Below the pieces are notes generated by a model. The model did not search any database and was not told where the DNA came from. It was given only the letters and a program-made list of their open reading frames with translations. Source: Gongronella butleri (lineage: Eukaryota; Mucoromycota; Mucoromycetes; Mucorales; Cunninghamellaceae). Taken from it: DNA of 64,000 bases. The translations under genes were made by a program, and so were the position numbers. Location: NCBI GenBank assembly GCA_025201375.1, contig JAIWZP010000025.1, positions 186,001-250,000 on the forward strand. Direction: 5' to 3'. Below, piece by piece: positions 1-64,000 of the stretch (position 1 is the stretch's first letter; every line of letters begins with the position of its first letter).

Positions 1-194
1 CCATTGGCCGTTGAAATGCCCTGTTCCAACGACGTGTTGAAGTTGGGCGTGCCTGCCGATGCGCACCGCGCTGGGATCAGAGCTGGAAGCGTGTCACGCG
101 TCATCAATGGGCCAGCCACGGGTGCAGCCTCGATCAACGAGGAAAAAAGGAGCGTGGCCGCCGCCAGCGACTTGAAGGCTTGCTTGATCATCAT
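1..194 (-). CDS. Secreted protein N-terminus, probable lipase paralogue (partial)
   Basis: The frame opens at a double ATG (first at 192-194 on the minus strand) and runs off the left edge, giving about 64 residues. It begins with a basic-then-hydrophobic signal peptide (MMIKQAFKSLAAATLLFSS, then a cut site near IEAAPVAG). The propeptide-like stretch contains TLPALIPAR. The complete lipase at 1658-3082 also starts MMI, has the same signal-peptide layout and carries PPLIPER. Rhizomucor-type lipase precursors have a similar LPPLIPSR segment. I therefore infer a second secreted lipase of the same family, in the same orientation. The catalytic part lies outside the window, so the identity is an inference; another secreted hydrolase is possible. 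A TATA box lies about 100 bases upstream. Confidence 0.5.
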   Translation of the reverse strand, partial: MMIKQAFKSLAAATLLFSSLIEAAPVAGPLMTRDTLPALIPARCASAGTPNFNTSLEQGISTAN

Positions 195-290
195 TGTATT
201 TTGTACAATTGAAAAAAAGAATGGGAGGGGGTGGGATTGAAAATGGAGATTTGGGTGAGGAAAGAAAACAAGACGCGCCGTGTGCCTTGC

Positions 291-297
291 TTTTATA
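291..297 (-). promoter_or_regulatory. TATA box of the left-edge gene
   Basis: TATAAAA on the minus strand, about 100 bases upstream of the start codon at 194. The spacing suits a core promoter with a 5' UTR of roughly 65-70 bases. Confidence 0.5.
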
Positions 298-1657
298 CAC
301 ACACAAAGCGTGCCGCATGACGCGATGAGCCATTGCCGCACGTCAGGTCTAGATCTTGCCTGGATTCTGTTTTTCCCATAGTATAAACGAGTCAGAAGGC
401 CCTTTTCTCAACAAATATATGCTTTGGCACGCGCTCTTCCTTGTTATGCAAAATGAATTTAGTCGAGTGACTCTCCCTTGGCATCCACAATGCTATCCAA
501 CAGGAGCAGCAGGAGGATGGCTGCCCTGTCCCACGTTTTTCCCCCGCAAACTCAAAAACTTGCGCTCTGACGCTTGCATGGTTGCACAGGCTCGACTTTG
601 TGCAATCCCGCGATCTCACAGAGGGCTGCCGGCGCGAAGAGTGGGTAACACCATTTTCACATTCAAACTTTGACGAGTCTTGGGTTCACACACGCTATCG
701 GTGGAAAAAACAAATGATGGACAAAAGGGAAAATACTCGAGCTCACGGGTCAACCTTATACAATTGAGCCCTGCATCCCTTTTTTTCACTCTTAAGTTGC
801 ATTGTCTATGAATCTTGCCTTTTCAAGCTGCAGTTGCCCTTTTATGCGCGACCCGGGTACTTTATTGTTCCCAAAAGACGCGCTGCGGCCCATTGCGCAT
901 CATCTGATGTGCGGAAAAACTGGGAAAAGCGCAAGTGAACAAATTGACGCCTAAAAGGGAGCGGCGCGCGTTTCCAGCCTCGGAATTCCTTTTTTTCCTC
1001 TATTTTTGGACCTTTTTTTTTTTTTTTGTTTTTTGATCGATCAAGCTTTCATTTGCCAAAGCACAAGATCGTCTTTGTAAAGCGATTTGCACAATCACGT
1101 TGAATTCCTTGATGTATATTAAATGAATCCTCGTTGCACAAAATCTCACTTTTCCTCGCAGCGGGGTAATAATGTGGGGTTGTGGGGGTTGCGTCCATCT
1201 CGATCGCTGGCAGGCCAGATCTTAAGTTTCGCGCGTGTTGCATCGTGCCTCTTTTTTTTTCCCGAATACACACTATATTTGGCAAGTCGCAATCACGGAA
1301 GAGCAGAGTGCAACCATCGTTTTAATTCAACAATTAACAAAAAACGCCGCGTGACGCCCATTGTCGGCAACGGATGCAAGGTCATGAGCCTCAGGCGGCG
1401 ACACAGAAACCCTGGCGCGTATTATAGTACCTGCAGCATCAAACAATGGGGAAAAAAAAAGAAAAAAACGAGACATCAGCATGGAATGTCATAAACGCGC
1501 TTGTTTCGCGCGTTCATCCGTGATGCAATTGCTTACGACTTGTGAGACGCCAAGTTTTGGTTTGCAATGTCCGAATTAGAGCAAAACATGGATTCAAATT
1601 CAGCGTCGCACTTGTCTAGAGGGCGCAAAAAATAAAAGGAAATGAGTTGTAAAATGC
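298..1657. other. Intergenic region, no gene seen
   Basis: It lies between the promoter of the left-edge gene and the 3' end of the lipase. Open frames here are short and show no coherent protein features. T-runs near 1010-1030 and 1250 and an A-run near 1451 are the only notable sequence. It presumably holds upstream control sequence of the left-edge gene and the lipase 3' UTR. Confidence 0.6.
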
Positions 1658-3082
1658 CTATTTTTTTGCGGCCATTGACAGCTTACAAGTGGTCACTTCA
1701 GGGTAGTCGACGATCCAGAATTCCAAGCCAGTGTGGACATATCCCTTGTTCATGGGCGGGTGGTGAACAATGGCTGTGAACAGACCAAAAATGTCAGTGA
1801 GTCGTTTCTTTTTTTTTTATTTGTATCTTTGGAGAGCCATTGAGCCTTACCATCCGAGTCGTGCACGACGCGATACTTGCCAATGTTGATCGAATTAAAG
1901 TACGAGGCATACTGGACATCACCGACGCGAGGCTCGCCTATGCATAGATTGCGTTAGTCGCATCATTCTTGATGGTTTTTTAAGACTCACCAAAGGTGAT
2001 GATCTTGATCAATAGGGCCTGGGCGGCGTCAAACCGCTGGTAAATGTCCAAGGCCGCGAGTTCGGCATAGGCGCCGCCAACCGAGTGACTACAAAGCACG
2101 CGTGGGCAAGAAATGAGAAATTTGAACAAAATTGGCTTCGTTTTTAGTTTTACCCAATGACATTGATCGTGTAGCCTTCATAGCGTCTGAGCAAGATCTC
2201 CATCTCCTTGAGAACATCCTCTTGGATGGCTTGGTAAGCGTTCCAGATTTGCTACCATGAGAAATCCATGTGAGGATGCGTCTTTTTTTTTTCTTTTTTT
2301 GTTTTTGTTGGGCATTTTTACAGCATTGACTTGCGCACCAGGGACCGGAGGGTAAGCAGTTTTGCCTGACAGCAAGCCCTAAAGGGAAAGAAATACAAAA
2401 GCCAAGGAAGAGGCACAATGAGTCAACAAGGAAATCCTGATTTTCCCTTGGACAAGCATTTTACAGTGGTCAATTTATCGAAATCAAAGCCGCCTATCGC
2501 CATCCGAAGAAGAGAATGATGCCATGAGCAAATGGGGATGCCCCCGAGATCAGCGCCTTTTTTTTCTTTTTTTTTTTTTTTTTTTTTTGTGTCGTTTGAT
2601 GATCATTTCTTTCATTTACCACGGAACACAAGGTAGATGGCTTGGTCAAAGTCACTTGTGATGACATAGCCACTGGCCGCACCATCTACGTCGCCATAAA
2701 AGACTTTTTGCATGCGGCCCTCGGAGTGCGATGCGCAGTATGGGCACGTCCATTGGTTACTGGGAATCACCTCAAAGCAATAGGCGGCAGCAGCGAGCTG
2801 TGCGCGGTCCTCGAGAATCTTCATGACATTGTCGTGCGCCTCAGTAATGCCCATGATCGCCGGCGCAATGGCGGGCGACACCTTATTGGGCTTGGCTTGA
2901 TCTTCGGCCGAATAGTCAAATCCATCGATCCAAGGACCAGGTTTGACGCGTTCGGGAATCAAGGGAGGGATTTCAAACGCCAACTTGGCGCCCTGGTCAA
3001 TCACCTCATCCAGAGAATCAATGGGTGCTGCAAAGAGCGCGGGTACCAGCGCAGACACCACGAAAAGCGAACGGATCATCAT
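1658..3082 (-). CDS. Secreted triacylglycerol lipase, class 3 (Rhizomucor/Rhizopus type)
   Basis: Seven exons can be followed on the minus strand: 3082-2620, 2556-2465, 2378-2322, then four more ending AAK-K-stop at 1658. Exon 1 encodes a signal peptide (MMIRSLFVVSALVPALFAAP), a propeptide with PPLIPER, and the lid-proximal segment ending IYLVFRG. The nucleophile motif GHSVGG is split across the exon 4/5 junction (VIG|HSVGG). EPRVGD and the acid residue in VVHDSD follow, then the catalytic His in KGYVHTGLEFWI. Ser-Asp-His order and spacing match fungal lipase_3 enzymes, which hydrolyse triglycerides extracellularly. Total length of about 330 residues is usual for the family. The nucleophile motif has Val where Rhizomucor lipase has Leu. 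It lies in the same orientation as the probable paralogue at the left edge. Confidence 0.9.
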
Positions 3083-4305
3083 CGTGCAACAAAAAAAAAG
3101 TTTAAAAAAAGGTGGACATAGAGCCTTTTTTTCTCGGCGATCTCGTCATATACGCGCTCCCCAAGATCATATTCTTCCGAATGCGTGCTTGTTTCGAATC
3201 TTTCCGTTGGACGCAATGCAGTAAAAAAAAAAAAAGGACTTCTTTTTTTTGTTTGGACGGGCCATCATCGCAGTATTTTCTTCTCGACTTTTTTTATTTT
3301 GAACCAAATGAGTCTGTGCATGTGCATGAGGGACCACTTGAGAGGTTTGGAGCCTTAAATTTGTTCAAATGCGGGGTGGCTTCCACGGTGTCTCTTTCCA
3401 AATGTCTCCGTCCATGTTGGGTGCTCGGGCACTAGGTCCAGCAAGCAGATGATAAGGTTGGTCGAGTGAAATAGTCCGGTGAACGCGTCCGCGGTAATGC
3501 CAAGGCATGACGCGCTTTGCCGATGCGGTTGAAAATACGAAAAAAAAAAAAAAAAAGCTGTGCGCGGCTCCGCATAGGGTCAGTTGCTCTCGCACGCGAC
3601 GGAGAAGCAAGTGGCACGCGCCATCCTTGTTTAGTAATCCTCCAAAAACATCAATTGAGTCCCTTCTGGGGCCCAGGGGGCTCCCCGCATCGCGATCACG
3701 CTTAAATGATTATCATGCGGGCAAGGCACGTCATCGTCGTCCCCCGCACGTTTCGACTTTTGAATGGTGTACCCCAGTTTCACCGGGGCGTGATTCTCAC
3801 TGGCTCACCCGATCACCGCATCAGGGTTTATCCGCCCGCACTGCCCAATTTTCTGTCAAGCGTGCCATTGGCCAAAAAAAAAACAAAAAAAGAAAAGGCA
3901 GCCCGCGAGCAAGCAAGGCACTTTTTTTTTCTATGCTCGGGCGGCCCAGTCCTTGGAATCCGCCCCAAAAACAGGATTGGCCTTGTTCAAAGTGCCTTGG
4001 CAAGGCGCGAATCTGCCCCAGTGGCCGTCGAGCCACAATGCCAGCAATTGGGATGGGCCATTTCCATTGCAGGCGAATCCCAAGGGACCAGACCCATAAA
4101 AGGAAACGGGAAAATGTTGGATTTTGCTGTCAACACTGATAAACGATCTGCCAGAAACAGGCATGTTTCCATGGATCAAGTTAGATCTCAGCAAACGTCA
4201 TAAAAGAACAAGCATTGCGGTTCACTTTTTTTTTGTTTTTCTTTTCTTTACAACCCCTTTTTTCATACCTCTTTCCACACCCATACACACATAAAAATCT
4301 ATAGA
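3083..4305. other. Divergent promoter region between lipase and acetyl-CoA hydrolase
   Basis: The two flanking genes point away from each other, so both promoters should lie here. The best TATA-like site for the plus-strand gene is CATAAAAG at 4095-4102, about 205 bases before the ATG. Several A/T homopolymers occur (3220s, 3540-3556, 3880s). Open frames across 3507-4203 overlap each other in different frames and show no family features. Confidence 0.5.
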
Positions 4306-5831
4306 ATGGCTTCTGTCTCGGCTGCATTGAGATCCAGAGTGAAGCGTAGCTCGTACTTGAACAAAGTGATGCGCGCTGAGGAGACGCTCCCTTTTTTCAA
4401 GGATGGCCAATATCTCGGCTGGTCCGGTTTTACCGGTAAGGCTTTCGAAATTGCAAATTGACAGTCGAAAATCGCTTTGTACTCATCCATTGTTCATCAA
4501 AATAGGCGTCGGCTACCCCAAGATGATCCCAATTGCGCTCGCTGATCATGTTGAACAGAACAATCTCCAAGGCAAGATGCGCTTCAACCTCTTTGTTGGG
4601 GCCAGCAGCGGAGCGGAGACGGAGGTAAGGGTCCACGGCATGAATTGGCCAAAAGAAAAAAAAAGAAAAAGCAAAGAAACTCACTTTGCACCCCCCTGTC
4701 TTAGGATCGTTGGGCCACTTTGAACATGATTGACCGCCGCTACCCTCATCAAGTCGGCCGCAACATCAAAAAGGGCATTAATGAGGGCCGCATCCGCTTT
4801 GCTGACAAGCATTTGTCCATGTTCCCCCAAGATTTGGTTTATGGTAAGTGATCCGAGCCGATTCCGGAGTCTCAAGGCTGATTTGGGACACGATAGAAAG
4901 AAAAAAATAAAGTCAGCTCATGACCCGACGATGGATAATCGCGCTAATCTCGCTCTTTTTTTTTTTTTATCAGGTTTCTACACAAAGGACAACCCCAATG
5001 GCAACAAGCTGGATGTGGTGATTGTCGAGGCCACGGCGGTGCTTGAAGATGGCTCCATTGTTCCTGGTGCGAGCGTGGGTGCCACGCCCGAGCTGCTCCA
5101 GATGGCCGACAAGGTGATCATTGAGGTGAACACCAAGATTCCCTCGTTTGAAGGCCTGCACGACATGGTGGGCTGCTCGTTGCCTCCTCATCGCAAGCCG
5201 TACTTGATCATGAACCCCGAGGATCGCATTGGTAGCGTGTCCATCCCCGTCGACCCTGAGAAGGTGATTGCCGTCGTCGAGTCCAACCGCCCCGACAACA
5301 CTAGCGCCAATGCCCCTGAGGATGCCACCAGCGAGGCCATTGCCAACCATCTCATCGAGTTCCTTGAGCATGAGGTCAAGATGGGTCGCCTCCCTGAGAA
5401 CCTCTTGCCCCTGCAATCTGGCATTGGTAACATTGCCAATGCCGTCATCGGTGGCCTCTCAAAGTCCAAGTTTGAGAATGTCTCTGTGTAAGTGCACGCC
5501 AACATTAGATTATTTTTTACTATCGATGGGCATGAATTGCCTCGTGTTCAACGTTCCCTGTGGCTCGTGACTGACGTTTCGTTTTTTTTTTTTTGACAGC
5601 TTCACCGAGGTGCTCCAGGACACTTTCCTCGACTTTTTCGACTCCCACAAGCTTCGCTTTGCCAGTGCTACTTCCATCCGCTTCTCCCCTGACGGCTTTG
5701 ACCGCTTTTATGCCAATTGGGAGCACTACAAGGATCGCCTCTTGCTCCGCTCGCAGCAGGTGTCCAACTCGCCTGAGGTCATCCGTCGCCTTGGCTGCAT
5801 TGCCATGAACACCCCTGTGGAATTCGATGTA

Positions 5832-5867
<36 letters not shown>

Positions 5868-6423
5868 GACGAAACACGTGGCTGACTTTTTGATTCCTTT
5901 TTTTTTAGATTTACGGCCACGCCAATTCGACTTGCGTTGCTGGCTCTGCCATGCTCAATGGTCTCGGTGGCAGCGCTGACTGTAAGTGATGTCGTTTTTC
6001 GTGCTTTAGGAGCGTGTCATGCTCATTTTCTTCGTTTTTTCTTCTCTAGTCTTGCGCAATGCCAAGCTCAGCATTATGCACACGCCCTCGACGCGCCCCA
6101 CCAAGGTCGACCCCCACGGTATCACGTGTGTTGTGCCTATGGTCTCCCATTGCGACCAGACGGAGCACGATTTGGACGTGATTGTCACCGAGCAAGGTCT
6201 GGCCGATGTGCGCGGTCTGTGCCCTCGCGACCGCGCCCAACTGATCATTGACAAGTGTGTCCATCCCGAATACAAGCCCTTGATCCAGGATTACTTTGAC
6301 ATGGCCACCAAAAAGTGCCTTGCGCGCGGCCACGGCCACCAGCCCCATATGCTCGACAAGGTCTTCCAATTGCACCACAACCTTCTCGAGAACGGAAGCA
6401 TGAAGATGACCAACCCTTGGTAA
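4306..6423 (+). CDS. ACH1: Acetyl-CoA hydrolase / succinyl-CoA:acetate CoA-transferase
   Basis: A CoA-transferase of the yeast Ach1 family, which moves CoA between succinyl-CoA or acetyl-CoA and acetate and is usually mitochondrial; it detoxifies acetate and supports acetate or ethanol growth. The start is [19 protein letters not shown] at 4306. Seven exons join in frame: [95 protein letters not shown]. Family landmarks are [14 protein letters not shown], the segment FTEVLQD with the Glu expected to form the CoA thioester, and [12 protein letters not shown] near the C-terminus. The protein ends KMTNPW. Length of about 525 residues matches the family. The intron at 5829-5909 carries a 30-base A-run. 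A basic N-terminus is compatible with mitochondrial import. Confidence 0.95.
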
Positions 6424-6547
6424 ATCACAGCCAGCTATCGCTTTTAACCCCAACCCCACCCACTCCCAAGCAATAATACCAGAGTTCAATAGACCACTTT
6501 TTTTAATTCTCGCTTTGCATTTGTAACTCCCCACCCCAACACATCAT

Positions 6548-6553
6548 AATAAA
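6548..6553 (+). terminator. Poly(A) signal of the CoA-transferase gene
   Basis: AATAAA 125 bases after the stop codon of the acetyl-CoA hydrolase gene. Confidence 0.5.
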
Positions 6554-6689
6554 GTCATTCTGTTCATCATTACAAATCAAGAAACTCAGCATGGCGAACG
6601 TGAGCGAATAGACGCGTCGCGACCGCCTCTCTCTTATCATATTTCCCGTATTTTCCCGTAAAATGCAAGATCGTACTGTAGAAAGCCTT

Positions 6690-8130
6690 TTTTTTTGTTG
6701 TGTCTGTACCGAATTTGGCCACTGATTCATTTGAGACGACTTCCGCTTCAATACATTGCGCCCTTGCCACGTGCGCTAACAAAATGGAGAAGATCTTATC
6801 CCCCTTTTGCCGGGCGCGTCCTTCGGATCTTGTTCATCCGGTCCTATGTTTGAACTGGAGGATGATGAACACGAAACTCCAACGATGTCAATTTTTTTCA
6901 GTGATCGGATTACTGAATCTTGAGGAAATATATTTTGCATAAATCAGGGCCAAATCGGCCCCGTAAAGGCTAGCTCGCCGAGATCATAATGCGATGTCCC
7001 TAAACCACAAGCGCTTCTACCACGTTTGTCCGCTGATTCATTTAAGGCGACTCACGCGTCGGGGCGCTCAGCCGTTGCTGCAGTACGAGACCAAATGGTG
7101 GTAAATTTACCCCCTTTACACCTATGTAACTGGCGCTACGTTGGAAACTTACTCATCTGGTCCCAAATTTGGACCAGTTGATGGTAGAGCCAATTCTCCA
7201 ACGGTGTTAATTTTTTTCGCAAATCGGATCATTCAGTCGCGAGATAACTCGAGATTCATGTTTGCAGGTGAAAACCCGTAGCCAAACAATATTTTACGCG
7301 TTTCTCTCGATGAATCTGGCCATCTAGCTCAAAACATAGACCATTGAATAATCGACCCAAAAAGTCGATGATGCCAAGTTTTTCCAGAGATCGGATCACT
7401 CAGTCTTGAGAAAATGCATTTTTCATAAAATCAGGGCCAAGTCAGGATCAAAACGACCCCTAAAGGCTAACTCGCCGAAAACTTGAAGCGATATCCCCAA
7501 ATTACAAGCGCTTTCACCGCGTATGACCGCCGATTCAGTTGAGGTGACTCACGCGTCGGGGCGCTCAGCCCTTGCCACCGTACGAGACCAAATGGTGCTG
7601 ATGTTCCCCCATTTACGCCTATGAACCTGGGGCTTTCTCAGAAACTTGCTCATCTAGTCCCAAATTTGGACCAGTTTACAGTAAACCCATTTCTCTAATG
7701 GTGTTAATTTATTTCGCGAATCGTATCGCTCAGTCTCGAGAAATCTTGAGATTCGTGTTTGCTGGTGAAAACCCAGTGGCATATAATATTTTACGTATTC
7801 CTCCCGATGAACCTGACCAAATGGCACCAAATTTACACCAGTGGATAATTGACTCAAAAATACAATGATTTCAAGTTTTTCACAAATCGGATCACAACAT
7901 AGTCTTGAGAATTATCGAGATTCGAGTTACTACATAGTGAAAACGCAGGCGCAAAAGTCGATCAAACACTGGATTAATTTTCAGACTCTCTTTTCTCGAC
8001 AACTGGAAAACCAACCAACGGTGCTTTTGAAATATCAAAGGCAGCTGTTAAATTTTTATCGAATGGGACCAATTTCATCGATGGATGGCTAAAACTCGCA
8101 GAGAAATCCACTTTTTCATCAAAATCTTTG
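6690..8130 (+). repeat. Dispersed repeat A, copy 1 (with internal repetition)
   Basis: This non-coding block is paralogous, in the same orientation, to 32230-33810. Shared landmarks include ATGGAGAAGATCTTA, CCGGGCGCGTCC, GGATCTTGTTCATCCG, TAAAGGCTAGCTCGCC and GCGTCGGGGCGCTCAGCC. Inside the block the unit repeats after about 490 bases (compare 6950-7250 with 7440-7740). The end (7960-8130) carries the 'C' segment with TTTTCTCGACAACTGGAAAA, also seen at 12820 and, in part, near 60090. Short unrelated open frames run through it; nothing looks like a transposase or reverse transcriptase. Limits are approximate. Confidence 0.75.
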
Positions 8131-9906
8131 ATCGCGATTATATATTTTACAAAACTTTGGGGGAACTGCGATTTTTATTCCCCAGTATTCACGGCACAGA
8201 CTCCAAGTTTGCACCATCTATGCAAAGTAGATTTTTGAGTTGAGTTGTGAAGCCTTTTTTTGTCTTCATCGATCCGTTCACGTTGTACAGTATCCTTCAG
8301 TGTATGTTTATAATTGGCCTTTAAGCACATGTTCCAAAACTGACGAGAGGAAGCCAGTTGCTGTCAGGGGCCAGGCTCGTAATAACCGGGTACCAGGGCA
8401 CGGTGACTCGCTGGTTGTAGGTCGGAGCGGGTTTATTACACTAGAAGGTGAAGAAGGCCATTTGATAGAAATTTATAACAAGAGAGAGAAAAAAAAGCAA
8501 AACAATAGCAGAGGACGGGGAAAAGCAAATGGGCAGGCAGGCAGGCAGGGTAGAGGTTGTGAGAGAGAGAGAGGTCAGAGAGATGTCAGATTTCAGATGT
8601 CCCAGGTGAAGAGAAAAGGCGAGACTTGGGCGATGATGGGCTGTATTTATGACTTTTCCTCTTCACCTTGGCCATTGGGAGTGCAAAGGGGTATCTGGCG
8701 GATCAGAACAGGGTGCCAAGCGCGTGGAGAAAACGAGGGTATCAAAGATGGACGTGAATTGACAGGAATGGACGCGCCTTGACAAAGATGCATGGGTGTG
8801 GCGTAGCCGAAAAGGGACGTGTTGACATGACAGCGCGTAAATAAAACGCCCAGTGCCAATTGTGGCATCGAGTAGCCGAGGGAGGAAAGTTGGCATGAAT
8901 CAAAGGGGCTGGCCTATTGGAATTGGTGCTGCTTGTGCTTGGTTTCTTGCTTTGCTTTTTTTTCAAAGTGCGGCCATCGGCGCGCTACACGCGCCTCAGG
9001 CCTTTGCGGGCTGACACGTGCGTGTGATTTGACGCTTTGCCCGTGCGCCTAGGTCTGGGCCGTGACGGTTGCGCATCGCTCGCTGAAAACAATTCATTCT
9101 ATCAGCCCGGACATTATGCACGCACCGGCCACCGCCATCGTGCTCGTCGAAAAAAAAAAAAAAGCGCGGCGTGCGTCCGGCCAAAAAAAAAAAAAAAAAC
9201 GATGTCGAAACAATAGACGCGCCAATCGCTATGGCACGCAAGAGCGCGTCCTTGGAGCTGCATCGACACATTCACTAGCAAAAGAAGTTCGAGGTGTATG
9301 GATTCGACTTGAAACGGACGCGCTTATATCAAAGTTCGACGCGGTTTTTCACACGTCCAAGTTATCCCGCAAACAACCTGTTCGCATCAATTCTGCCTGG
9401 ATCTCGTTTTTTGAAGTGATCATCGATGGCTACATACGCAACAGCCCGTGCTCTTTCTTGTGAGCCGCGTTTTGAGGATCTGCAGCCAGTCTTCGTCGAG
9501 TTTGTCTTGTGGCGAAAATACAAGTAGATTGCATTTTACAGGAGAACCGGTCGATGGATCCCGAGGTTTTATGGCAAATGGACGCGTTCTACCATGTGGG
9601 TGAATGGCACGGCGATCCGAGGAACCAAGTTTTGCCAGGTTAAAATTCGTGACTGTACCCCTTGGAAAATCGTCATTTTTGAAAATCGATGTGGCGCACG
9701 CGCGCACCATCGAGTGCTTGCATCTCCATGAAATTTTGGCATATGAGCATTTTGGTCTCTCTCTTTTCAGAATAATAATAAAAACCGGGGGTTGATCTGA
9801 CCGTTGGCAAGAAAATTGACAATGCTCCATAAATTCACAATTTTGTCTCTAGCGCGTCAAGCTGCTATTCAACCAGGCTTAAATCTTACAAGTGAAAAGA
9901 CACTTA
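8131..9906. other. Gene-poor region, no gene seen
   Basis: It contains purine-rich sequence with a short (GCAG)n stretch near 8530 and an (AG)n stretch near 8560, two A-runs near 9150 and 9182, and one TACAGTA word at 8286-8292. The longest open frame (8240-8782, plus) is low-complexity Arg/Gly/Gln-rich and not credible. The right limit is the TA target duplication of the Tc1 element. Confidence 0.5.
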
Positions 9907-10113
9907 CCGTGGCTCTCAAAAGTGATCCAAATTTTGGGAATCTCACACAAATTTTGTTTGTTCTCATTCAATAATGATCGGATAAAAACGCTATTTATAC
10001 TATTAGATAGCCCTATTTGAATTCTATAATGTGTTAAAATTTCAATTTGATATGTTCAATATTGATCGAGCTACAGCGCGTAATAAAATCGGAGTTATTT
10101 GGATCACTTTTGA
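9907..10113. repeat. Left terminal inverted repeat of the Tc1 element
   Basis: It pairs with 11328-11538. The outer end has CCGTGGCTCTC and the inner end has GGATCACTTTTG. At 10014-10015 it has a plain TA where the right repeat has a five-base insertion. Confidence 0.93.
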
Positions 10114-10143
10114 CGCGTCGCTACTTTTTTTTTATTTTTTTAT

Positions 10144-11163
10144 TTAATATTTCGTCCAACGACCGTTCGCCTTAATAACTGCTTTGCACCTGTCAGGCAT
10201 GGACTCAATGTACTTACGAACCATTTCTTTAGGAATGTCGTTGTACCAGACGTGCACTACACGCTCCCAAAGTTCATTCATGCCTTTGGGTACAGTCTCG
10301 TATCGAAAAAGCTTTTGCTTGAGCAAGGCCCACATGTTTTCAATTGGGTTAAGATCAGGAGACTGCGCGGGCCACTCCATGACTGTAAACGGCTGTTCCG
10401 CCAACCAGTCTTGCACTAAATGTGACTTATGCTTGGGGTCATTATCCTGTTGAAATATGACGCGCGCAGGATCGAACTCCTTTTCACGAATAGACGCCCA
10501 CAAATCTTCCTTTAGGATGTCCAAGTAGAGGTGCTTATCCATCGTAGTGTTTATCTTTGTGATATACCCAACACCCTCCCAGGTGATGCAGCTCCAAACC
10601 ATTACATTACCACCACCATGCTTCACGGTTTGTTGAACATGACGCGGTTGAATGTTTTCTTGGGGCCGCTTCCAGGCATAGTTCTTTCCATCCGAGCCAT
10701 ACCGGTTGATTTTCACTTCGTCTGACCAAATAACACGTTTCCAGTCTTCGATGGTCCAGTGCTGATGCATGCGAGCCCAGTTTAAGCGTCGAATTCGGTT
10801 GACTTCACTGATGAGAGGTTTTTTTGGCTTCACAAAGGCAACTAGCCCTGCTTCCTGCAGTGCTCTACGAACAGTATGAGTACTGACAACAATACCGTGG
10901 TCCTCCTGTAGCTTGTTTTTGACTTCCACCGCATTTTCCACACCAAACTTGGTGATGGCACGCACGCAATACTTCTTCATGCGATCGTTGAGAAGAGTTG
11001 GACGTCCCATTGTCGCCACTTTTGCAACCAACGGTTTGGAAACGCGTAGTCTTTGGACTGCACCATAGCTAGCACCAGTCTTCCGCATAATTTGGCGGAT
11101 AGAGAGCCCGTCCTGAACGTGCTTGAGAATGCTGTTTCGCTGATCAGTAGTTACTTTGCCCAT
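10144..11163 (-). CDS. Tc1-family transposase (DD34E)
   Basis: 339 residues in one uninterrupted frame. The N-terminal third is a paired-type helix-turn-helix DNA-binding region (KHVQDGLSIRQIMRKTGAS, then GRPTLLNDRM with the GRPR-like hook common in Tc1 proteins). The catalytic triad is Asp in VIWSDEVKINRYG, Asp in VIFQQDNDPKHKS, and Glu in SPDLNPIENMW. I count 34 residues between the second Asp and the Glu, the DD34E spacing of the Tc1 group. The length is normal for a full transposase (about 340). It carries out cut-and-paste transposition into TA sites. No frameshift or stop interrupts it, so this copy may be recent or active. Confidence 0.96.
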   Translation of the reverse strand: MGKVTTDQRNSILKHVQDGLSIRQIMRKTGASYGAVQRLRVSKPLVAKVATMGRPTLLNDRMKKYCVRAITKFGVENAVEVKNKLQEDHGIVVSTHTVRRALQEAGLVAFVKPKKPLISEVNRIRRLNWARMHQHWTIEDWKRVIWSDEVKINRYGSDGKNYAWKRPQENIQPRHVQQTVKHGGGNVMVWSCITWEGVGYITKINTTMDKHLYLDILKEDLWASIREKEFDPARVIFQQDNDPKHKSHLVQDWLAEQPFTVMEWPAQSPDLNPIENMWALLKQKLFRYETVPKGMNELWERVVHVWYNDIPKEMVRKYIESMPDRCKAVIKANGRWTKY

Positions 11164-11327
11164 TGCTGGAATGCCGGTAATGAGCTAGTGATTCGACGGT
11201 AATGAAGAGTAGAAAGTGACTCCAACAAAGAAGACAAGGAAAGTGTGCCTAGAAAGAAAAAAAAAAAGAAAAAACAACCTGCTCCAAAACCCCGATCAGG
11301 CAGGAGCAATTTCAGGCACGTGGGCGG

Positions 11328-11538
11328 CAAAAGTGATCCAATTGACTCCAATTTTATTACGCGCTGTAGCTCGATCAATATCGAACATATCAAATTGAAA
11401 TTTTAACACATTATAGAATTCAAATACAGTAGGGCTATCTAATAGTGTAAATACTGTTTTTATCCGATCATTATTGAATGAGAACAAATAACATTTGTGT
11501 GAGATTTCCAAAATTTGGATCACTTTTGAGAGCCACGG
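11328..11538. repeat. Right terminal inverted repeat of the Tc1 element
   Basis: Near-perfect reverse complement of 9907-10113. It carries an extra CTGTA-type five bases (TACAGTA at 11425-11431 on the plus strand) at the position of a plain TA in the left repeat. Confidence 0.93.
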
Positions 11539-11540
11539 TA

Positions 11541-13850
11541 CAAGGGGGTCATTTTATCCCTGCCCGGCAACACCGATGCGCAACATTTGTACGCTTGCAA
11601 CGCCCAATCAAACATTTCAGCTTCGCTTTTCTCGGCAATGGACAAGAAAAAGGATGGCGTGCTGCTGTGACAATATATGTAGAATTCGATTCTCTGTCGG
11701 ATGAACCATGTTTCACCAGCGTACGACCAAAAGTGATGCGGAAATTCCATTTTCTAAAATTTGGCTTTGATTGCCCGTTCCTCGAAAACAGCTTGATCGA
11801 CCCCCGATTTTTATTGCAGATTTGCTTGGAAAGAACGGGTCAATGCACCTAATTATATGACTCTCAGATGTCCAATGTGTAGGTTGCCAAACGGATTTGA
11901 GAGACCTGAGCCTCTCAAAGCGGGGGACCCTCCAGATGCATATTGACCTGACCCACCCTTTTTTTTCTACATAAATTTGAAAAAAAAAGATTTCGTCACC
12001 AAGGACTCATCGCAGCTCCACGAAACTTTTACATGTAGTGGATGTTGCTCCTCTCTTCTCAGAAAAAAATAAAAATCCAAAGGTCAATCATGTGGTTTGT
12101 CGGGAAGCACGGCATTGCTGAAAATTTGGCTGTTGCGCGTTTTTGTACTGTACTGTACTGTACAGTATACAGTAATTCATTTCGCAGTAAAATCATGATT
12201 CGATCATCGCCAAACTTTGCCACTTGGCTTTTTCAGCGTCCCTCTTTGAAAAAAATTAACAAACCAGATGTTGATCGGGCCGTTTTCGTGGTACGCGCCG
12301 TTTTCAAGAATTGGCACAAATCCATGGATGACCAACACAAATCAGGAATCGATTGCCTCCTACGTACCCTTTGCCTTTTGATGACTATTTCGCCGCGCCT
12401 TATTCAACAACACAACATGAAACCCCAAGACTGACTGGATCGTTTTGCAGATGAATTCGAAGTCTCGACATTTTTACAAATGCAGAATTACCGTAAATGC
12501 CACAAATCATCATACTGTAGTTGGGTGGCCCAAAGTAACGTAGTCTACTGTACACATACAGTAATGTTTTTTTTACCGACGCGACTCTTTGAAAAACCGT
12601 TCAAACCAGGAGTCGACCGAGCGAGTCATTGTGCAGATGAATCCACCAAAATTCAGACATTTTCACAAATCCGGCACGAGCTTCTCAAAATATTTTCTGG
12701 ATCGCGGTGAAATGGCACCGATCGAAAGAGACGCACTCGGTGTCATTTCCTGATTGTTTGCTTGCCGATGGATGAACTTTGCCCGCTTGCAAAAGTCGCT
12801 CAAACATTGTATAAATTTTCAAACTTGCTTTTCTCGACAACTGGAAAAATAACCAACGATGCTTTTAATATGTCAAATGCTGCTGCTGAATCTCCACCGA
12901 ATGAAACAAGTTTCACGGCGATCTGATCAATACTGGCGGAGGAAATATACTTTTTCAACAAAAAATTCAATGACGATTTGCTCGACAACTGTCTAGTCAA
13001 CTTTTGATTTTTATTTCAGATTTAATCAAAAACAGGGTGGCAAAGCATCTAATGGGATGACTTGCAGGACGCTAGCTTGGGGTTTAACTTTTTGCATCGG
13101 TCATTTCTTCACCAGCTTGCAGTTCAATCTACAGCGCACAAAAACCTGCAAAAAAAATACAGAAAAAAATTCCATGCAATTTACGCACTAAATTTGGAAG
13201 TGTCAAACTTAAATTTTTGCAAAAAAATCTTGCCCAAAGTAGGCACTTTTCTCAGTCGATCGCCGTTCATGCGTCACTCTTTGGGCCTTTTTTTTTTACG
13301 TTGTTGGGGAGACCTGTCATTTTGTCAGCCAATAGCAAATTGTCGAAGTTACTTGTTTGGGATGCATTGATCACTCGGAGTTCGAATTTTCCAAATTTGG
13401 CATTTTCTGAGATTGAAAAGTGTGACCCCTGAGTGACCCCTGAATTTTTCAAAAGTGGTCGTAGCGCTTTGGGGGTTTACGTAAGCTTTTTTGTTGCAAA
13501 TTTTGCATCGAACTCGATGCGGCTATGATATTTTTGAGACGTCTCGACCATGCAAATGGACAGATGAATGCAAAATAATACAAAATATAAGGCTTTTGGC
13601 ATTTTCAAATCCAAGAAAAATCGGGCGGGTTCGTCTTGAGTACTACTGGGCCGTAGTTTAAGCTCTGAAGCATTTTTCATTGGCGCGCAAGCAGGTTGCA
13701 AAAAAAATTTCTGGAGGCACAGTAGGCCGCCAAAGTCTGAAAAACACGCTCTTTGATTGATCTTTACAGTAATAAATGGTAAATGTGTACGTTTTTGTGC
13801 AATATTGCGTGATGCTTCAAGCATGGAAATGATAGAACGCGTCCGTTTCT
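11541..13850 (+). repeat. Dispersed repeats C and B, copy 2
   Basis: A degenerate, non-coding mosaic. Segment C (about 12770-13020) matches 7960-8130 and 58980-60110 (CTCGACAACTGG, and GATTTTTATTTCAGATTT followed by GGCAAAGCATCTAAT). Segment B (13020-13740) matches 33810-34470 and 60110-60730, with landmarks TTTTTGCATCGGTCATTTC, CATTGATCACTCGGAG, GTGACCCCTGAATTTTTC and AATCGGGCGGG. It contains many TA-NNN-TA words. No coding capacity is credible. Confidence 0.7.
12146..12174. repeat. Stacked TA-NNN-TA array
   Basis: It reads TA-CTG-TA-CTG-TA-CTG-TA-CAG-TA, followed at once by another TA-CAG-TA. The period is five bases and the inner triplet is CTG or CAG. Interpreted as superimposed excision footprints of a TA-targeting element with CAG..CTG ends. 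Confidence 0.7.
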
Positions 13851-14430
13851 GTTCATTGGAATCAAAATACTCTATGGACAGATTATATAAAAGTTTTATT
13901 TGTGTTTAAAAATGCAAAACGGGTGAAAATTGTGCCTTTGGAAATTTTCTCGGGCGCTTCCTGACGGATTTTTATTGGAACAGATTTAAGACGCGCTTTG
14001 CTCTTGCAGAAGTGACCACGCGTAGGAATTACAGTACAGACCAACCGCCGAGGAACACTTGGTGTATTTTTATACCGTACATAAAATTTTGGCCTCTGTT
14101 GCTTTTGAAACTCTTGCCAAATGCCGTGCGAAGACCCCCTGCTTGATCTTGCTGTACCTACTACAGTATCAAGCACAAATTGATCGATCAGTATTGAATA
14201 CTATAACAGCATGATAGTCCATGAAGCTAAAAACATCGAAAAAAATATTTTTATGCATTAATATGCCTGTTTTTCATTGCCTTTTACCCAGTATGCGCTG
14301 AAACACAAACCACGGGACACAAACCCAGGGGCAGCAACGAGAAATGAAAGACCGCTATTCTTGTCACATTTCAACTTGTTCTTCTCGTCTCCTCTTTTTT
14401 TCTCGTCTTTTTTCTTTTCTTTCTAATACC
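13851..14430. other. Intergenic region upstream of dolichyl-diphosphatase
   Basis: The tail of the repeat block gives way to a pyrimidine-rich leader (14380-14428) just before the ATG. TACAGTA occurs at 14030 and 14162, and TACCGTA at 14073. No clear TATA box and no gene seen. Confidence 0.5.
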
Positions 14431-15241
14431 ATGGTCGACGACAGCGTGGTGCTGACGTCTCTGTCGCTGACACACGTGCAATTTGAGCGTGGGGATCCCA
14501 TTGCGTACTTGTTCGCCTACATCACCTTGGGACCTATTGCCATTATGGTCTTTTATGCATCTGTGCTCGTTTCTCGGCGCGAAGTCGCCATTGGCCAGAT
14601 GTTGCTCGGGCAGCTTGTCAATGAGGTGGTAAACACAGTGCTCAAAGAGTACTTTCAGATAGCACGACCGCATGGTAAGCGCGAAACTGGCCCGCAAAGC
14701 GCGTTTTGGCTAATTTTTTTTTTTGGCAATTTAGATCACCTCGGCACGGGCTACGGCATGCCGTCGAGCCACTCGCAGTTTGTATGGTTCTTCACGACGT
14801 ATGGCGCGCTGTATCTTGTGCGCCACATTTCACTAAATCAGGCATTGCTCTGGAAACCTGCTGCCATCTTGCTGATGATGCTCATGTCCCTGCTTGTGTG
14901 CTGGTCACGGTAAGTAAATTTGCTTGCCATTGGTGGCTCCACGTGGCATGTGTGCCTGACTTTTTTTTTTTTTTTTTTGACAATTGGGCAGAATTTACCT
15001 CGGGTATCACTCGATTGAGCAGGTGATGGCTGGCAGTGCCGTGGGTGTTGGCAGTGGCGTGGCGTGGTACGTATTGATGGAGCGGCTGCGGAAGCGCGGC
15101 TGGGTCCAATGGCTCGTGTCGACGCGTCTTGCGCACTGGCTGTACCTTCGCGACATGCGTGACATTGACAATGTGCTCGAATGGGAGTACAATCACTGGG
15201 CAGGGGCGACAAAGAGTAGATTGAAAAATAAAAACGCATAG
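14431..15241 (+). CDS. CAX4: Dolichyl-diphosphatase (PAP2 superfamily)
   Basis: This ER membrane enzyme dephosphorylates dolichyl diphosphate on the luminal side, recycling the lipid carrier used in N-glycosylation. Three exons join in frame: EYFQIARPH|DHLGTGYGMPSSHS and SLLVCWSR|IYLGYHSIEQVMAG. The three PAP2 phosphatase motifs are visible: K-E-Y-F-Q-I-A-R-P (motif 1), YGMPSSHSQF (motif 2, which replaces PSGH) and SR-x5-H-x3 in SRIYLGYHSIEQ (motif 3, with Glu where Asp is usual). Four or so hydrophobic segments are present. Length of about 220 residues suits the DOLPP1/Cax4 family. The start MVDDSVVLTSLSLTHVQFE follows a pyrimidine-rich leader. An AATAAA lies inside the last codons, 12 bases before the stop. 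It converges with the CaMK gene. Confidence 0.93.
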
Positions 15242-15370
15242 TCGCGTCGAATATTCCATTTTAAAAGAAAAAACAAGAGCCAGCTAAGGGGCCCAACAAA
15301 CATGTCATTTTTACTTCACAAAGCGGTTTACAACAAAAAAAAAAGCAAAAAAAAGGGAGTGCCGTTGAAT

Positions 15371-16988
<1,618 letters not shown>

Positions 16989-17282
16989 GGCAACAAAGCG
17001 AAAGGGCAGGGGGGGTGAAAAAGAAAGAGAGAGAAGCGAAAAAGAGAGAGGTTGAAAAAGAAAAAAGGGCGCTGAGCCAAGCAAAAGTCATTTCAAGGGC
17101 GTGTGTGACCCAACTGCAGCTGAGATCCAACCTCGCTACCATTTTTGGACGCCTTGTTTTCACCCTGTCGCCCTTTTTTTTTTTTTGCACACCTATCGCC
17201 CCTTTTTTCTTTTTCTTTTACATTTCCCCCCCTTTTTTTTTTCTTTTACTCTGATACCCTTGCACCATTCCCTTTTTGACCT
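16989..17282. promoter_or_regulatory. Shared divergent promoter, CaMK and phospholipase D
   Basis: 294 bases between two outward-pointing start codons. The PLD side is strongly pyrimidine-rich (17167-17250) and the CaMK side is purine-rich on the plus strand (pyrimidine-rich in CaMK sense). No TATA box is obvious. Confidence 0.5.
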
Positions 17283-20200
17283 ATGGCCAACCCTATTGAG
17301 GACACGGTCGAGTATTTAATAGAGCAAGGCGAGCAGCAAGAGCAGCTGCGTCGCCTCGACGTTTATCAACAACAGCAACAACAGCCGGTTCAAGACGCAC
17401 AGCAAGCCAACCAAGGCGCGCCGCCCAGCCTCGGCGCTACTGCCGCCACCGCGACGGCAGCAACGACCGCCACAACGACAACAGCTCCAAATTCAGGTCA
17501 GCATGGAGGCATGCCATTCAACTTTGGCTCTTTTCGGCTCCATTCGAATCAAACGTTCCACGACGCGCGGAGCGGCAGCGCGTCGTCGTCGTCGGGGAGC
17601 GAGATGGATGAGGAAGAGTCGACGTATCTTGCACGGCGATGGCATTCGTTAATGCGGCGCATGTCGGTGACCATCCAACGCGAAAATGGGACGCCCGATC
17701 GCGACATTCAATCAGGGACGCTTCAGCAGCCGACGGACCACGAACGCCAGTTGATGCTGACGATCCCCATCCCACCTGCCGAGGATGATCACCTGCCTTC
17801 CATCGAAGAGGTCGTCCAAGAAAACGCATTGGCCCTCCAGGCTCAGGAACTCAAGCCAAGCTACTTTGAACATCCATTTGAATCCGAGTCCGATACTGAT
17901 GTCGCCATCTCCCCGGCCACCGCTGCCGCCACACCCCCCGTCCATCCACTCGCGTCTGCAGTCGCTGAAATCGCACCGCCAACAACTTTCCCAAAATGGC
18001 CGCCCAGCCATCATGACGTGAAGGTGTCACCAGATCTCGCCTCACCCACCATGCGTCCACCTGCCACGCCTGAAAAACGACCTCCACCGCCAACCACCAT
18101 GGACACAGGTAGAGACTATTTTTTTTTTGTTTCATTTGCAAAAAAAAAAAAAAAAAAAAAAGAAAATCTTATTTTTTTTTTGAAAAAATCCGCAGCCGAC
18201 AGCAAGGACAAACCGTCAAAGTGGTTGCACCACCACCATCGGAGGTCGAGCGTCGCGCCATCCACGTGGACAAAATACCCATTGGTGCCATACTACCCAC
18301 CATTGTTCGTCGTTCCTCATATTTCACTGTTTTCGCGTGATGAGCATGGTCGCCGCCCGGTAAAACAAGATCCAATTGCTGCGCAATTACGCACATTGTG
18401 CAGTGCTTGTGCTTGGTGCAGCATGCAGGCGGCCACGGGGAGGGATGATCGCGTGACTCACCTTTTTCTTGTTCTTTTTGCGCAGCCGCCCATCCTTTTT
18501 GACGCGCTGCAAGTGGCGATAGTGGATTCAGAAATTGATCACAATGCTCATCGCTTGTGGACGTTCCGCATTGGGATGCAATATGGCGAGATCAAGTGGA
18601 CAGTGAAACGGACCATCTTTGAGTTTTACAATTTGCACCTGACGCTCAAATTTAAGGCGGCGGGCCTGGGCAGCCACATGGAGACGCCGCCATCGTTCCC
18701 CAGTCAGCTTGCGCATCTGTGCAATGCGGCGCTCACGTCGATGGGCATCACGCGGCCTGGCGACGAGGAGGGCGAGCTGTGGTCACACGTGTCCATGAAA
18801 CGCCGCAATGCGCTCGACCAATATCTCAAGGACATTGTGCTCAATTGCCGTCTCGCCACCAATTACGACCTGTGCGAATTCCTCGAGCTCAGTGCCATCA
18901 GCATCACAAAGGACATGGGCTGGAAGGGCAAGGAAGGCTACCTCGAGCACAAAATCAAACCAACTTCGTTCAAATTGTCCAATGCACTACGCTGGATGAA
19001 CCACTGGGCGAAAAAGTGGATCATTGTGCGCGACTCGTAATATTTTTTTTGCGTTTTGGTGACGAACGCGTTTGACTTTTGTATTTCTTTCATAGTTACA
19101 TTGCTTTTTGCAAGGACATTGGTGACGCGAGGCCCAGCGAAGTATTGCTCTTTGACCGGCACTTGACCATTGAGCGCAGCCACGGTACATTCTCGCCATA
19201 TCACCAGACACACATTGTCATCTCCAATAGCACGCGACGCATCGAGATTAAGGGCCCTACCAGCCGCCACATTGACGAATGGACAGAGTGCTTTGAGACG
19301 GTGAAAAAACAGAGTCCCTGGATTAGCAACCATCGCTACATGTCCTTTGCGCCTATCCGACAAAATGCTAAAGTCAAATGGTTCGTCGACGGGCATGGTA
19401 AAAAGATCAAAATGAAGAAAATACCGAAAAGCGCGTCTCATCCTTTGCTTTAGAATACTATGAGGCGGTGGCAGAAGCCTTGCTGTCAGCAAAGAGCGAG
19501 ATATTCATCGAGGATTGGTGGCTGGTAAATCGTGCGCACACATAGGAGCGCAATTCACCAAAAACGCGTGTTCACGCTTTTTTTGTTTTTTTGTTTTTTG
19601 TTTTGTTTTTTGTTTTAGAGCCCTGAGTTGGTAGGGTTCTGTACAACTGTGATTAGAAATGGACGCGCTCAACGTACTTTTTTCTTACCTGCAATAGTAT
19701 TTGCGCCGGCCACCCAAGGGCAACGAGGAATATCGCCTGGATCGGCTTTTAAAGCGCAAAGCTCTTGAAGGCGTCAAAATCTACATTGTAATCTACAAAA
19801 ACATGTCTGTCGCGCTTCCCCTTGACTCGCAGCACACGCGCGATTGGCTGCAAAGCATCCACAAAAACATCAAGGGTAAGAAAAACGCGTCGTTTTCTAT
19901 TTTTTTACGCGCTAAAACGCGATTTTTTATTTTCTTGCAGTGCTCCGTCATGCCGACCAGTTAAACGCGACGTGGTGGGCACACCATGAAAAGATTTTGG
20001 TCATTGACAATCGTTTGGCATTCATTGGCGGTCTGGACCTCTGTTTTGGCCGCTACGACACATATGCACATGAGCTCACTGACTATCCGTCGCGCGGCGA
20101 CCAGTTGGAAATCTTCCCTGGGCAAGATTACAACAACCCACGCGTTCGCGACTTTGTCAAAGGTAACCAAAAGCGTAGCAATGGGACCAAGTTTTGCTCA

Positions 20201-20361
20201 TTTTGCTTGATTCTGCTCCCCTTTTTTTATTTTTCGACCTGCAGTGAGCCAATACAACATGCAGACAATTGACAAGCGCTACGTACCTCGGATGCCATGG
20301 CATGATATCCACACAGCCATGGTAAAACATCGATATTTCTCATTGGATGCGCATTTGACGC

Positions 20362-20409
<48 letters not shown>

Positions 20410-22755
20410 AAAAAAGGTGGGTCAGCCAGCCCGTGACATTGCGCGGCACTTTATCCAGCGATGGAATTTTATAAAGGCCAAGGCGTACAAAGACCGCGAT
20501 GATCTGCCATTGCTGTTGCCAAAGGGCGAATACGTATCGCCGCAGGATGAGTTGAAATTCAAGGGCACTTGCCGTGCGCAAATTGTGCGCAGCAGCGCCG
20601 AATGGAGCCTCGGCATCAGCAGAGAGGTATTTCAAAAAAAAAAAAAACATGGAGAAAATGCAGCATGGGCTTGACCACCTCCCTAGTATTCGATTTACAA
20701 TGCGTATATGGAGTGCATCACCAAGGCCAAGCACTTTATCTACATTGAGAACCAGTTTTTTAGTAAGAAATAGGAGTGGGCGCTGGTCCTGGTTGCACAC
20801 ACTAGGGTGGCGTCGCCACCTTTTGCATGCCAATTCGCGTTCACACGCGCTTTTTTTTTTTTTTTCGACGCTTTTAGTCACAGCGACGTCCCCCAATGAC
20901 AAGTTGATCCAAAACAAGATTGGCCAGGTAATAAGCGTGATTCTTGGCACGATCCATGGTCTCACTTTTTGATCTGAACAGGCCATTGTGGCGCGCATTC
21001 GACGCGCCTACCTGGAACAGAAGAAATTCCGCGTCGTCGTGCTCATGCCGCTGGCACCGAGCTTTGAGGGGGATTTTGCCAACACTTCGCCACGATCCAT
21101 GGCCCTCAGGTAGCAATAAAAAAATGCATGGGAGGCGGGAGAAGAGCAAATCACATGAGTTGGCTCAATTTTTTTTTAGATCGGTCGCGCATTATCAGTA
21201 CCAATCGATTTCACGCGGCGGGCAATCGATCCTGGAGACGTTGCAAAAGGAGAACATCCCTGCAGAGGAGTACATTGGGTTTTACAGCCTGCGGACATGG
21301 AGCAAGCTGAAAAAGGCGACAAGCAGTACGGTCAACAGCCCGATGGCCAGTGGGATCCTGTCGGACCCGTCGTCGCCGTCGTCCGCAGCCATGGGCACCT
21401 CGGATGTGTCGCGCAACAACTCGCTGGACGGCCAGGTGATGCTCAATGGCACCGGTGCGCGGCTAAAACCGAAAAAGCCGTCAAAGATCCGCAATTCCGT
21501 GGGCTCGCTCGCGACGATCCGCAGCGGATACAGCTCAGGCGGCGAGGACACCACGCTCGGCGGGCTGGGTGGCACAGGCAGCGGCACCGGCGGCGCGCAG
21601 CGGCAACGATCACGCTCCAACAGCGAGGACTGGGAAAAAGAGTCGTGGAAAGACGGCCGCATGGATTATGTCACGGAGCAAATCTACATCCACTCGAAGC
21701 TTATGATTGTCGACGATCGCGTCGTCGTGTGTGGCTCCGGTACAGTCCAATTGAACGTGCAGACATGGCTCTTTTTGCTTTTTTTTTTTTTTTTTTTTTA
21801 CTGTTTTTTTATTTTACATTTTTTTTATTTTTCATTTATTGGGTTGCCTTGTAGCCAATTTGAACGATAGGTAAGGAACAGCGCGCAAGTCAAAAGAGGG
21901 CAAGGAGACATCCATGGCGCTTTCCTCCCTGATTTCTCATTGATCTGTCGTTCTGGGCTCGCATTTGCGTGATTTTTTTTTTTTTTTTCGTCCATCATGC
22001 AGATCTCAATTAGGCAACCGCGACTCGGAAATCGCCGTGGTCGTTGAAGATACGGATATGGTGACTTCGAGGATGGACGGGAAGGAGGTAATGCATGAAA
22101 AAAAAAAAAAAAAAAAAAAAGCTGGGGAAAAAAATGAGAAAACAAAGAGAATTGAAGTCGGCTGATGCCATTCCTCCCCCTAAAGTATCAAGCTGGGCGG
22201 TATGCATTGACGCTGCGGATGCATCTTTACAAGGAACATCTTGGGTTCTTGGCAGATCGGCCGGGATTGAACGCGTCAGATGCCGATGCCATGGTCATGG
22301 ACCCATTGGACGACAATTTCATGAACAATTGCTGGGATCGCATCGCAGAGACCAACACCAACATTTACAGGCGTGTCTTTCATTCTGTGCCAGATGATAC
22401 GGGTAATGAATGGTCATTAAGGAGAGAAGAAAAAAAAAAAGGGAGAGGGGGCCATGAATCTCTGGGAAATCCTCATTTTTTTTTTCGTCCATTGCATGAC
22501 ACGATTGGCTTTTCAATCTCATTGTTCTTGACCATAGTGCTCACGACTGACATGTACCGCAATTTTGTGCCTTCACCAACGCTGATCCCACCGGGTCATA
22601 TTGCCAATCCATGGCGAATGTCGGCCGAGGACGTGCAATCAAGGCTGGATGGCATTGAGGGCCATCTTGTGCAATTCCCGACGCAATTTTTTAGTCAAGT
22701 GAACCTGTCCACAAGCCTGATCCAAGACGCCCTGCCTGCGCAAGTGTTCACGTAG
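17283..22755 (+). CDS. Phospholipase D (PX-PH-HKD type)
   Basis: It hydrolyses phosphatidylcholine to phosphatidic acid at membranes, acting in signalling and vesicle traffic. The N-terminal 280 residues are low-complexity (Gln, Ala/Thr and Pro runs). A PX-like region follows (18490-18960) and a PH domain (about 18985-19330, including WAKKWIIVRDS|YIAFCKD). HKD motif 1 is HHEKILVIDNRLAFIGGLD near 19982. HKD motif 2 starts HSKLMIVDDRVVVCGSANL near 21691 and crosses a 16-base micro-exon (21855-21870) that supplies ANLNDR. A Ser/Gly-rich loop of about 120 residues (21300-21650) interrupts the second catalytic half. IYIENQFFITATS and GDPLDD-like segments match the family. About 15 introns are present, one with a 44-base T-run. 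AATAAA starts five bases after the stop. Confidence 0.95.
20364..20407. repeat. 44-base T homopolymer inside a PLD intron
   Basis: An uninterrupted T-run occupies most of the intron and lies a few bases from its 3' splice site (AAAAAG then GTGGGTCAGCC). Confidence 0.9.
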
Positions 22756-22759
22756 CCGC

Positions 22760-22765
22760 AATAAA
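22760..22765 (+). terminator. Poly(A) signal of the PLD gene
   Basis: AATAAA beginning five bases after the TAG stop at 22753-22755, implying a very short 3' UTR. Confidence 0.55.
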
Positions 22766-22830
22766 GAAAAAAAAAATCGATCCGGTGGGACGATCGATTA
22801 GAAGTTGGAAAGAAAAAAAAAGCGCTTCTG

Positions 22831-22890
22831 ATTGGCGGAGCTAGTTTGGGCTGTCTCCTTTGATACGCCTAGATTCAGCGGGTATAAATA
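22831..22890 (+). promoter_or_regulatory. HMG-CoA reductase core promoter (inverted CCAAT and TATA)
   Basis: ATTGG (inverted CCAAT) at 22831-22835 and TATAAATA at 22883-22890, about 160 bases before the ATG. A long pyrimidine-rich leader (22918-23030) follows. I see no clear sterol-response element. Confidence 0.55.
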
Positions 22891-23050
22891 TGATTGATGC
22901 TGAAACGAAAAAAAAATGTTTTTTCTTTCTCTAATTCTTTTTCTTCTCTTACACTCTTGTCTTTTTTTTTCGTTTTCTTCTTTTTTTTTTTTTTTTTTGT
23001 ACGTCCCCGGTGCCTTTTTTTTTTCTTTGTCTCGTCACACATCTTAGAGC

Positions 23051-26000
23051 ATGCCTTTAATATCTAGTCGCACGGGAGGGTCGTATGCGGCTGTGGTTGG
23101 ACAAGGAATTCACCGACTTGCAAAGGTGTCAGCGCGACACCCTATTGAGATGATCGTCTCTGTGCTGATGGGTGCGTCGTTTGCGTACTTTTACCTGTTC
23201 AACCTTGCACGGTCGTCGGATTTGTTCCTTGGGGCGTCTGCTGCTGCGCGGTTCTCGCCAACAAAGGTATACTCGCTTCAAGGCGAGCCATTCTCGCTGA
23301 TGCCTTCGTCGGCGGTGTCAGCTGTCAATCTGTCGGTCAAGCAAGTGCATATTGCCTCTGCCGAAGCCGCAGCCATCCAGCGGTTCCAGCATTTACTCGA
23401 ACAAGGCATTTACGTCCCTGATGGCAGCTCCACGCAATTCAATTACAAGGACCTTTGCTTCAAAGCGCCCGATTGTCTCAACATTGCACCTTTTGCACCC
23501 GACACGGCTCAATTCGTGCTTTCTTATGTCTTCAACACGTCGACCGCCTTCCGCCGCAATCTTGCCGACGTGTGGGAGTACAAGGTGGCCACGTTGCCGC
23601 CTGCAGAGCTTGTTTCCGCAGCATCTTCGGCTTCGCACGAGAATCTGTTTGTCTGGCTGTTCATCCTGTCGCGCAATGTGATTGCCCACCTCCGCGATAT
23701 GATCAAGGTCGCCGACAATGTCGATATTGTCGTTGTTCTTGCCGGCTATGTGATGGCCATCTCCACGGTCATCTCTTTGTATCTCAACATGCGCTCCATT
23801 GGCTCGCGCTACACGCTGGCCACCGCCGTCGTCGTCAATGGCCTCTTTTCCTTCATCCTCGGCTTCCTCACCGTCTATGCCCTTGGCATCAAGGTCCATC
23901 CCCGCACACTTGCGTAAGAAAAATGCAAAAAAAAAAAGAAAAAAACACGGAAAACGTCTTCCGACGGCGGGTCAACTTTGTCGAATTGAGAGAATGGCAT
24001 CTTAATTCCTACCTTTTTTACTATTCTAGTGAGGCGCTGCCGTTCCTTGTGGTGACTGTTGGCTTTGAGCGCCATTTCAAGCTGACCAAGAGCGTTTTCC
24101 TTGCGCGCAAGACGTCGCCCGTGTCCAAGCAGGATATTTGGAAGACGGTGCTGTCGGCCGTCGACACCATTGCATTCCCACTGGCGCGTGATTGCTGCAT
24201 CGAGATCTTTGTCTTGTGTCTCGGCGCAAAGTCGGGCATTGGCGGCCTGCGCGAGTTTTGTCTGCTCAGCGCCATCCTCTTGGCATTCGACCTGTTCTTT
24301 ATGTTCACATGGTACACGGCCGTCCTGGCCCTCAAGCTCGAGGTACAAAAAAAAAAAAAACATATATGAAAAAATGAAAATACGAAAAAAAAAAAAACGA
24401 CAAAACAAGCTGAAATCTCATTCCTCATTTTTACAATTAGCTCGGACGTATTCGCGAGATCAACAACATCAGCGTGCCATCCAAGGCGTCCCCTACACTG
24501 TCGTCTTCCCCCAAAAAGGAGCTTATTGGCAACACGATGGTCATGGCCTTTAGCAATGACGACACGCCCGCATCCAAGCAACAAAAAGCGGATGATCCCT
24601 TGATTGGTCGCGTCAAGCTTCTTTTGGTAAGTGTGGTGCCGCCTTAGGGGCAGAGCGTAGCCAATTGATCCGTAGCCACGGTGGCTCACCACCTCTTTTT
24701 TTTTTTTTTTTTTTTTTTTTATGACAGATTGCGGGTTTTGTCGGGATGCACGTGCTCAACCTTTGCTCGACATTTGAGCCGGGCCCACAGATTGACGTGA
24801 CGCAGCCAGGGATTGCTTCCATGCTTGATCAATTGCTGCAGCAGTACAAGAGCGACGCGTCTGCGGTGTTTCCATTGATGGTGGAGGTGTCGCCGTGGCT
24901 TTCGTTCCAAATGTCGCGGTCGCGATGGCAATTGGTCCCCGACACATTGATCCAGCCACTTGCTTCGTTCTTCAACGTGTACGACGTCTATGTTCAGCAC
25001 CCGGTCATCAGCAAATGGCTCACCATGGCGCTCTTTGTCTCGCTTTTCCTCAACACGTATCTTTTCAATGTCGTTAAGCAACCCAAGCCCGTGGTGAAGA
25101 CCCCTGTCCCTGTCACCACAACTTCTGCGGCTCCATCTGTCACGTCGCCTCCCATTTCTGCGGCCATTGCATCGCCAGTGATTGCACAACCGCCTCATCA
25201 CTCGCATCACCGCCGCCACCACGCGCAAAAGTCGATTACCAAGGATGAAATGCGGCCCATTGACGCGTGCCTCGCGTTGCTCCAGACGCCCGACGAATTG
25301 CACGACGAGGAGGTGATTGCTCTGGTGCAAGCGGGCAAGCTGGCACCGTATGCGCTTGAAAAGACACTGGGCAACTTGGAACGTGCCGTTGCTATTCGTC
25401 GGTCGCTTGTTTCGCGTGCGTCGGTGACCAAGACGCTCGAACAAAGCGCGTTGCCACTCGAGAATTACCATTACGACAAGGTGATGGGCGCTTGTTGCGA
25501 GAACGTCATTGGGTATATGCCAATTCCTGTGGGCATTGCTGGTCCCATGCACATTGACGGCGACGTGATCCACATCCCCATGGCCACCACTGAAGGCTGC
25601 CTCGTCGCGTCCACGGCGCGTGGTTGCAAAGCGATCAATGCTGGAGGAGGCGCAAGCACCGTGGTTACCGCCGATGGCATGACGCGTGGTCCCTGTGTCG
25701 AATTCCCCTCCGTCATGCGCGCCGCCGCTTGCAAACACTGGATTGAGAACGAAGGCGCTCAGATCTTGACCGACGCGTTCAACAGTACATCGCGATTCGC
25801 GCGTCTGCGCAAGCTCAAAGTCGCGCTTGCCGGCAAACTCGTGTTTATCCGCTTCTCCACCACCACCGGCGACGCCATGGGCATGAACATGATCTCAAAG
25901 GGCTGCGAAAAGGCATTGGCGATTCTCCACGACTACTTTGCCGACATGCAAATCATCTCGCTCTCAGGCAACTATTGTACAGACAAAAAGCCTGCCGCCA

Positions 26001-26614
26001 TCAATTGGATCGAGGGCCGTGGCAAGTCGGTGGTTGCCGAAGCCTTGATTCCAGGCAATGTCGTTGAAAAGGTGCTCAAAACCACGGTCGATGCCCTTGT
26101 CGAGCTCAATATCTCGAAAAACCTCATTGGCAGCGCCATGGCTGGCTCCGTCGGCGGCTTCAATGCCCACGCCGCCAACATCCTGACCGCTGTCTACCTC
26201 GCCACCGGCCAGGACCCTGCACAAAACGTCGAAAGCTCCAATTGCATCACCTTGATGAAAAACGTCGGTGGCAATCTCCACATCTCGTGCACCATGCCCA
26301 GCATCGAGGTCGGCACCATTGGCGGCGGCACCATCCTCCCGCCGCAGCAGTCTATGCTCGATCTGCTCGGCGTCCGCGGCCCACACGCCACAGAACCAGG
26401 CAAAAACGCCCAAAGACTCGCACGCATCATCTGTGCCGCCGTCATGGCCGGCGAATTGTCCCTCTGCGCCGCCCTCGCCGCAGGTCACCTCGTCAAGGCA
26501 CACATGGCACACAATCGCAACACGGCAGCCGCCCCACAGGCACCGGCCACGCCCTCAACAACACCAATTCAGGGTCGCAAAACGCCAGAATTGGGCTCTT
26601 GCATCAAATCTTAG
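23051..26614 (+). CDS. HMG1: HMG-CoA reductase (apparent 1-nt frame break in linker)
   Basis: It reduces HMG-CoA to mevalonate with NADPH, the committed step of sterol and isoprenoid synthesis, in the ER membrane. Exons are 23051-23913, 24030-24342, 24441-24627 and 24728-26614. Exons 1-2 encode several membrane helices ([39 protein letters not shown]). The last exon holds the catalytic domain: [16 protein letters not shown], the Glu in [10 protein letters not shown], Lys in [10 protein letters not shown], Asp in [11 protein letters not shown] and the His in [14 protein letters not shown]. The protein is about 1080 residues. Exon 3 starts in frame as LGRIREINN, but the helix [18 protein letters not shown] that spans the next junction is one base out of register with it. 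One extra T in CCCTTTG at 24600-24602 would explain this; it could be a sequencing error, a real frameshift or a missed splice. Confidence 0.93.
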
Positions 26615-27069
26615 AATTTCTCGTACTTTTTTTTTTTCCTCTTTTTTCCCCTCTCTTTCTCTCTTGTCGCATCTCATCCCATCTTATACATCGGGTGCCC
26701 ATCCTCTCTCACCCCCTCTTTTGTATTTTTTTTTTCCTGCTCTCGCTGATTCCCCCTCTCACACCTTTCCAAATTGCCCCCTTTTTTGATCTTTATTTTC
26801 TTCATTCAATTCGCTTACTTTCCCGACACATCTGCCTCCACTGTTGTTCTTACCACGTAATTTAATGCCATGCTTTCAATTAAACTTGCCATTTTCACTT
26901 TTCAGTGTGTATGTTTTTTTTACGCGCGTGCCATCCGCATGGACAGCTGAGTTTGAAATCGGGTCTCATTGGCGCCTAAAAAAAAGCCAAGGATCTCTCG
27001 GCCAGGGCTCGTTTGCCTTTTCTTTTGCTTCTTTGCTCCCTATTTTCTTTTTTTTTTTTTCTTGCCAAG
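26615..27069. other. Intergenic, pyrimidine-rich
   Basis: Between the HMG-CoA reductase stop and the next start codon. Very T/C-rich throughout, including a T-run just before the ATG at 27070. No gene seen; it holds the 3' UTR of one gene and the promoter of the next. Confidence 0.5.
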
Positions 27070-28240
27070 ATGGTGCACCCTTTGCTTCCTATTGCCATTA
27101 TCGGTGGTGGTGCGCTTTTCCTTGTGGCAGGAGCCATTGTTATCAGCCAAATACACTACCACCACGAGCGCCAGCAGTATGACAACTATGTGCGCCGCTT
27201 CAACCAAGACTTTGATAGGCACGACGTCGAGGTCGACTCTGACAACGACGACGACGACGACGACAAGAACCGCCAAGACCATGCCTTTGCTACCGGCGCT
27301 GCTCACAATGACCGCGCCGAATTGCGCCACAGACGCCACGCAAATAAAGACCAGCGACTGTTGGACGAGGTAAAAAAAAAAAAAAAAAAAAAAATTTACA
27401 AAAAACGATGAGCGAATATTCCCTCGTTTTTTTTTTTTTTTTTTGGTGATGGTCTTTGGCACCAGGGCAACTCACGTGGCCACATCGTGTGCCCCTTTTC
27501 TTTCTTTTATTTTTCTTTAATGACAGGAACACGAGATGGATGAACTTGCACATCGTGAGCTTGCGCTTGAGCAGCGACGCCAAGAGATTTTGCTCATGGA
27601 GGAGGAATTGGAAAAGAAACGCGAGGCGCTTGAGCGTCGTGAGCGATTGATGCATGTGCACGATGAGGAAACGCAACTTGCGCGCCGCGCGTCGGAGCTC
27701 AGCCTGCAAATGGCCGCGCTTGATCAAGCTAGTAGCCGCTACAGCTCCATTGCATCGCCTTCGCCGCAACACCAGAGCCAATGCATCGCCACGCGTCGCT
27801 CCATTGACCTCTTGAACAACAGCCCACGTACAAACCATGATGTCGACAATGACACTGACACCGACAGCGCCATGTTCCGCTCCTCTCTCTTGTCTCCCGC
27901 ACCCCACGCCGCTCAAACACACGATACCAACATCAATGACACCCAATTGTCGACTGCCACCCACTCAATCCACGATTCCTCGCTTGTTTCGTCGCCCACC
28001 TTGGATGACGATGCCAATGATCGCGCCACTATGTCCCTCGCTTTCCCATCGCACGCGCAAATAACGCAAAATGACCTCGACATCCATTGGGATCAGGATT
28101 CAGACACAGACGACGCCTTGTCGCATCACTCGCTCAACAATGACGACATTGACCATTCACACGCCTCCTCCGACGACCACTCCGTGTCCAACCGCTCCAT
28201 GTCCTCGTACAGCCTCCTCTCCGAGCCCAGCGACGACTGA
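27070..28240 (+). CDS. Unknown single-pass membrane protein with coiled coil
   Basis: I do not recognise a family. Two exons join as RLLDE|EHEMDELAHRELAL across an intron (27370-27527) that carries both an A-run and a T-run. The protein has about 340 residues. Residues 5-28 form a hydrophobic helix (LLPIAIIGGGALFLVAGAIV) at the extreme N-terminus, suggesting a signal anchor. An acidic Asp run follows near residue 60, then a strongly charged heptad-type coiled coil (LALEQRRQEILLMEEELEKK onward, about residues 105-150). The remaining C-terminus is Ser/Asp/His-rich and probably disordered. Codon use looks like its neighbours. The layout suggests an organelle-anchored adaptor or tether, which is only inference. 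Confidence 0.75.
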
Positions 28241-29119
28241 TGCCCTCATATCCACGTCTTCCGTATTGCCGTCTTTCACACGTATTCACCATCTATTCGT
28301 GTAGCCGCAACATCATCTCCCCCAATTAAACACAAAGTGCAAACAAAAAAAAGATGGCACGTGTCCCAGCATACGCCAAGTAGTGGGGAAACACGACTAT
28401 AATGGTGGTGAAGCGTCACGCGTACGATGGGGAGAAGAAAAAAAAACTTTTGCAAATTTTCTCGACGGGAACTCACCTTGACGACAATGCCCAAGAGCTG
28501 AAGGTAGATTTATGCACAAAAGTGACCTTGTGGATTTATTCAGCCTGAGAAGAGGGACGGACGGCCCGATATAAGCGACCCGCTCAAATGGCGGCCTACA
28601 AAGTCATCTGGGCAAAGCGATCCATAGAGTGATCTCAAGATGATGACTGGTTGTTGATCAATGAAAAAAAACTGCGAACCCAGGGATCGAGTAACTTCAT
28701 CTGTTAGGCAATCGCCTATAATGCACGCTTAAATTCGATTTTTTGATCAAATTTCCCCAATGATGAACGCTGGAGCCTGGAAGTTTTAGCATTGCTTTCA
28801 TTACAAGTGGGTACAACTGTTCGGAATTTGACAGTGATCGGATGGGGCCGATAGTGCCAGCAAATTCGACAAACAGCGTTTTAGAATTTTTCTTTCTCCA
28901 TTAACCGGCCAATACGATATGAGTAGGTGCACATGGCGCTTATTGCTTGTACTTTAACCTTGAGCACGATACGTGCTGCGCAATTTAAAATGTGCATTGG
29001 CCAGGTGTACGTCGAGAAAACGGCGATTGGGACGATTTTATCATAGATTCGTTCTTTGTCGATAGACAAAGGATTTGCAACAAAAAACACGTGTTGAACG
29101 TATACTTCCAATTGTTCTT
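28241..29119. other. Intergenic, degenerate repeat-like sequence
   Basis: No gene seen. The part after about 28700 has the same style as the dispersed repeats (for example CGGAATTTGACAGTGATCGGA resembles phrases at 49635), but the match is weak. Short open frames lack any protein features. Confidence 0.4.
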
Positions 29120-30330
29120 GTTCGAATGAGCCGACCCTTGTAGCGCTGCGATCGCTAGATCCCGATCAATGATGATTTTCAAAATTGGCCATTTTTCCAA
29201 GGGGCACTGACAAGGTTGTGCCCATTTGTGGGCATTTTTGTGCGATTAGCGGCATGTTTCCCATCCTTTTGGTCGCGTCGCTCACGGTGTTCGCTTGTGC
29301 ATCCCTCCCCCTCTCTATTTATTCTTTTCGGCCTTTACTTATTTTTTATTCTCTCTCTTCTCCACTTTTCTGCCTTTTTTTATTGTTCTTTTTATTTTTA
29401 ACCGTTTGACCACCTGCTTGTGGTAAGCCATACTGACACGTCTCTGCTAGACCCGGTCACTAACATTTAAATAAAGGTCTTATTATATATTTCAAAAAGG
29501 ATAATACTCCAAAAGCCCGCCTTTTCGACTTCCCTATATCAGGCACAGTTGTGAAATTTGAAAGCGTGAAATACTTATCCTCAGATCGCTACGAAATTCA
29601 GCCACATGGTAAACACTTAGTCATATCCGACAGAAATGGCAGATTCATTGACTTGCTCTCGCTTAAAATACCATTTGCCTCTATTTTTCGCCTCAAGGTC
29701 AAGTCGACGAAAATTGGCCACAGAGCCGCGAAACATAGATCATCAGAAAGAGCACAGGCTCTTGCTAATGAATATGTTGATGATCACTGCAAAAATCGTG
29801 TTCCAAGCAGAATTGATGCGACCAGCTCGTTGGCGGGTAAACTTGGACGCGTGAAGAACCGCATCAGACGTCTCGTCACACGCGCCTGTTCCTAATCAAT
29901 CCCATGCGCCAAGAGCGCGACTTTCTGGGGGACGCGGCGTTGTGGCTTTATCGACGCGTTGTTGTGGCGAAAATCGCCTGCAAAGTTTAGTTCAAAATCG
30001 CAAATTGCTCGCCAACCGGCAAGTCGATCCCACTCTTTTTTGCAATTTTTCGTGGCTATGCCACGCAACCATCTTTGTGTACAAATTTGGCGTCATTCTG
30101 AGTACCTGGTTTTTGATTTCGGTTTGAGAGCTTGGTCACGCTCATTTTTTGATTTGCGCTTTTCGCCCCAACGACAATAGGCAGCCACAAGTCGAATCAT
30201 TCTCAACCCTTTTTCTGGCTCAAATCTTCATTGTTGGGCGCGTTTCGGAGCTTGGGCAACGCGCGCTCATGCTGAGAAAAAAAGTAAAACGGTTTGATTG
30301 GCCGCATTTTGCAAACGGCAAATGCACCTG
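29120..30330 (+). repeat. Dispersed repeat D, copy 1
   Basis: It is paralogous to 49930-50890 in the same orientation. Shared landmarks include CCACATGGTAA, CAAGGTCAAGTC/CAAGGCCAAGTC, CGAAAATTGG, GATGATCACTGC and GATTTGCGC. The open frame 29551-29895 and the one at 50001-50288 are two decayed versions of the same stretch; their translations share PHGKH, KIGH and AAKHR-like words but differ by frame breaks. This suggests that the family once carried a coding sequence or simply shares a frame by chance. Confidence 0.65.
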
Positions 30331-30542
30331 ATCACGTTGATCGCCAAAAACGCATCCGATCGAACGCAAAATCATGGTGGCACACGGACGGTGCACTGCT
30401 TATCTTTTGGGAAAAGATGCCTTTTTGTTTTGCTGGAAGATGTTTTTGTTGTGCTTTCATGCTCAAAAAAAAAAAAAAAAAAGTCCTTTTTTGTCGCATG
30501 CACAAAATTGTATCTCCTTTTTACAAGGGTGACAGTGCCACA

Positions 30543-30550
30543 TATAAAAG
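30543..30550 (+). promoter_or_regulatory. TATA box of the alcohol dehydrogenase gene
   Basis: TATAAAAG, 60 bases upstream of the ATG at 30610, followed by a T/C-rich leader. Confidence 0.6.
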
Positions 30551-30609
30551 GCCATGGGTAAGTAAGAGACTTTTCTTTCTTTTTCCTTTTTTCTTTACTT
30601 TTGGCTACA

Positions 30610-32090
30610 ATGGCCCCAATTATTATCCACCGCTTTGTGAATGCTGGCACGGCTGGAAAGTTCAAGCAAGCCGAGCACCAGGTTGATGCGCTGGAGCCGC
30701 ACCAAATTTTAATCAAAATTCGCGCGTCTGCCATTTGTCACACGGATGTCTACTACCTTGAGGCGCCAGACGCGTGCTTGGGGTAAAATGCTGTCAAATG
30801 GTAGCTCGTGCTCCTCTATTAACGCGTTCTTTGATAAATTTAGGCATGAGCCTGTGGGAGATGTCGTGGAGATTGGCAAGGGTGTCAAGAATTTCAAAGT
30901 GGGCGACTACGCGGGGTAAATCAAGGCATTGACGCAGGCCAATGGGGTTGTTTCCGCTCTGACCTCACTTGCTAGATGGTCGTATCTTAAGTATGCCTGC
31001 TTGGAGTGCGCCGAGTGCGTGTCCGGAAATGATCTCTACTGTCATAATCGCATTTTGTAAGATGGGGGTGTTTATTTTATGCGACGCATGAACCATTGAA
31101 TGCCATTCTAGGTTTCCTGGCACGGACAATATGAATGGCTTTGCGGATCTGGCCGTAATCGATTCGAGGTAAGCACTGGTTAAAGAAAAAAATTGGTGAC
31201 AACTGGCTGACGCGTCGTAAAAACGATTAGGTTTGCGTACCACATCCCCAAAGAAATTGCGCCGACCGACGCTGGACCACTCATGTGCGCAGGCTCCACG
31301 GTAAGAACATCGGATGGCGGCCGAGGGGCACATATATTATAACTGTGTGTCGTCCCTCATTTATTTTTTAATTTTTAGGTGTTCAATGCATTGTATTCGA
31401 CCAACACGTCGCCGACAGATCGCGTGGCGGTCGTGGGCGTTGGCGGCCTCGGCCATCTCGCACTGCAATTCGCCAACAAGTGGGGCACGAGTGTCACAGC
31501 CATCTCGACAAATGACTCCAAGGCGCCCGAAGCCAAGTCGTTTGGAGCGCAGCATGTGCTCAATTCCTCAAAATTCGACGATGAGGCATACCTCGCTGCC
31601 ATTGACAAGTTTGACCTCATCATCAACACGTCGACCGCTGATCTCAACTATGATCAATACACCAAGCTGCTCAAACCGTATGAAAAATATGCTGAGGCGT
31701 ATAAAAAAAGGAGACGCACGCTCAACCACGCTTTTTTCTTTTTTTTTTTTTGACAGCCACGGAAAGTTTCTGCTTGTGGGCGTGCCGAGCAAGAAACTCG
31801 AAATGAGCGGCGGCCCATTCCTGGTCAATGATTTGGCTCTGCGCGGCTGCCTGGTCGGCGGTCGTGACGTTGTCAATAAGATGCTTGTCTTTGCTGCTCG
31901 CCACGGCATCAAGCCAAAGACAGAAATCCTGCCTTTTGTAAAGCAATTGTAACCCATCTTCACCCGTTCGCTTGATTCTCACATCCTCCACTTTTTTCTT
32001 TATTTTTAGACGCTCGAAGGCTTGGAGGAAGGTATGGAGCGCTGTCGCCAGTCCAAGGCACGCTATCGCGTCGTGCTTACCAATGAATAA
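30610..32090 (+). CDS. Zinc-dependent alcohol dehydrogenase (MDR superfamily)
   Basis: It oxidises an alcohol or reduces an aldehyde using NAD(P)H, probably in the cytosol. The start is MAPIIIHRFVNAGTAGKF. At least seven short exons join in frame, for example APDACLG|HEPVGDVVEIG and YAG|WSYLKYACLECAEC. The catalytic zinc ligands are Cys in ASAICHTD, His-Glu in GHEPVGD, and Cys in PLMCAGSTVFN. The four structural-zinc cysteines lie in ACLECAECVSGNDLYC. The Rossmann fold motif is VGVGGLGHLALQFA. The arrangement resembles cinnamyl-alcohol-type MDR enzymes more than yeast Adh1, so the substrate is uncertain. Length of about 350 residues is normal. The TAA stop overlaps the poly(A) signal. Confidence 0.92.
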
Positions 32091-32091
32091 A
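32086..32091 (+). terminator. Poly(A) signal overlapping the ADH stop codon
   Basis: GAATAAAG: the TAA stop (32088-32090) lies inside AATAAA. Confidence 0.5.
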
Positions 32092-32911
32092 GAAAAAACG
32101 ACATTGTCACCTCCAAAATCGCGCTAAAGATGCGTGCGCCATCAAAAATAAAACAGCTTGGCTTCTTTTTTTTTTTTGGTCTTGGCTTCTGCTGATATAA
32201 ATTTGTATAAATACCGGGAGCACCTTTAATAGCCTGAATTTACTAATGAAAACAAGGGCCAAAGCATCACTTACCGGTACGTACGCGTTTTTTTCTGATG
32301 ATAAACTGGATCGCGGAGCCCCAAATTCATGTCAGTTGTTGGTGCGATCAAGGTTGGAACGTATCAACTTTTTTTTTTGAGATCGGATGACACCGATACA
32401 CAGTCATGAGGAATTGCGTTTTACATAAACCAGGGCCAAGTCGACCCCGTGAAGGCTATGATAACTCGACGAGATCTCAACGCGGCCTCTCCAAAACACA
32501 AGCGCTTTGACTGAGTTTGGCCGCTGATTCATTTGAGATGAAGCACGCGTGGACATGTTGCGCCTTTGTCGCGTGCACTACCAAAATGGAGAAGATCTTA
32601 ACCCACTTTTGCCGGGCGCGTCCTCTGGATCTTGTTCATCCGCCGGCCCTACTGTATGTTTGAGCTACAGATTCATGAACACAAAGCCCCAACAAGCCCC
32701 CAACATTGTCAAGTTTTTCCAGTAATCAGATTATGATATACAGTCCTGAGGAATTGCATCTTGCAATTATCAGGGCCAATTCGACCCCGTAAAGGCTAAC
32801 TCGCCGAGATCTCGACGCGGTGTCCCAAAACCACAAGCGGCGCTTTACCGCGTTTGGCCGCTGATTCATTTGAGGCGACTTCATCGCCGGGGCGCTCAGC
32901 CGTTGCCGCGG

Positions 32912-32928
32912 TATGATATCATATGATA
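32912..32928. repeat. Stacked TA-TGA-TA-TCA-TA-TGA-TA insertion
   Basis: The paralogous copy at 7081-7092 reads CAGTACGAGACC with a single TA. Here the same TA is replaced by four TAs separated by TGA, TCA and TGA, a net gain of exactly 15 bases. Confidence 0.8.
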
Positions 32929-33696
32929 CGAGATCAAATGGTGGTGGTACGTAAATTTATTTACCGTACCCCCTTTATGCCTACCGTATGAAACTGGTGC
33001 TTCATCAGAAACTTGCGCATCTGGCGTGGACCCAAATTTGGACCAGTTGGCGGTAGACGCAATTCTCCAACGATGTTAATTACTACAGTATTTTCGCGAG
33101 TCGGATCACTTATTAGTCTCAAGAAATCCCGAGATTCGTGTTTGCTAGTGAAAACCCAGAGCCAAAATAGTATTTTACGTACGCGTTTCTCCCGATGAGC
33201 CTGACCATATGATATGATGCTAAATTTAGACTGGTGGATACTCAACTCAAAAGTTCGATGATTTCAAGTATTTCCAGTGATCGGTTCACTCAGCCCTAAG
33301 AAAACGCGTTTTTCATACTGTAAAACCAGGGCGGGCCAAAGCAGAATCAAAACGATTCCTGAAGGCTAGCTCGCCAAGAACTTGACGCGATGTCCTCAAA
33401 CCACAAGCACTTTGACCGCGTTTGGACGCTGATTCAATTGAGGTGCCTCCCGCGTCGGGGCGATGATCAGCCGTTGCCGTGGCACCAGACCAAATGCTGG
33501 TGAATTTACTCCATTGACGCCTATTATGAAACTGGCGCTTCATCAGAAACTTGCTCATCTGCCACTAAATTTGGACCAGTTGATGGTGAACCCAAGTCTC
33601 CAACGGTGTCAAGTTTTTTTTGTGAATCGGATCACTCAGGACTCACGACTCAGTCTCCTCGAGAAATTGCGAGATTCGTGCGAGGTGTTTGCTACA

Positions 33697-33723
33697 TACA
33701 GTATCATATCATACAGTATCATA
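33697..33723. repeat. Stacked TA-NNN-TA array (CAG, TCA, TCA, CAG, TCA)
   Basis: Five triplets separated by TA in strict five-base period, in a place where repeat copy 1 (about 7750-7765, GTTTGCTGGTGAAAACCC) has none. Confidence 0.8.
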
Positions 33724-34480
33724 GTGAAATCCCAGCGCCAAATAATATTTTACGCGTTCCTCCCGATGAGCCTCACCATATTATGGTGCCAAATTTAGAC
33801 TACCTGCAGCGCGCCGCTAGGGTTTTAGCTTTTTGCATCGGTCATTTCACCAACCTGCAGGCTGCAGCCCACTTAGCACACAAAAATGTGAAAATAAAAA
33901 ATACAGTAAAAAAATTAAATTCCATGCAATCCACGCAACATAATTTGGAAGGCTCAAACCTTAAATTTTTGCAAAAAAAAAAAATCGCACCAAAGTAGGC
34001 AATTTTCTCTGTCGATCGCCGTTCATCATGCGTCAATCTTTGGACATTTTTCTGAAAGTTGGGGCAATTTGCCATTTTGTCTGGCAATACCAAATTGTCG
34101 GAGTTACCTATTTGGGATGCATTGATCACTCGGAGATCGAAATTTACCGTTTTTGGGATTTAAATGTGTGACCCCTGAATTTTTCAAAGGTGGTCGTAGC
34201 GCTTTGGGGGTTTAAACTTTTTTGTTCCAAATTTTGCGCTGAATTCGATGCGGCTATTTTTGAGTGGGGTCGACCATGCAGATGGCCATATGAATGCGAA
34301 ATAGTACAAATAAGAGGTTTTTGGCTTTTTCAAGTCCAAAAAAAATCGGGCGGGTACGGTTGGGTACTGGGCTCTAGTGTAAGCCGTGACGTATTTTTCA
34401 TACGCGGGCAAGTGTGCTGTAAAAACATTTCTGGAGGCACTGCAGGCCGCCAAAGTTTGAAAAACGTGCTTTTTCTTCGT

Positions 34481-35725
34481 TTCCGATGGCCAAAATGTCT
34501 ATCTCTCTGCGGAGTGTGTGAATCTAGTGAACAAGACAGAAAAGACGGGACTAAAAGTACGGCTTTAATGGCGAGAAGAAAGATGAGAGGGAAGAGAAAG
34601 AGAGACTAAGGGAAGGCGAGCCTAAATAAATAGAGGGGAATGGATGATTCAGGGTCAGACATTCAGCTGTGTGGCGAGCTGACCGGAGTCTCGGGCTGTG
34701 CTTTATGCACTACTGTAATATGGAGCGTATGCTAGGAAAAGCAAGATGTCGGCCCTGTGTGCGACCGAGAATGAATATTGGCTGTGATCCGCTGCCTTGC
34801 ATGCTCTAATGATCCATGTCAAGATTGACAGAGTGTAGCCGGTTGATGTTTCTTGCAAAATGGTGAATCATATCCGCCTCTGTATGAAACTCTGAATGAA
34901 GTTGTTGTTCAAAAACATGCTAGTCTCGGGGTGAACGCGAATGTTGTACTGTATGTACGTATCATAAATTCAGAAAATATGAAATCGACAAATAATTGCC
35001 CTTATGATACAGTATTTCGCATGATGATTCCGTATGTATCATACAGTAATGCCCTTCTGTCTCTGTTTTTGTTCTTTTGTTCCCACTCTTTGCTATTTGG
35101 CTTGCAATGGCCTAAAATAAACGATTTTTTTATATATTTTTTTCGTTTACAGTATTATACAAATAAAATAAAATAAAATACGTAAACGCGTTTGCCGCGC
35201 CGCGTCTTTGGTACACGCTGTGCTGGCCACGTAGGAAGCATCTCAGCATTTACAACATCGGCTGGGCCGGCATGATATGATATCATAGACGTTGCTTGTT
35301 GATTTTTGTCACGTCGAAGAAGGTCAAGCATGCATGAAGCATGATACAGTATCATGTCATATTATACTGTATGATATGATGATACTGTGCACACACAAAA
35401 AAAAAAAACAAAATGATATCGTACGTATCGTATGATGCAGTATGATGCTGTGATAATAATAATAAATAGCGTGAAAGGCGATGATTCTTTATTGTCAATC
35501 ACGTAATAACTTTTCTATACAGGATCATACTAAATAAAGCGAGAAACGAGCGCCAAACGAAAAGAAACAGGCAACAACATACGGTAGAAACGAAATGGGA
35601 TCGAGTGCATGGGGCTAGCCAAGCACATCGATCCGTAAATAGTAATGTATTGGTACAAGGGAGGGAGGGAAAGATGGGTGTGTGTGAAAAACACAAGTAG
35701 CAGCGGGGAGAAAAATGAAAGAGGG
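34481..35725. other. Gene-poor region rich in TA-NNN-TA words
   Basis: No gene seen. TACTGTA or TACAGTA occurs at 34711, 34947, 35008, 35042, 35148, 35345 and 35365. A palindrome-rich stretch at 35270-35450 is made largely of TACAGTA, TATCATA and TATGATA units. A purine-rich stretch occurs near 34570-34620. The poly(A) signal of the minus-strand RasGAP gene lies at 35488-35493. Confidence 0.55.
35488..35493 (-). terminator. Poly(A) signal of the RasGAP gene
   Basis: AATAAA on the minus strand, about 230 bases beyond the stop codon at 35726-35728. Confidence 0.45.
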
Positions 35726-36946
35726 TTACGCGATGACGCGCAAAATCACCTCGCTGGCCAGCTTTGAGTTTTGCGAGATATTGGTAGACAGTGCGCCAAA
35801 GCCTGGTTCTGCAAGGGCGGTGAAGCCCAATTCTTTGAGCATGTCCTTGTGCGACTTGTGGCCTGCGGCAGGGTCCTTGTTGAAGCTTGGGTCTGAGCAT
35901 GCGGCAAGCAGGATGGTTTTTACAGATTCGATGACGGGCTGGGTATTGCTGCTGAGGACGACTTGGTTCATCTTGGGAAGCAGGGAATCGTAGACCAGGC
36001 TGAACACCTCGGGCATGGATGTCGCGGCCTCGGAGAGCAGCGCGTACAGAACAAGGCGTTCGGGCTCGCTCTCGGCCGAGTGCAGGAGTGTAGCGAGCAT
36101 GGAGATGAGCAGCAGCGCCGTGGTGTCGTCGGGGATGTCCAGCTTCTCAAACAGGCCGTGGTAGTGCTGGTGGTGGTCGCTCTCCTCGAGGACAACGAGG
36201 CTGCTGCTGGACAGGCCCGCTAGCCGCAGCACGTCAACAAGGGTGTCGTTCTTGACCGCCATCGGCAACAGCGCACCGAGATACCCCAGTGTCTGCGCCT
36301 CTACCAACGTCGTATCTTGCTTGCACTCAATGTCCAAGAACGCGGTCAGCGCCTCGTAAATGGTATCCTTGGCCCCTGGGTACCGCAGACCCTTGAGGAA
36401 CACAATAGACATCGCAAACGAAAAGTGTGTCGTGAAATTGACGCCGCAAAGCTCGTCCAATTCGCGCGCAACATCCGCCATGGGCTCGCGCGCCGCAAGG
36501 AGCACGTCCATCATCGTGTCGCCCGTGAAAAAGTCATCATTATCCAACGCGCGCACCACAGCAAGCAACAATTCAACGGACATGCAGAAGGTTTGGCCAT
36601 CGTTCACCTGGACGAGCGCGACCGCCATCCAAAACAGGGGAAGCAGGTACCGCGACTCGGAAGGCAGACTCTCGACAATGTTCTTGAGGCACATCACGAT
36701 GCTGAGCACCAGGCTGGGGTCCGACTGGTTGAAAATTGGCAGTGCGACGCGAAGAGCCACCAGGATCTGGTACACAAGGTCGTCGTCCACTTCCTCGCGG
36801 CCAAGACAGCCAAGAACCACAAAGGCGCGTGGCTGGATCGCAGGGTTGTATTGGAACGCCGTGCTCGCGACCAAACTCATCCATCGCGCACGCCACGCAT
36901 TGGCCAAATCTGAAGGAAAAGAGGGTAAAAAGCGATGAGAATCAGG

Positions 36947-36992
<46 letters not shown>

Positions 36993-38064
36993 GGCATTAC
37001 CAGGCGTGTGAGCGGCCCACTTGATGACCTCGAGGAGTTGCAAAATGACGTTTTGCAAGGCCATGAGCTGAATTGGCTCGGAGGTATCGTTCATGGTGTC
37101 TGCGGTGAGTGTGAAGGCATTGGCGTGCGATTTGTTGAGACCAAAGAGCAACCTGAACTTGGAATCGGAGAACTCCGTCAGCTGCATCTGCAGATGTTGA
37201 ATGTTGGCGTCGGGCAGCGGGATAGCCGTGCACAGGCTCTGGATCATGTTGACAACAAGACCGTGGACGGACGCGCGAATGATGGTGGGGCCGACACCGA
37301 CAACAATGGACACGATGTGGAAGATTTCAGGCACGTAGCTGCGCACAGGGCCGCGATTGTTGAACGACAGCATCAGAATGAACCGCAGCAACACGGCAAT
37401 CTCCGTCCAGGACCAATGCTCCGTCAGTGTGCGCGACGGCTTGAACGACGTCTTTTGCAGCACCTTGCGCAGGCGCGAAATGACCTTGCCTCGCACTGCC
37501 ACATTGGACAGCGTGACGAACGTGTCGGCCATTGCCTCGGCTTGCGGAGACCCCACACCGTGCTCATTTGAGAATTGGATGAACGCGTCAAGCACCAAAT
37601 TGAGAATATCATCAATTTTGCCAATGGTCTTCCAAATCTTGGCTTGCACCAGTTTGTACATCTGTCGAAACAAAACAAAAAGAATGAGCAACGCGGTTGT
37701 TTTTAGCCAACTCAAAAGATGAATCGTACCTCGGAACGTGACACTGTGAGATCAATGAGCATGCGGATGACTTCCTTGGTCTTGACAAGATCGGGATTGG
37801 CGTCGTCGCCGGACGAATGGCAGAACAGCGCGAGATTTGGCAGCCACGGCACCATGTAGTCGAGACAAAGGTATCGCAGCGGCTCATTGGACTTGTTGAA
37901 GCCGACAAAGCACTCGCTGAGGAACTCGAGGGTCAAGTTTGGTTCGGCATTGGCGATCTTTTCGCTGATGCTGACAATGAAAGCGGAGCTGTTGGCAGGC
38001 AGGCACAAATCTAAGCAATAAAATAGTATGTGAGCGGCATTTGTCGCGTGGAATTGAACGCGTC

Positions 38065-38095
<31 letters not shown>

Positions 38096-39992
38096 TCGTG
38101 CATCCAGGAGCTGCTTGCCGACATCAAAGTCAAAGGTCATGCTAAGCGAATAAAGCAGATTGTACGCGGCCAAACGCAGATTTGGGTCGTCGCTGCCAAT
38201 GTTGAGCAGAGCCATGTTGAGAAGGCGGCCAGGGACATCATTCGGGCGAATGTTGCGCTCCGAAATGTTGGTGGGTCGCGTCATTTCGTGGCGGCGCTTG
38301 CTATGGCGGATGGCCTGTGATAAAGAAATTCATTGAGCCAATCATTTCACATCAAAAAATCCAAAAAAAAAAACTTACGCTGATGACCGCGTCGCGCTTG
38401 GGTGTGGACAAAATGAGCTGTGCCTTGCCCTTGTTGTACTTGAAGCTCAATTCATTGGAACTTGTCTCTGCCGTGCGGCCCATGGTGATGTCTTCGATCT
38501 CGGAGATGTGATACACATCATTGGTGACCATGTTGACGCCATAGAGCAATTCTTGCTTGCGCACCGTCATGATTTGCACGTACTCGGCGCTAACTTTGAC
38601 GGTCACGGGGATGTTTAGCTTGTATTGCGACACCTTGTTGACCGGGTAGAACACGGCGCTTGGCTCAGTGTCCAGCGCAGCTGCAAAAAAAGAAGAAAAA
38701 AAAATGAACAAAAAAAAAAAAAAGAAAAGGGTGAGTCTACCAATTTTACTTTTTTTGGGGGGAGGTGTAGATGCTTACTTGTGGCCTTTTGCAAGCGCAC
38801 CTCGCTCGGGTGGATGTGTTCATGAAGCTCTGCAAGAGTGACGGAGAAGGTGAATCGCTTGCTGAGCTTGTTGGTGATGGGACGCGTCAGCTTTTTGATG
38901 TATTTGCGCAAATACGAGTTAGGATTGTACATGTGCACTGCGGCAATGTTGTCGTAGCCATCAAATGGCAGCAATTGGATGATCTGGTTGATCCATTGAT
39001 TGGACAGCTCGCATGAAGGGCCAAACAGTGTCAAATCAATCACCAATTCGAATTGCTTGTTGGCCGTGGCGCGTTCCAAGGTCTAAAAACCAAAAGAAAG
39101 CGATCAGCCCATTGCTGTTTTTCCTCTTTTTTCTTTTTTTACGACTTTACCTGCAGGATATAATAAGTGAGCAATTCGAAGTCGATCGAGTCGCTGACGA
39201 CATTGCGTGTGACAAAGTAATAGACGCGTCGTCCGGCACGGGACATGCCGCCCTCGTAAAAGATGTTTTTGGACGCGATTGGCTCGACACTGCGATGGCT
39301 GTTTCGGCGCATGAATTCGGCGTACAGCTGGTTGGACGCGGCAAAGTTGTAGGAGCGCAATGCACTGACTTCTTGTTTGGGGACCTCGGGCGGGCGACCG
39401 AGCTGTGCAAGCAGATTGGAGAACTTGTCGAGCTGGCGCTTCCAGGTGGTCATGGACTCGTGGTCGCCGGAGCCATTGGCCTGGTTCTGGTTGCGGAAGC
39501 GGCGAGTCGCGAGGTCGCGGGAGATGCGCTCCAAATTATCGGCAAGGACGCGATGCAAGACGGCGTAGCTCTTGTCGTCCATGGGCTGCATGTCTGGATC
39601 CTGTTCGGGTGTGCCGGCCGTGGGTGGTGGCACAATCGAGATCTCGCGCAAAAAGCTCGTCACCTTGTAGATGTTGTTGGTCAAAAAGTCGTTCAACACA
39701 ATCATGTACGTCTCCTTGGACCCAAAGAGCACATTGTTCGCCAAATTCTGGATGACCTTGGTCGCCATCAGATGCCCGCGTCGGATTTCACGCGAAATCG
39801 TCGTCATCGGCTTGATCAGACCCTCGGATTCGGGAGATGCAATGGCAGGGCAGAAAAAGCGCAAAAAGATGAACGCGCCGACCGCAGTGTACTTTGCGTC
39901 AGGGAATCGCTCACGCACAGACGCCAAGATGCAATTGCACACCTCACGGAATGATCTAAAAAAAAAAAAGAAAAAAAAGTGAGCACGACGCG

Positions 39993-40027
<35 letters not shown>

Positions 40028-41202
40028 TACCTGGGTGCCTGGTCGGCAGACTGGCAAATGGCATTGAGCAGCATCTCGGTGGAGCTAACGACATTGTCCT
40101 TGTTCTTGGCCACGTCTTCATTGGGTCCGACCTTGGAAGAATCGAGCTCGTAGGTGCGTTCGTCGGGCGGGCGCTCCATGAGCTTTTGAAAGACGGGCTG
40201 CAGGACCGATTGGACGTACTCGGCGCCATTTTTCTTGGCAAACGCGGACAACAGGCGCGTGGCAATGCTCGTACGACGGAACAGCTCGGTCTCGCTCTCG
40301 GTGCGCTGCACTTCCTTTTCAATGACGGCCTTGAGAAGCAACATGGTTTTGCCACGCGACGAAAAGCTTGCAAGCAGTGCATTCGCCACGTCGTCAATGT
40401 CTGTCGCAGGGCACACATCGCACAGGGATAGGCTAATGCTGAGATCCGACTCGACAAGCATCTAAAAAAAAGAGAAAAAAAAATGTGGGTGAGCCCCCGT
40501 GCGCCCAATTGAGGAGTAAAAAAAAAAGAATAAGCACATTACATCAACAAGCTTCTCGTAGCGATCGGTCATGACGGTCTCAGCCAGGTTTTCAAATTCT
40601 GTGCCTTGATTCAAAATGTTGGTGAGCACTTGCATAAAGGCGGTGCGCATGCGCGTGTCTTCATGATAACCCATGGACAACGAGTACTTTAGACCGGCAT
40701 CCACGTTGGCACTGAGCAAATTGGACATGGCGAGAATCGTGCAGTCCTTGAGAGGAGCGAGGTACGTCGCATTTTCCTTGCTCTGTTTCAAAAAAAAGGC
40801 GTAAATAAATGAATCGTAGCCCATTGCCCGCAAAATAGCGATGCCTACCTTATTGACAATAGTAACTTCTTGCCCCCTTCGGTGCTGCGAGATGGCCTCG
40901 GTCTATGGAAACAAAGAGATGAGCGCGTTGTTTTTTTTTATATCATCGATTCCCTGTGAGGTTTCTATTGATTGTACCTCAGATAAGCGGCACCGGTTGA
41001 GTAGTTTGAGGAAGAAGGAAAAGTATTTATAAAAAATACGGCTCTTGATCTGGGTCGAGTCGGTCTCATGCGAAGAATCGGACGGCTGGAGCGGCAATTG
41101 CTGCAATAGTCCCACGATTGTCTTTAAACATGCCAAATCGAGATCGCGATGGAATTTGTCGCCTCGATCACCGGCAACATTGGTCAGCGTGTCAGGGTTC
41201 TA

Positions 41203-41247
<45 letters not shown>

Positions 41248-44200
41248 GGGTCAGACGCGTCTTTTTCTTTTTTTTCTCTTTCTTTTTCTAATTTTACCAA
41301 AGAGAAATCGCTTGTCCACTCGACAATGATTTCCAGCAGCTTGTTGCGCAGCTTGAATTCCTGTCTAATGTTGATGCGGTCCTTTTTCAGCATCATGACC
41401 TCGCAAAGATGGCAGAACCGGCTTTTCATCTTGAGTGCGAGATGGGACGAACCGAGCTTGTTGAGGTATTTGGCGTATTGATCGATGAGCCCGCCAAAAT
41501 CGACGGTGAAAAGGCTGTCGACATTCTCCTCCATACGGTCCAGGACGAGCTTGAGCACGCTGATGGCTTGCTCGACAAAGAGGGTGAAGCGCGGGCTGCA
41601 GATGGGGTCGCCGTCAGGGCCAAAGCACTTGCTGAGGACATTTTCCAAATGGCGGAACATGATTGGGTACAGGGCAGGCGACAGGTCTGTGCCAAGGATG
41701 TCCATGACCCACTCGCGCACAATGACATTGTCGCAAAAGAGCAATTCGACCATATCCATGATGAATTTCTCGACCATGACGGCCGATTCGGACGGTGACG
41801 ACAAATGCGAGTGGTGTCCGGTGCTGTTGATGTCGCTAAAGGAGCGTGGACCCGGAGACGACGGCGACGATGGCAGCGCATCGGCCATCAAGCAGATGCC
41901 GCCAAGCGATGCGAGAAACCCGGCATAATTTTGCCATTCCGTGGATCGGTCGTCGTCAATTGTGTTTCCATCAGCGGCCGCGCGACTCACGCTTGAAATG
42001 CTGCTATTGTTGCTGCTACTGTTGATGGCTGGGCGGTTCGCATTGCGCAACTTGTCATGCCACGCCTGCGACCCCTTTTTCGACACAACAAGATCTGGCG
42101 CGTCGTCTTTGATGTCTTCGTGCGGGCGCACAATCGTGGCAGTCATGTATTTCCAGCGCTTGTGCGCTTCCTCCCACGCAGCAAGATTGCCCGGCGCGTG
42201 GTGCGTCATCATGCGCAACAATCGACGAATTCGCTTTTGCTGCGATTTGCGCCCAGCGACAATCCCCGTGTTGGACGTCAATTCCACGTAAATCGGCAGA
42301 TTCTCGACGATCGTCAGCGCAGCCTGGCGCGGGTCGTCGGCCACTTCCGTGATGTTGGCTTCGACGCAAAGATGACCAAGGCAAGCAATCGCGCCCGAGC
42401 AAATGTCCGCGTCGGCAGAGCACAAAAGCACAAGCAATGCAACCTCAAGCCCAATCGATGCCTGCAGGCGGTCACGAACATCAGACCCATGCATGCACAC
42501 ATCCTGAAGAGAAAAAAAAAAGGTAGGCGTAAGAAAAAAAAAAAAGCGTGTATTTCGATTTTTTTTTCAATTTTCAATTTACCTGATGGAGGGTCAAAAA
42601 GTCATTGCGGCAAATCAACAGGCGTTTGAGCAGATCAAGTAGCTTTTTGAGATTGTCTGTGCGCTCGCGGGCGTCCAACAGCTGCCTGGCAATGGTAAAC
42701 ATGATTTGGGATGACACGATCCAAAAAGTGGGCATAAACTTGTCACGATGGCCCCATTTCTCGATGGCGTCGGTGGAATGGAGCTTGAACAGACACTCTG
42801 CAGCGGCTGTGCGCACCACGGCATTGGGTTCGCGCAGGCAATTGGCCATGGCAACCATGGTGGCCGCGTTTTGGTCGTGCAGATCTTCAGCATCGCCGCG
42901 AATGGCCAGCATGGGATCATTGCGGTACAAGCGCAGCAAATCGAGAATGAGCTCGAGCCGCTCGTTGCCGGCGTCGGCGCGTTGTTGCTGCAAAACTTCC
43001 TTTTTCTTCTTGTCTGTGTTTCCGATGATGGTGGACTTTTTGAGTGCGGCATTTGCGGCGAGTGCGGGAGCCTCGGCCTTGATTTCGCGGCTCGTGACAT
43101 CTAGGAAGAGGCGGCGCAGCGGTGTGCCCATATAGTCGTACAACATGGTGGCCGACGGATTCCAGGGCAACGCACATTCGTCAGAGGTCAATGCCAGGCA
43201 CGCCTTGACAACGCTCATTTTGAACAGCGTGGGCGATCGGTCCGAGAAGCACACAGGGAACAGCGTGCGCAGCACTTGGCGTGGATTCAGCTTGAACATG
43301 GCCACAAGCAAATCAGCAACAAGGCATCGATGATCAATAATCACACCCAAGTTGGACGACAAATTGTCCGTGATGAGCGGCTGCTGCGGATCAAACAGCT
43401 TTGTCTTGAGGTCGTTTTCAACATCGCCAACCATGTTGTGCAGCGCAATGCTGTCGCCTAAACGAGGCACAAACGTCGCCGCCTTGCAAATATCAGTGTA
43501 ACAAATCGCTGCAAGCTCGGCATTGCGCCCGCCACGGAGAGCCTTGCGCAACGACGATAAGAAATTGGTCTGTCACGAAAAGAAAAGAAAAAAAGAAATC
43601 AGGAATCCATGCCAATGGTGTCAAAGAGCGCGTTTTCTTTTTTTTTCAATTTCCTTTTTCGTATTGATGCCACGCGCCTCGGCTGCGGTGGCGGCAAGAA
43701 GCAAATCAGGGCACAAGACGAGCAGCATCGTCTGCAGGGGCCACAGGATGGCGCGCTTGCGCTGGGTGTCGGCCATCGTATTGCAAATGTCGAATAAAAC
43801 CTCGGGGCCGCCCTCCAGGCGGCGCTGCGCTTGGCATAAGCGCACAAATTCAAGTGGATACGTCTCAATCCAGCCCCAAATCGCGCGGCGCAGCACCACC
43901 GCAGACATCATCTGCGACGATTTCTTCAAATGCAAAAACGCGGTGCAAAATTCTACAAAAAAAAAAGATAACATGTTGAGCGAAAAGCGCGTTTTACTGC
44001 GTGTTTTTTTTTTTTTTTTACCAATGAGGACAGCGCCCAGGCGCTTCGAATTGAGGGCACAGCACTCGAGGAGGCGCAGATCGGCAAAGTTTGGATTCTC
44101 GTCAAGGGTGGTGGTGAGGTATAACAAGCGCGTTTTGATCTTGATGAAGAGTGTGTGCCAATTGCTTGCACTCAGATAAAAGATGATGCGCGACGCGGCC

Positions 44201-45236
44201 TTGTAAATGTCGACAATGATGTCGGAAGCAATCCCGGCTGCGGATGTGGCCGTGTAAAACTCGGTGCGGGTCACATTGGTCGTATGATTGTTGCCATTTT
44301 CGCGCTCCTCCATAAAGTACAACTGGTGCATGAATCGCGACATGATGGCCACCATCGCCTTGGCCAGCGATTCCTCCAATGGAGGCGGGTCTTCCAAGGG
44401 CTCCGGCGCATCGCCATGCTTGGGCACAGAATCCGTCTGGCTGCTCCCATCATCCGTCGTCGTTCGGCTCGCTGGCGTCTTGCGCACAAATTGCCAATGG
44501 TGCTGCATGCACGCAGAAAGAAGACGCAGCAAGAAAAGTTGCGATTGGAGCACATCACTTGGTATATTCTCGTCGTTGATCCCGTGCGACTAGTAAAAAA
44601 AAAAATGAGCATCCCCGTCCAATTCTCGTCTCATGGAAACACCCATGGGGCCACAATGGCTCTCATATGACTCAATGACTCCACTTGATAGCCAAAGATC
44701 GCCATGGACCACTTCCGAAACAGCTCAATGATCATCATTTGCCTCTTATTGAGGCATAAAGATTGACTTTTCTTTCTTTTTTTCTTTGTTTTTTTTTACC
44801 TTTGAAATATTATCAATGACAGATATCAAGGTGCTTGCAATGTTGGGAAGACGATACTTTGAGAGATCGATCAAAGCCGACACTAAAATGCACGAAAAAT
44901 AAGGTTAGCCGAGGCCAGTTGCTTCGCTTTCCATGAATGTCGTCTTGTCCTACCCCTAAATTAAAAAGCGAGCAAACAAAGATAATAAAAATAGGGTATC
45001 AGCTTCCTCCAGCTCACTAATTCGTCGTTTTGTCATGCCATTGTCGCGAAATCTTACGTTTGCTGCACCAGTGGGTCATTCTCTATGGAGTCCAGCTTCT
45101 TTCCACTATTGCTAGGCAGCTAAAAGGAGATTGGCAAGCGCGAGTGAGCGTGTTTGAATAAAAAAAAGCGCAAACGACTTACTCGAACCGTGATTCGATT
45201 GACCAAACTCAATATAAGCTTGGTGTCAGGTCCCAT
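35726..45236 (-). CDS. Neurofibromin/Ira-type Ras GTPase-activating protein
   Basis: A very large negative regulator of Ras that stimulates GTP hydrolysis and so dampens Ras/cAMP or MAPK signalling. The start is MGPDTKLILSLVNRITVRV at 45234-45236, with a chain of at least 18 exons and roughly 2700 residues. N-terminal and C-terminal parts are helical repeat-like. The central RasGAP domain (about 39140-40460) has the arginine-finger segment ETELFRRTSIATRLLSAF, then AVGAFIFLRFFCPAIASPE and HLMATKVIQNLANNVLFGSK. A bipartite Sec14/CRAL-TRIO and PH-like module follows (38350-39079): FELVIDLTLFGPSCELSNQW, FDGYDNIAAVHMYNPNSYLR and VNKVSQYKLNIPVTVK. This order matches neurofibromin and the yeast Ira proteins. 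Introns contain A-runs of up to 43 bases in the gene's sense direction. Exact exon limits near the 5' end are less certain. Confidence 0.93.
36948..36990. repeat. 43-base T homopolymer in a RasGAP intron
   Basis: Read in gene sense this is a poly(A) tract in the intron after SHTPGNA-type coding sequence. Similar runs occur in other introns of the gene at 38064-38092 and 39995-40025. Confidence 0.9.
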
Positions 45237-46618
45237 GGTGGATGTATAAAGAGAAAAGAGAAGAGGGGAAGCGAGTCGCAGGCCAATGGGCTAAAACAAA
45301 GGAGAAAAAAGACAGTAAGAAAGACAAAGGATGGGAAAAGGAAGACGCAAGGGGGCGGGGGCAATACCTGAGAAAGAGATTAAAAGAGAAAGGACAGGGA
45401 CACGGAGATGAAGGGAATGGAATTAGGGGGGTAGGAAAGGTGACAAAGAGATACGAACAAAAAAAGGGACTACGGCGTAAGGCGCGTGCGCGTAGAAAGG
45501 GCGTGAGCAAAGTGGAAAAAAAAAAGAGAGAGTGAGAGAGGTGAGAGAAAGAAAAAGAAAAGGACAACAAGGAACAGAGAAGAGCCAAAAAAAAAAAAAA
45601 AAAAAAAGCTTAAAATCTGGCGTGCTCTCCAAAAAAGACACTTTGAAACACCGACCAATCAAGGCCGGCCAATCGTCCGGGAGCCCAAATCATTTGCGAC
45701 TGTGCAACGTTGCCCCATTCCACATTCCTCAGATCTTGCTCTGCGTACAACAGCCATGCAACCCTGTCGGTAAAAGGATGAAAGGGAGCAACAAGAGCAA
45801 AAGAATGGAAAAAAAAAAAAGGATAAAAAACGCGTTTTGGGTGCGAAAATGTGAATGCGACGCGTCCATCGTGCCAATTGCTGTCGAACACGACTCCCCA
45901 TTCAGTGATGACGCGCGATGATAGCATGGAACACGCGTCCATAAGCCCGAGACACACGTAAAAGGGGCACGGCTACCCGGATCACGTCGACTTTTTCTTT
46001 TTTTCTTTTTTTTTTCTTTTTTTTTCTTGGAACGCGCCTCATTCTTAAATTTGCGCCGCTTTGCATCTTGGATTCGCGACGAAAACTTTTTTATCGTGTG
46101 CTCACCCCCTGAACCTCCGTTTGCGGCCGGTCCGCGCTCATCCACGGGTGACAATCTTGCCAAGATTCGATTTTTTTTTCTGAAATGCACCTCACAACCC
46201 ATTGGCTTTGACGGGGATGCCCAGACGATGGTAACTCCTCACCCCTAGGCACCTCGATCTGCCTTTCGTCTTGGTTAAGCTCCAGAAAGGGAGAAAAAGA
46301 GGGATGGAGGGAGAAACAAGGAGAAAACGAGCGAGATGCAACACATACCTTGTCTATAAAAGCGCCCCTCCCCCTCCTTAAGGACACGACAAGGAGCCCA
46401 TTTGCCTCGACCTCAGGAGGCAATCCAATTCATGCACCAGCGGTGCATGAGCACCTGGTAAAGCAAAAAAAAAAAAAGTAGCAAGCAAAAGGGAGCACGA
46501 CAATGTATAAAAATAGCGCCCTCTGGCCATTCGCTCGAAAATCGCACGCGCTCCTTTCTCTCTCTCTCTCTCTCTCTTTCAATTCTCTTTGTCTTTTTTT
46601 TTTTCTTTCTAATTAGCG
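45237..46618. other. Divergent intergenic region, RasGAP and M13 peptidase
   Basis: Purine-rich on the plus strand near the RasGAP side (45240-45590), with a T-rich stretch at 45990-46030. A weak minus-strand open frame at 45610-45957 is discussed under rejected items. TATA-like boxes for the peptidase gene lie at 46355-46362 and 46506-46513. Confidence 0.5.
46506..46513 (+). promoter_or_regulatory. TATA box of the M13 peptidase gene
   Basis: TATAAAAA about 110 bases before the ATG at 46619, followed by a long (TC)n leader (46553-46578). A second TATAAAAG lies at 46355-46362 and could serve a longer transcript. Confidence 0.6.
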
Positions 46619-49250
46619 ATGCCCATTTTACCCGTCTTGGCGGGTTCCTCGGCTCACGACGTCTGCCAAACAGCAAATTGCCACACCCTCGCAAAGGAAA
46701 TCAAGCATGACGTGGATTTCAATCTTGACCCATGCCAGGATTTCTACCAATACTCTTGTAAGCGACGCGCTCGTCAGAAAAAAAAATAAATAAAATAAAA
46801 CATCAATGGCCACTTCTCATCCTCTTTTTATCGTGTTTTAGGCGGAAAATGGATCCCCGATGCCGTGCTACCCCAGGATCAATCGCGTAAGTCAAGGCTC
46901 ATAAAAGAAACGACAAAAAAGGAGAACTTGGAGAGGGGGGTAAAGGGGGGCCAAAATGTCTTTCTTTGGGTCAGACAAGGAGGCGCGCCATCATCCTAAT
47001 CTTTTTTTATTTTTTGGCAGAAATTTCTATTGTCTCCGAACTAGACGACAAGCACCTTGACACCATGCACCGCATTTTGGAAGGCAGCTTCGACGATTTG
47101 CTGAAAAACAAGACAGACAGCTCCATGTGGGTCGATGAAGACGTCGACAGAGCGAATTTCGCCTTGATCAAGAATTATTATGCATCCTGTATGGATCAGG
47201 CCACCCTGAATAAGCTAGGGCCCACCCCTTTGTACGCCTCCCTGGCCGACATTTTGAACTATTCCACCCTGACGGAGGCTCTGCTCAAAATGATCCATTA
47301 TTCGAATCACGCGTTTGTCCGCTTCACCGTGGGCGTCGACGACAAACATCCCACCATCAATCGCATCTGGGTCGACATTGGCCATTATTTCGGCCCTTCC
47401 AAGGACAGCTACACCGACAAAAAGTTCATTGAGCCCTATACCCAGCGCATGGTCAAGCTTCTCGAGGCGGTTGTCGGCAAAAGCGCCGCCAAAACCAATC
47501 AGCACGTCCAAGACGCCGTCAATGCCGCCCATTTCACCCTTTTGGACAATGAAGAAATTGAAACAAAGGTTAAACACTTTGTTCAGGTCGAAACTTTTCT
47601 TGCAAACACGTCAAAAAGCGCGTAAGTCCGCGTAAAAAAAAAAATGAAATGCGACGCGTCTCACCCTTTTTTTTTTATTTTATTTTTTTTTAGCGAGGAC
47701 GCGATGGATCCGCTCGCTAATTACAATTCAGTCAATGTGGACACGATGGAAAAGAACTATCCATTCCTCGAATGGCGCAAAATTCTGCGATCCATGGTGA
47801 AAACAGATGCCGACGTGCCAGTTGCAGTACTGATGACGGCTCCAAGCTATTTCGAGAAAATGGCGCATTGGCTCAAGAACACAGAGGACATTGACACGAT
47901 TCTCAAGGACTTTTTCCTGGTGCGCCACGTGTTTTTACGCGCGGCCCTGCTGGACGAGAACATCACCAACCTGTACGCATCCATCAACGACGACCTTTTC
48001 AGCGGTGTGAACAAGCTGCCGCCCCTGTGGAAGCGTTGCACAGAGCAGGTCAGCGACGACTTTGGCCAATTGCTCGGTCGCTACTTTGTCATCAATGATT
48101 TTGGCGGCGAAAAAGAACGTCTTGCCTTGCTCAAGTTTTTGGCCACGATCCACGGCAGCTGGAAGACCAATTTGCCTAAACTCGACTGGCTGGACGACAA
48201 GACACTGCAATTGGCCATCGAGAAGCTTGGCAAGATCCAGATGCAGGCCGCCTACAGCACACACTCGCCGGATTTGCGCTCACCCACGTCTTTGCGCGAT
48301 TATTACAAGGGCATCGACATTCAGCCAAACGCGTTTTATCAAAATGTCGAGAATATCAACAAATGGTCTTACGACTACCTGCTTTCCAAGTTGACAAAGC
48401 CCGTCGACAAGAATGAATGGGACATGACGCCACAAACCGTGAATGCCTATTATGCCCCCACCGCAAATCAATTTGTCGTCACGGCAGGCATCAGCGCGCC
48501 CCCCTTTTATGACGTCGATGCCCCTGACTACCTGAATTTTGGCGCATTGGGGGTCGTTGCCGCTCACGAAATCACCCACGCCTTTGACAATGACGGGCGG
48601 CTCTACAATGGCGACGGCGAGCTCACCAATTGGTGGACAAACGACACAATGGAGAAATTCGTTACAAAGACACAATGCTTCATCGACCAATACAACAAAT
48701 TCACAGAGACAGTCAACCAGGGTGAAGTAAAACACGTCAATGGCAAGGTAAATGCTCCTCCCCCCGAAAAAAGGAGAAAAGCGCGTCTTGCTGATCATCT
48801 GACATCTGCGGCTGCTCCCTTTTTTTTCTCTTCTTTTTTTCTTTTGCATGACAGCTTACTTTGAGTGAAAACTTGGCTGACAATGGCGCCATTTCCGTGT
48901 CGTTCAAGGCGTACCAATCGCTGGCTGAGACAAAACCGCAACCTCGTCTGCCTGGCATCTCCTTGTCGCCGGATCAGCTCTTTTTTGTAAACACCGCGCG
49001 TGCTTGGTGCATCAAGGCCACCTCGGCATCCATTTTCAATCAGGTATGAGACTTGTTTTTTGTTTTTTTTTCCCCGTGAATTGTGCTTAACGGCTTTTTT
49101 TTTTTTTTTGTGCAGCTTCTGACGGACCCTCATTCCACGTCGCGCGCTCGTGTAAATGGCATGATGCAAAACTCGGAAGGCTTTGCCAAAGTGTTCAATT
49201 GCCCAGCCAATGCGCCCATGAATCCCCAATCCAAGTGCAAGGTTTGGTAA
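46619..49250 (+). CDS. M13 (neprilysin-like) zinc metalloendopeptidase
   Basis: A peptidase that cleaves short peptides on the amino side of hydrophobic residues. Exons join as DFYQYSC|GKWIPDAVLP, DQSQ|ISIVSELDDKH, TSKSA|EDAMDPL, HVNGK|LTLSENLADNG and IFNQ|LLTDPHSTS. Domain landmarks are NLDPCQDFYQYSCGKW at the N-terminus, the substrate-binding VNAYYAPTANQFVVTAGI, the zinc site HEITHAFDNDGRLY with the catalytic Glu, the third ligand in ENLADNGA, and the terminal CKVW expected for the family. Length of about 680 residues is typical. Most relatives are type II membrane proteins, but this model starts MPILPVLAGSSAHDVC with no transmembrane or signal segment. Either the protein is cytosolic or an upstream exon was missed; I found no in-frame one. 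Confidence 0.94.
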
Positions 49251-49929
49251 AACCAAGGCACCACGATTAATTTACCCGCAATGACACCTTGTCCTCTTGT
49301 AACACACAACACACTCAACAATCACAAGCACGCATAGAAAATAAATTTGCAGCGTTGCGCAGATGCAGCAACAATAAAATACACAAAAAATAAGAAAACG
49401 CGCTTTGTAAGCTTCAACCATTTGCTTGCTGTACCATTGCCACGTACCAGGTCGGAGCGTGTCAGAGAAAAGAGTCGTGCGAGATTATGAGCCACGTTGT
49501 TGAACGCGCTTTTTCATTCGACATGCAGCATAAATGACTGGCAATTCAAATTTTTGACCATCCCTGCTTCATTAGCGCGCTCTGAGTTGCCAAGCGTTGT
49601 GTAATGCTTTTGATGGCCACCATTGATACCTGGTCCGAATTTAACAGAGATCTAGTAACGCCATGAACTTTCATTTTTCATGTTTTGACATTTTCACGGA
49701 TGAATTACAAAGTAATATCATATGTGAATCATAACGCATTAAATTTACTGCTGTTTGTTTGGCCATTACTAGACTCAGCTGTGCAAGCAAAAAAGACGTC
49801 GATCGACCAAGCATTTGTTGAAATAATTGCAATTGGAGCATTTCTATAGTTATTTGCTCGCCCTATGCTCTATTCCAAGTCACAATGCCAATTGCTCTAT
49901 TTAAATAAGTAATAAATGAAACTTTAAGC
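49251..49929. other. Intergenic region after the M13 peptidase
   Basis: AATAAA-like signals near 49340 and 49374 probably end the peptidase transcript. The rest is A/T-rich, repeat-style sequence without a credible gene. Confidence 0.5.
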
Positions 49930-50890
49930 GTCTATCGTTTGAACGATCCCACGCTTGAGACACGGCGATCGTTGGATGCCGAGAAATCACCATTTTCAAA
50001 ATGGCAAATTTTCCAAGGGCTACAGCCGTGACTTTGGAATCGCTGAATTTACGGTCTTCCAATCTCCACACCTTTCAACCACATGGTAAGCACTCTATAA
50101 TAACCGTCAGAAATGCAATAAAAAATAGGTGTGCATCGACTGGTTTCCGCATAAGACGTAATTTTCCTCTTTTTTTTCACTTCAAGGCCAAGTCAGCGAA
50201 AATTGGTCATAGCGCCGTGAAACACAGAACACCAGCAAGAGCGTGGTCCATTCCGTATGTGTCCATGGATGATCACTGCAGAAAATGATTATAGGCAGAA
50301 TTGGCGCGAACAATCCTTTTGCGGGTCAACTTTGACGCGTGATAAATCGCGTCAAGCGTCGAGTTACGCGCGTCTGTTCTTATTCAATTTATGTACCTGG
50401 CTTCCCTTTTGCTAATGGACGCGCCAGCGCGTCACTATGGACGCGTTCTTCCCGTGAAATTCGCGCCTGAAATTTAAACTAAATTCTCGGTTTGCTTGCC
50501 ATTGGTATTCTAGATCCCATTCTTTTTTGGCATGATCCTTGGTTTCTCTACAGGATGTTTCTTGAGTGCGAGTATCGCGCAATTCTGAGGACCTAAAATT
50601 TCGATTTTGGTTTTGAGGCTCGCCACGGCCAATTTTTGGATTTGCGCGTGACGACCCCCAAATATGGCTGGCAGCTCCAAATTGTGGCCCACTAAGTGTT
50701 TTCGTGTACGTATTACTGAGTGTTATGGTGGGATCGATGTTTTGTGGCTCCAGAGTGGCCCTGTCGGCGACTTTTTTTTTTGGGGCGACAATTTTGGCGG
50801 CTGCTCCTTTTTTCGCATTGAATTGGCCGCTTTTCAAGAAAATTATCGCCCCAACACCTGTTGATCAGCCGGTTGAAATAGCAAAAGCGC
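49930..50890 (+). repeat. Dispersed repeat D, copy 2
   Basis: Paralogous to 29120-30330 (see that entry for shared landmarks). It is more decayed than copy 1, with different small insertions and deletions. Non-coding as it stands. Confidence 0.65.
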
Positions 50891-51851
50891 GCTGTTCAGG
50901 TGCTCCATGTAAATTTTTTTTTGCAAGCAGTGACAGCTATTTGCTTTCAAAAGACCTTGTACTCGCATTCAAGCGCATTTTTTGCATGCATAGCTTGTTT
51001 TTTACCCGTACCTCTCTTGCTTGATCCCGCTGAGACCCCTTGAAATGAGGGGTAATGTTGCCAAAAAAAAAAAAAAAAAAAAATAGGAGACACGACCTTG
51101 CCGATCCTTCATGACGATCTCTCATTACCTGTTGCCGCTTTGAAAGTCAATGAGAAGTGTCTGCTATTCAGGATCCGTGTCAAGGCAATTTCAAAAGCGT
51201 GGATGGCCACAATTCCGGGAAAAGCGTTGCTGTAGAGCACAAAAAAGACATGGCTCGCTCATTTTGTCACTTACGCGTCCAAAACGCGGCAATTGACCCT
51301 GGTGGCTGCTGGCCTAGCTTTAAACAAAGACATTTATGCGACACGTTAATCAACGTGCATAATTTGTCAAAAAAAGAAAAAAAAAACTCGGTGCTCATTG
51401 ATCCGGCTCGTGTTTCCTCCGCTCTACACTTATCGAACCCCCCTTTCCCCTGGCTGATTTGGACAGAAGAACACACAGTCAAGCAAAGGAGATTCAAAGA
51501 GGTCGCGCTACGCACGTCCAGCACTACATCATCGTGGCGTCAGTGTCAAAATCCGCATTTTATCGGCTTTGAAGCGCAAACTTTGACACGCGCACGTCAA
51601 TAGCATGATACGGGTGCCAACGTCCCGTTCGTGCTGGCGCTTATGTGCAGTCGAGAAAAAAAAAAAAAAAACTCGAAACATCCTCTTTTACTACTGTAAA
51701 TTCATTGTTCGCGACAAATCTCATTGTTCTCCTCCCTCTTGAAATCACCCCTTTCTCGCCATTGGCATAAAAGGTGCCCACATTTTGCGGTTGATTTTTT
51801 TTCTTTTTACTTGTTTTTCTTCACAGCTCATTTCTCTTCCAATTCGACCAA
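50891..51851. other. Intergenic region upstream of small coiled-coil gene
   Basis: An A-run at 51061-51082, another A-run near 51655-51670 and TACTGTA near 51693. Inverted CCAAT (ATTGG at 51761) and CATAAAAG at 51766-51773 are a plausible core promoter for the gene at 51852. No gene seen. Confidence 0.5.
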
Positions 51852-52339
51852 ATGGCACGCAAGGAAATCTCAATCTCGCACGCAATTGCCACATCGCAGC
51901 ATCTTTTGACCGGCGCGTCGCCTGTGAGATGCCCGCAGCACCCCAATGGCATCTCAGACAGCCTTGCTGAGTAGTAAGTCGTAGTGGCAGCTGGTGAAAT
52001 GGTCATTTAACAAAGAGATTTATCTTTTTCTATGTTTTACTTTTTTTTTCCAGTGCCAGATATCGTTCCATGCGCGAAGAGGTGCGCCGTCTTCGTACGC
52101 AGCTGCAACATCTGCGTCAATCGCATGAGAACCTCGACCAGCTGGAATTGGCAGCAGAATCGGCGCAGCGTCGCCATGAAGTGCGCGAACGCCAGCGGCG
52201 CGTGTTTACTTACCGCCACCGCGGGCAAATGCCTGTGATGCGCGCCATTGCCTTGCGCCGACGCTTCCTGGACTTGGCCATCCAAGCCGTTGACCGCGCA
52301 TTGACGAACATGTTGGCCAGTTTGCCGAGCATTCGCTAG
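51852..52339 (+). CDS. Small unknown protein with coiled coil
   Basis: I do not recognise a family. Two exons join in frame, SDSLAE-Y|ARYRSMREEVRRL, across an intron of about 80 bases with good GTAAGT and TTCCAG borders. The product is about 135 residues. It starts MARKEISISHAIATSQHLLT. The middle is a strongly basic, Arg/Gln/Leu-rich coiled coil (VRRLRTQLQHLRQSHENLDQ, then ESAQRRHEVRERQRRVF). The C-terminus has a hydrophobic-basic helix ending LASLPSIR. The correct splice and sustained codon quality argue that it is real. Basic coiled coils of this size occur in many complexes, so no function is assigned. AATAAA follows at 52441-52446. Confidence 0.7.
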
Positions 52340-52720
52340 AAAAATGGGCACTGCCGCAAGAATGCTTATGTTATACGCATCATCCACTTGGACCCACCCA
52401 TTCCCTTGATAATCCCTTGAGCAGAGCTAGAATTCATTGCAATAAATAGATGATTGAGATCCTTCAGAAAGCAATTGGCGCCGATCATGACCATAAAACG
52501 CGCTTTTTCTGCCTTTTTTTTGTGAGTGTGACCCTTTATGATCACCCGGAACGACGTGTAAAAGCAACCAAATGCTAATCTCTTGGTAATGAGTGAAAGC
52601 AAAAAAGGAGGACAATGAAATTGAAATGGTGCGACGCAAGGGCAAGCATCGCTTATTTGAGACTCCGTCCATTTCGTCTTTTTGAACGTCTTTCTTCCCA
52701 ACTTTTGTCCCCCCTCCATC

Positions 52721-53311
52721 ATGTCGGCCTCGATTGATGTCACGGCTTTTGCGGATCCCGCGTTTGACGTGAAGAATTGGATTAACCAGGCCCTTGGTCC
52801 TCGTGCATCCATCTTTGCCACGCCCGAGCACGACAAGGGAAGCGAAAAGGACACAAGTGGCCAGCAGGATCCGGAGACACGGCCAAACGATGGCAAAGAC
52901 GACGCCAAAGATGACGAAAAGGACGCTGTGGCGACCAGTGACAAGGCGGGGTCGATTGAGCAGGATCTGACGATGCTCGCGACGAAATTGCAGCTGCACA
53001 GCGAGCAGACATCGCAGCAAATCACGACATTGACGGACCAAGTGATCCGGTCGATGCCGCGCATTGTGTACGATCTCAAATTGGTGGCCGAGGACGCCCA
53101 GGGCGCGCAAAAGGCGCTTCAAGAGGTGCAGCAGCAGCTCAACAAGACGCAACCTGCCATTGACGACGACGACGACTCGCTTGAGAAGCTCCGCCTGCTC
53201 CACATTTGCAAAACACGTATGGAAGACAGCCTGTATGCGCTCACCGAGGCTCAGAATTGGAGCAACCTCGAATCTCAGGTCAACAAGGCCCTTGACAACA
53301 TCGACACCTAG
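52721..53311 (+). CDS. COG7: COG7-like N-terminal protein, unusually short
   Basis: It resembles the N-terminus of subunit 7 of the conserved oligomeric Golgi complex, a tether for retrograde vesicles. Single exon, 196 residues. The opening DVTAFADPAFDVKNWINQAL matches the FDVKEWIN start typical of COG7. An acidic, low-complexity linker follows (residues 40-80). Then comes a coiled coil with the family-like phrases LATKLQLHSEQTS, IRSMPRIVYDLKLVAEDAQ, and CKTRMEDSLYALTEAQNWSN. Animal COG7 has about 770 residues; the yeast protein is much shorter (about 280). The TAG stop and the closely opposed OSBP gene (stop 110 bases away) leave no room for a C-terminal part. Identity rests on the N-terminal match; 'short COG7' is my reading. 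Confidence 0.75.
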   Translation: MSASIDVTAFADPAFDVKNWINQALGPRASIFATPEHDKGSEKDTSGQQDPETRPNDGKDDAKDDEKDAVATSDKAGSIEQDLTMLATKLQLHSEQTSQQITTLTDQVIRSMPRIVYDLKLVAEDAQGAQKALQEVQQQLNKTQPAIDDDDDSLEKLRLLHICKTRMEDSLYALTEAQNWSNLESQVNKALDNIDT

Positions 53312-53420
53312 ACAAAATTCTCGCTTTTCATAATAGAGCATTGATACCCCCCCTTTTCGCGATTTTCTTAATGGATAAAGATGGATGCGCCTTTTTTTAT
53401 TTTTCATTCTTCGTTCAATT

Positions 53421-53638
53421 TCACCAGAGCTCCTCGAGATCAGCGGGCCATTGTTGCTTGGCACGTGCCTCCCAATAGCCGCCTTTGTAAACCCATTGCA
53501 ATGGGTCGTCAGGGCGCGATTCGAACCATTTGGGGCGGGGCTGCACGCCATTGGCCTCGTATTCGGCGCGTCGCTGGCGCTGCAACGTCTCAACACGCGC
53601 TTTCTCATCCTCGGCCTGGTCAATGCATCCTGGAATAC

Positions 53639-53677
<39 letters not shown>

Positions 53678-56600
53678 TGGGCTTGAGGCATCCTCTTTTT
53701 TCCATTTTCACTTGCCTTGCTCCAAGAGGCGCTGGTCTGGGCGGTGACGTGTGTCTGTCGGCGGCAAATGATCGCGTTCAATGTCGGTCAGCTCGTTCAA
53801 TTCCATACAGAATTGCGTGTAGCCATAGTAAGCCTCATAGTCCTCGGCGACAGGCGGCTGGACCTTCCAGAGCCGCTCGTATTGACGTTCACCCAGAACA
53901 AGCGACAATTCGTCGCTCCATTTGCCAACGACGCGGCGCGCGACGCGATTTTGCTGGTAACACACGATCTCGACCTCGTTCCGGTCCCATTCTTGCGATA
54001 ACCACTTGCCACGCTTCGCTTCCTTGTATGTGATCATCGCATAGTCGCCCGTCGATTCGTTTTGAACCTTGACATCGCCAATGTGCTCCAGGTAGCGCGT
54101 GCCAAACACCATGTTGCGCAAATGGCTGCTGGGTTTGTTGTATGTAAAGTGATCCCCCGACTTTGCAAGCCGGACATGCACCGTGCCCTCCGAAATGAAC
54201 TCCATGGATCGTCCTACATTTTGCAAAAATGACCATGAGGTTCGGGGGAGGGCCTCTTTTTTCACCGCTTCTCCAATTTTTTACCCCAAAACTTGGATGT
54301 GCCTTCCGTGGCCTGCCAAAAAGAAAAGTGGGTCGACTCGGCGTGGCACTAATGAAAGAGGGAAAATCAGATTCTGTGTTACTTTGCCGCAATTGGGCCA
54401 ACTTTTTCATTTTGTCGTTGTTTTGTCCACTTGCACGCAAACTTACGGCCATGATGTTGGGGCGATGCGACACTTTCTCGGCAATGAACTTGAATCCCTT
54501 GTCGGGACGCACACACTCGTACGTTTCAAAGAGCAATGGGTTGAAGAATTTGCGATGGCTGCGGAATTGGCTGGACGCAAAGGCTGAAACGGAGAACACA
54601 GCCACATACATGAGCCTGTCCACCGGATCGGCAAGGCCATCAGCCCGATCCAGCAGCGACGAGTACTCTAGCTCCTCGCACTGGCGCTGCAGTAAGTTCA
54701 ACGGCTCATTGAGTGCGGCCGGCATCGAAATGGTCGATAAATCCTTGCCAACGTTCTTGCGCAGCAATTCAAACAGATTCACCGTGTTCTCGACCATGGG
54801 GTGAGGCAATACTTTTCGACGAGTCGTCGAGAGCGGCATCAATTCATTGGAAATCGGCTTGATGGTCGCATTGGACTGCACAGACGCCACTTCTTCTTGG
54901 TGCACTGCTCGAGAGAGAGAAAAGAGAGACGCGCATGAAGATCACACGTGAATTGACGCGCCACGTGGCCCAGCATTTCTTTTCTATTTTTTTTCCTTGT
55001 TTTTCCTACCTTCATCAAAGCTTGAATCGTCCAATTCATCTTGCGGCAAGTCGTCTTCATCCTCATCCTGCGACCAAACATGTTCGTCGTCGCCCTGAGC
55101 GTCGGCATAGGCGCTCGACTTGCTGGTGGACGAGGCAAGTGAATAAAAGCTCGTGGAGCTGGGCGTGCCAATCTCGGAGCGCTGCTGGTAGATGGTGCTG
55201 AGGCGCTTTTGCTGCGATTTCACGTGGCGCTGCAATTGCACATATTCTTGCTCCATGTTGAGCCGCACATCCATCATGTGCTGGATGGTGTGTTGCATTT
55301 GCTCGAGAATCGACTGATGAAGCGATCCTGACTCGAGCGAATCCATGGGCAAAAGTGGCGGCACTTGCGATCCACGGCGGAACGTGAATCGGCGCTTCAG
55401 TCGCTGCGACGACGCGTTGTTGGCGCCAATGCTGTTTGGGCTGCTTGGCAACGACGATGTCGGCGATGTCGCCGGAGTGGCCAAGACAGATGCTTGTTCT
55501 TGTGCAGTGGGTGCGCCCTGGTGCGGATGGAAATGCGCGTCCGTGGGCGTCGAAGGTGCAACGGGCGCCGCATCGGACCACGTACGCATCAATCGCCGGA
55601 CATCGTTTTTTAACGTGTCCAAATCCTTGTACATCATGAGAAACCCTTCATCCATGGTTGTAGAATTCGATGCATCCACAAAAGTCCCGTCTTCCATCAG
55701 TTTGTCGCTCAGTACACTACCAGCACGCATCCCCTGGCACCCATTGTCGCCAACAGCTTCATCTTCATCGTCGTCCGAGCTCTTTTCGCCGAAATTCGAC
55801 CGATGCAATGCCGAACTAGCAAGTGTCGTGGGTGTCTTGCTGCTTGTGCTGTTACGGTACTTGTTGTCGGGCAGAAACCACGTGCCATCAATGAGAATGC
55901 CGCCCGTGCTATCGCGGCGGTGCTGCTGATGCCGATTTGCGCGCTGCCGACGAAGCACCTCCACCCATTTTTCAAAATCTTCCTTGGTGAGTGCCTTTAG
56001 ATGATAGATGGTCGTGCCCGTGTCCATGTGGATCGTGCGCTGCTTGGGATAAATCGTCATTGTCGTCAAAATCACCTGAATCGACCCGCGCTTGATCCCG
56101 TATGGATCCACAGAGTATGATAGAGTGCCATTGGGAGACAATTCAAACCATCGCTTGGCCCAGCCTAAAAGGAGCACATGTGGAAAACAAGAAACAATGG
56201 GGGCAAAAGGCGTGAGGCAAAGCCCCCCCTTTTTTTCGTGCACGTTTTTTTTCGTGTTTTTTTTTTTTTTTTTTTTTTTTTACCTTGCATCCGTTTGCGG
56301 CGCTTCTTCAAGAGATAGCCGGCAATAATCTGATCATCGAGTAGACGCTCATCCGCTATCAATTCATCGCTGGACACCGTGAATGACAGGATTTTGGGTT
56401 TTTGAATGGAACTTGTATTGTCTAGAACAGGAGGCCGGGTGGAACAAAGTTGGGGTCAATTCGCATTTGGCTGGCCCCCGGCCTTTTTTTTTTTTTAACT
56501 TTTGCTCCTCTTCTTGGCCTTTTCTCCCTTATTTTACCAAACATCAAGACAAAATTGCCAGCCTCGCTTACAACGTGCGATCCCTGAATCACCTTTTCCG

Positions 56601-56970
56601 ACGACTGGACGTGTGTGACGGGAATGATCTCAGTGAAATCGCGCTGCAGCAAATGAGACACGGCCGACGATTTCCGGCGGCGCTGTGCGAGCTCAAGCTG
56701 AGGATGTTGGCGCGGCGCCGCGGCGTGATCCAATGCAGTGGTGGTGCCGGCTACGGTGCTTCGCTGCGACACCTGGCGCGACAATGCCGACGGGGCATAC
56801 GACGACGCGTCCGCGTTGCCAAGAGTCAAAGGCAGACCAGGGCTGTAAAAAAGGCCAAAACTGATATTGTTCTTTTTTGTCGAGAACGACCAGTGAATAG
56901 TCGCGCCCGGCTGCTTCACATACAGGTGATGCTCATAGGCATCGCGTGCTTGGATCTGTATTTCGGGCAT
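53421..56970 (-). CDS. Oxysterol-binding protein with GOLD-PH-ORD layout (Osh3-like)
   Basis: A lipid-transfer protein that moves sterol or phosphoinositides between membranes, typically at ER-plasma membrane contacts. The start is MPEIQIQARDAYEHHLYVK at 56968-56970; an upstream in-frame Met is possible. The N-terminal GOLD domain runs through TIHWSFSTKKNNISFGLF and is closed by GNFVLMF|DNTSSIQKPKILSF. The PH domain is GYLLKKRRKRMQG|WAKRWFELSPNG to EDFEKWVEVLRRQR. A long Ser-rich linker with a coiled-coil stretch follows. The ORD begins RRKVLPHPMVENTVNLFELL. The signature reads EKVSHRPN instead of EQVSHHPP. A 64-base exon (54285-54348) codes CHAESTHFSFWQ... and restores the frame into FWGRSMEFISEGTVHVRL. 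The C-terminus WVYKGGYWEARAKQQW is typical. About 1030 residues. Confidence 0.93.
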
Positions 56971-58559
56971 CGTAATACAAAAAAGACACACAAAGCCAAT
57001 AAAAAAGAAAAAGAAGAAAAAGAAAGGGGAAAAGATTGAGGAAATGGGCGCAATTTAACAATTGAAGTCTTGATCATGTGCCTTGCTTCAGGGTGTCATC
57101 CGCTCGCCCCTTGAAACAAAAAAAAAAAGGAACAATAGCCTTGCCAAATATTCCTCCCCCAAAATTGGGCCACGTTGCACTGGCACCACCCCCAATGTCT
57201 TGCCAAAGTGGGCGTGTCGCCTGATACATGCCCAGAATGTACTTTTACAACTTGCATGTGCAGTGTATCATTGGCCAGGACGCGCGTCTATCTCTGGGTG
57301 GCGCCAAATAGCAAATACCGCCATTTTACGACTGTTGGCTTGCAAATCAAGAAGATCTTGGTCCTGACTGCCCTCATTTTTTGTTGTATTATTTTAGTGA
57401 TCTTGGTTGCACAGCTGAACTTGGATCATCATCCTTCTTGCCCCACTTTTATTTGTGCATCTTCATGAAAATTGATTTACCCTATTCGGTCGATGCAAGC
57501 CTTCTCTTTGTGCATTTGTCACACGTGGACACAACCATTTGCACTTGCCTGCCTCTCATTGCAAGTGACCCAATCACCTGGAAATTGGCTGGGTTCAGCC
57601 CTACGTCAGCACTTTGTGACAAGAGTGCCCGAGATGCCAAAAACACGCTCTATCGCCCGACCTATTAGTAAAACATGTGCCTGAATGCACCATTCTCCCT
57701 GCGCACAGAGTGAAGCGTACGTTTGTTCAAAGCGGAGACCAAATTCAAAACACGCGAAAGGCGTAAAAAAAGGGCCAGCCAATTCGCATAGGGCGAACTT
57801 CTTGGTGGCGCGTCAAACAACGATCAGATCAACTTTGAATACAGATCATTATTAATGCATTTCTACCCCTTTGCCCATTCGTTCAGAGGGGAAAAAAAGG
57901 CGGAGGACGATTAGGCCATAGTCGAGACACACACCCTTTTCGCTTTTTTTTTCTCTCCGTCTATTGCTGAGCATCGCAAATCATGCATAGATTGCCTGCA
58001 AAGCAGCTTTGCCATTACGATATATTATTTTGGCGCGTCTCGTTTCAAAAAAGCTCTTGAAACCTAGTGGTCAACCAGACAGTTCTGGTGAAATCCCCAA
58101 AATTACCGATTTTCATCACAAATATGATACAGCACAATCTTAAACACTACTGTACCTAAGTACAGAGTTTCCACTGATCATTTGCGCGCCGTTGGAATGT
58201 TTTTGCACGCAAAAAGGACTTGTTCAGCCATCAATAAAAAAGGAAATGCACGCCAATGTCATCATTAGCGCTCGCCGCATCATCAGTCCACGCAAATTTT
58301 AGTCTCGATGCGCGCTAATTTAATTTCCAGGGCATGCGAATTCTTTTTTTGTGGTTGTCACACGAGCCGAACGCTATACAGTACAAATTGAGTCGAACGC
58401 CGGCCAAACGATTCGAACACGGTACAAAGTGAGTCGAACGCCGGGCAAACGACGCGTCGAAGAACGCTGGGCGAGTGAGTCGACAAGTTTGATTTTTTGA
58501 ATTTTTTTTTTTTTTTTGCCCAGCCAAATGAGACGCACCATATTACAGTATGATACGTA
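56971..58559. other. Long intergenic region, no gene seen
   Basis: It includes the OSBP promoter. A plus-strand open frame at 57175-57468 has a hydrophobic segment but no start context or splice partners, so I do not call it a gene. TACTGTA/TACAGTA words appear near 58152, 58380 and 58545. Three neighbouring phrases with GAGTCGAACGCCGG or a close variant (58388-58480) form a small local repeat of about 45 bases. Confidence 0.5.
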
Positions 58560-60770
58560 ATGATTGCCCTCAATGACGAAATTATTGCTTAATTTCTTTT
58601 TACACTTATTACTGTTATGTTACTGCCTCTCCAGTCTACAGGCGTACTTGTCGCTGGCAAAATCGAGTGTGAAAAATAAAAATGCGGTCCTGACGGAGGG
58701 TTTTTATTCGTACAAGATCAGGTCATCACCTCAGATCTGGTCCGCGCCTTTTTTCAGTCAACATGAAGTTGAAAACAGAGGTCAATCAATTGTTAAGTCG
58801 TCGTCGTTGTTGCTTGTGCAGCAGCAGATGAATCCAAAATCTCGAAAATTTCACAATTTTTACAATGTCTTCACAAATTCTTCCTCGATTGCCATGAAAC
58901 TTGCATTGTTCGAATCTGACAGGCTCGGACGTCATTTCCAGAATGTTTGTTCGCCCGATGCGTGACCTTCTTTGAACGCTTACGATGAATGCCGCTCAAA
59001 CATTAAATACTGTAAAATGTATGTAAATTTTCAACTTCGATGTTCTCGGCACCCGACAAGGTGATACACGGCGCTTTTTGCGTGTCAAAAGCATCCGGTG
59101 AATCTCCATCAATTGAAGAATGAGACCAGTAGTTGCATCGATGGATGGCCAAAACTCGCAGAGAAAATTTGTGAAATGGGTAGAGGAAAAAGTCAAGAAA
59201 AAGGGAACACAAGTAAATACTGTACTTTGAGAATCGAATACGGTTTACAGTATTAGGGATATGAAAAGATTCTCTATTTAAAAGAAATGAATAAAACTAG
59301 GGTTTCAAAATAGCAAGGTGTCGATTGATGTCTGGATGCATGGCTGTCAAGCACGCATGCATGTCCTTTCCGACGAGGCATGTACAGTATAAAGTGAGCC
59401 GCGCTCAATTAGCAATTGAGCTTGACTCCGGATATTGTTACAAGCAGGGACGCGCTGTCCATGGCCAATTGACCCTTGGACGCGTCTGAGGCATGAATGG
59501 ACAAGTAGGACTCCATTGGCAAGCCGACAGCCAGAAAAGAAAGTTTTTTTTTACAGTATCTGTCTTTCGGGCTCGCACGTGCATGCCCACATCCTGGTCC
59601 ATGCAATCCCTGTTCAGACATCACGAATAAGACATCTTATCAAGGGTGCGTACAAGAGAACGAATGGTAGAAAGGGTGCGCTGTCCTTTCATCACAAATA
59701 AAATCGTGATTGAATGGGTAAGACCTGGCGACAGCAGCCAACAACGTGTGAGCGGGGCTTAATTAGCCGGGCTAGGCAAGTGCCCGTCCATCTGGATTAG
59801 AATCCAGGAATGCGGCATAGAGCATGATGTACAGTACTGTACGACGCGATTTGTATCGCGTTTGCTTTCTTTCTTTTTTATTTCTTTTTTATACAATTTG
59901 AGAACGACAAGCCCAGACACGGCCAGCGCGTCTGACTTGGGGTAATTTTATCTGCTCTTTCACATGGACGTATCCATTGTGATTTTTAATTAAGAATATC
60001 ACGCTCTGCAAGCAGCAAATACAACAAAATTCACTTTTCGTCAAAATCTTTGATCGCGATTTGCTCGACAACAACGGTCTAATCGACCCCCAATTTTTAT
60101 TGCAGTTTTGATAACAAACAGGGGGGCAAAGCATCTAATAGGATGACTTGCAGCGCGCCAACTTGAGCTTATAAAACTTTTTGCATCGGTCATTTCACTA
60201 GGCTACAGCCCACTCAATCAACACACAAAAACGTGCAAATACTGTAAAAAAATAAAAAATACAGTAAAAAATAAAAATTCCATGCAATTCACGCACCTTA
60301 ATTTGAAGGGTCAAACCTTAGATTTTTGCAAAAAAAATCTTGCCCAATTTTTTCTCAGTCGATCGTCGTTCATCATGCATCACTCTTTGGGCTTTTTCTT
60401 GCGTTGGCGGGCGACTTGTCATTTTGGCAGCCAATAGCAAATTGTCGGAGTTGCCTCTTTGGGATGCATTGATCACTCGGAGATCGAAATTTCCCAAATT
60501 TGGCATTTTCTGGGATAGAAAAGTGTGACCCCTGAGTGACCCCTGAATTTTTCAAAAGTGGTCGTAGGTAGCGCTTTGGGGTTTTAAGCTTTTTTGCTGC
60601 AAATTTTGCGCTAAATGCGATGCTGCTGTTCTTGAGCGGGGTCGACCATGCAGATGGCTAGATGAATAAAAAATAGTACATTTCTGACGGTTTTGGCATT
60701 TTGCAGCCGAAAAAAATCGGGCGGTGTTGTATTTGCCGTCCTCAGAGCATAAGCGATCAAGTTGTTTAGA
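58560..60770 (+). repeat. Dispersed repeats C and B, copy 4
   Basis: 58980-59170 and 60010-60110 match segment C (ATCGATGGATGGCCAAAACT, CAAAATCTTTGATCGCGATT). 60110-60730 matches segment B, with the same landmarks as at 13030-13740 and 33810-34470. An inverted LTR-like piece (59230-59300) lies within it. Many TA-NNN-TA words are present (59246, 59388, 59553, 59834, 60239, 60258). Non-coding. Confidence 0.7.
59230..59300 (-). repeat. LTR-like fragment, inverted relative to 61360
   Basis: On the minus strand it reads AAATAGAGAATC, then AATACTGTAAACCGTAT. The plus-strand sequence at 61370-61408 reads AAATAGAGAATC then AATAAACCGTAT. The two are homologous and differ by an extra CTGTA that splits the AATAAA here. 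Confidence 0.55.
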
Positions 60771-61359
60771 CGCGCAATGGCGCGTACTTGGTATTTTTAC
60801 CAGTGCTGTAAATATAGGCAATTGCCGCACACGTCGCTCCGACGCTCCTTCCCAATCTGGGGTTTGATTCCCCGCTCTCGCTCAGGCCGCTGTCGGGCCG
60901 TCATCCGCATCGCATTGTAATCATGATGCCCGAAATAAGGAATGCGCACCTTTATCATCCTTTATGCTCTCACATTGAATTGTACGCGCTCATTACGTGA
61001 TGCATCCATCAATGCCCTTAATACAAATGATCCAGACATGCAGAGTCGTGGCTTGGCCATGACCAGCCACGAGCTCGGGCCAAGCATGGCAAAAATAGAA
61101 TATATAAAAAAAAAAGAGCCGCGCGCCGCAGGCGCTGGTTTCACCGGCTCAATGGCCATGCCCTGATCAGCCCCATGTATATGCATATCGATGGCATTCA
61201 ATGGATTGAAACAAACGCCCTTGATACCGATCCGAGGTCTTTTCACAATTGATGCAAAGCGACAGATAATATGTTTTGCCTCAGATACGGAGAGTCTCGA
61301 CAGCTCTCTCTTACAGCGTTGTTTCTCCGCATCTCACGATCTGATACCATCGTCCTTTC
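60771..61359. other. Gene-poor region, no gene seen
   Basis: Contains GGTTTGATTCC near 60862, which resembles a tRNA B box but has no matching tRNA fold. No credible open frame. Confidence 0.4.
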
Positions 61360-61470
61360 ACGTTTTGTATAAATAGAGAATCGTTTTACATTTCAATAAA
61401 CCGTATCTGTTTGCGATTGTATTTCTTGTCTTTTGTTTTCTTGTCACATTCTCCACCCACCAATTTTACA
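61360..61470 (+). repeat. Possible solo-LTR fragment (TATA plus poly(A) signal)
   Basis: TATAAATA at 61368-61375 is followed 20 bases later by AATAAA (61395-61400) and a T-rich stretch. This promoter-then-polyadenylation layout is typical of an LTR. An inverted homologue is at 59230-59300. LTR ends, primer-binding site and target duplications are not identified, so the class is uncertain. Confidence 0.4.
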
Positions 61471-61479
61471 GGCGGCATG

Positions 61480-63223
61480 TTCGACGTGAGCATTGCTTGG
61501 GCTGTAGCTTACAGTACTGTACTGTACAGTACAACAGTATCATCATACAGTATGCCGTGACGAATTTTTCATTATACTGTATAGCGGGCAAGTATCATAG
61601 GCTGTAAAAAATTTTCTGGAGGCACAGCAGGCCGGGCAAATTCCGAAACACGCGCTCTTTGGTTTTTAAAAGGTAAATACAGTAGTGTGTGCTATTTTTT
61701 TGCGGTGAAGCGCGGTGGTGTTTTAGTAATAATGAAAATGATAATACTGTATGTAGCACGCGTCAGTTTCTGTCCATTGAGATTGAAAGCGGTGGATCAA
61801 ACAACTTATTATTTGTGGTACAGTACAGTATAAATCATATGATAAAAATTGTGGATTTACGCATTTTCTCGGGCACTGCCTGCTTGATTACTGTATCATC
61901 CAACCCGAGAAACAACACGCTTCATGAAATCACGATTACTGTATGATAGCTCAGCATTCTATCAGTGTATTTGTACAGTATTGAGGACTGCTTAGCGAAA
62001 ACCTCGTTCGTACAGTAACACAAAAATGGCTTTTCTACAGTAAAACAACTCTAAAACAGACGTCTTTTTTAGCATCCAGCAGCTTCCATGCCCTTTGTTG
62101 GGATACACCTCTGAGCCGAAATTGAGCGGTCCAAGGAGCATGGATGCTATAGCAAGCAGGCTCACCAGAATATAATACTAAGGCCTTGAAAATACGTCCT
62201 GTTTACATGTTGTTCTCAGAATTCGCTTTTCTGCAAAACGCGATTTCAACATCGTTTTATCATACGTAGCTATTTGTTCCAGAAGAATTCGACTCGTCTG
62301 ACCACCTTAAAAAACTGTCACCTGCGCATGGACCTCTCCAACAAGCAAGCTTTATATTCATGCACCAAAGCGCCATAATGTACGCTTTGGCATCATTCAC
62401 AAATGCAGTCGGGCAGATTTTATGATATACGATTTATTACTGTAATAAACTGGCCCCATTTTTTTTACAGTACATTTACTGTATACTGTGCTTCCCTGTG
62501 TAATGAAGAAAAGCGGGTACGTACATGGCCCTGGAGGTTGGTCCAAATTTGTTGTCCATATCCTGTACCTGGGGTGAATGGAAAAACACGGGTTTTTGAA
62601 AAGACTGTAGGCGGGGCGGGGGGCTGAAACTGTCCAATAGCCCGAATTGTTCAGCCTCCCGGGATGAATGCATTTTCCCGATTTTTACACGAACTCCCTG
62701 GACCATGGGGTGCTTGTGGATTTGCTTAAAATCAAGTAAACGTGTCGTGATTAGGGGTAATGGACCGACCTCCCCTGTACACATGCAGATTCAAGGGTAA
62801 AAAAGACGCGAAATTATGTGACATTGGCGTAATACGTATTTGATCCCGTGGGTATCAAAAAATAAGCTGAAAAAGGCTCAAAAATAATAATTTACTTGCC
62901 TGGACACGCTCATTTTGCATTCTAACAATTTTGTAAGGAAAACGCGGACGCAAAGGTGTCTTTTTTATTGGCTAGCTAGTCTCTTAATACTTTTTCATGC
63001 TTGCAACATAGCCCAAATTTACAGTATGACGCAACAGTTTTGTGATATATGTATTTTGTGAAAGTATGCGCTGCGCCGCTGTGCAGGTCTTTTTTTTAGT
63101 TTGCTGATGTGGCCATTTCCTGGATGGCCTTGTCGCAAAATTGGCGTGTTGCTTGTTTCAGCTAAGATGCACACAAAAAAAAAAAAAGGATGAATTGCGC
63201 CAACATGCATGAGCAGTGCCGGA
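61480..63223. other. Repeat B remnants and dense TA-NNN-TA words
   Basis: 61545-61880 matches parts of repeat B (CTGGAGGCAC as at 13709 and 34430). TACAGTA/TACTGTA occurs near 61510 (stacked), 61575, 61677, 61745, 61821, 61893, 61937, 61975, 62011, 62035, 62440, 62467 and 63021. This is the densest run in the window. No gene seen before the stop codon at 63224. Confidence 0.55.
61510..61531. repeat. Stacked TA-CAG-TA-CTG-TA-CTG-TA-CAG-TA array
   Basis: Strict five-base period with CAG or CTG between TAs, mirror-symmetric overall. A related cluster with TATCAT and TACAGTA follows at 61538-61553. Confidence 0.75.
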
Positions 63224-64000
63224 TCAGATCACTTGGGCACGCGCCTCTTTCACTCCTTGTGCCCTTTTTGACTCGTCATTTACCATGTCTATCCCTTGGT
63301 CTGTTTGTTTGGCAATTTGCACAGCGTCAAATGAGGGAAAAATTAATTTGAATCGAAACTTGCATGCGCTAGAAAAAAAATGACGTGAGCGGACAAAAAC
63401 GCACTTTTTCTCGAATGCATGGTCACTTTTGACCTTCTCCTTACGCGGAAAAGAACTGTAAATTCTCAATTGCTCGATAAAGTCGCTGGTGGTCCGAGTG
63501 CACCTTGTGTATGAAGCCAAAAGGACGATTTGATTGCTTGACAACCTCGTTGTATGCCTGGCAGAGGATCATGCCGGTGCTTTTGGGAACAAATAAATAA
63601 GGAGGCAAGACATGTGTGAGGTGCTTTGCCACTGGACCGGGCACCTCCCTAATAAATAAAGATCTTACGCCAATGCAGCCCAAAAAAGTGTCTCATCTTC
63701 ATGCGGATCGGGGATCGCCTCGCTGGTGTGGTCCGACAAGAACGCGTGACATTGGCCTGGACAGATAAAAAAAAAAGAGATGAACAATTGCGAAACATGG
63801 TAAAAGCGAACAGTTTTTACCTAGAGGATTTGTGTCAAATGCGCCGGGGATCAGCCATGCCGGCATGGCTGGCGGCTTGTGATGATTGCGATTATCATCG
63901 TCGCCGTCATCATCGCTGACAATGGACGAGGTCTCTGAGCCAGACGTGCTAATGATCAAGTCGCGGATTTCTTGTGTGAATGACGTGCGTTTTGCGCCAT
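63224..64000 (-). CDS. Unidentified protein, C-terminal part (runs off right edge)
   Basis: Four exons join in frame on the minus strand: TSFTQEIRDLIISTSGSE... ending DTNPL|GQCHAFLSDHTSEAIPD, then TLFWAALA|REVPGPVAKHLTHVLPP, then ENLQFFSA|ACKFRFKLIFPSFDAV, ending EARAQVI and a stop at 63224-63226. All splice borders are canonical. An acidic stretch (VSDDDGDDDN) separates the N-terminal segment from a folded-looking region with conserved-type aromatic and Pro residues (VLPPYLFVPKSTG, NRPFGFIHKVHSD). I do not recognise a family; the gene's 5' part lies outside the window. The consistent frame through four exons makes it a real gene. Confidence 0.7.

Follow-up and report, generated by a model that had tools for sequence, protein, structure and literature searches.

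Five-base blocks at TA sites of Gongronella butleri repeats as probable Tc1/mariner excision scars, with paired scars as a candidate target of one CAG-ended family

In a 64,000-nucleotide stretch of the genome of the soil fungus Gongronella butleri (Mucoromycota), hereafter the window (G000:C29:186001-250000 of an assembly of 33.0 Mb in 110 contigs), repeats carry five-base blocks that turn a plain TA into TA-NNN-TA. We consider it very likely that these blocks are scars left by the excision of TA-targeting Tc1/mariner (DD34E) elements, with an additional CNG-TA-CNG target layer for one CAG-ended family. It is also reasonably likely that the transposon of this family is scar-seeking: its integration complex would need the TA to be bordered by CNG half-sites left and right, its own ends (CAG beside TA) and Tc1 scars would supply these half-sites, and its targets, being sites where insertions had been tolerated before, would form a self-made safe harbour in which every visit extends the chain and creates a further target. 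The scars themselves are of a known kind, but a whole family residing mainly in scar chains seems to be new. An ORF of the window (24746-26614) encodes 622 residues 100% identical to part of the Gongronella butleri HMG-CoA reductase.

The preliminary description of the window had compared two copies of a 1.2-1.6-kb repeat, repeat A. Both copies are present, but the repeat proved to be a unit of about 497 bp in tandem arrays. At least 107 matching segments exist in the genome, a minimum figure, as scoring covered 40 of 442 candidates. Our sample consisted of 38 fetched places and the two window copies, together 197 unit copies, whole or partial. Compared to the unit consensus, copy 3 holds 29 insertions and copy 1 a single one. 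The three five-base insertions described before are all present: the plain TAs of copy 1 at about 6843, 7422 and 7618 correspond in copy 3 to TACTGTA, TACTGTA and TACCGTA, respectively. Seven more stretches with scar triplets lie in copy 3, between 32457 and 33723 (Table 1). Copy 1 has a TACAGTA at 7677 that, in our own reading of the alignment, replaces consensus bases and leaves the length unchanged, and we therefore do not count it as a scar. Insertions of 3, 4, 5, 7, 8, 16 and 17 bases in copy 3 are of other or mixed origin and are not, or not fully, explained by the scar model.

Table 1. Positions of repeats, scars and the Tc1 element in the window
Feature	Position	Strand	Remarks
Repeat A copy 1	6690..7920	.	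Paralogue without the insertions; empty-site reference
Tc1/mariner element, CCG family	9907..11538	-	TA flanks 9905-9906 and 11539-11540; TIRs ~9907-10116 and 11324-11538
Intact 339-aa Tc1 transposase ORF, DD34E	10144..11163	-	
TACAGTA scar in right inverted repeat of CCG element	11425..11431	.	9 near-identical copies without it
Scar-rich repeat island	12000..15000	.	Four-scar chain at 12146
Repeat A copy 3	32230..33810	.	About three tandem units of ~497 bp, complete or partial, rich in short insertions
TATGATA scar word	32457..32463	.	Copy 3
TACTGTA scar	32650..32656	.	Copy 3, first example of the preliminary description
TATGATA scar word	32732..32738	.	Copy 3
Three-scar chain TGA-TCA-TGA, mixed orientation	32912..32928	.	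Copy 3
TACCGTA scar word	32962..32968	.	Copy 3
TACCGTA scar	32982..32988	.	Copy 3, third example of the preliminary description
TACAGTA scar inside 8-base insertion	33084..33090	.	Copy 3
TATGATA scar word	33208..33214	.	Copy 3
TACTGTA scar	33316..33322	.	Copy 3, second example of the preliminary description
Five-scar chain CAG-TCA-TCA-CAG-TCA	33697..33723	.	Copy 3
Scar-rich repeat island	58000..64000	.	Four-scar chain at 61510

The sharp indel peak at five that had been expected does not appear in the raw spectrum of repeat A insertions against the unit consensus, where lengths of 1 to 8 bases occur 123, 29, 50, 20, 27, 11, 14 and 10 times, and at +10 and +15 we found nothing beyond single cases. 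Among the 27 five-base insertions, 12 have the TA-NNN-TA form and 15 do not. We then used a collapse test, which takes every XY-NNN-XY word in the 152 repeat A copies that reach 120 bp (the other 45 were dropped) and determines if deleting five bases restores the alignment. The predicted centring on TA was confirmed: 14 of 91 TA words passed, compared to 9 of 3291 in the nine other strand-merged dinucleotide classes (Fisher p = 2.5e-17). The passing words use solely the triplet classes named beforehand, with CAG/CTG at 8/22, CCG/CGG at 3/6 and TCA/TGA at 3/13, while the remaining TA triplets gave 0/50. The scar signal is the TA anchor plus the triplets, not the raw length spectrum.

Scar words are strongly over-represented in the window. 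Compared to 200 dinucleotide shuffles in 1-kb blocks, we counted 60 TAC(A/T)GTA (shuffle mean 1.39, maximum 5), 27 TAT(C/G)ATA (mean 2.77, maximum 8) and 6 TAC(C/G)GTA (mean 1.27, maximum 5). Repeat islands covering 12.8 kb, delimited after the counts were known, hold 83 of the 93 words, and none of the 79 TAs in three ORFs checked is part of one. A larger set of 255.6 kb, made of the window and the loci fetched for repeats or transposases and so enriched by choice, showed excesses over the order-3 expectation of 16x for TACAGTA/TACTGTA, 6.9x for TATCATA/TATGATA and 2.7x for TACCGTA/TACGGTA; over the order-4 expectation, the first two each stand at about 5.4x. Genome-wide, TACWGTA occurs 16213 times, background included, and the reversed word 6355 times. 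Since the latter is itself subject to a background, this control is weak, and we rely on the shuffles and on double scars. The genome probably holds thousands of scars.

Scars also occur in chains. Runs of 1 to 5 scars were found 292, 31, 12, 4 and 2 times in the 255.6 kb. Neighbouring triplets in chains are a mixture of CAG, CTG, TCA, TGA and CCG in both orientations (255.6 kb and the first 100 genomic places listed). The double scars TACWGTACWGTA and TATSATATSATA are present 1613 and 639 times in the genome, compared to 12 and 1 for the reversed words. Within islands, scars are spread over the TAs much as random repeated hits would be, apart from a slight tail, and scar-making in general therefore seems to proceed without a strong preference for existing scars.

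Elements with matching ends had been predicted, and Tc1 elements ending in CCG and in CAG do occur in the genome; none ending in TCA or TGA was found as a scar source in the approximately 274 kb examined. Together with the TA anchoring and the triplets, these two families support the proposed origin from Tc1/mariner excision. The window itself contains an element with ends TA-CCG...CGG-TA, whose inverted repeats start with CCGTGGCTCTC, span about 210 bp and are 92.6% identical. Its transposase matches DDE_3 (8.3e-15) and HTH_Tnp_Tc3_2 (4.1e-14), both above the curated cut-off, and D240 is followed by E after 34 further residues, the DD34E spacing. The whole protein is encoded at 11 genomic places, window included, with 99-100% identity. 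In 10 copies of the family, TA stands immediately 5' of CCG at 19 of 20 junctions, the exception being the left end of L067, where TAC precedes CCG. The alignment of these 10 copies, window included, has 15 variable columns (two at the edge of L067), and the only indel outside A-run length lies at 11425, where the window copy reads TACAGTA and the nine others read TA. This is one recent event with a known empty site. Other CCG-type ends, TACCGTACCCTA, occur 23 times. Among the best 120 of 7326 matches, the window transposase is related, in a comparison by protein identity only, to Tc1-like transposases of other Mucorales (Rhizopus and Mucor) at 50-55% identity, with another relative at 85%. 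A second CCG-type element (L075:59-2773) has CCGTTGCTCCC near its ends and a transposase 70% identical, and holds an inserted 1006-bp element of the CAG family.

The autonomous CAG-family element encodes a DD34E protein of 341 aa (open frame 360) and ends with CAGTGCCCGGAC beside TA. The 34-residue DDE spacing was counted by eye; the automated motif gave no match. Residues 6-338 of the query are carried at nine places. The family has a DDE_3 match above cut-off (at C28:218515), inverted repeats and a flanking TA. A non-autonomous element of about 1006 bp has approximately 48 bp of its ends in common with the autonomous one and is a near-complete palindrome (L096 and sisters), a foldback whose two 418-bp arms, 99% identical, enclose a short centre. 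The end word, 18 bases starting with the TA beside the end, occurs 65 times per strand; copies without that TA are missed by this search. The first 100 of the 130 end words gave at least 41 pairs about 1 kb apart, 38 of which were fetched complete; C19:78523 (seen as L075), C26:496677 and C28:216696 were omitted. The interiors of the 38 vary in 49 of 1015 columns. One 3-bp duplication is common to 4 of these 38 near-identical elements (L102, L109, L120, L125).

Candidates for other sources were also inspected. A search of the 274 kb for TA-TCA/TA-TGA inverted ends, allowing up to 3 mismatches in arms of 14 bases, returned five pairs, none of which we count: four in L075 have their axis in common with its 1006-bp foldback and the fifth, in L069, lies in another long palindrome. 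No recurrent ends resembling an element end were found behind TATSATA. The mariner profile PF01359 gave zero matches, as it did in control genomes, so that an absence of such elements does not follow. Pogo-type DDE_1 gave three matches, each with internal stop codons. The degraded pogo-like L081 and L082 have ends CAGTAGGTTCTGG or similar beside TA, carrying CAG, and such elements might be the source of some CAG scars. A Tc1 remnant at L064:1073-2455 has inverted repeats of about 220 bp, 96% identical, that start with CACTGACTGAC beside TA; it represents a fourth terminal triplet, and words of the TA-CAC-TA class occur 6 times in the window.

We then analyzed where CAG-family elements sit. Around the 38 elements, the 76 flank triplets are CTG (36), CAG (35), CGG (3), CCG (1) and TTG (1); the TA beside the element end was given by the selection, the triplet before that TA was not. 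CNG lies against the TA on both sides in 37 of 38 elements, L100 having TTG on one side. The complete TA-CNG-TA is found in 72 of 76 flanks, and on both sides in 34 elements. No flank carries a TCA-class triplet (0/76), and the four CGG/CCG triplets are the scar type of another family. Nine autonomous copies, with 17 of 18 junctions read, have CNG in 17/17 and the outer TA in 15. Related families ending in CAGTGCCCTACC and CCGTACCC/CCGTCCCC, read in five elements (L062, L063, L065, L069, L080), have C(A/T)G before TA at 9 of 10 junctions, the tenth (L063) being altered. The window-type CCG family, in which CNG precedes TA at one of 20 flanks, is an internal control without this rule. The orientation of the inner triplets around elements was different in 20 and the same in 10 cases, which is not significant (p = 0.099).

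The flank triplet seems to belong to the target, since CTG and CAG are equally mixed although the interiors are nearly identical. The flanking scars did not arise after the insertion, because only one of 2469 TAs inside the 38 elements is scarred (a recent TA-NNN-TA case, L112). In the window, 8 of the 10 CWGTACWG sites are double scars, which points to scars as the main source of CNG-TA-CNG; such sites make up 10 of 2095 TAs. At least one flank carries two or more scars in 21 of 38 elements, while 19-25% of island TAs are in scar chains by our own sum; the enrichment test, run with 20/38 against 25%, gave p = 2.4e-4. In the present data, the preference for scars reaches no further than the 8-base CNG-TA-CNG context. 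Our reading of these flanks is that CNG-TA-CNG would be the integration target of the CAG family, the context reflecting a preference at integration. Two CAG-family elements, L110 and C28:216696 (L136), were located by eye within repeat A and are now flanked by TA-C(A/T)G-TA; the L110 site is a plain TA in window copy 1 and the L136 site a plain TA in the consensus.

The following sequence of events would account for these observations. A Tc1/mariner element would enter at a TA and duplicate it. At excision, the non-transferred strand would be cut three bases inside the element, leaving a 3-base 3' overhang on each flank; this geometry is taken over for Gongronella from known Tc1/mariner chemistry, as given in excerpts of PMC8151067. 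The overhangs could pair through their outer bases (C-N-G or T-N-A), with a mismatch at the middle base only, and repair in either direction would yield TA-C(A/T)G-TA, TA-C(C/G)G-TA or TA-T(C/G)A-TA. A cut staggered by 3 nt fits with triplets of the form C-N-G and T-N-A. Repeats of non-coding islands would keep the record of excisions, and the CAG-ended Tc1 family with its ~1006-bp derivative would enter a TA within CNG-TA-CNG, mostly formed by two adjacent scars. Direct observation covers the scars and their triplets, the CAG and CCG elements that match them, and the scars around those residents that we examined.

Growth of a pentanucleotide microsatellite by replication slippage could produce five-base blocks, and some blocks are indeed direct repeats, for example TATGATATGATA. 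We rejected this explanation, which we regard as highly improbable, on account of the mixed orientations and triplet types in the chains (CAG, CTG, TCA, TGA and CCG). Moreover, the 27 five-base insertions include no perfect tandem duplication, the TA type adding a triplet and a second TA, and the 14 words that pass the collapse test hold three triplet classes only, two of which match element ends. Two further explanations concern the residents. The flanking CNG might be carried by the element, whose true ends would then be CWGTACAGTGCCC, inserted at a plain TA and leaving single CWG scars. This would account in one step for the triplet on both sides of nearly every copy, for the single scars at plain TAs (219 of 235 CWG runs are single and 16 are longer chains in the window and L009-L075) and for the two recent single scars. 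However, a carried triplet does not fit the 36:35 mixture of its middle base among near-identical copies, nor the CGG/CCG triplets found four times. It is also at odds with the seven elements that lack an outer TA and yet have an intact inner one: natural sequence replaces the outer TA-triplet at one junction each of L100 and L121 and the outer TA of L075 and L138, and a neighbouring element's end takes its place at L105, L130 and L077, in the last case with one TA common to two elements. The TA adjacent to the element is intact at all these junctions, and two elements of C28 lie head to head with a single TA common to both. The scars beyond the first, present in 21 of the 38 elements, also argue against it, and we think it unlikely.

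Alternatively, residents may be found at double scars with no preference at integration, if copies elsewhere exit fast and flanking scars block excision. A single family could then make the single scars, survival sites would be explained, and the ratio of about 65 intact-end residents to 16213 TACWGTA words is, by our own reckoning, similar in magnitude to the frequency of CWG-TA-CWG (10/2095 TAs). But excision uses both ends, so that a scar on one side would be enough and residents with one-sided scars should be common; the CNG is absent on one side in one of the 38 (TTG in L100) and the scar in four. Such retention is, in our opinion, quite improbable. For the preferred reading, integration into CNG-TA-CNG, the single scars are the difficulty: single CAG scars at plain TAs predominate, including both of the freshest (window 11425 and L112), whereas none of the CAG-family residents read is at a plain TA. 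The explanation would be either a different CAG-ended family as the maker of these scars or a biased sample of residents.

We compared these features with known systems, using excerpts of the papers cited. The TA-C(A/T)G-TA scar is common to Gongronella and Sleeping Beauty, whose consensus footprints are TACAGTA/TACTGTA (PMC4378557) and whose terminal sequences give rise to the CAG footprint (PMC8151067). In contrast to Sleeping Beauty, the Gongronella scars are natural, probably number thousands, form chains and include CCG and TCA triplet classes. Stowaway elements, Tc1/mariner-type MITEs at TA, also leave footprints and re-inserted where a footprint existed: in intron 4 of the Triticeae beta-amylase gene, re-insertion took place at an earlier-footprint site, and all present Stowaway elements at that site lie within TA...GTA footprints (PMC1925063). 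That case concerns one locus across species; in Gongronella, a common context recurs at 38 loci of a single genome and follows a CNG-TA-CNG rule that a second Tc1 family does not obey. ZB has a palindromic target, ATATATAT, around a central TA, those of SB and Bari are very similar, and a palindromic TA-centred target was suggested as possibly common among Tc1-like elements (PMC7913693); the Gongronella CAG family differs from ZB, Sleeping Beauty and Bari by its putative target CNG-TA-CNG, which arises mostly from excision scars. In a literature judged mainly from the openings of abstracts, we found no report of scar-directed insertion of a Tc1 family, which does not imply that none exists. 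The terms 'transpos', 'Tc1' and 'mariner' are absent from the main text of the G. butleri genome paper (PMC9117579).

Excision normally leaves no trace in a genome sequence; here a repeat family keeps the record. Such a scar record would allow a genome-wide tally of cut-and-paste gain and loss, with probably thousands of events compared to tens of residents. In genomes of this kind, what looks like a pentanucleotide microsatellite or a short indel may be a transposon scar. Should the target reading be correct, the debris of earlier transposition would be an address and offer a route to safe-harbour targeting. The target reading predicts double scars as integration sites, testable in yeast, with TACAGTACTGTA strongly preferred over TACAGTA, TATGATATCATA and ATATATAT. 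At the 38 loci, targeting predicts TACNGTACNGTA as the empty allele and carried ends predict a plain TA.

Other insertions and elements were noticed. Of the repeat A insertions, 28 of 50 with three bases are perfect tandem duplications, compared to 10 of 29 with two bases and 3 of 20 with four; the 3-bp duplications may go back to slippage or to an element that duplicates 3 bp of its target and left them as scars. In copy 3, four-base insertions of TA-CG-TA style at 32948-32953 (TACGTA) and 33177-33184 (TACGTACG) are possibly 2-nt scars. At L031:420, L033:1188 and L013:908, 8-bp near-duplications with the seventh base changed, such as GTAAAGCG followed by GTAAAGGG, presumably resemble hAT-type footprints. 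Finally, a 336-aa DDE_3 gene is present in five copies about 99.8-100% identical at short loci (L054-L059, L048) that adjoin GC-rich repeats common to several contigs. These loci are probably contig ends and possibly subtelomeric. In the group L054-L059, 5 of 6 loci are short, the far end was not found, and the boundary is TA followed by CTGG.
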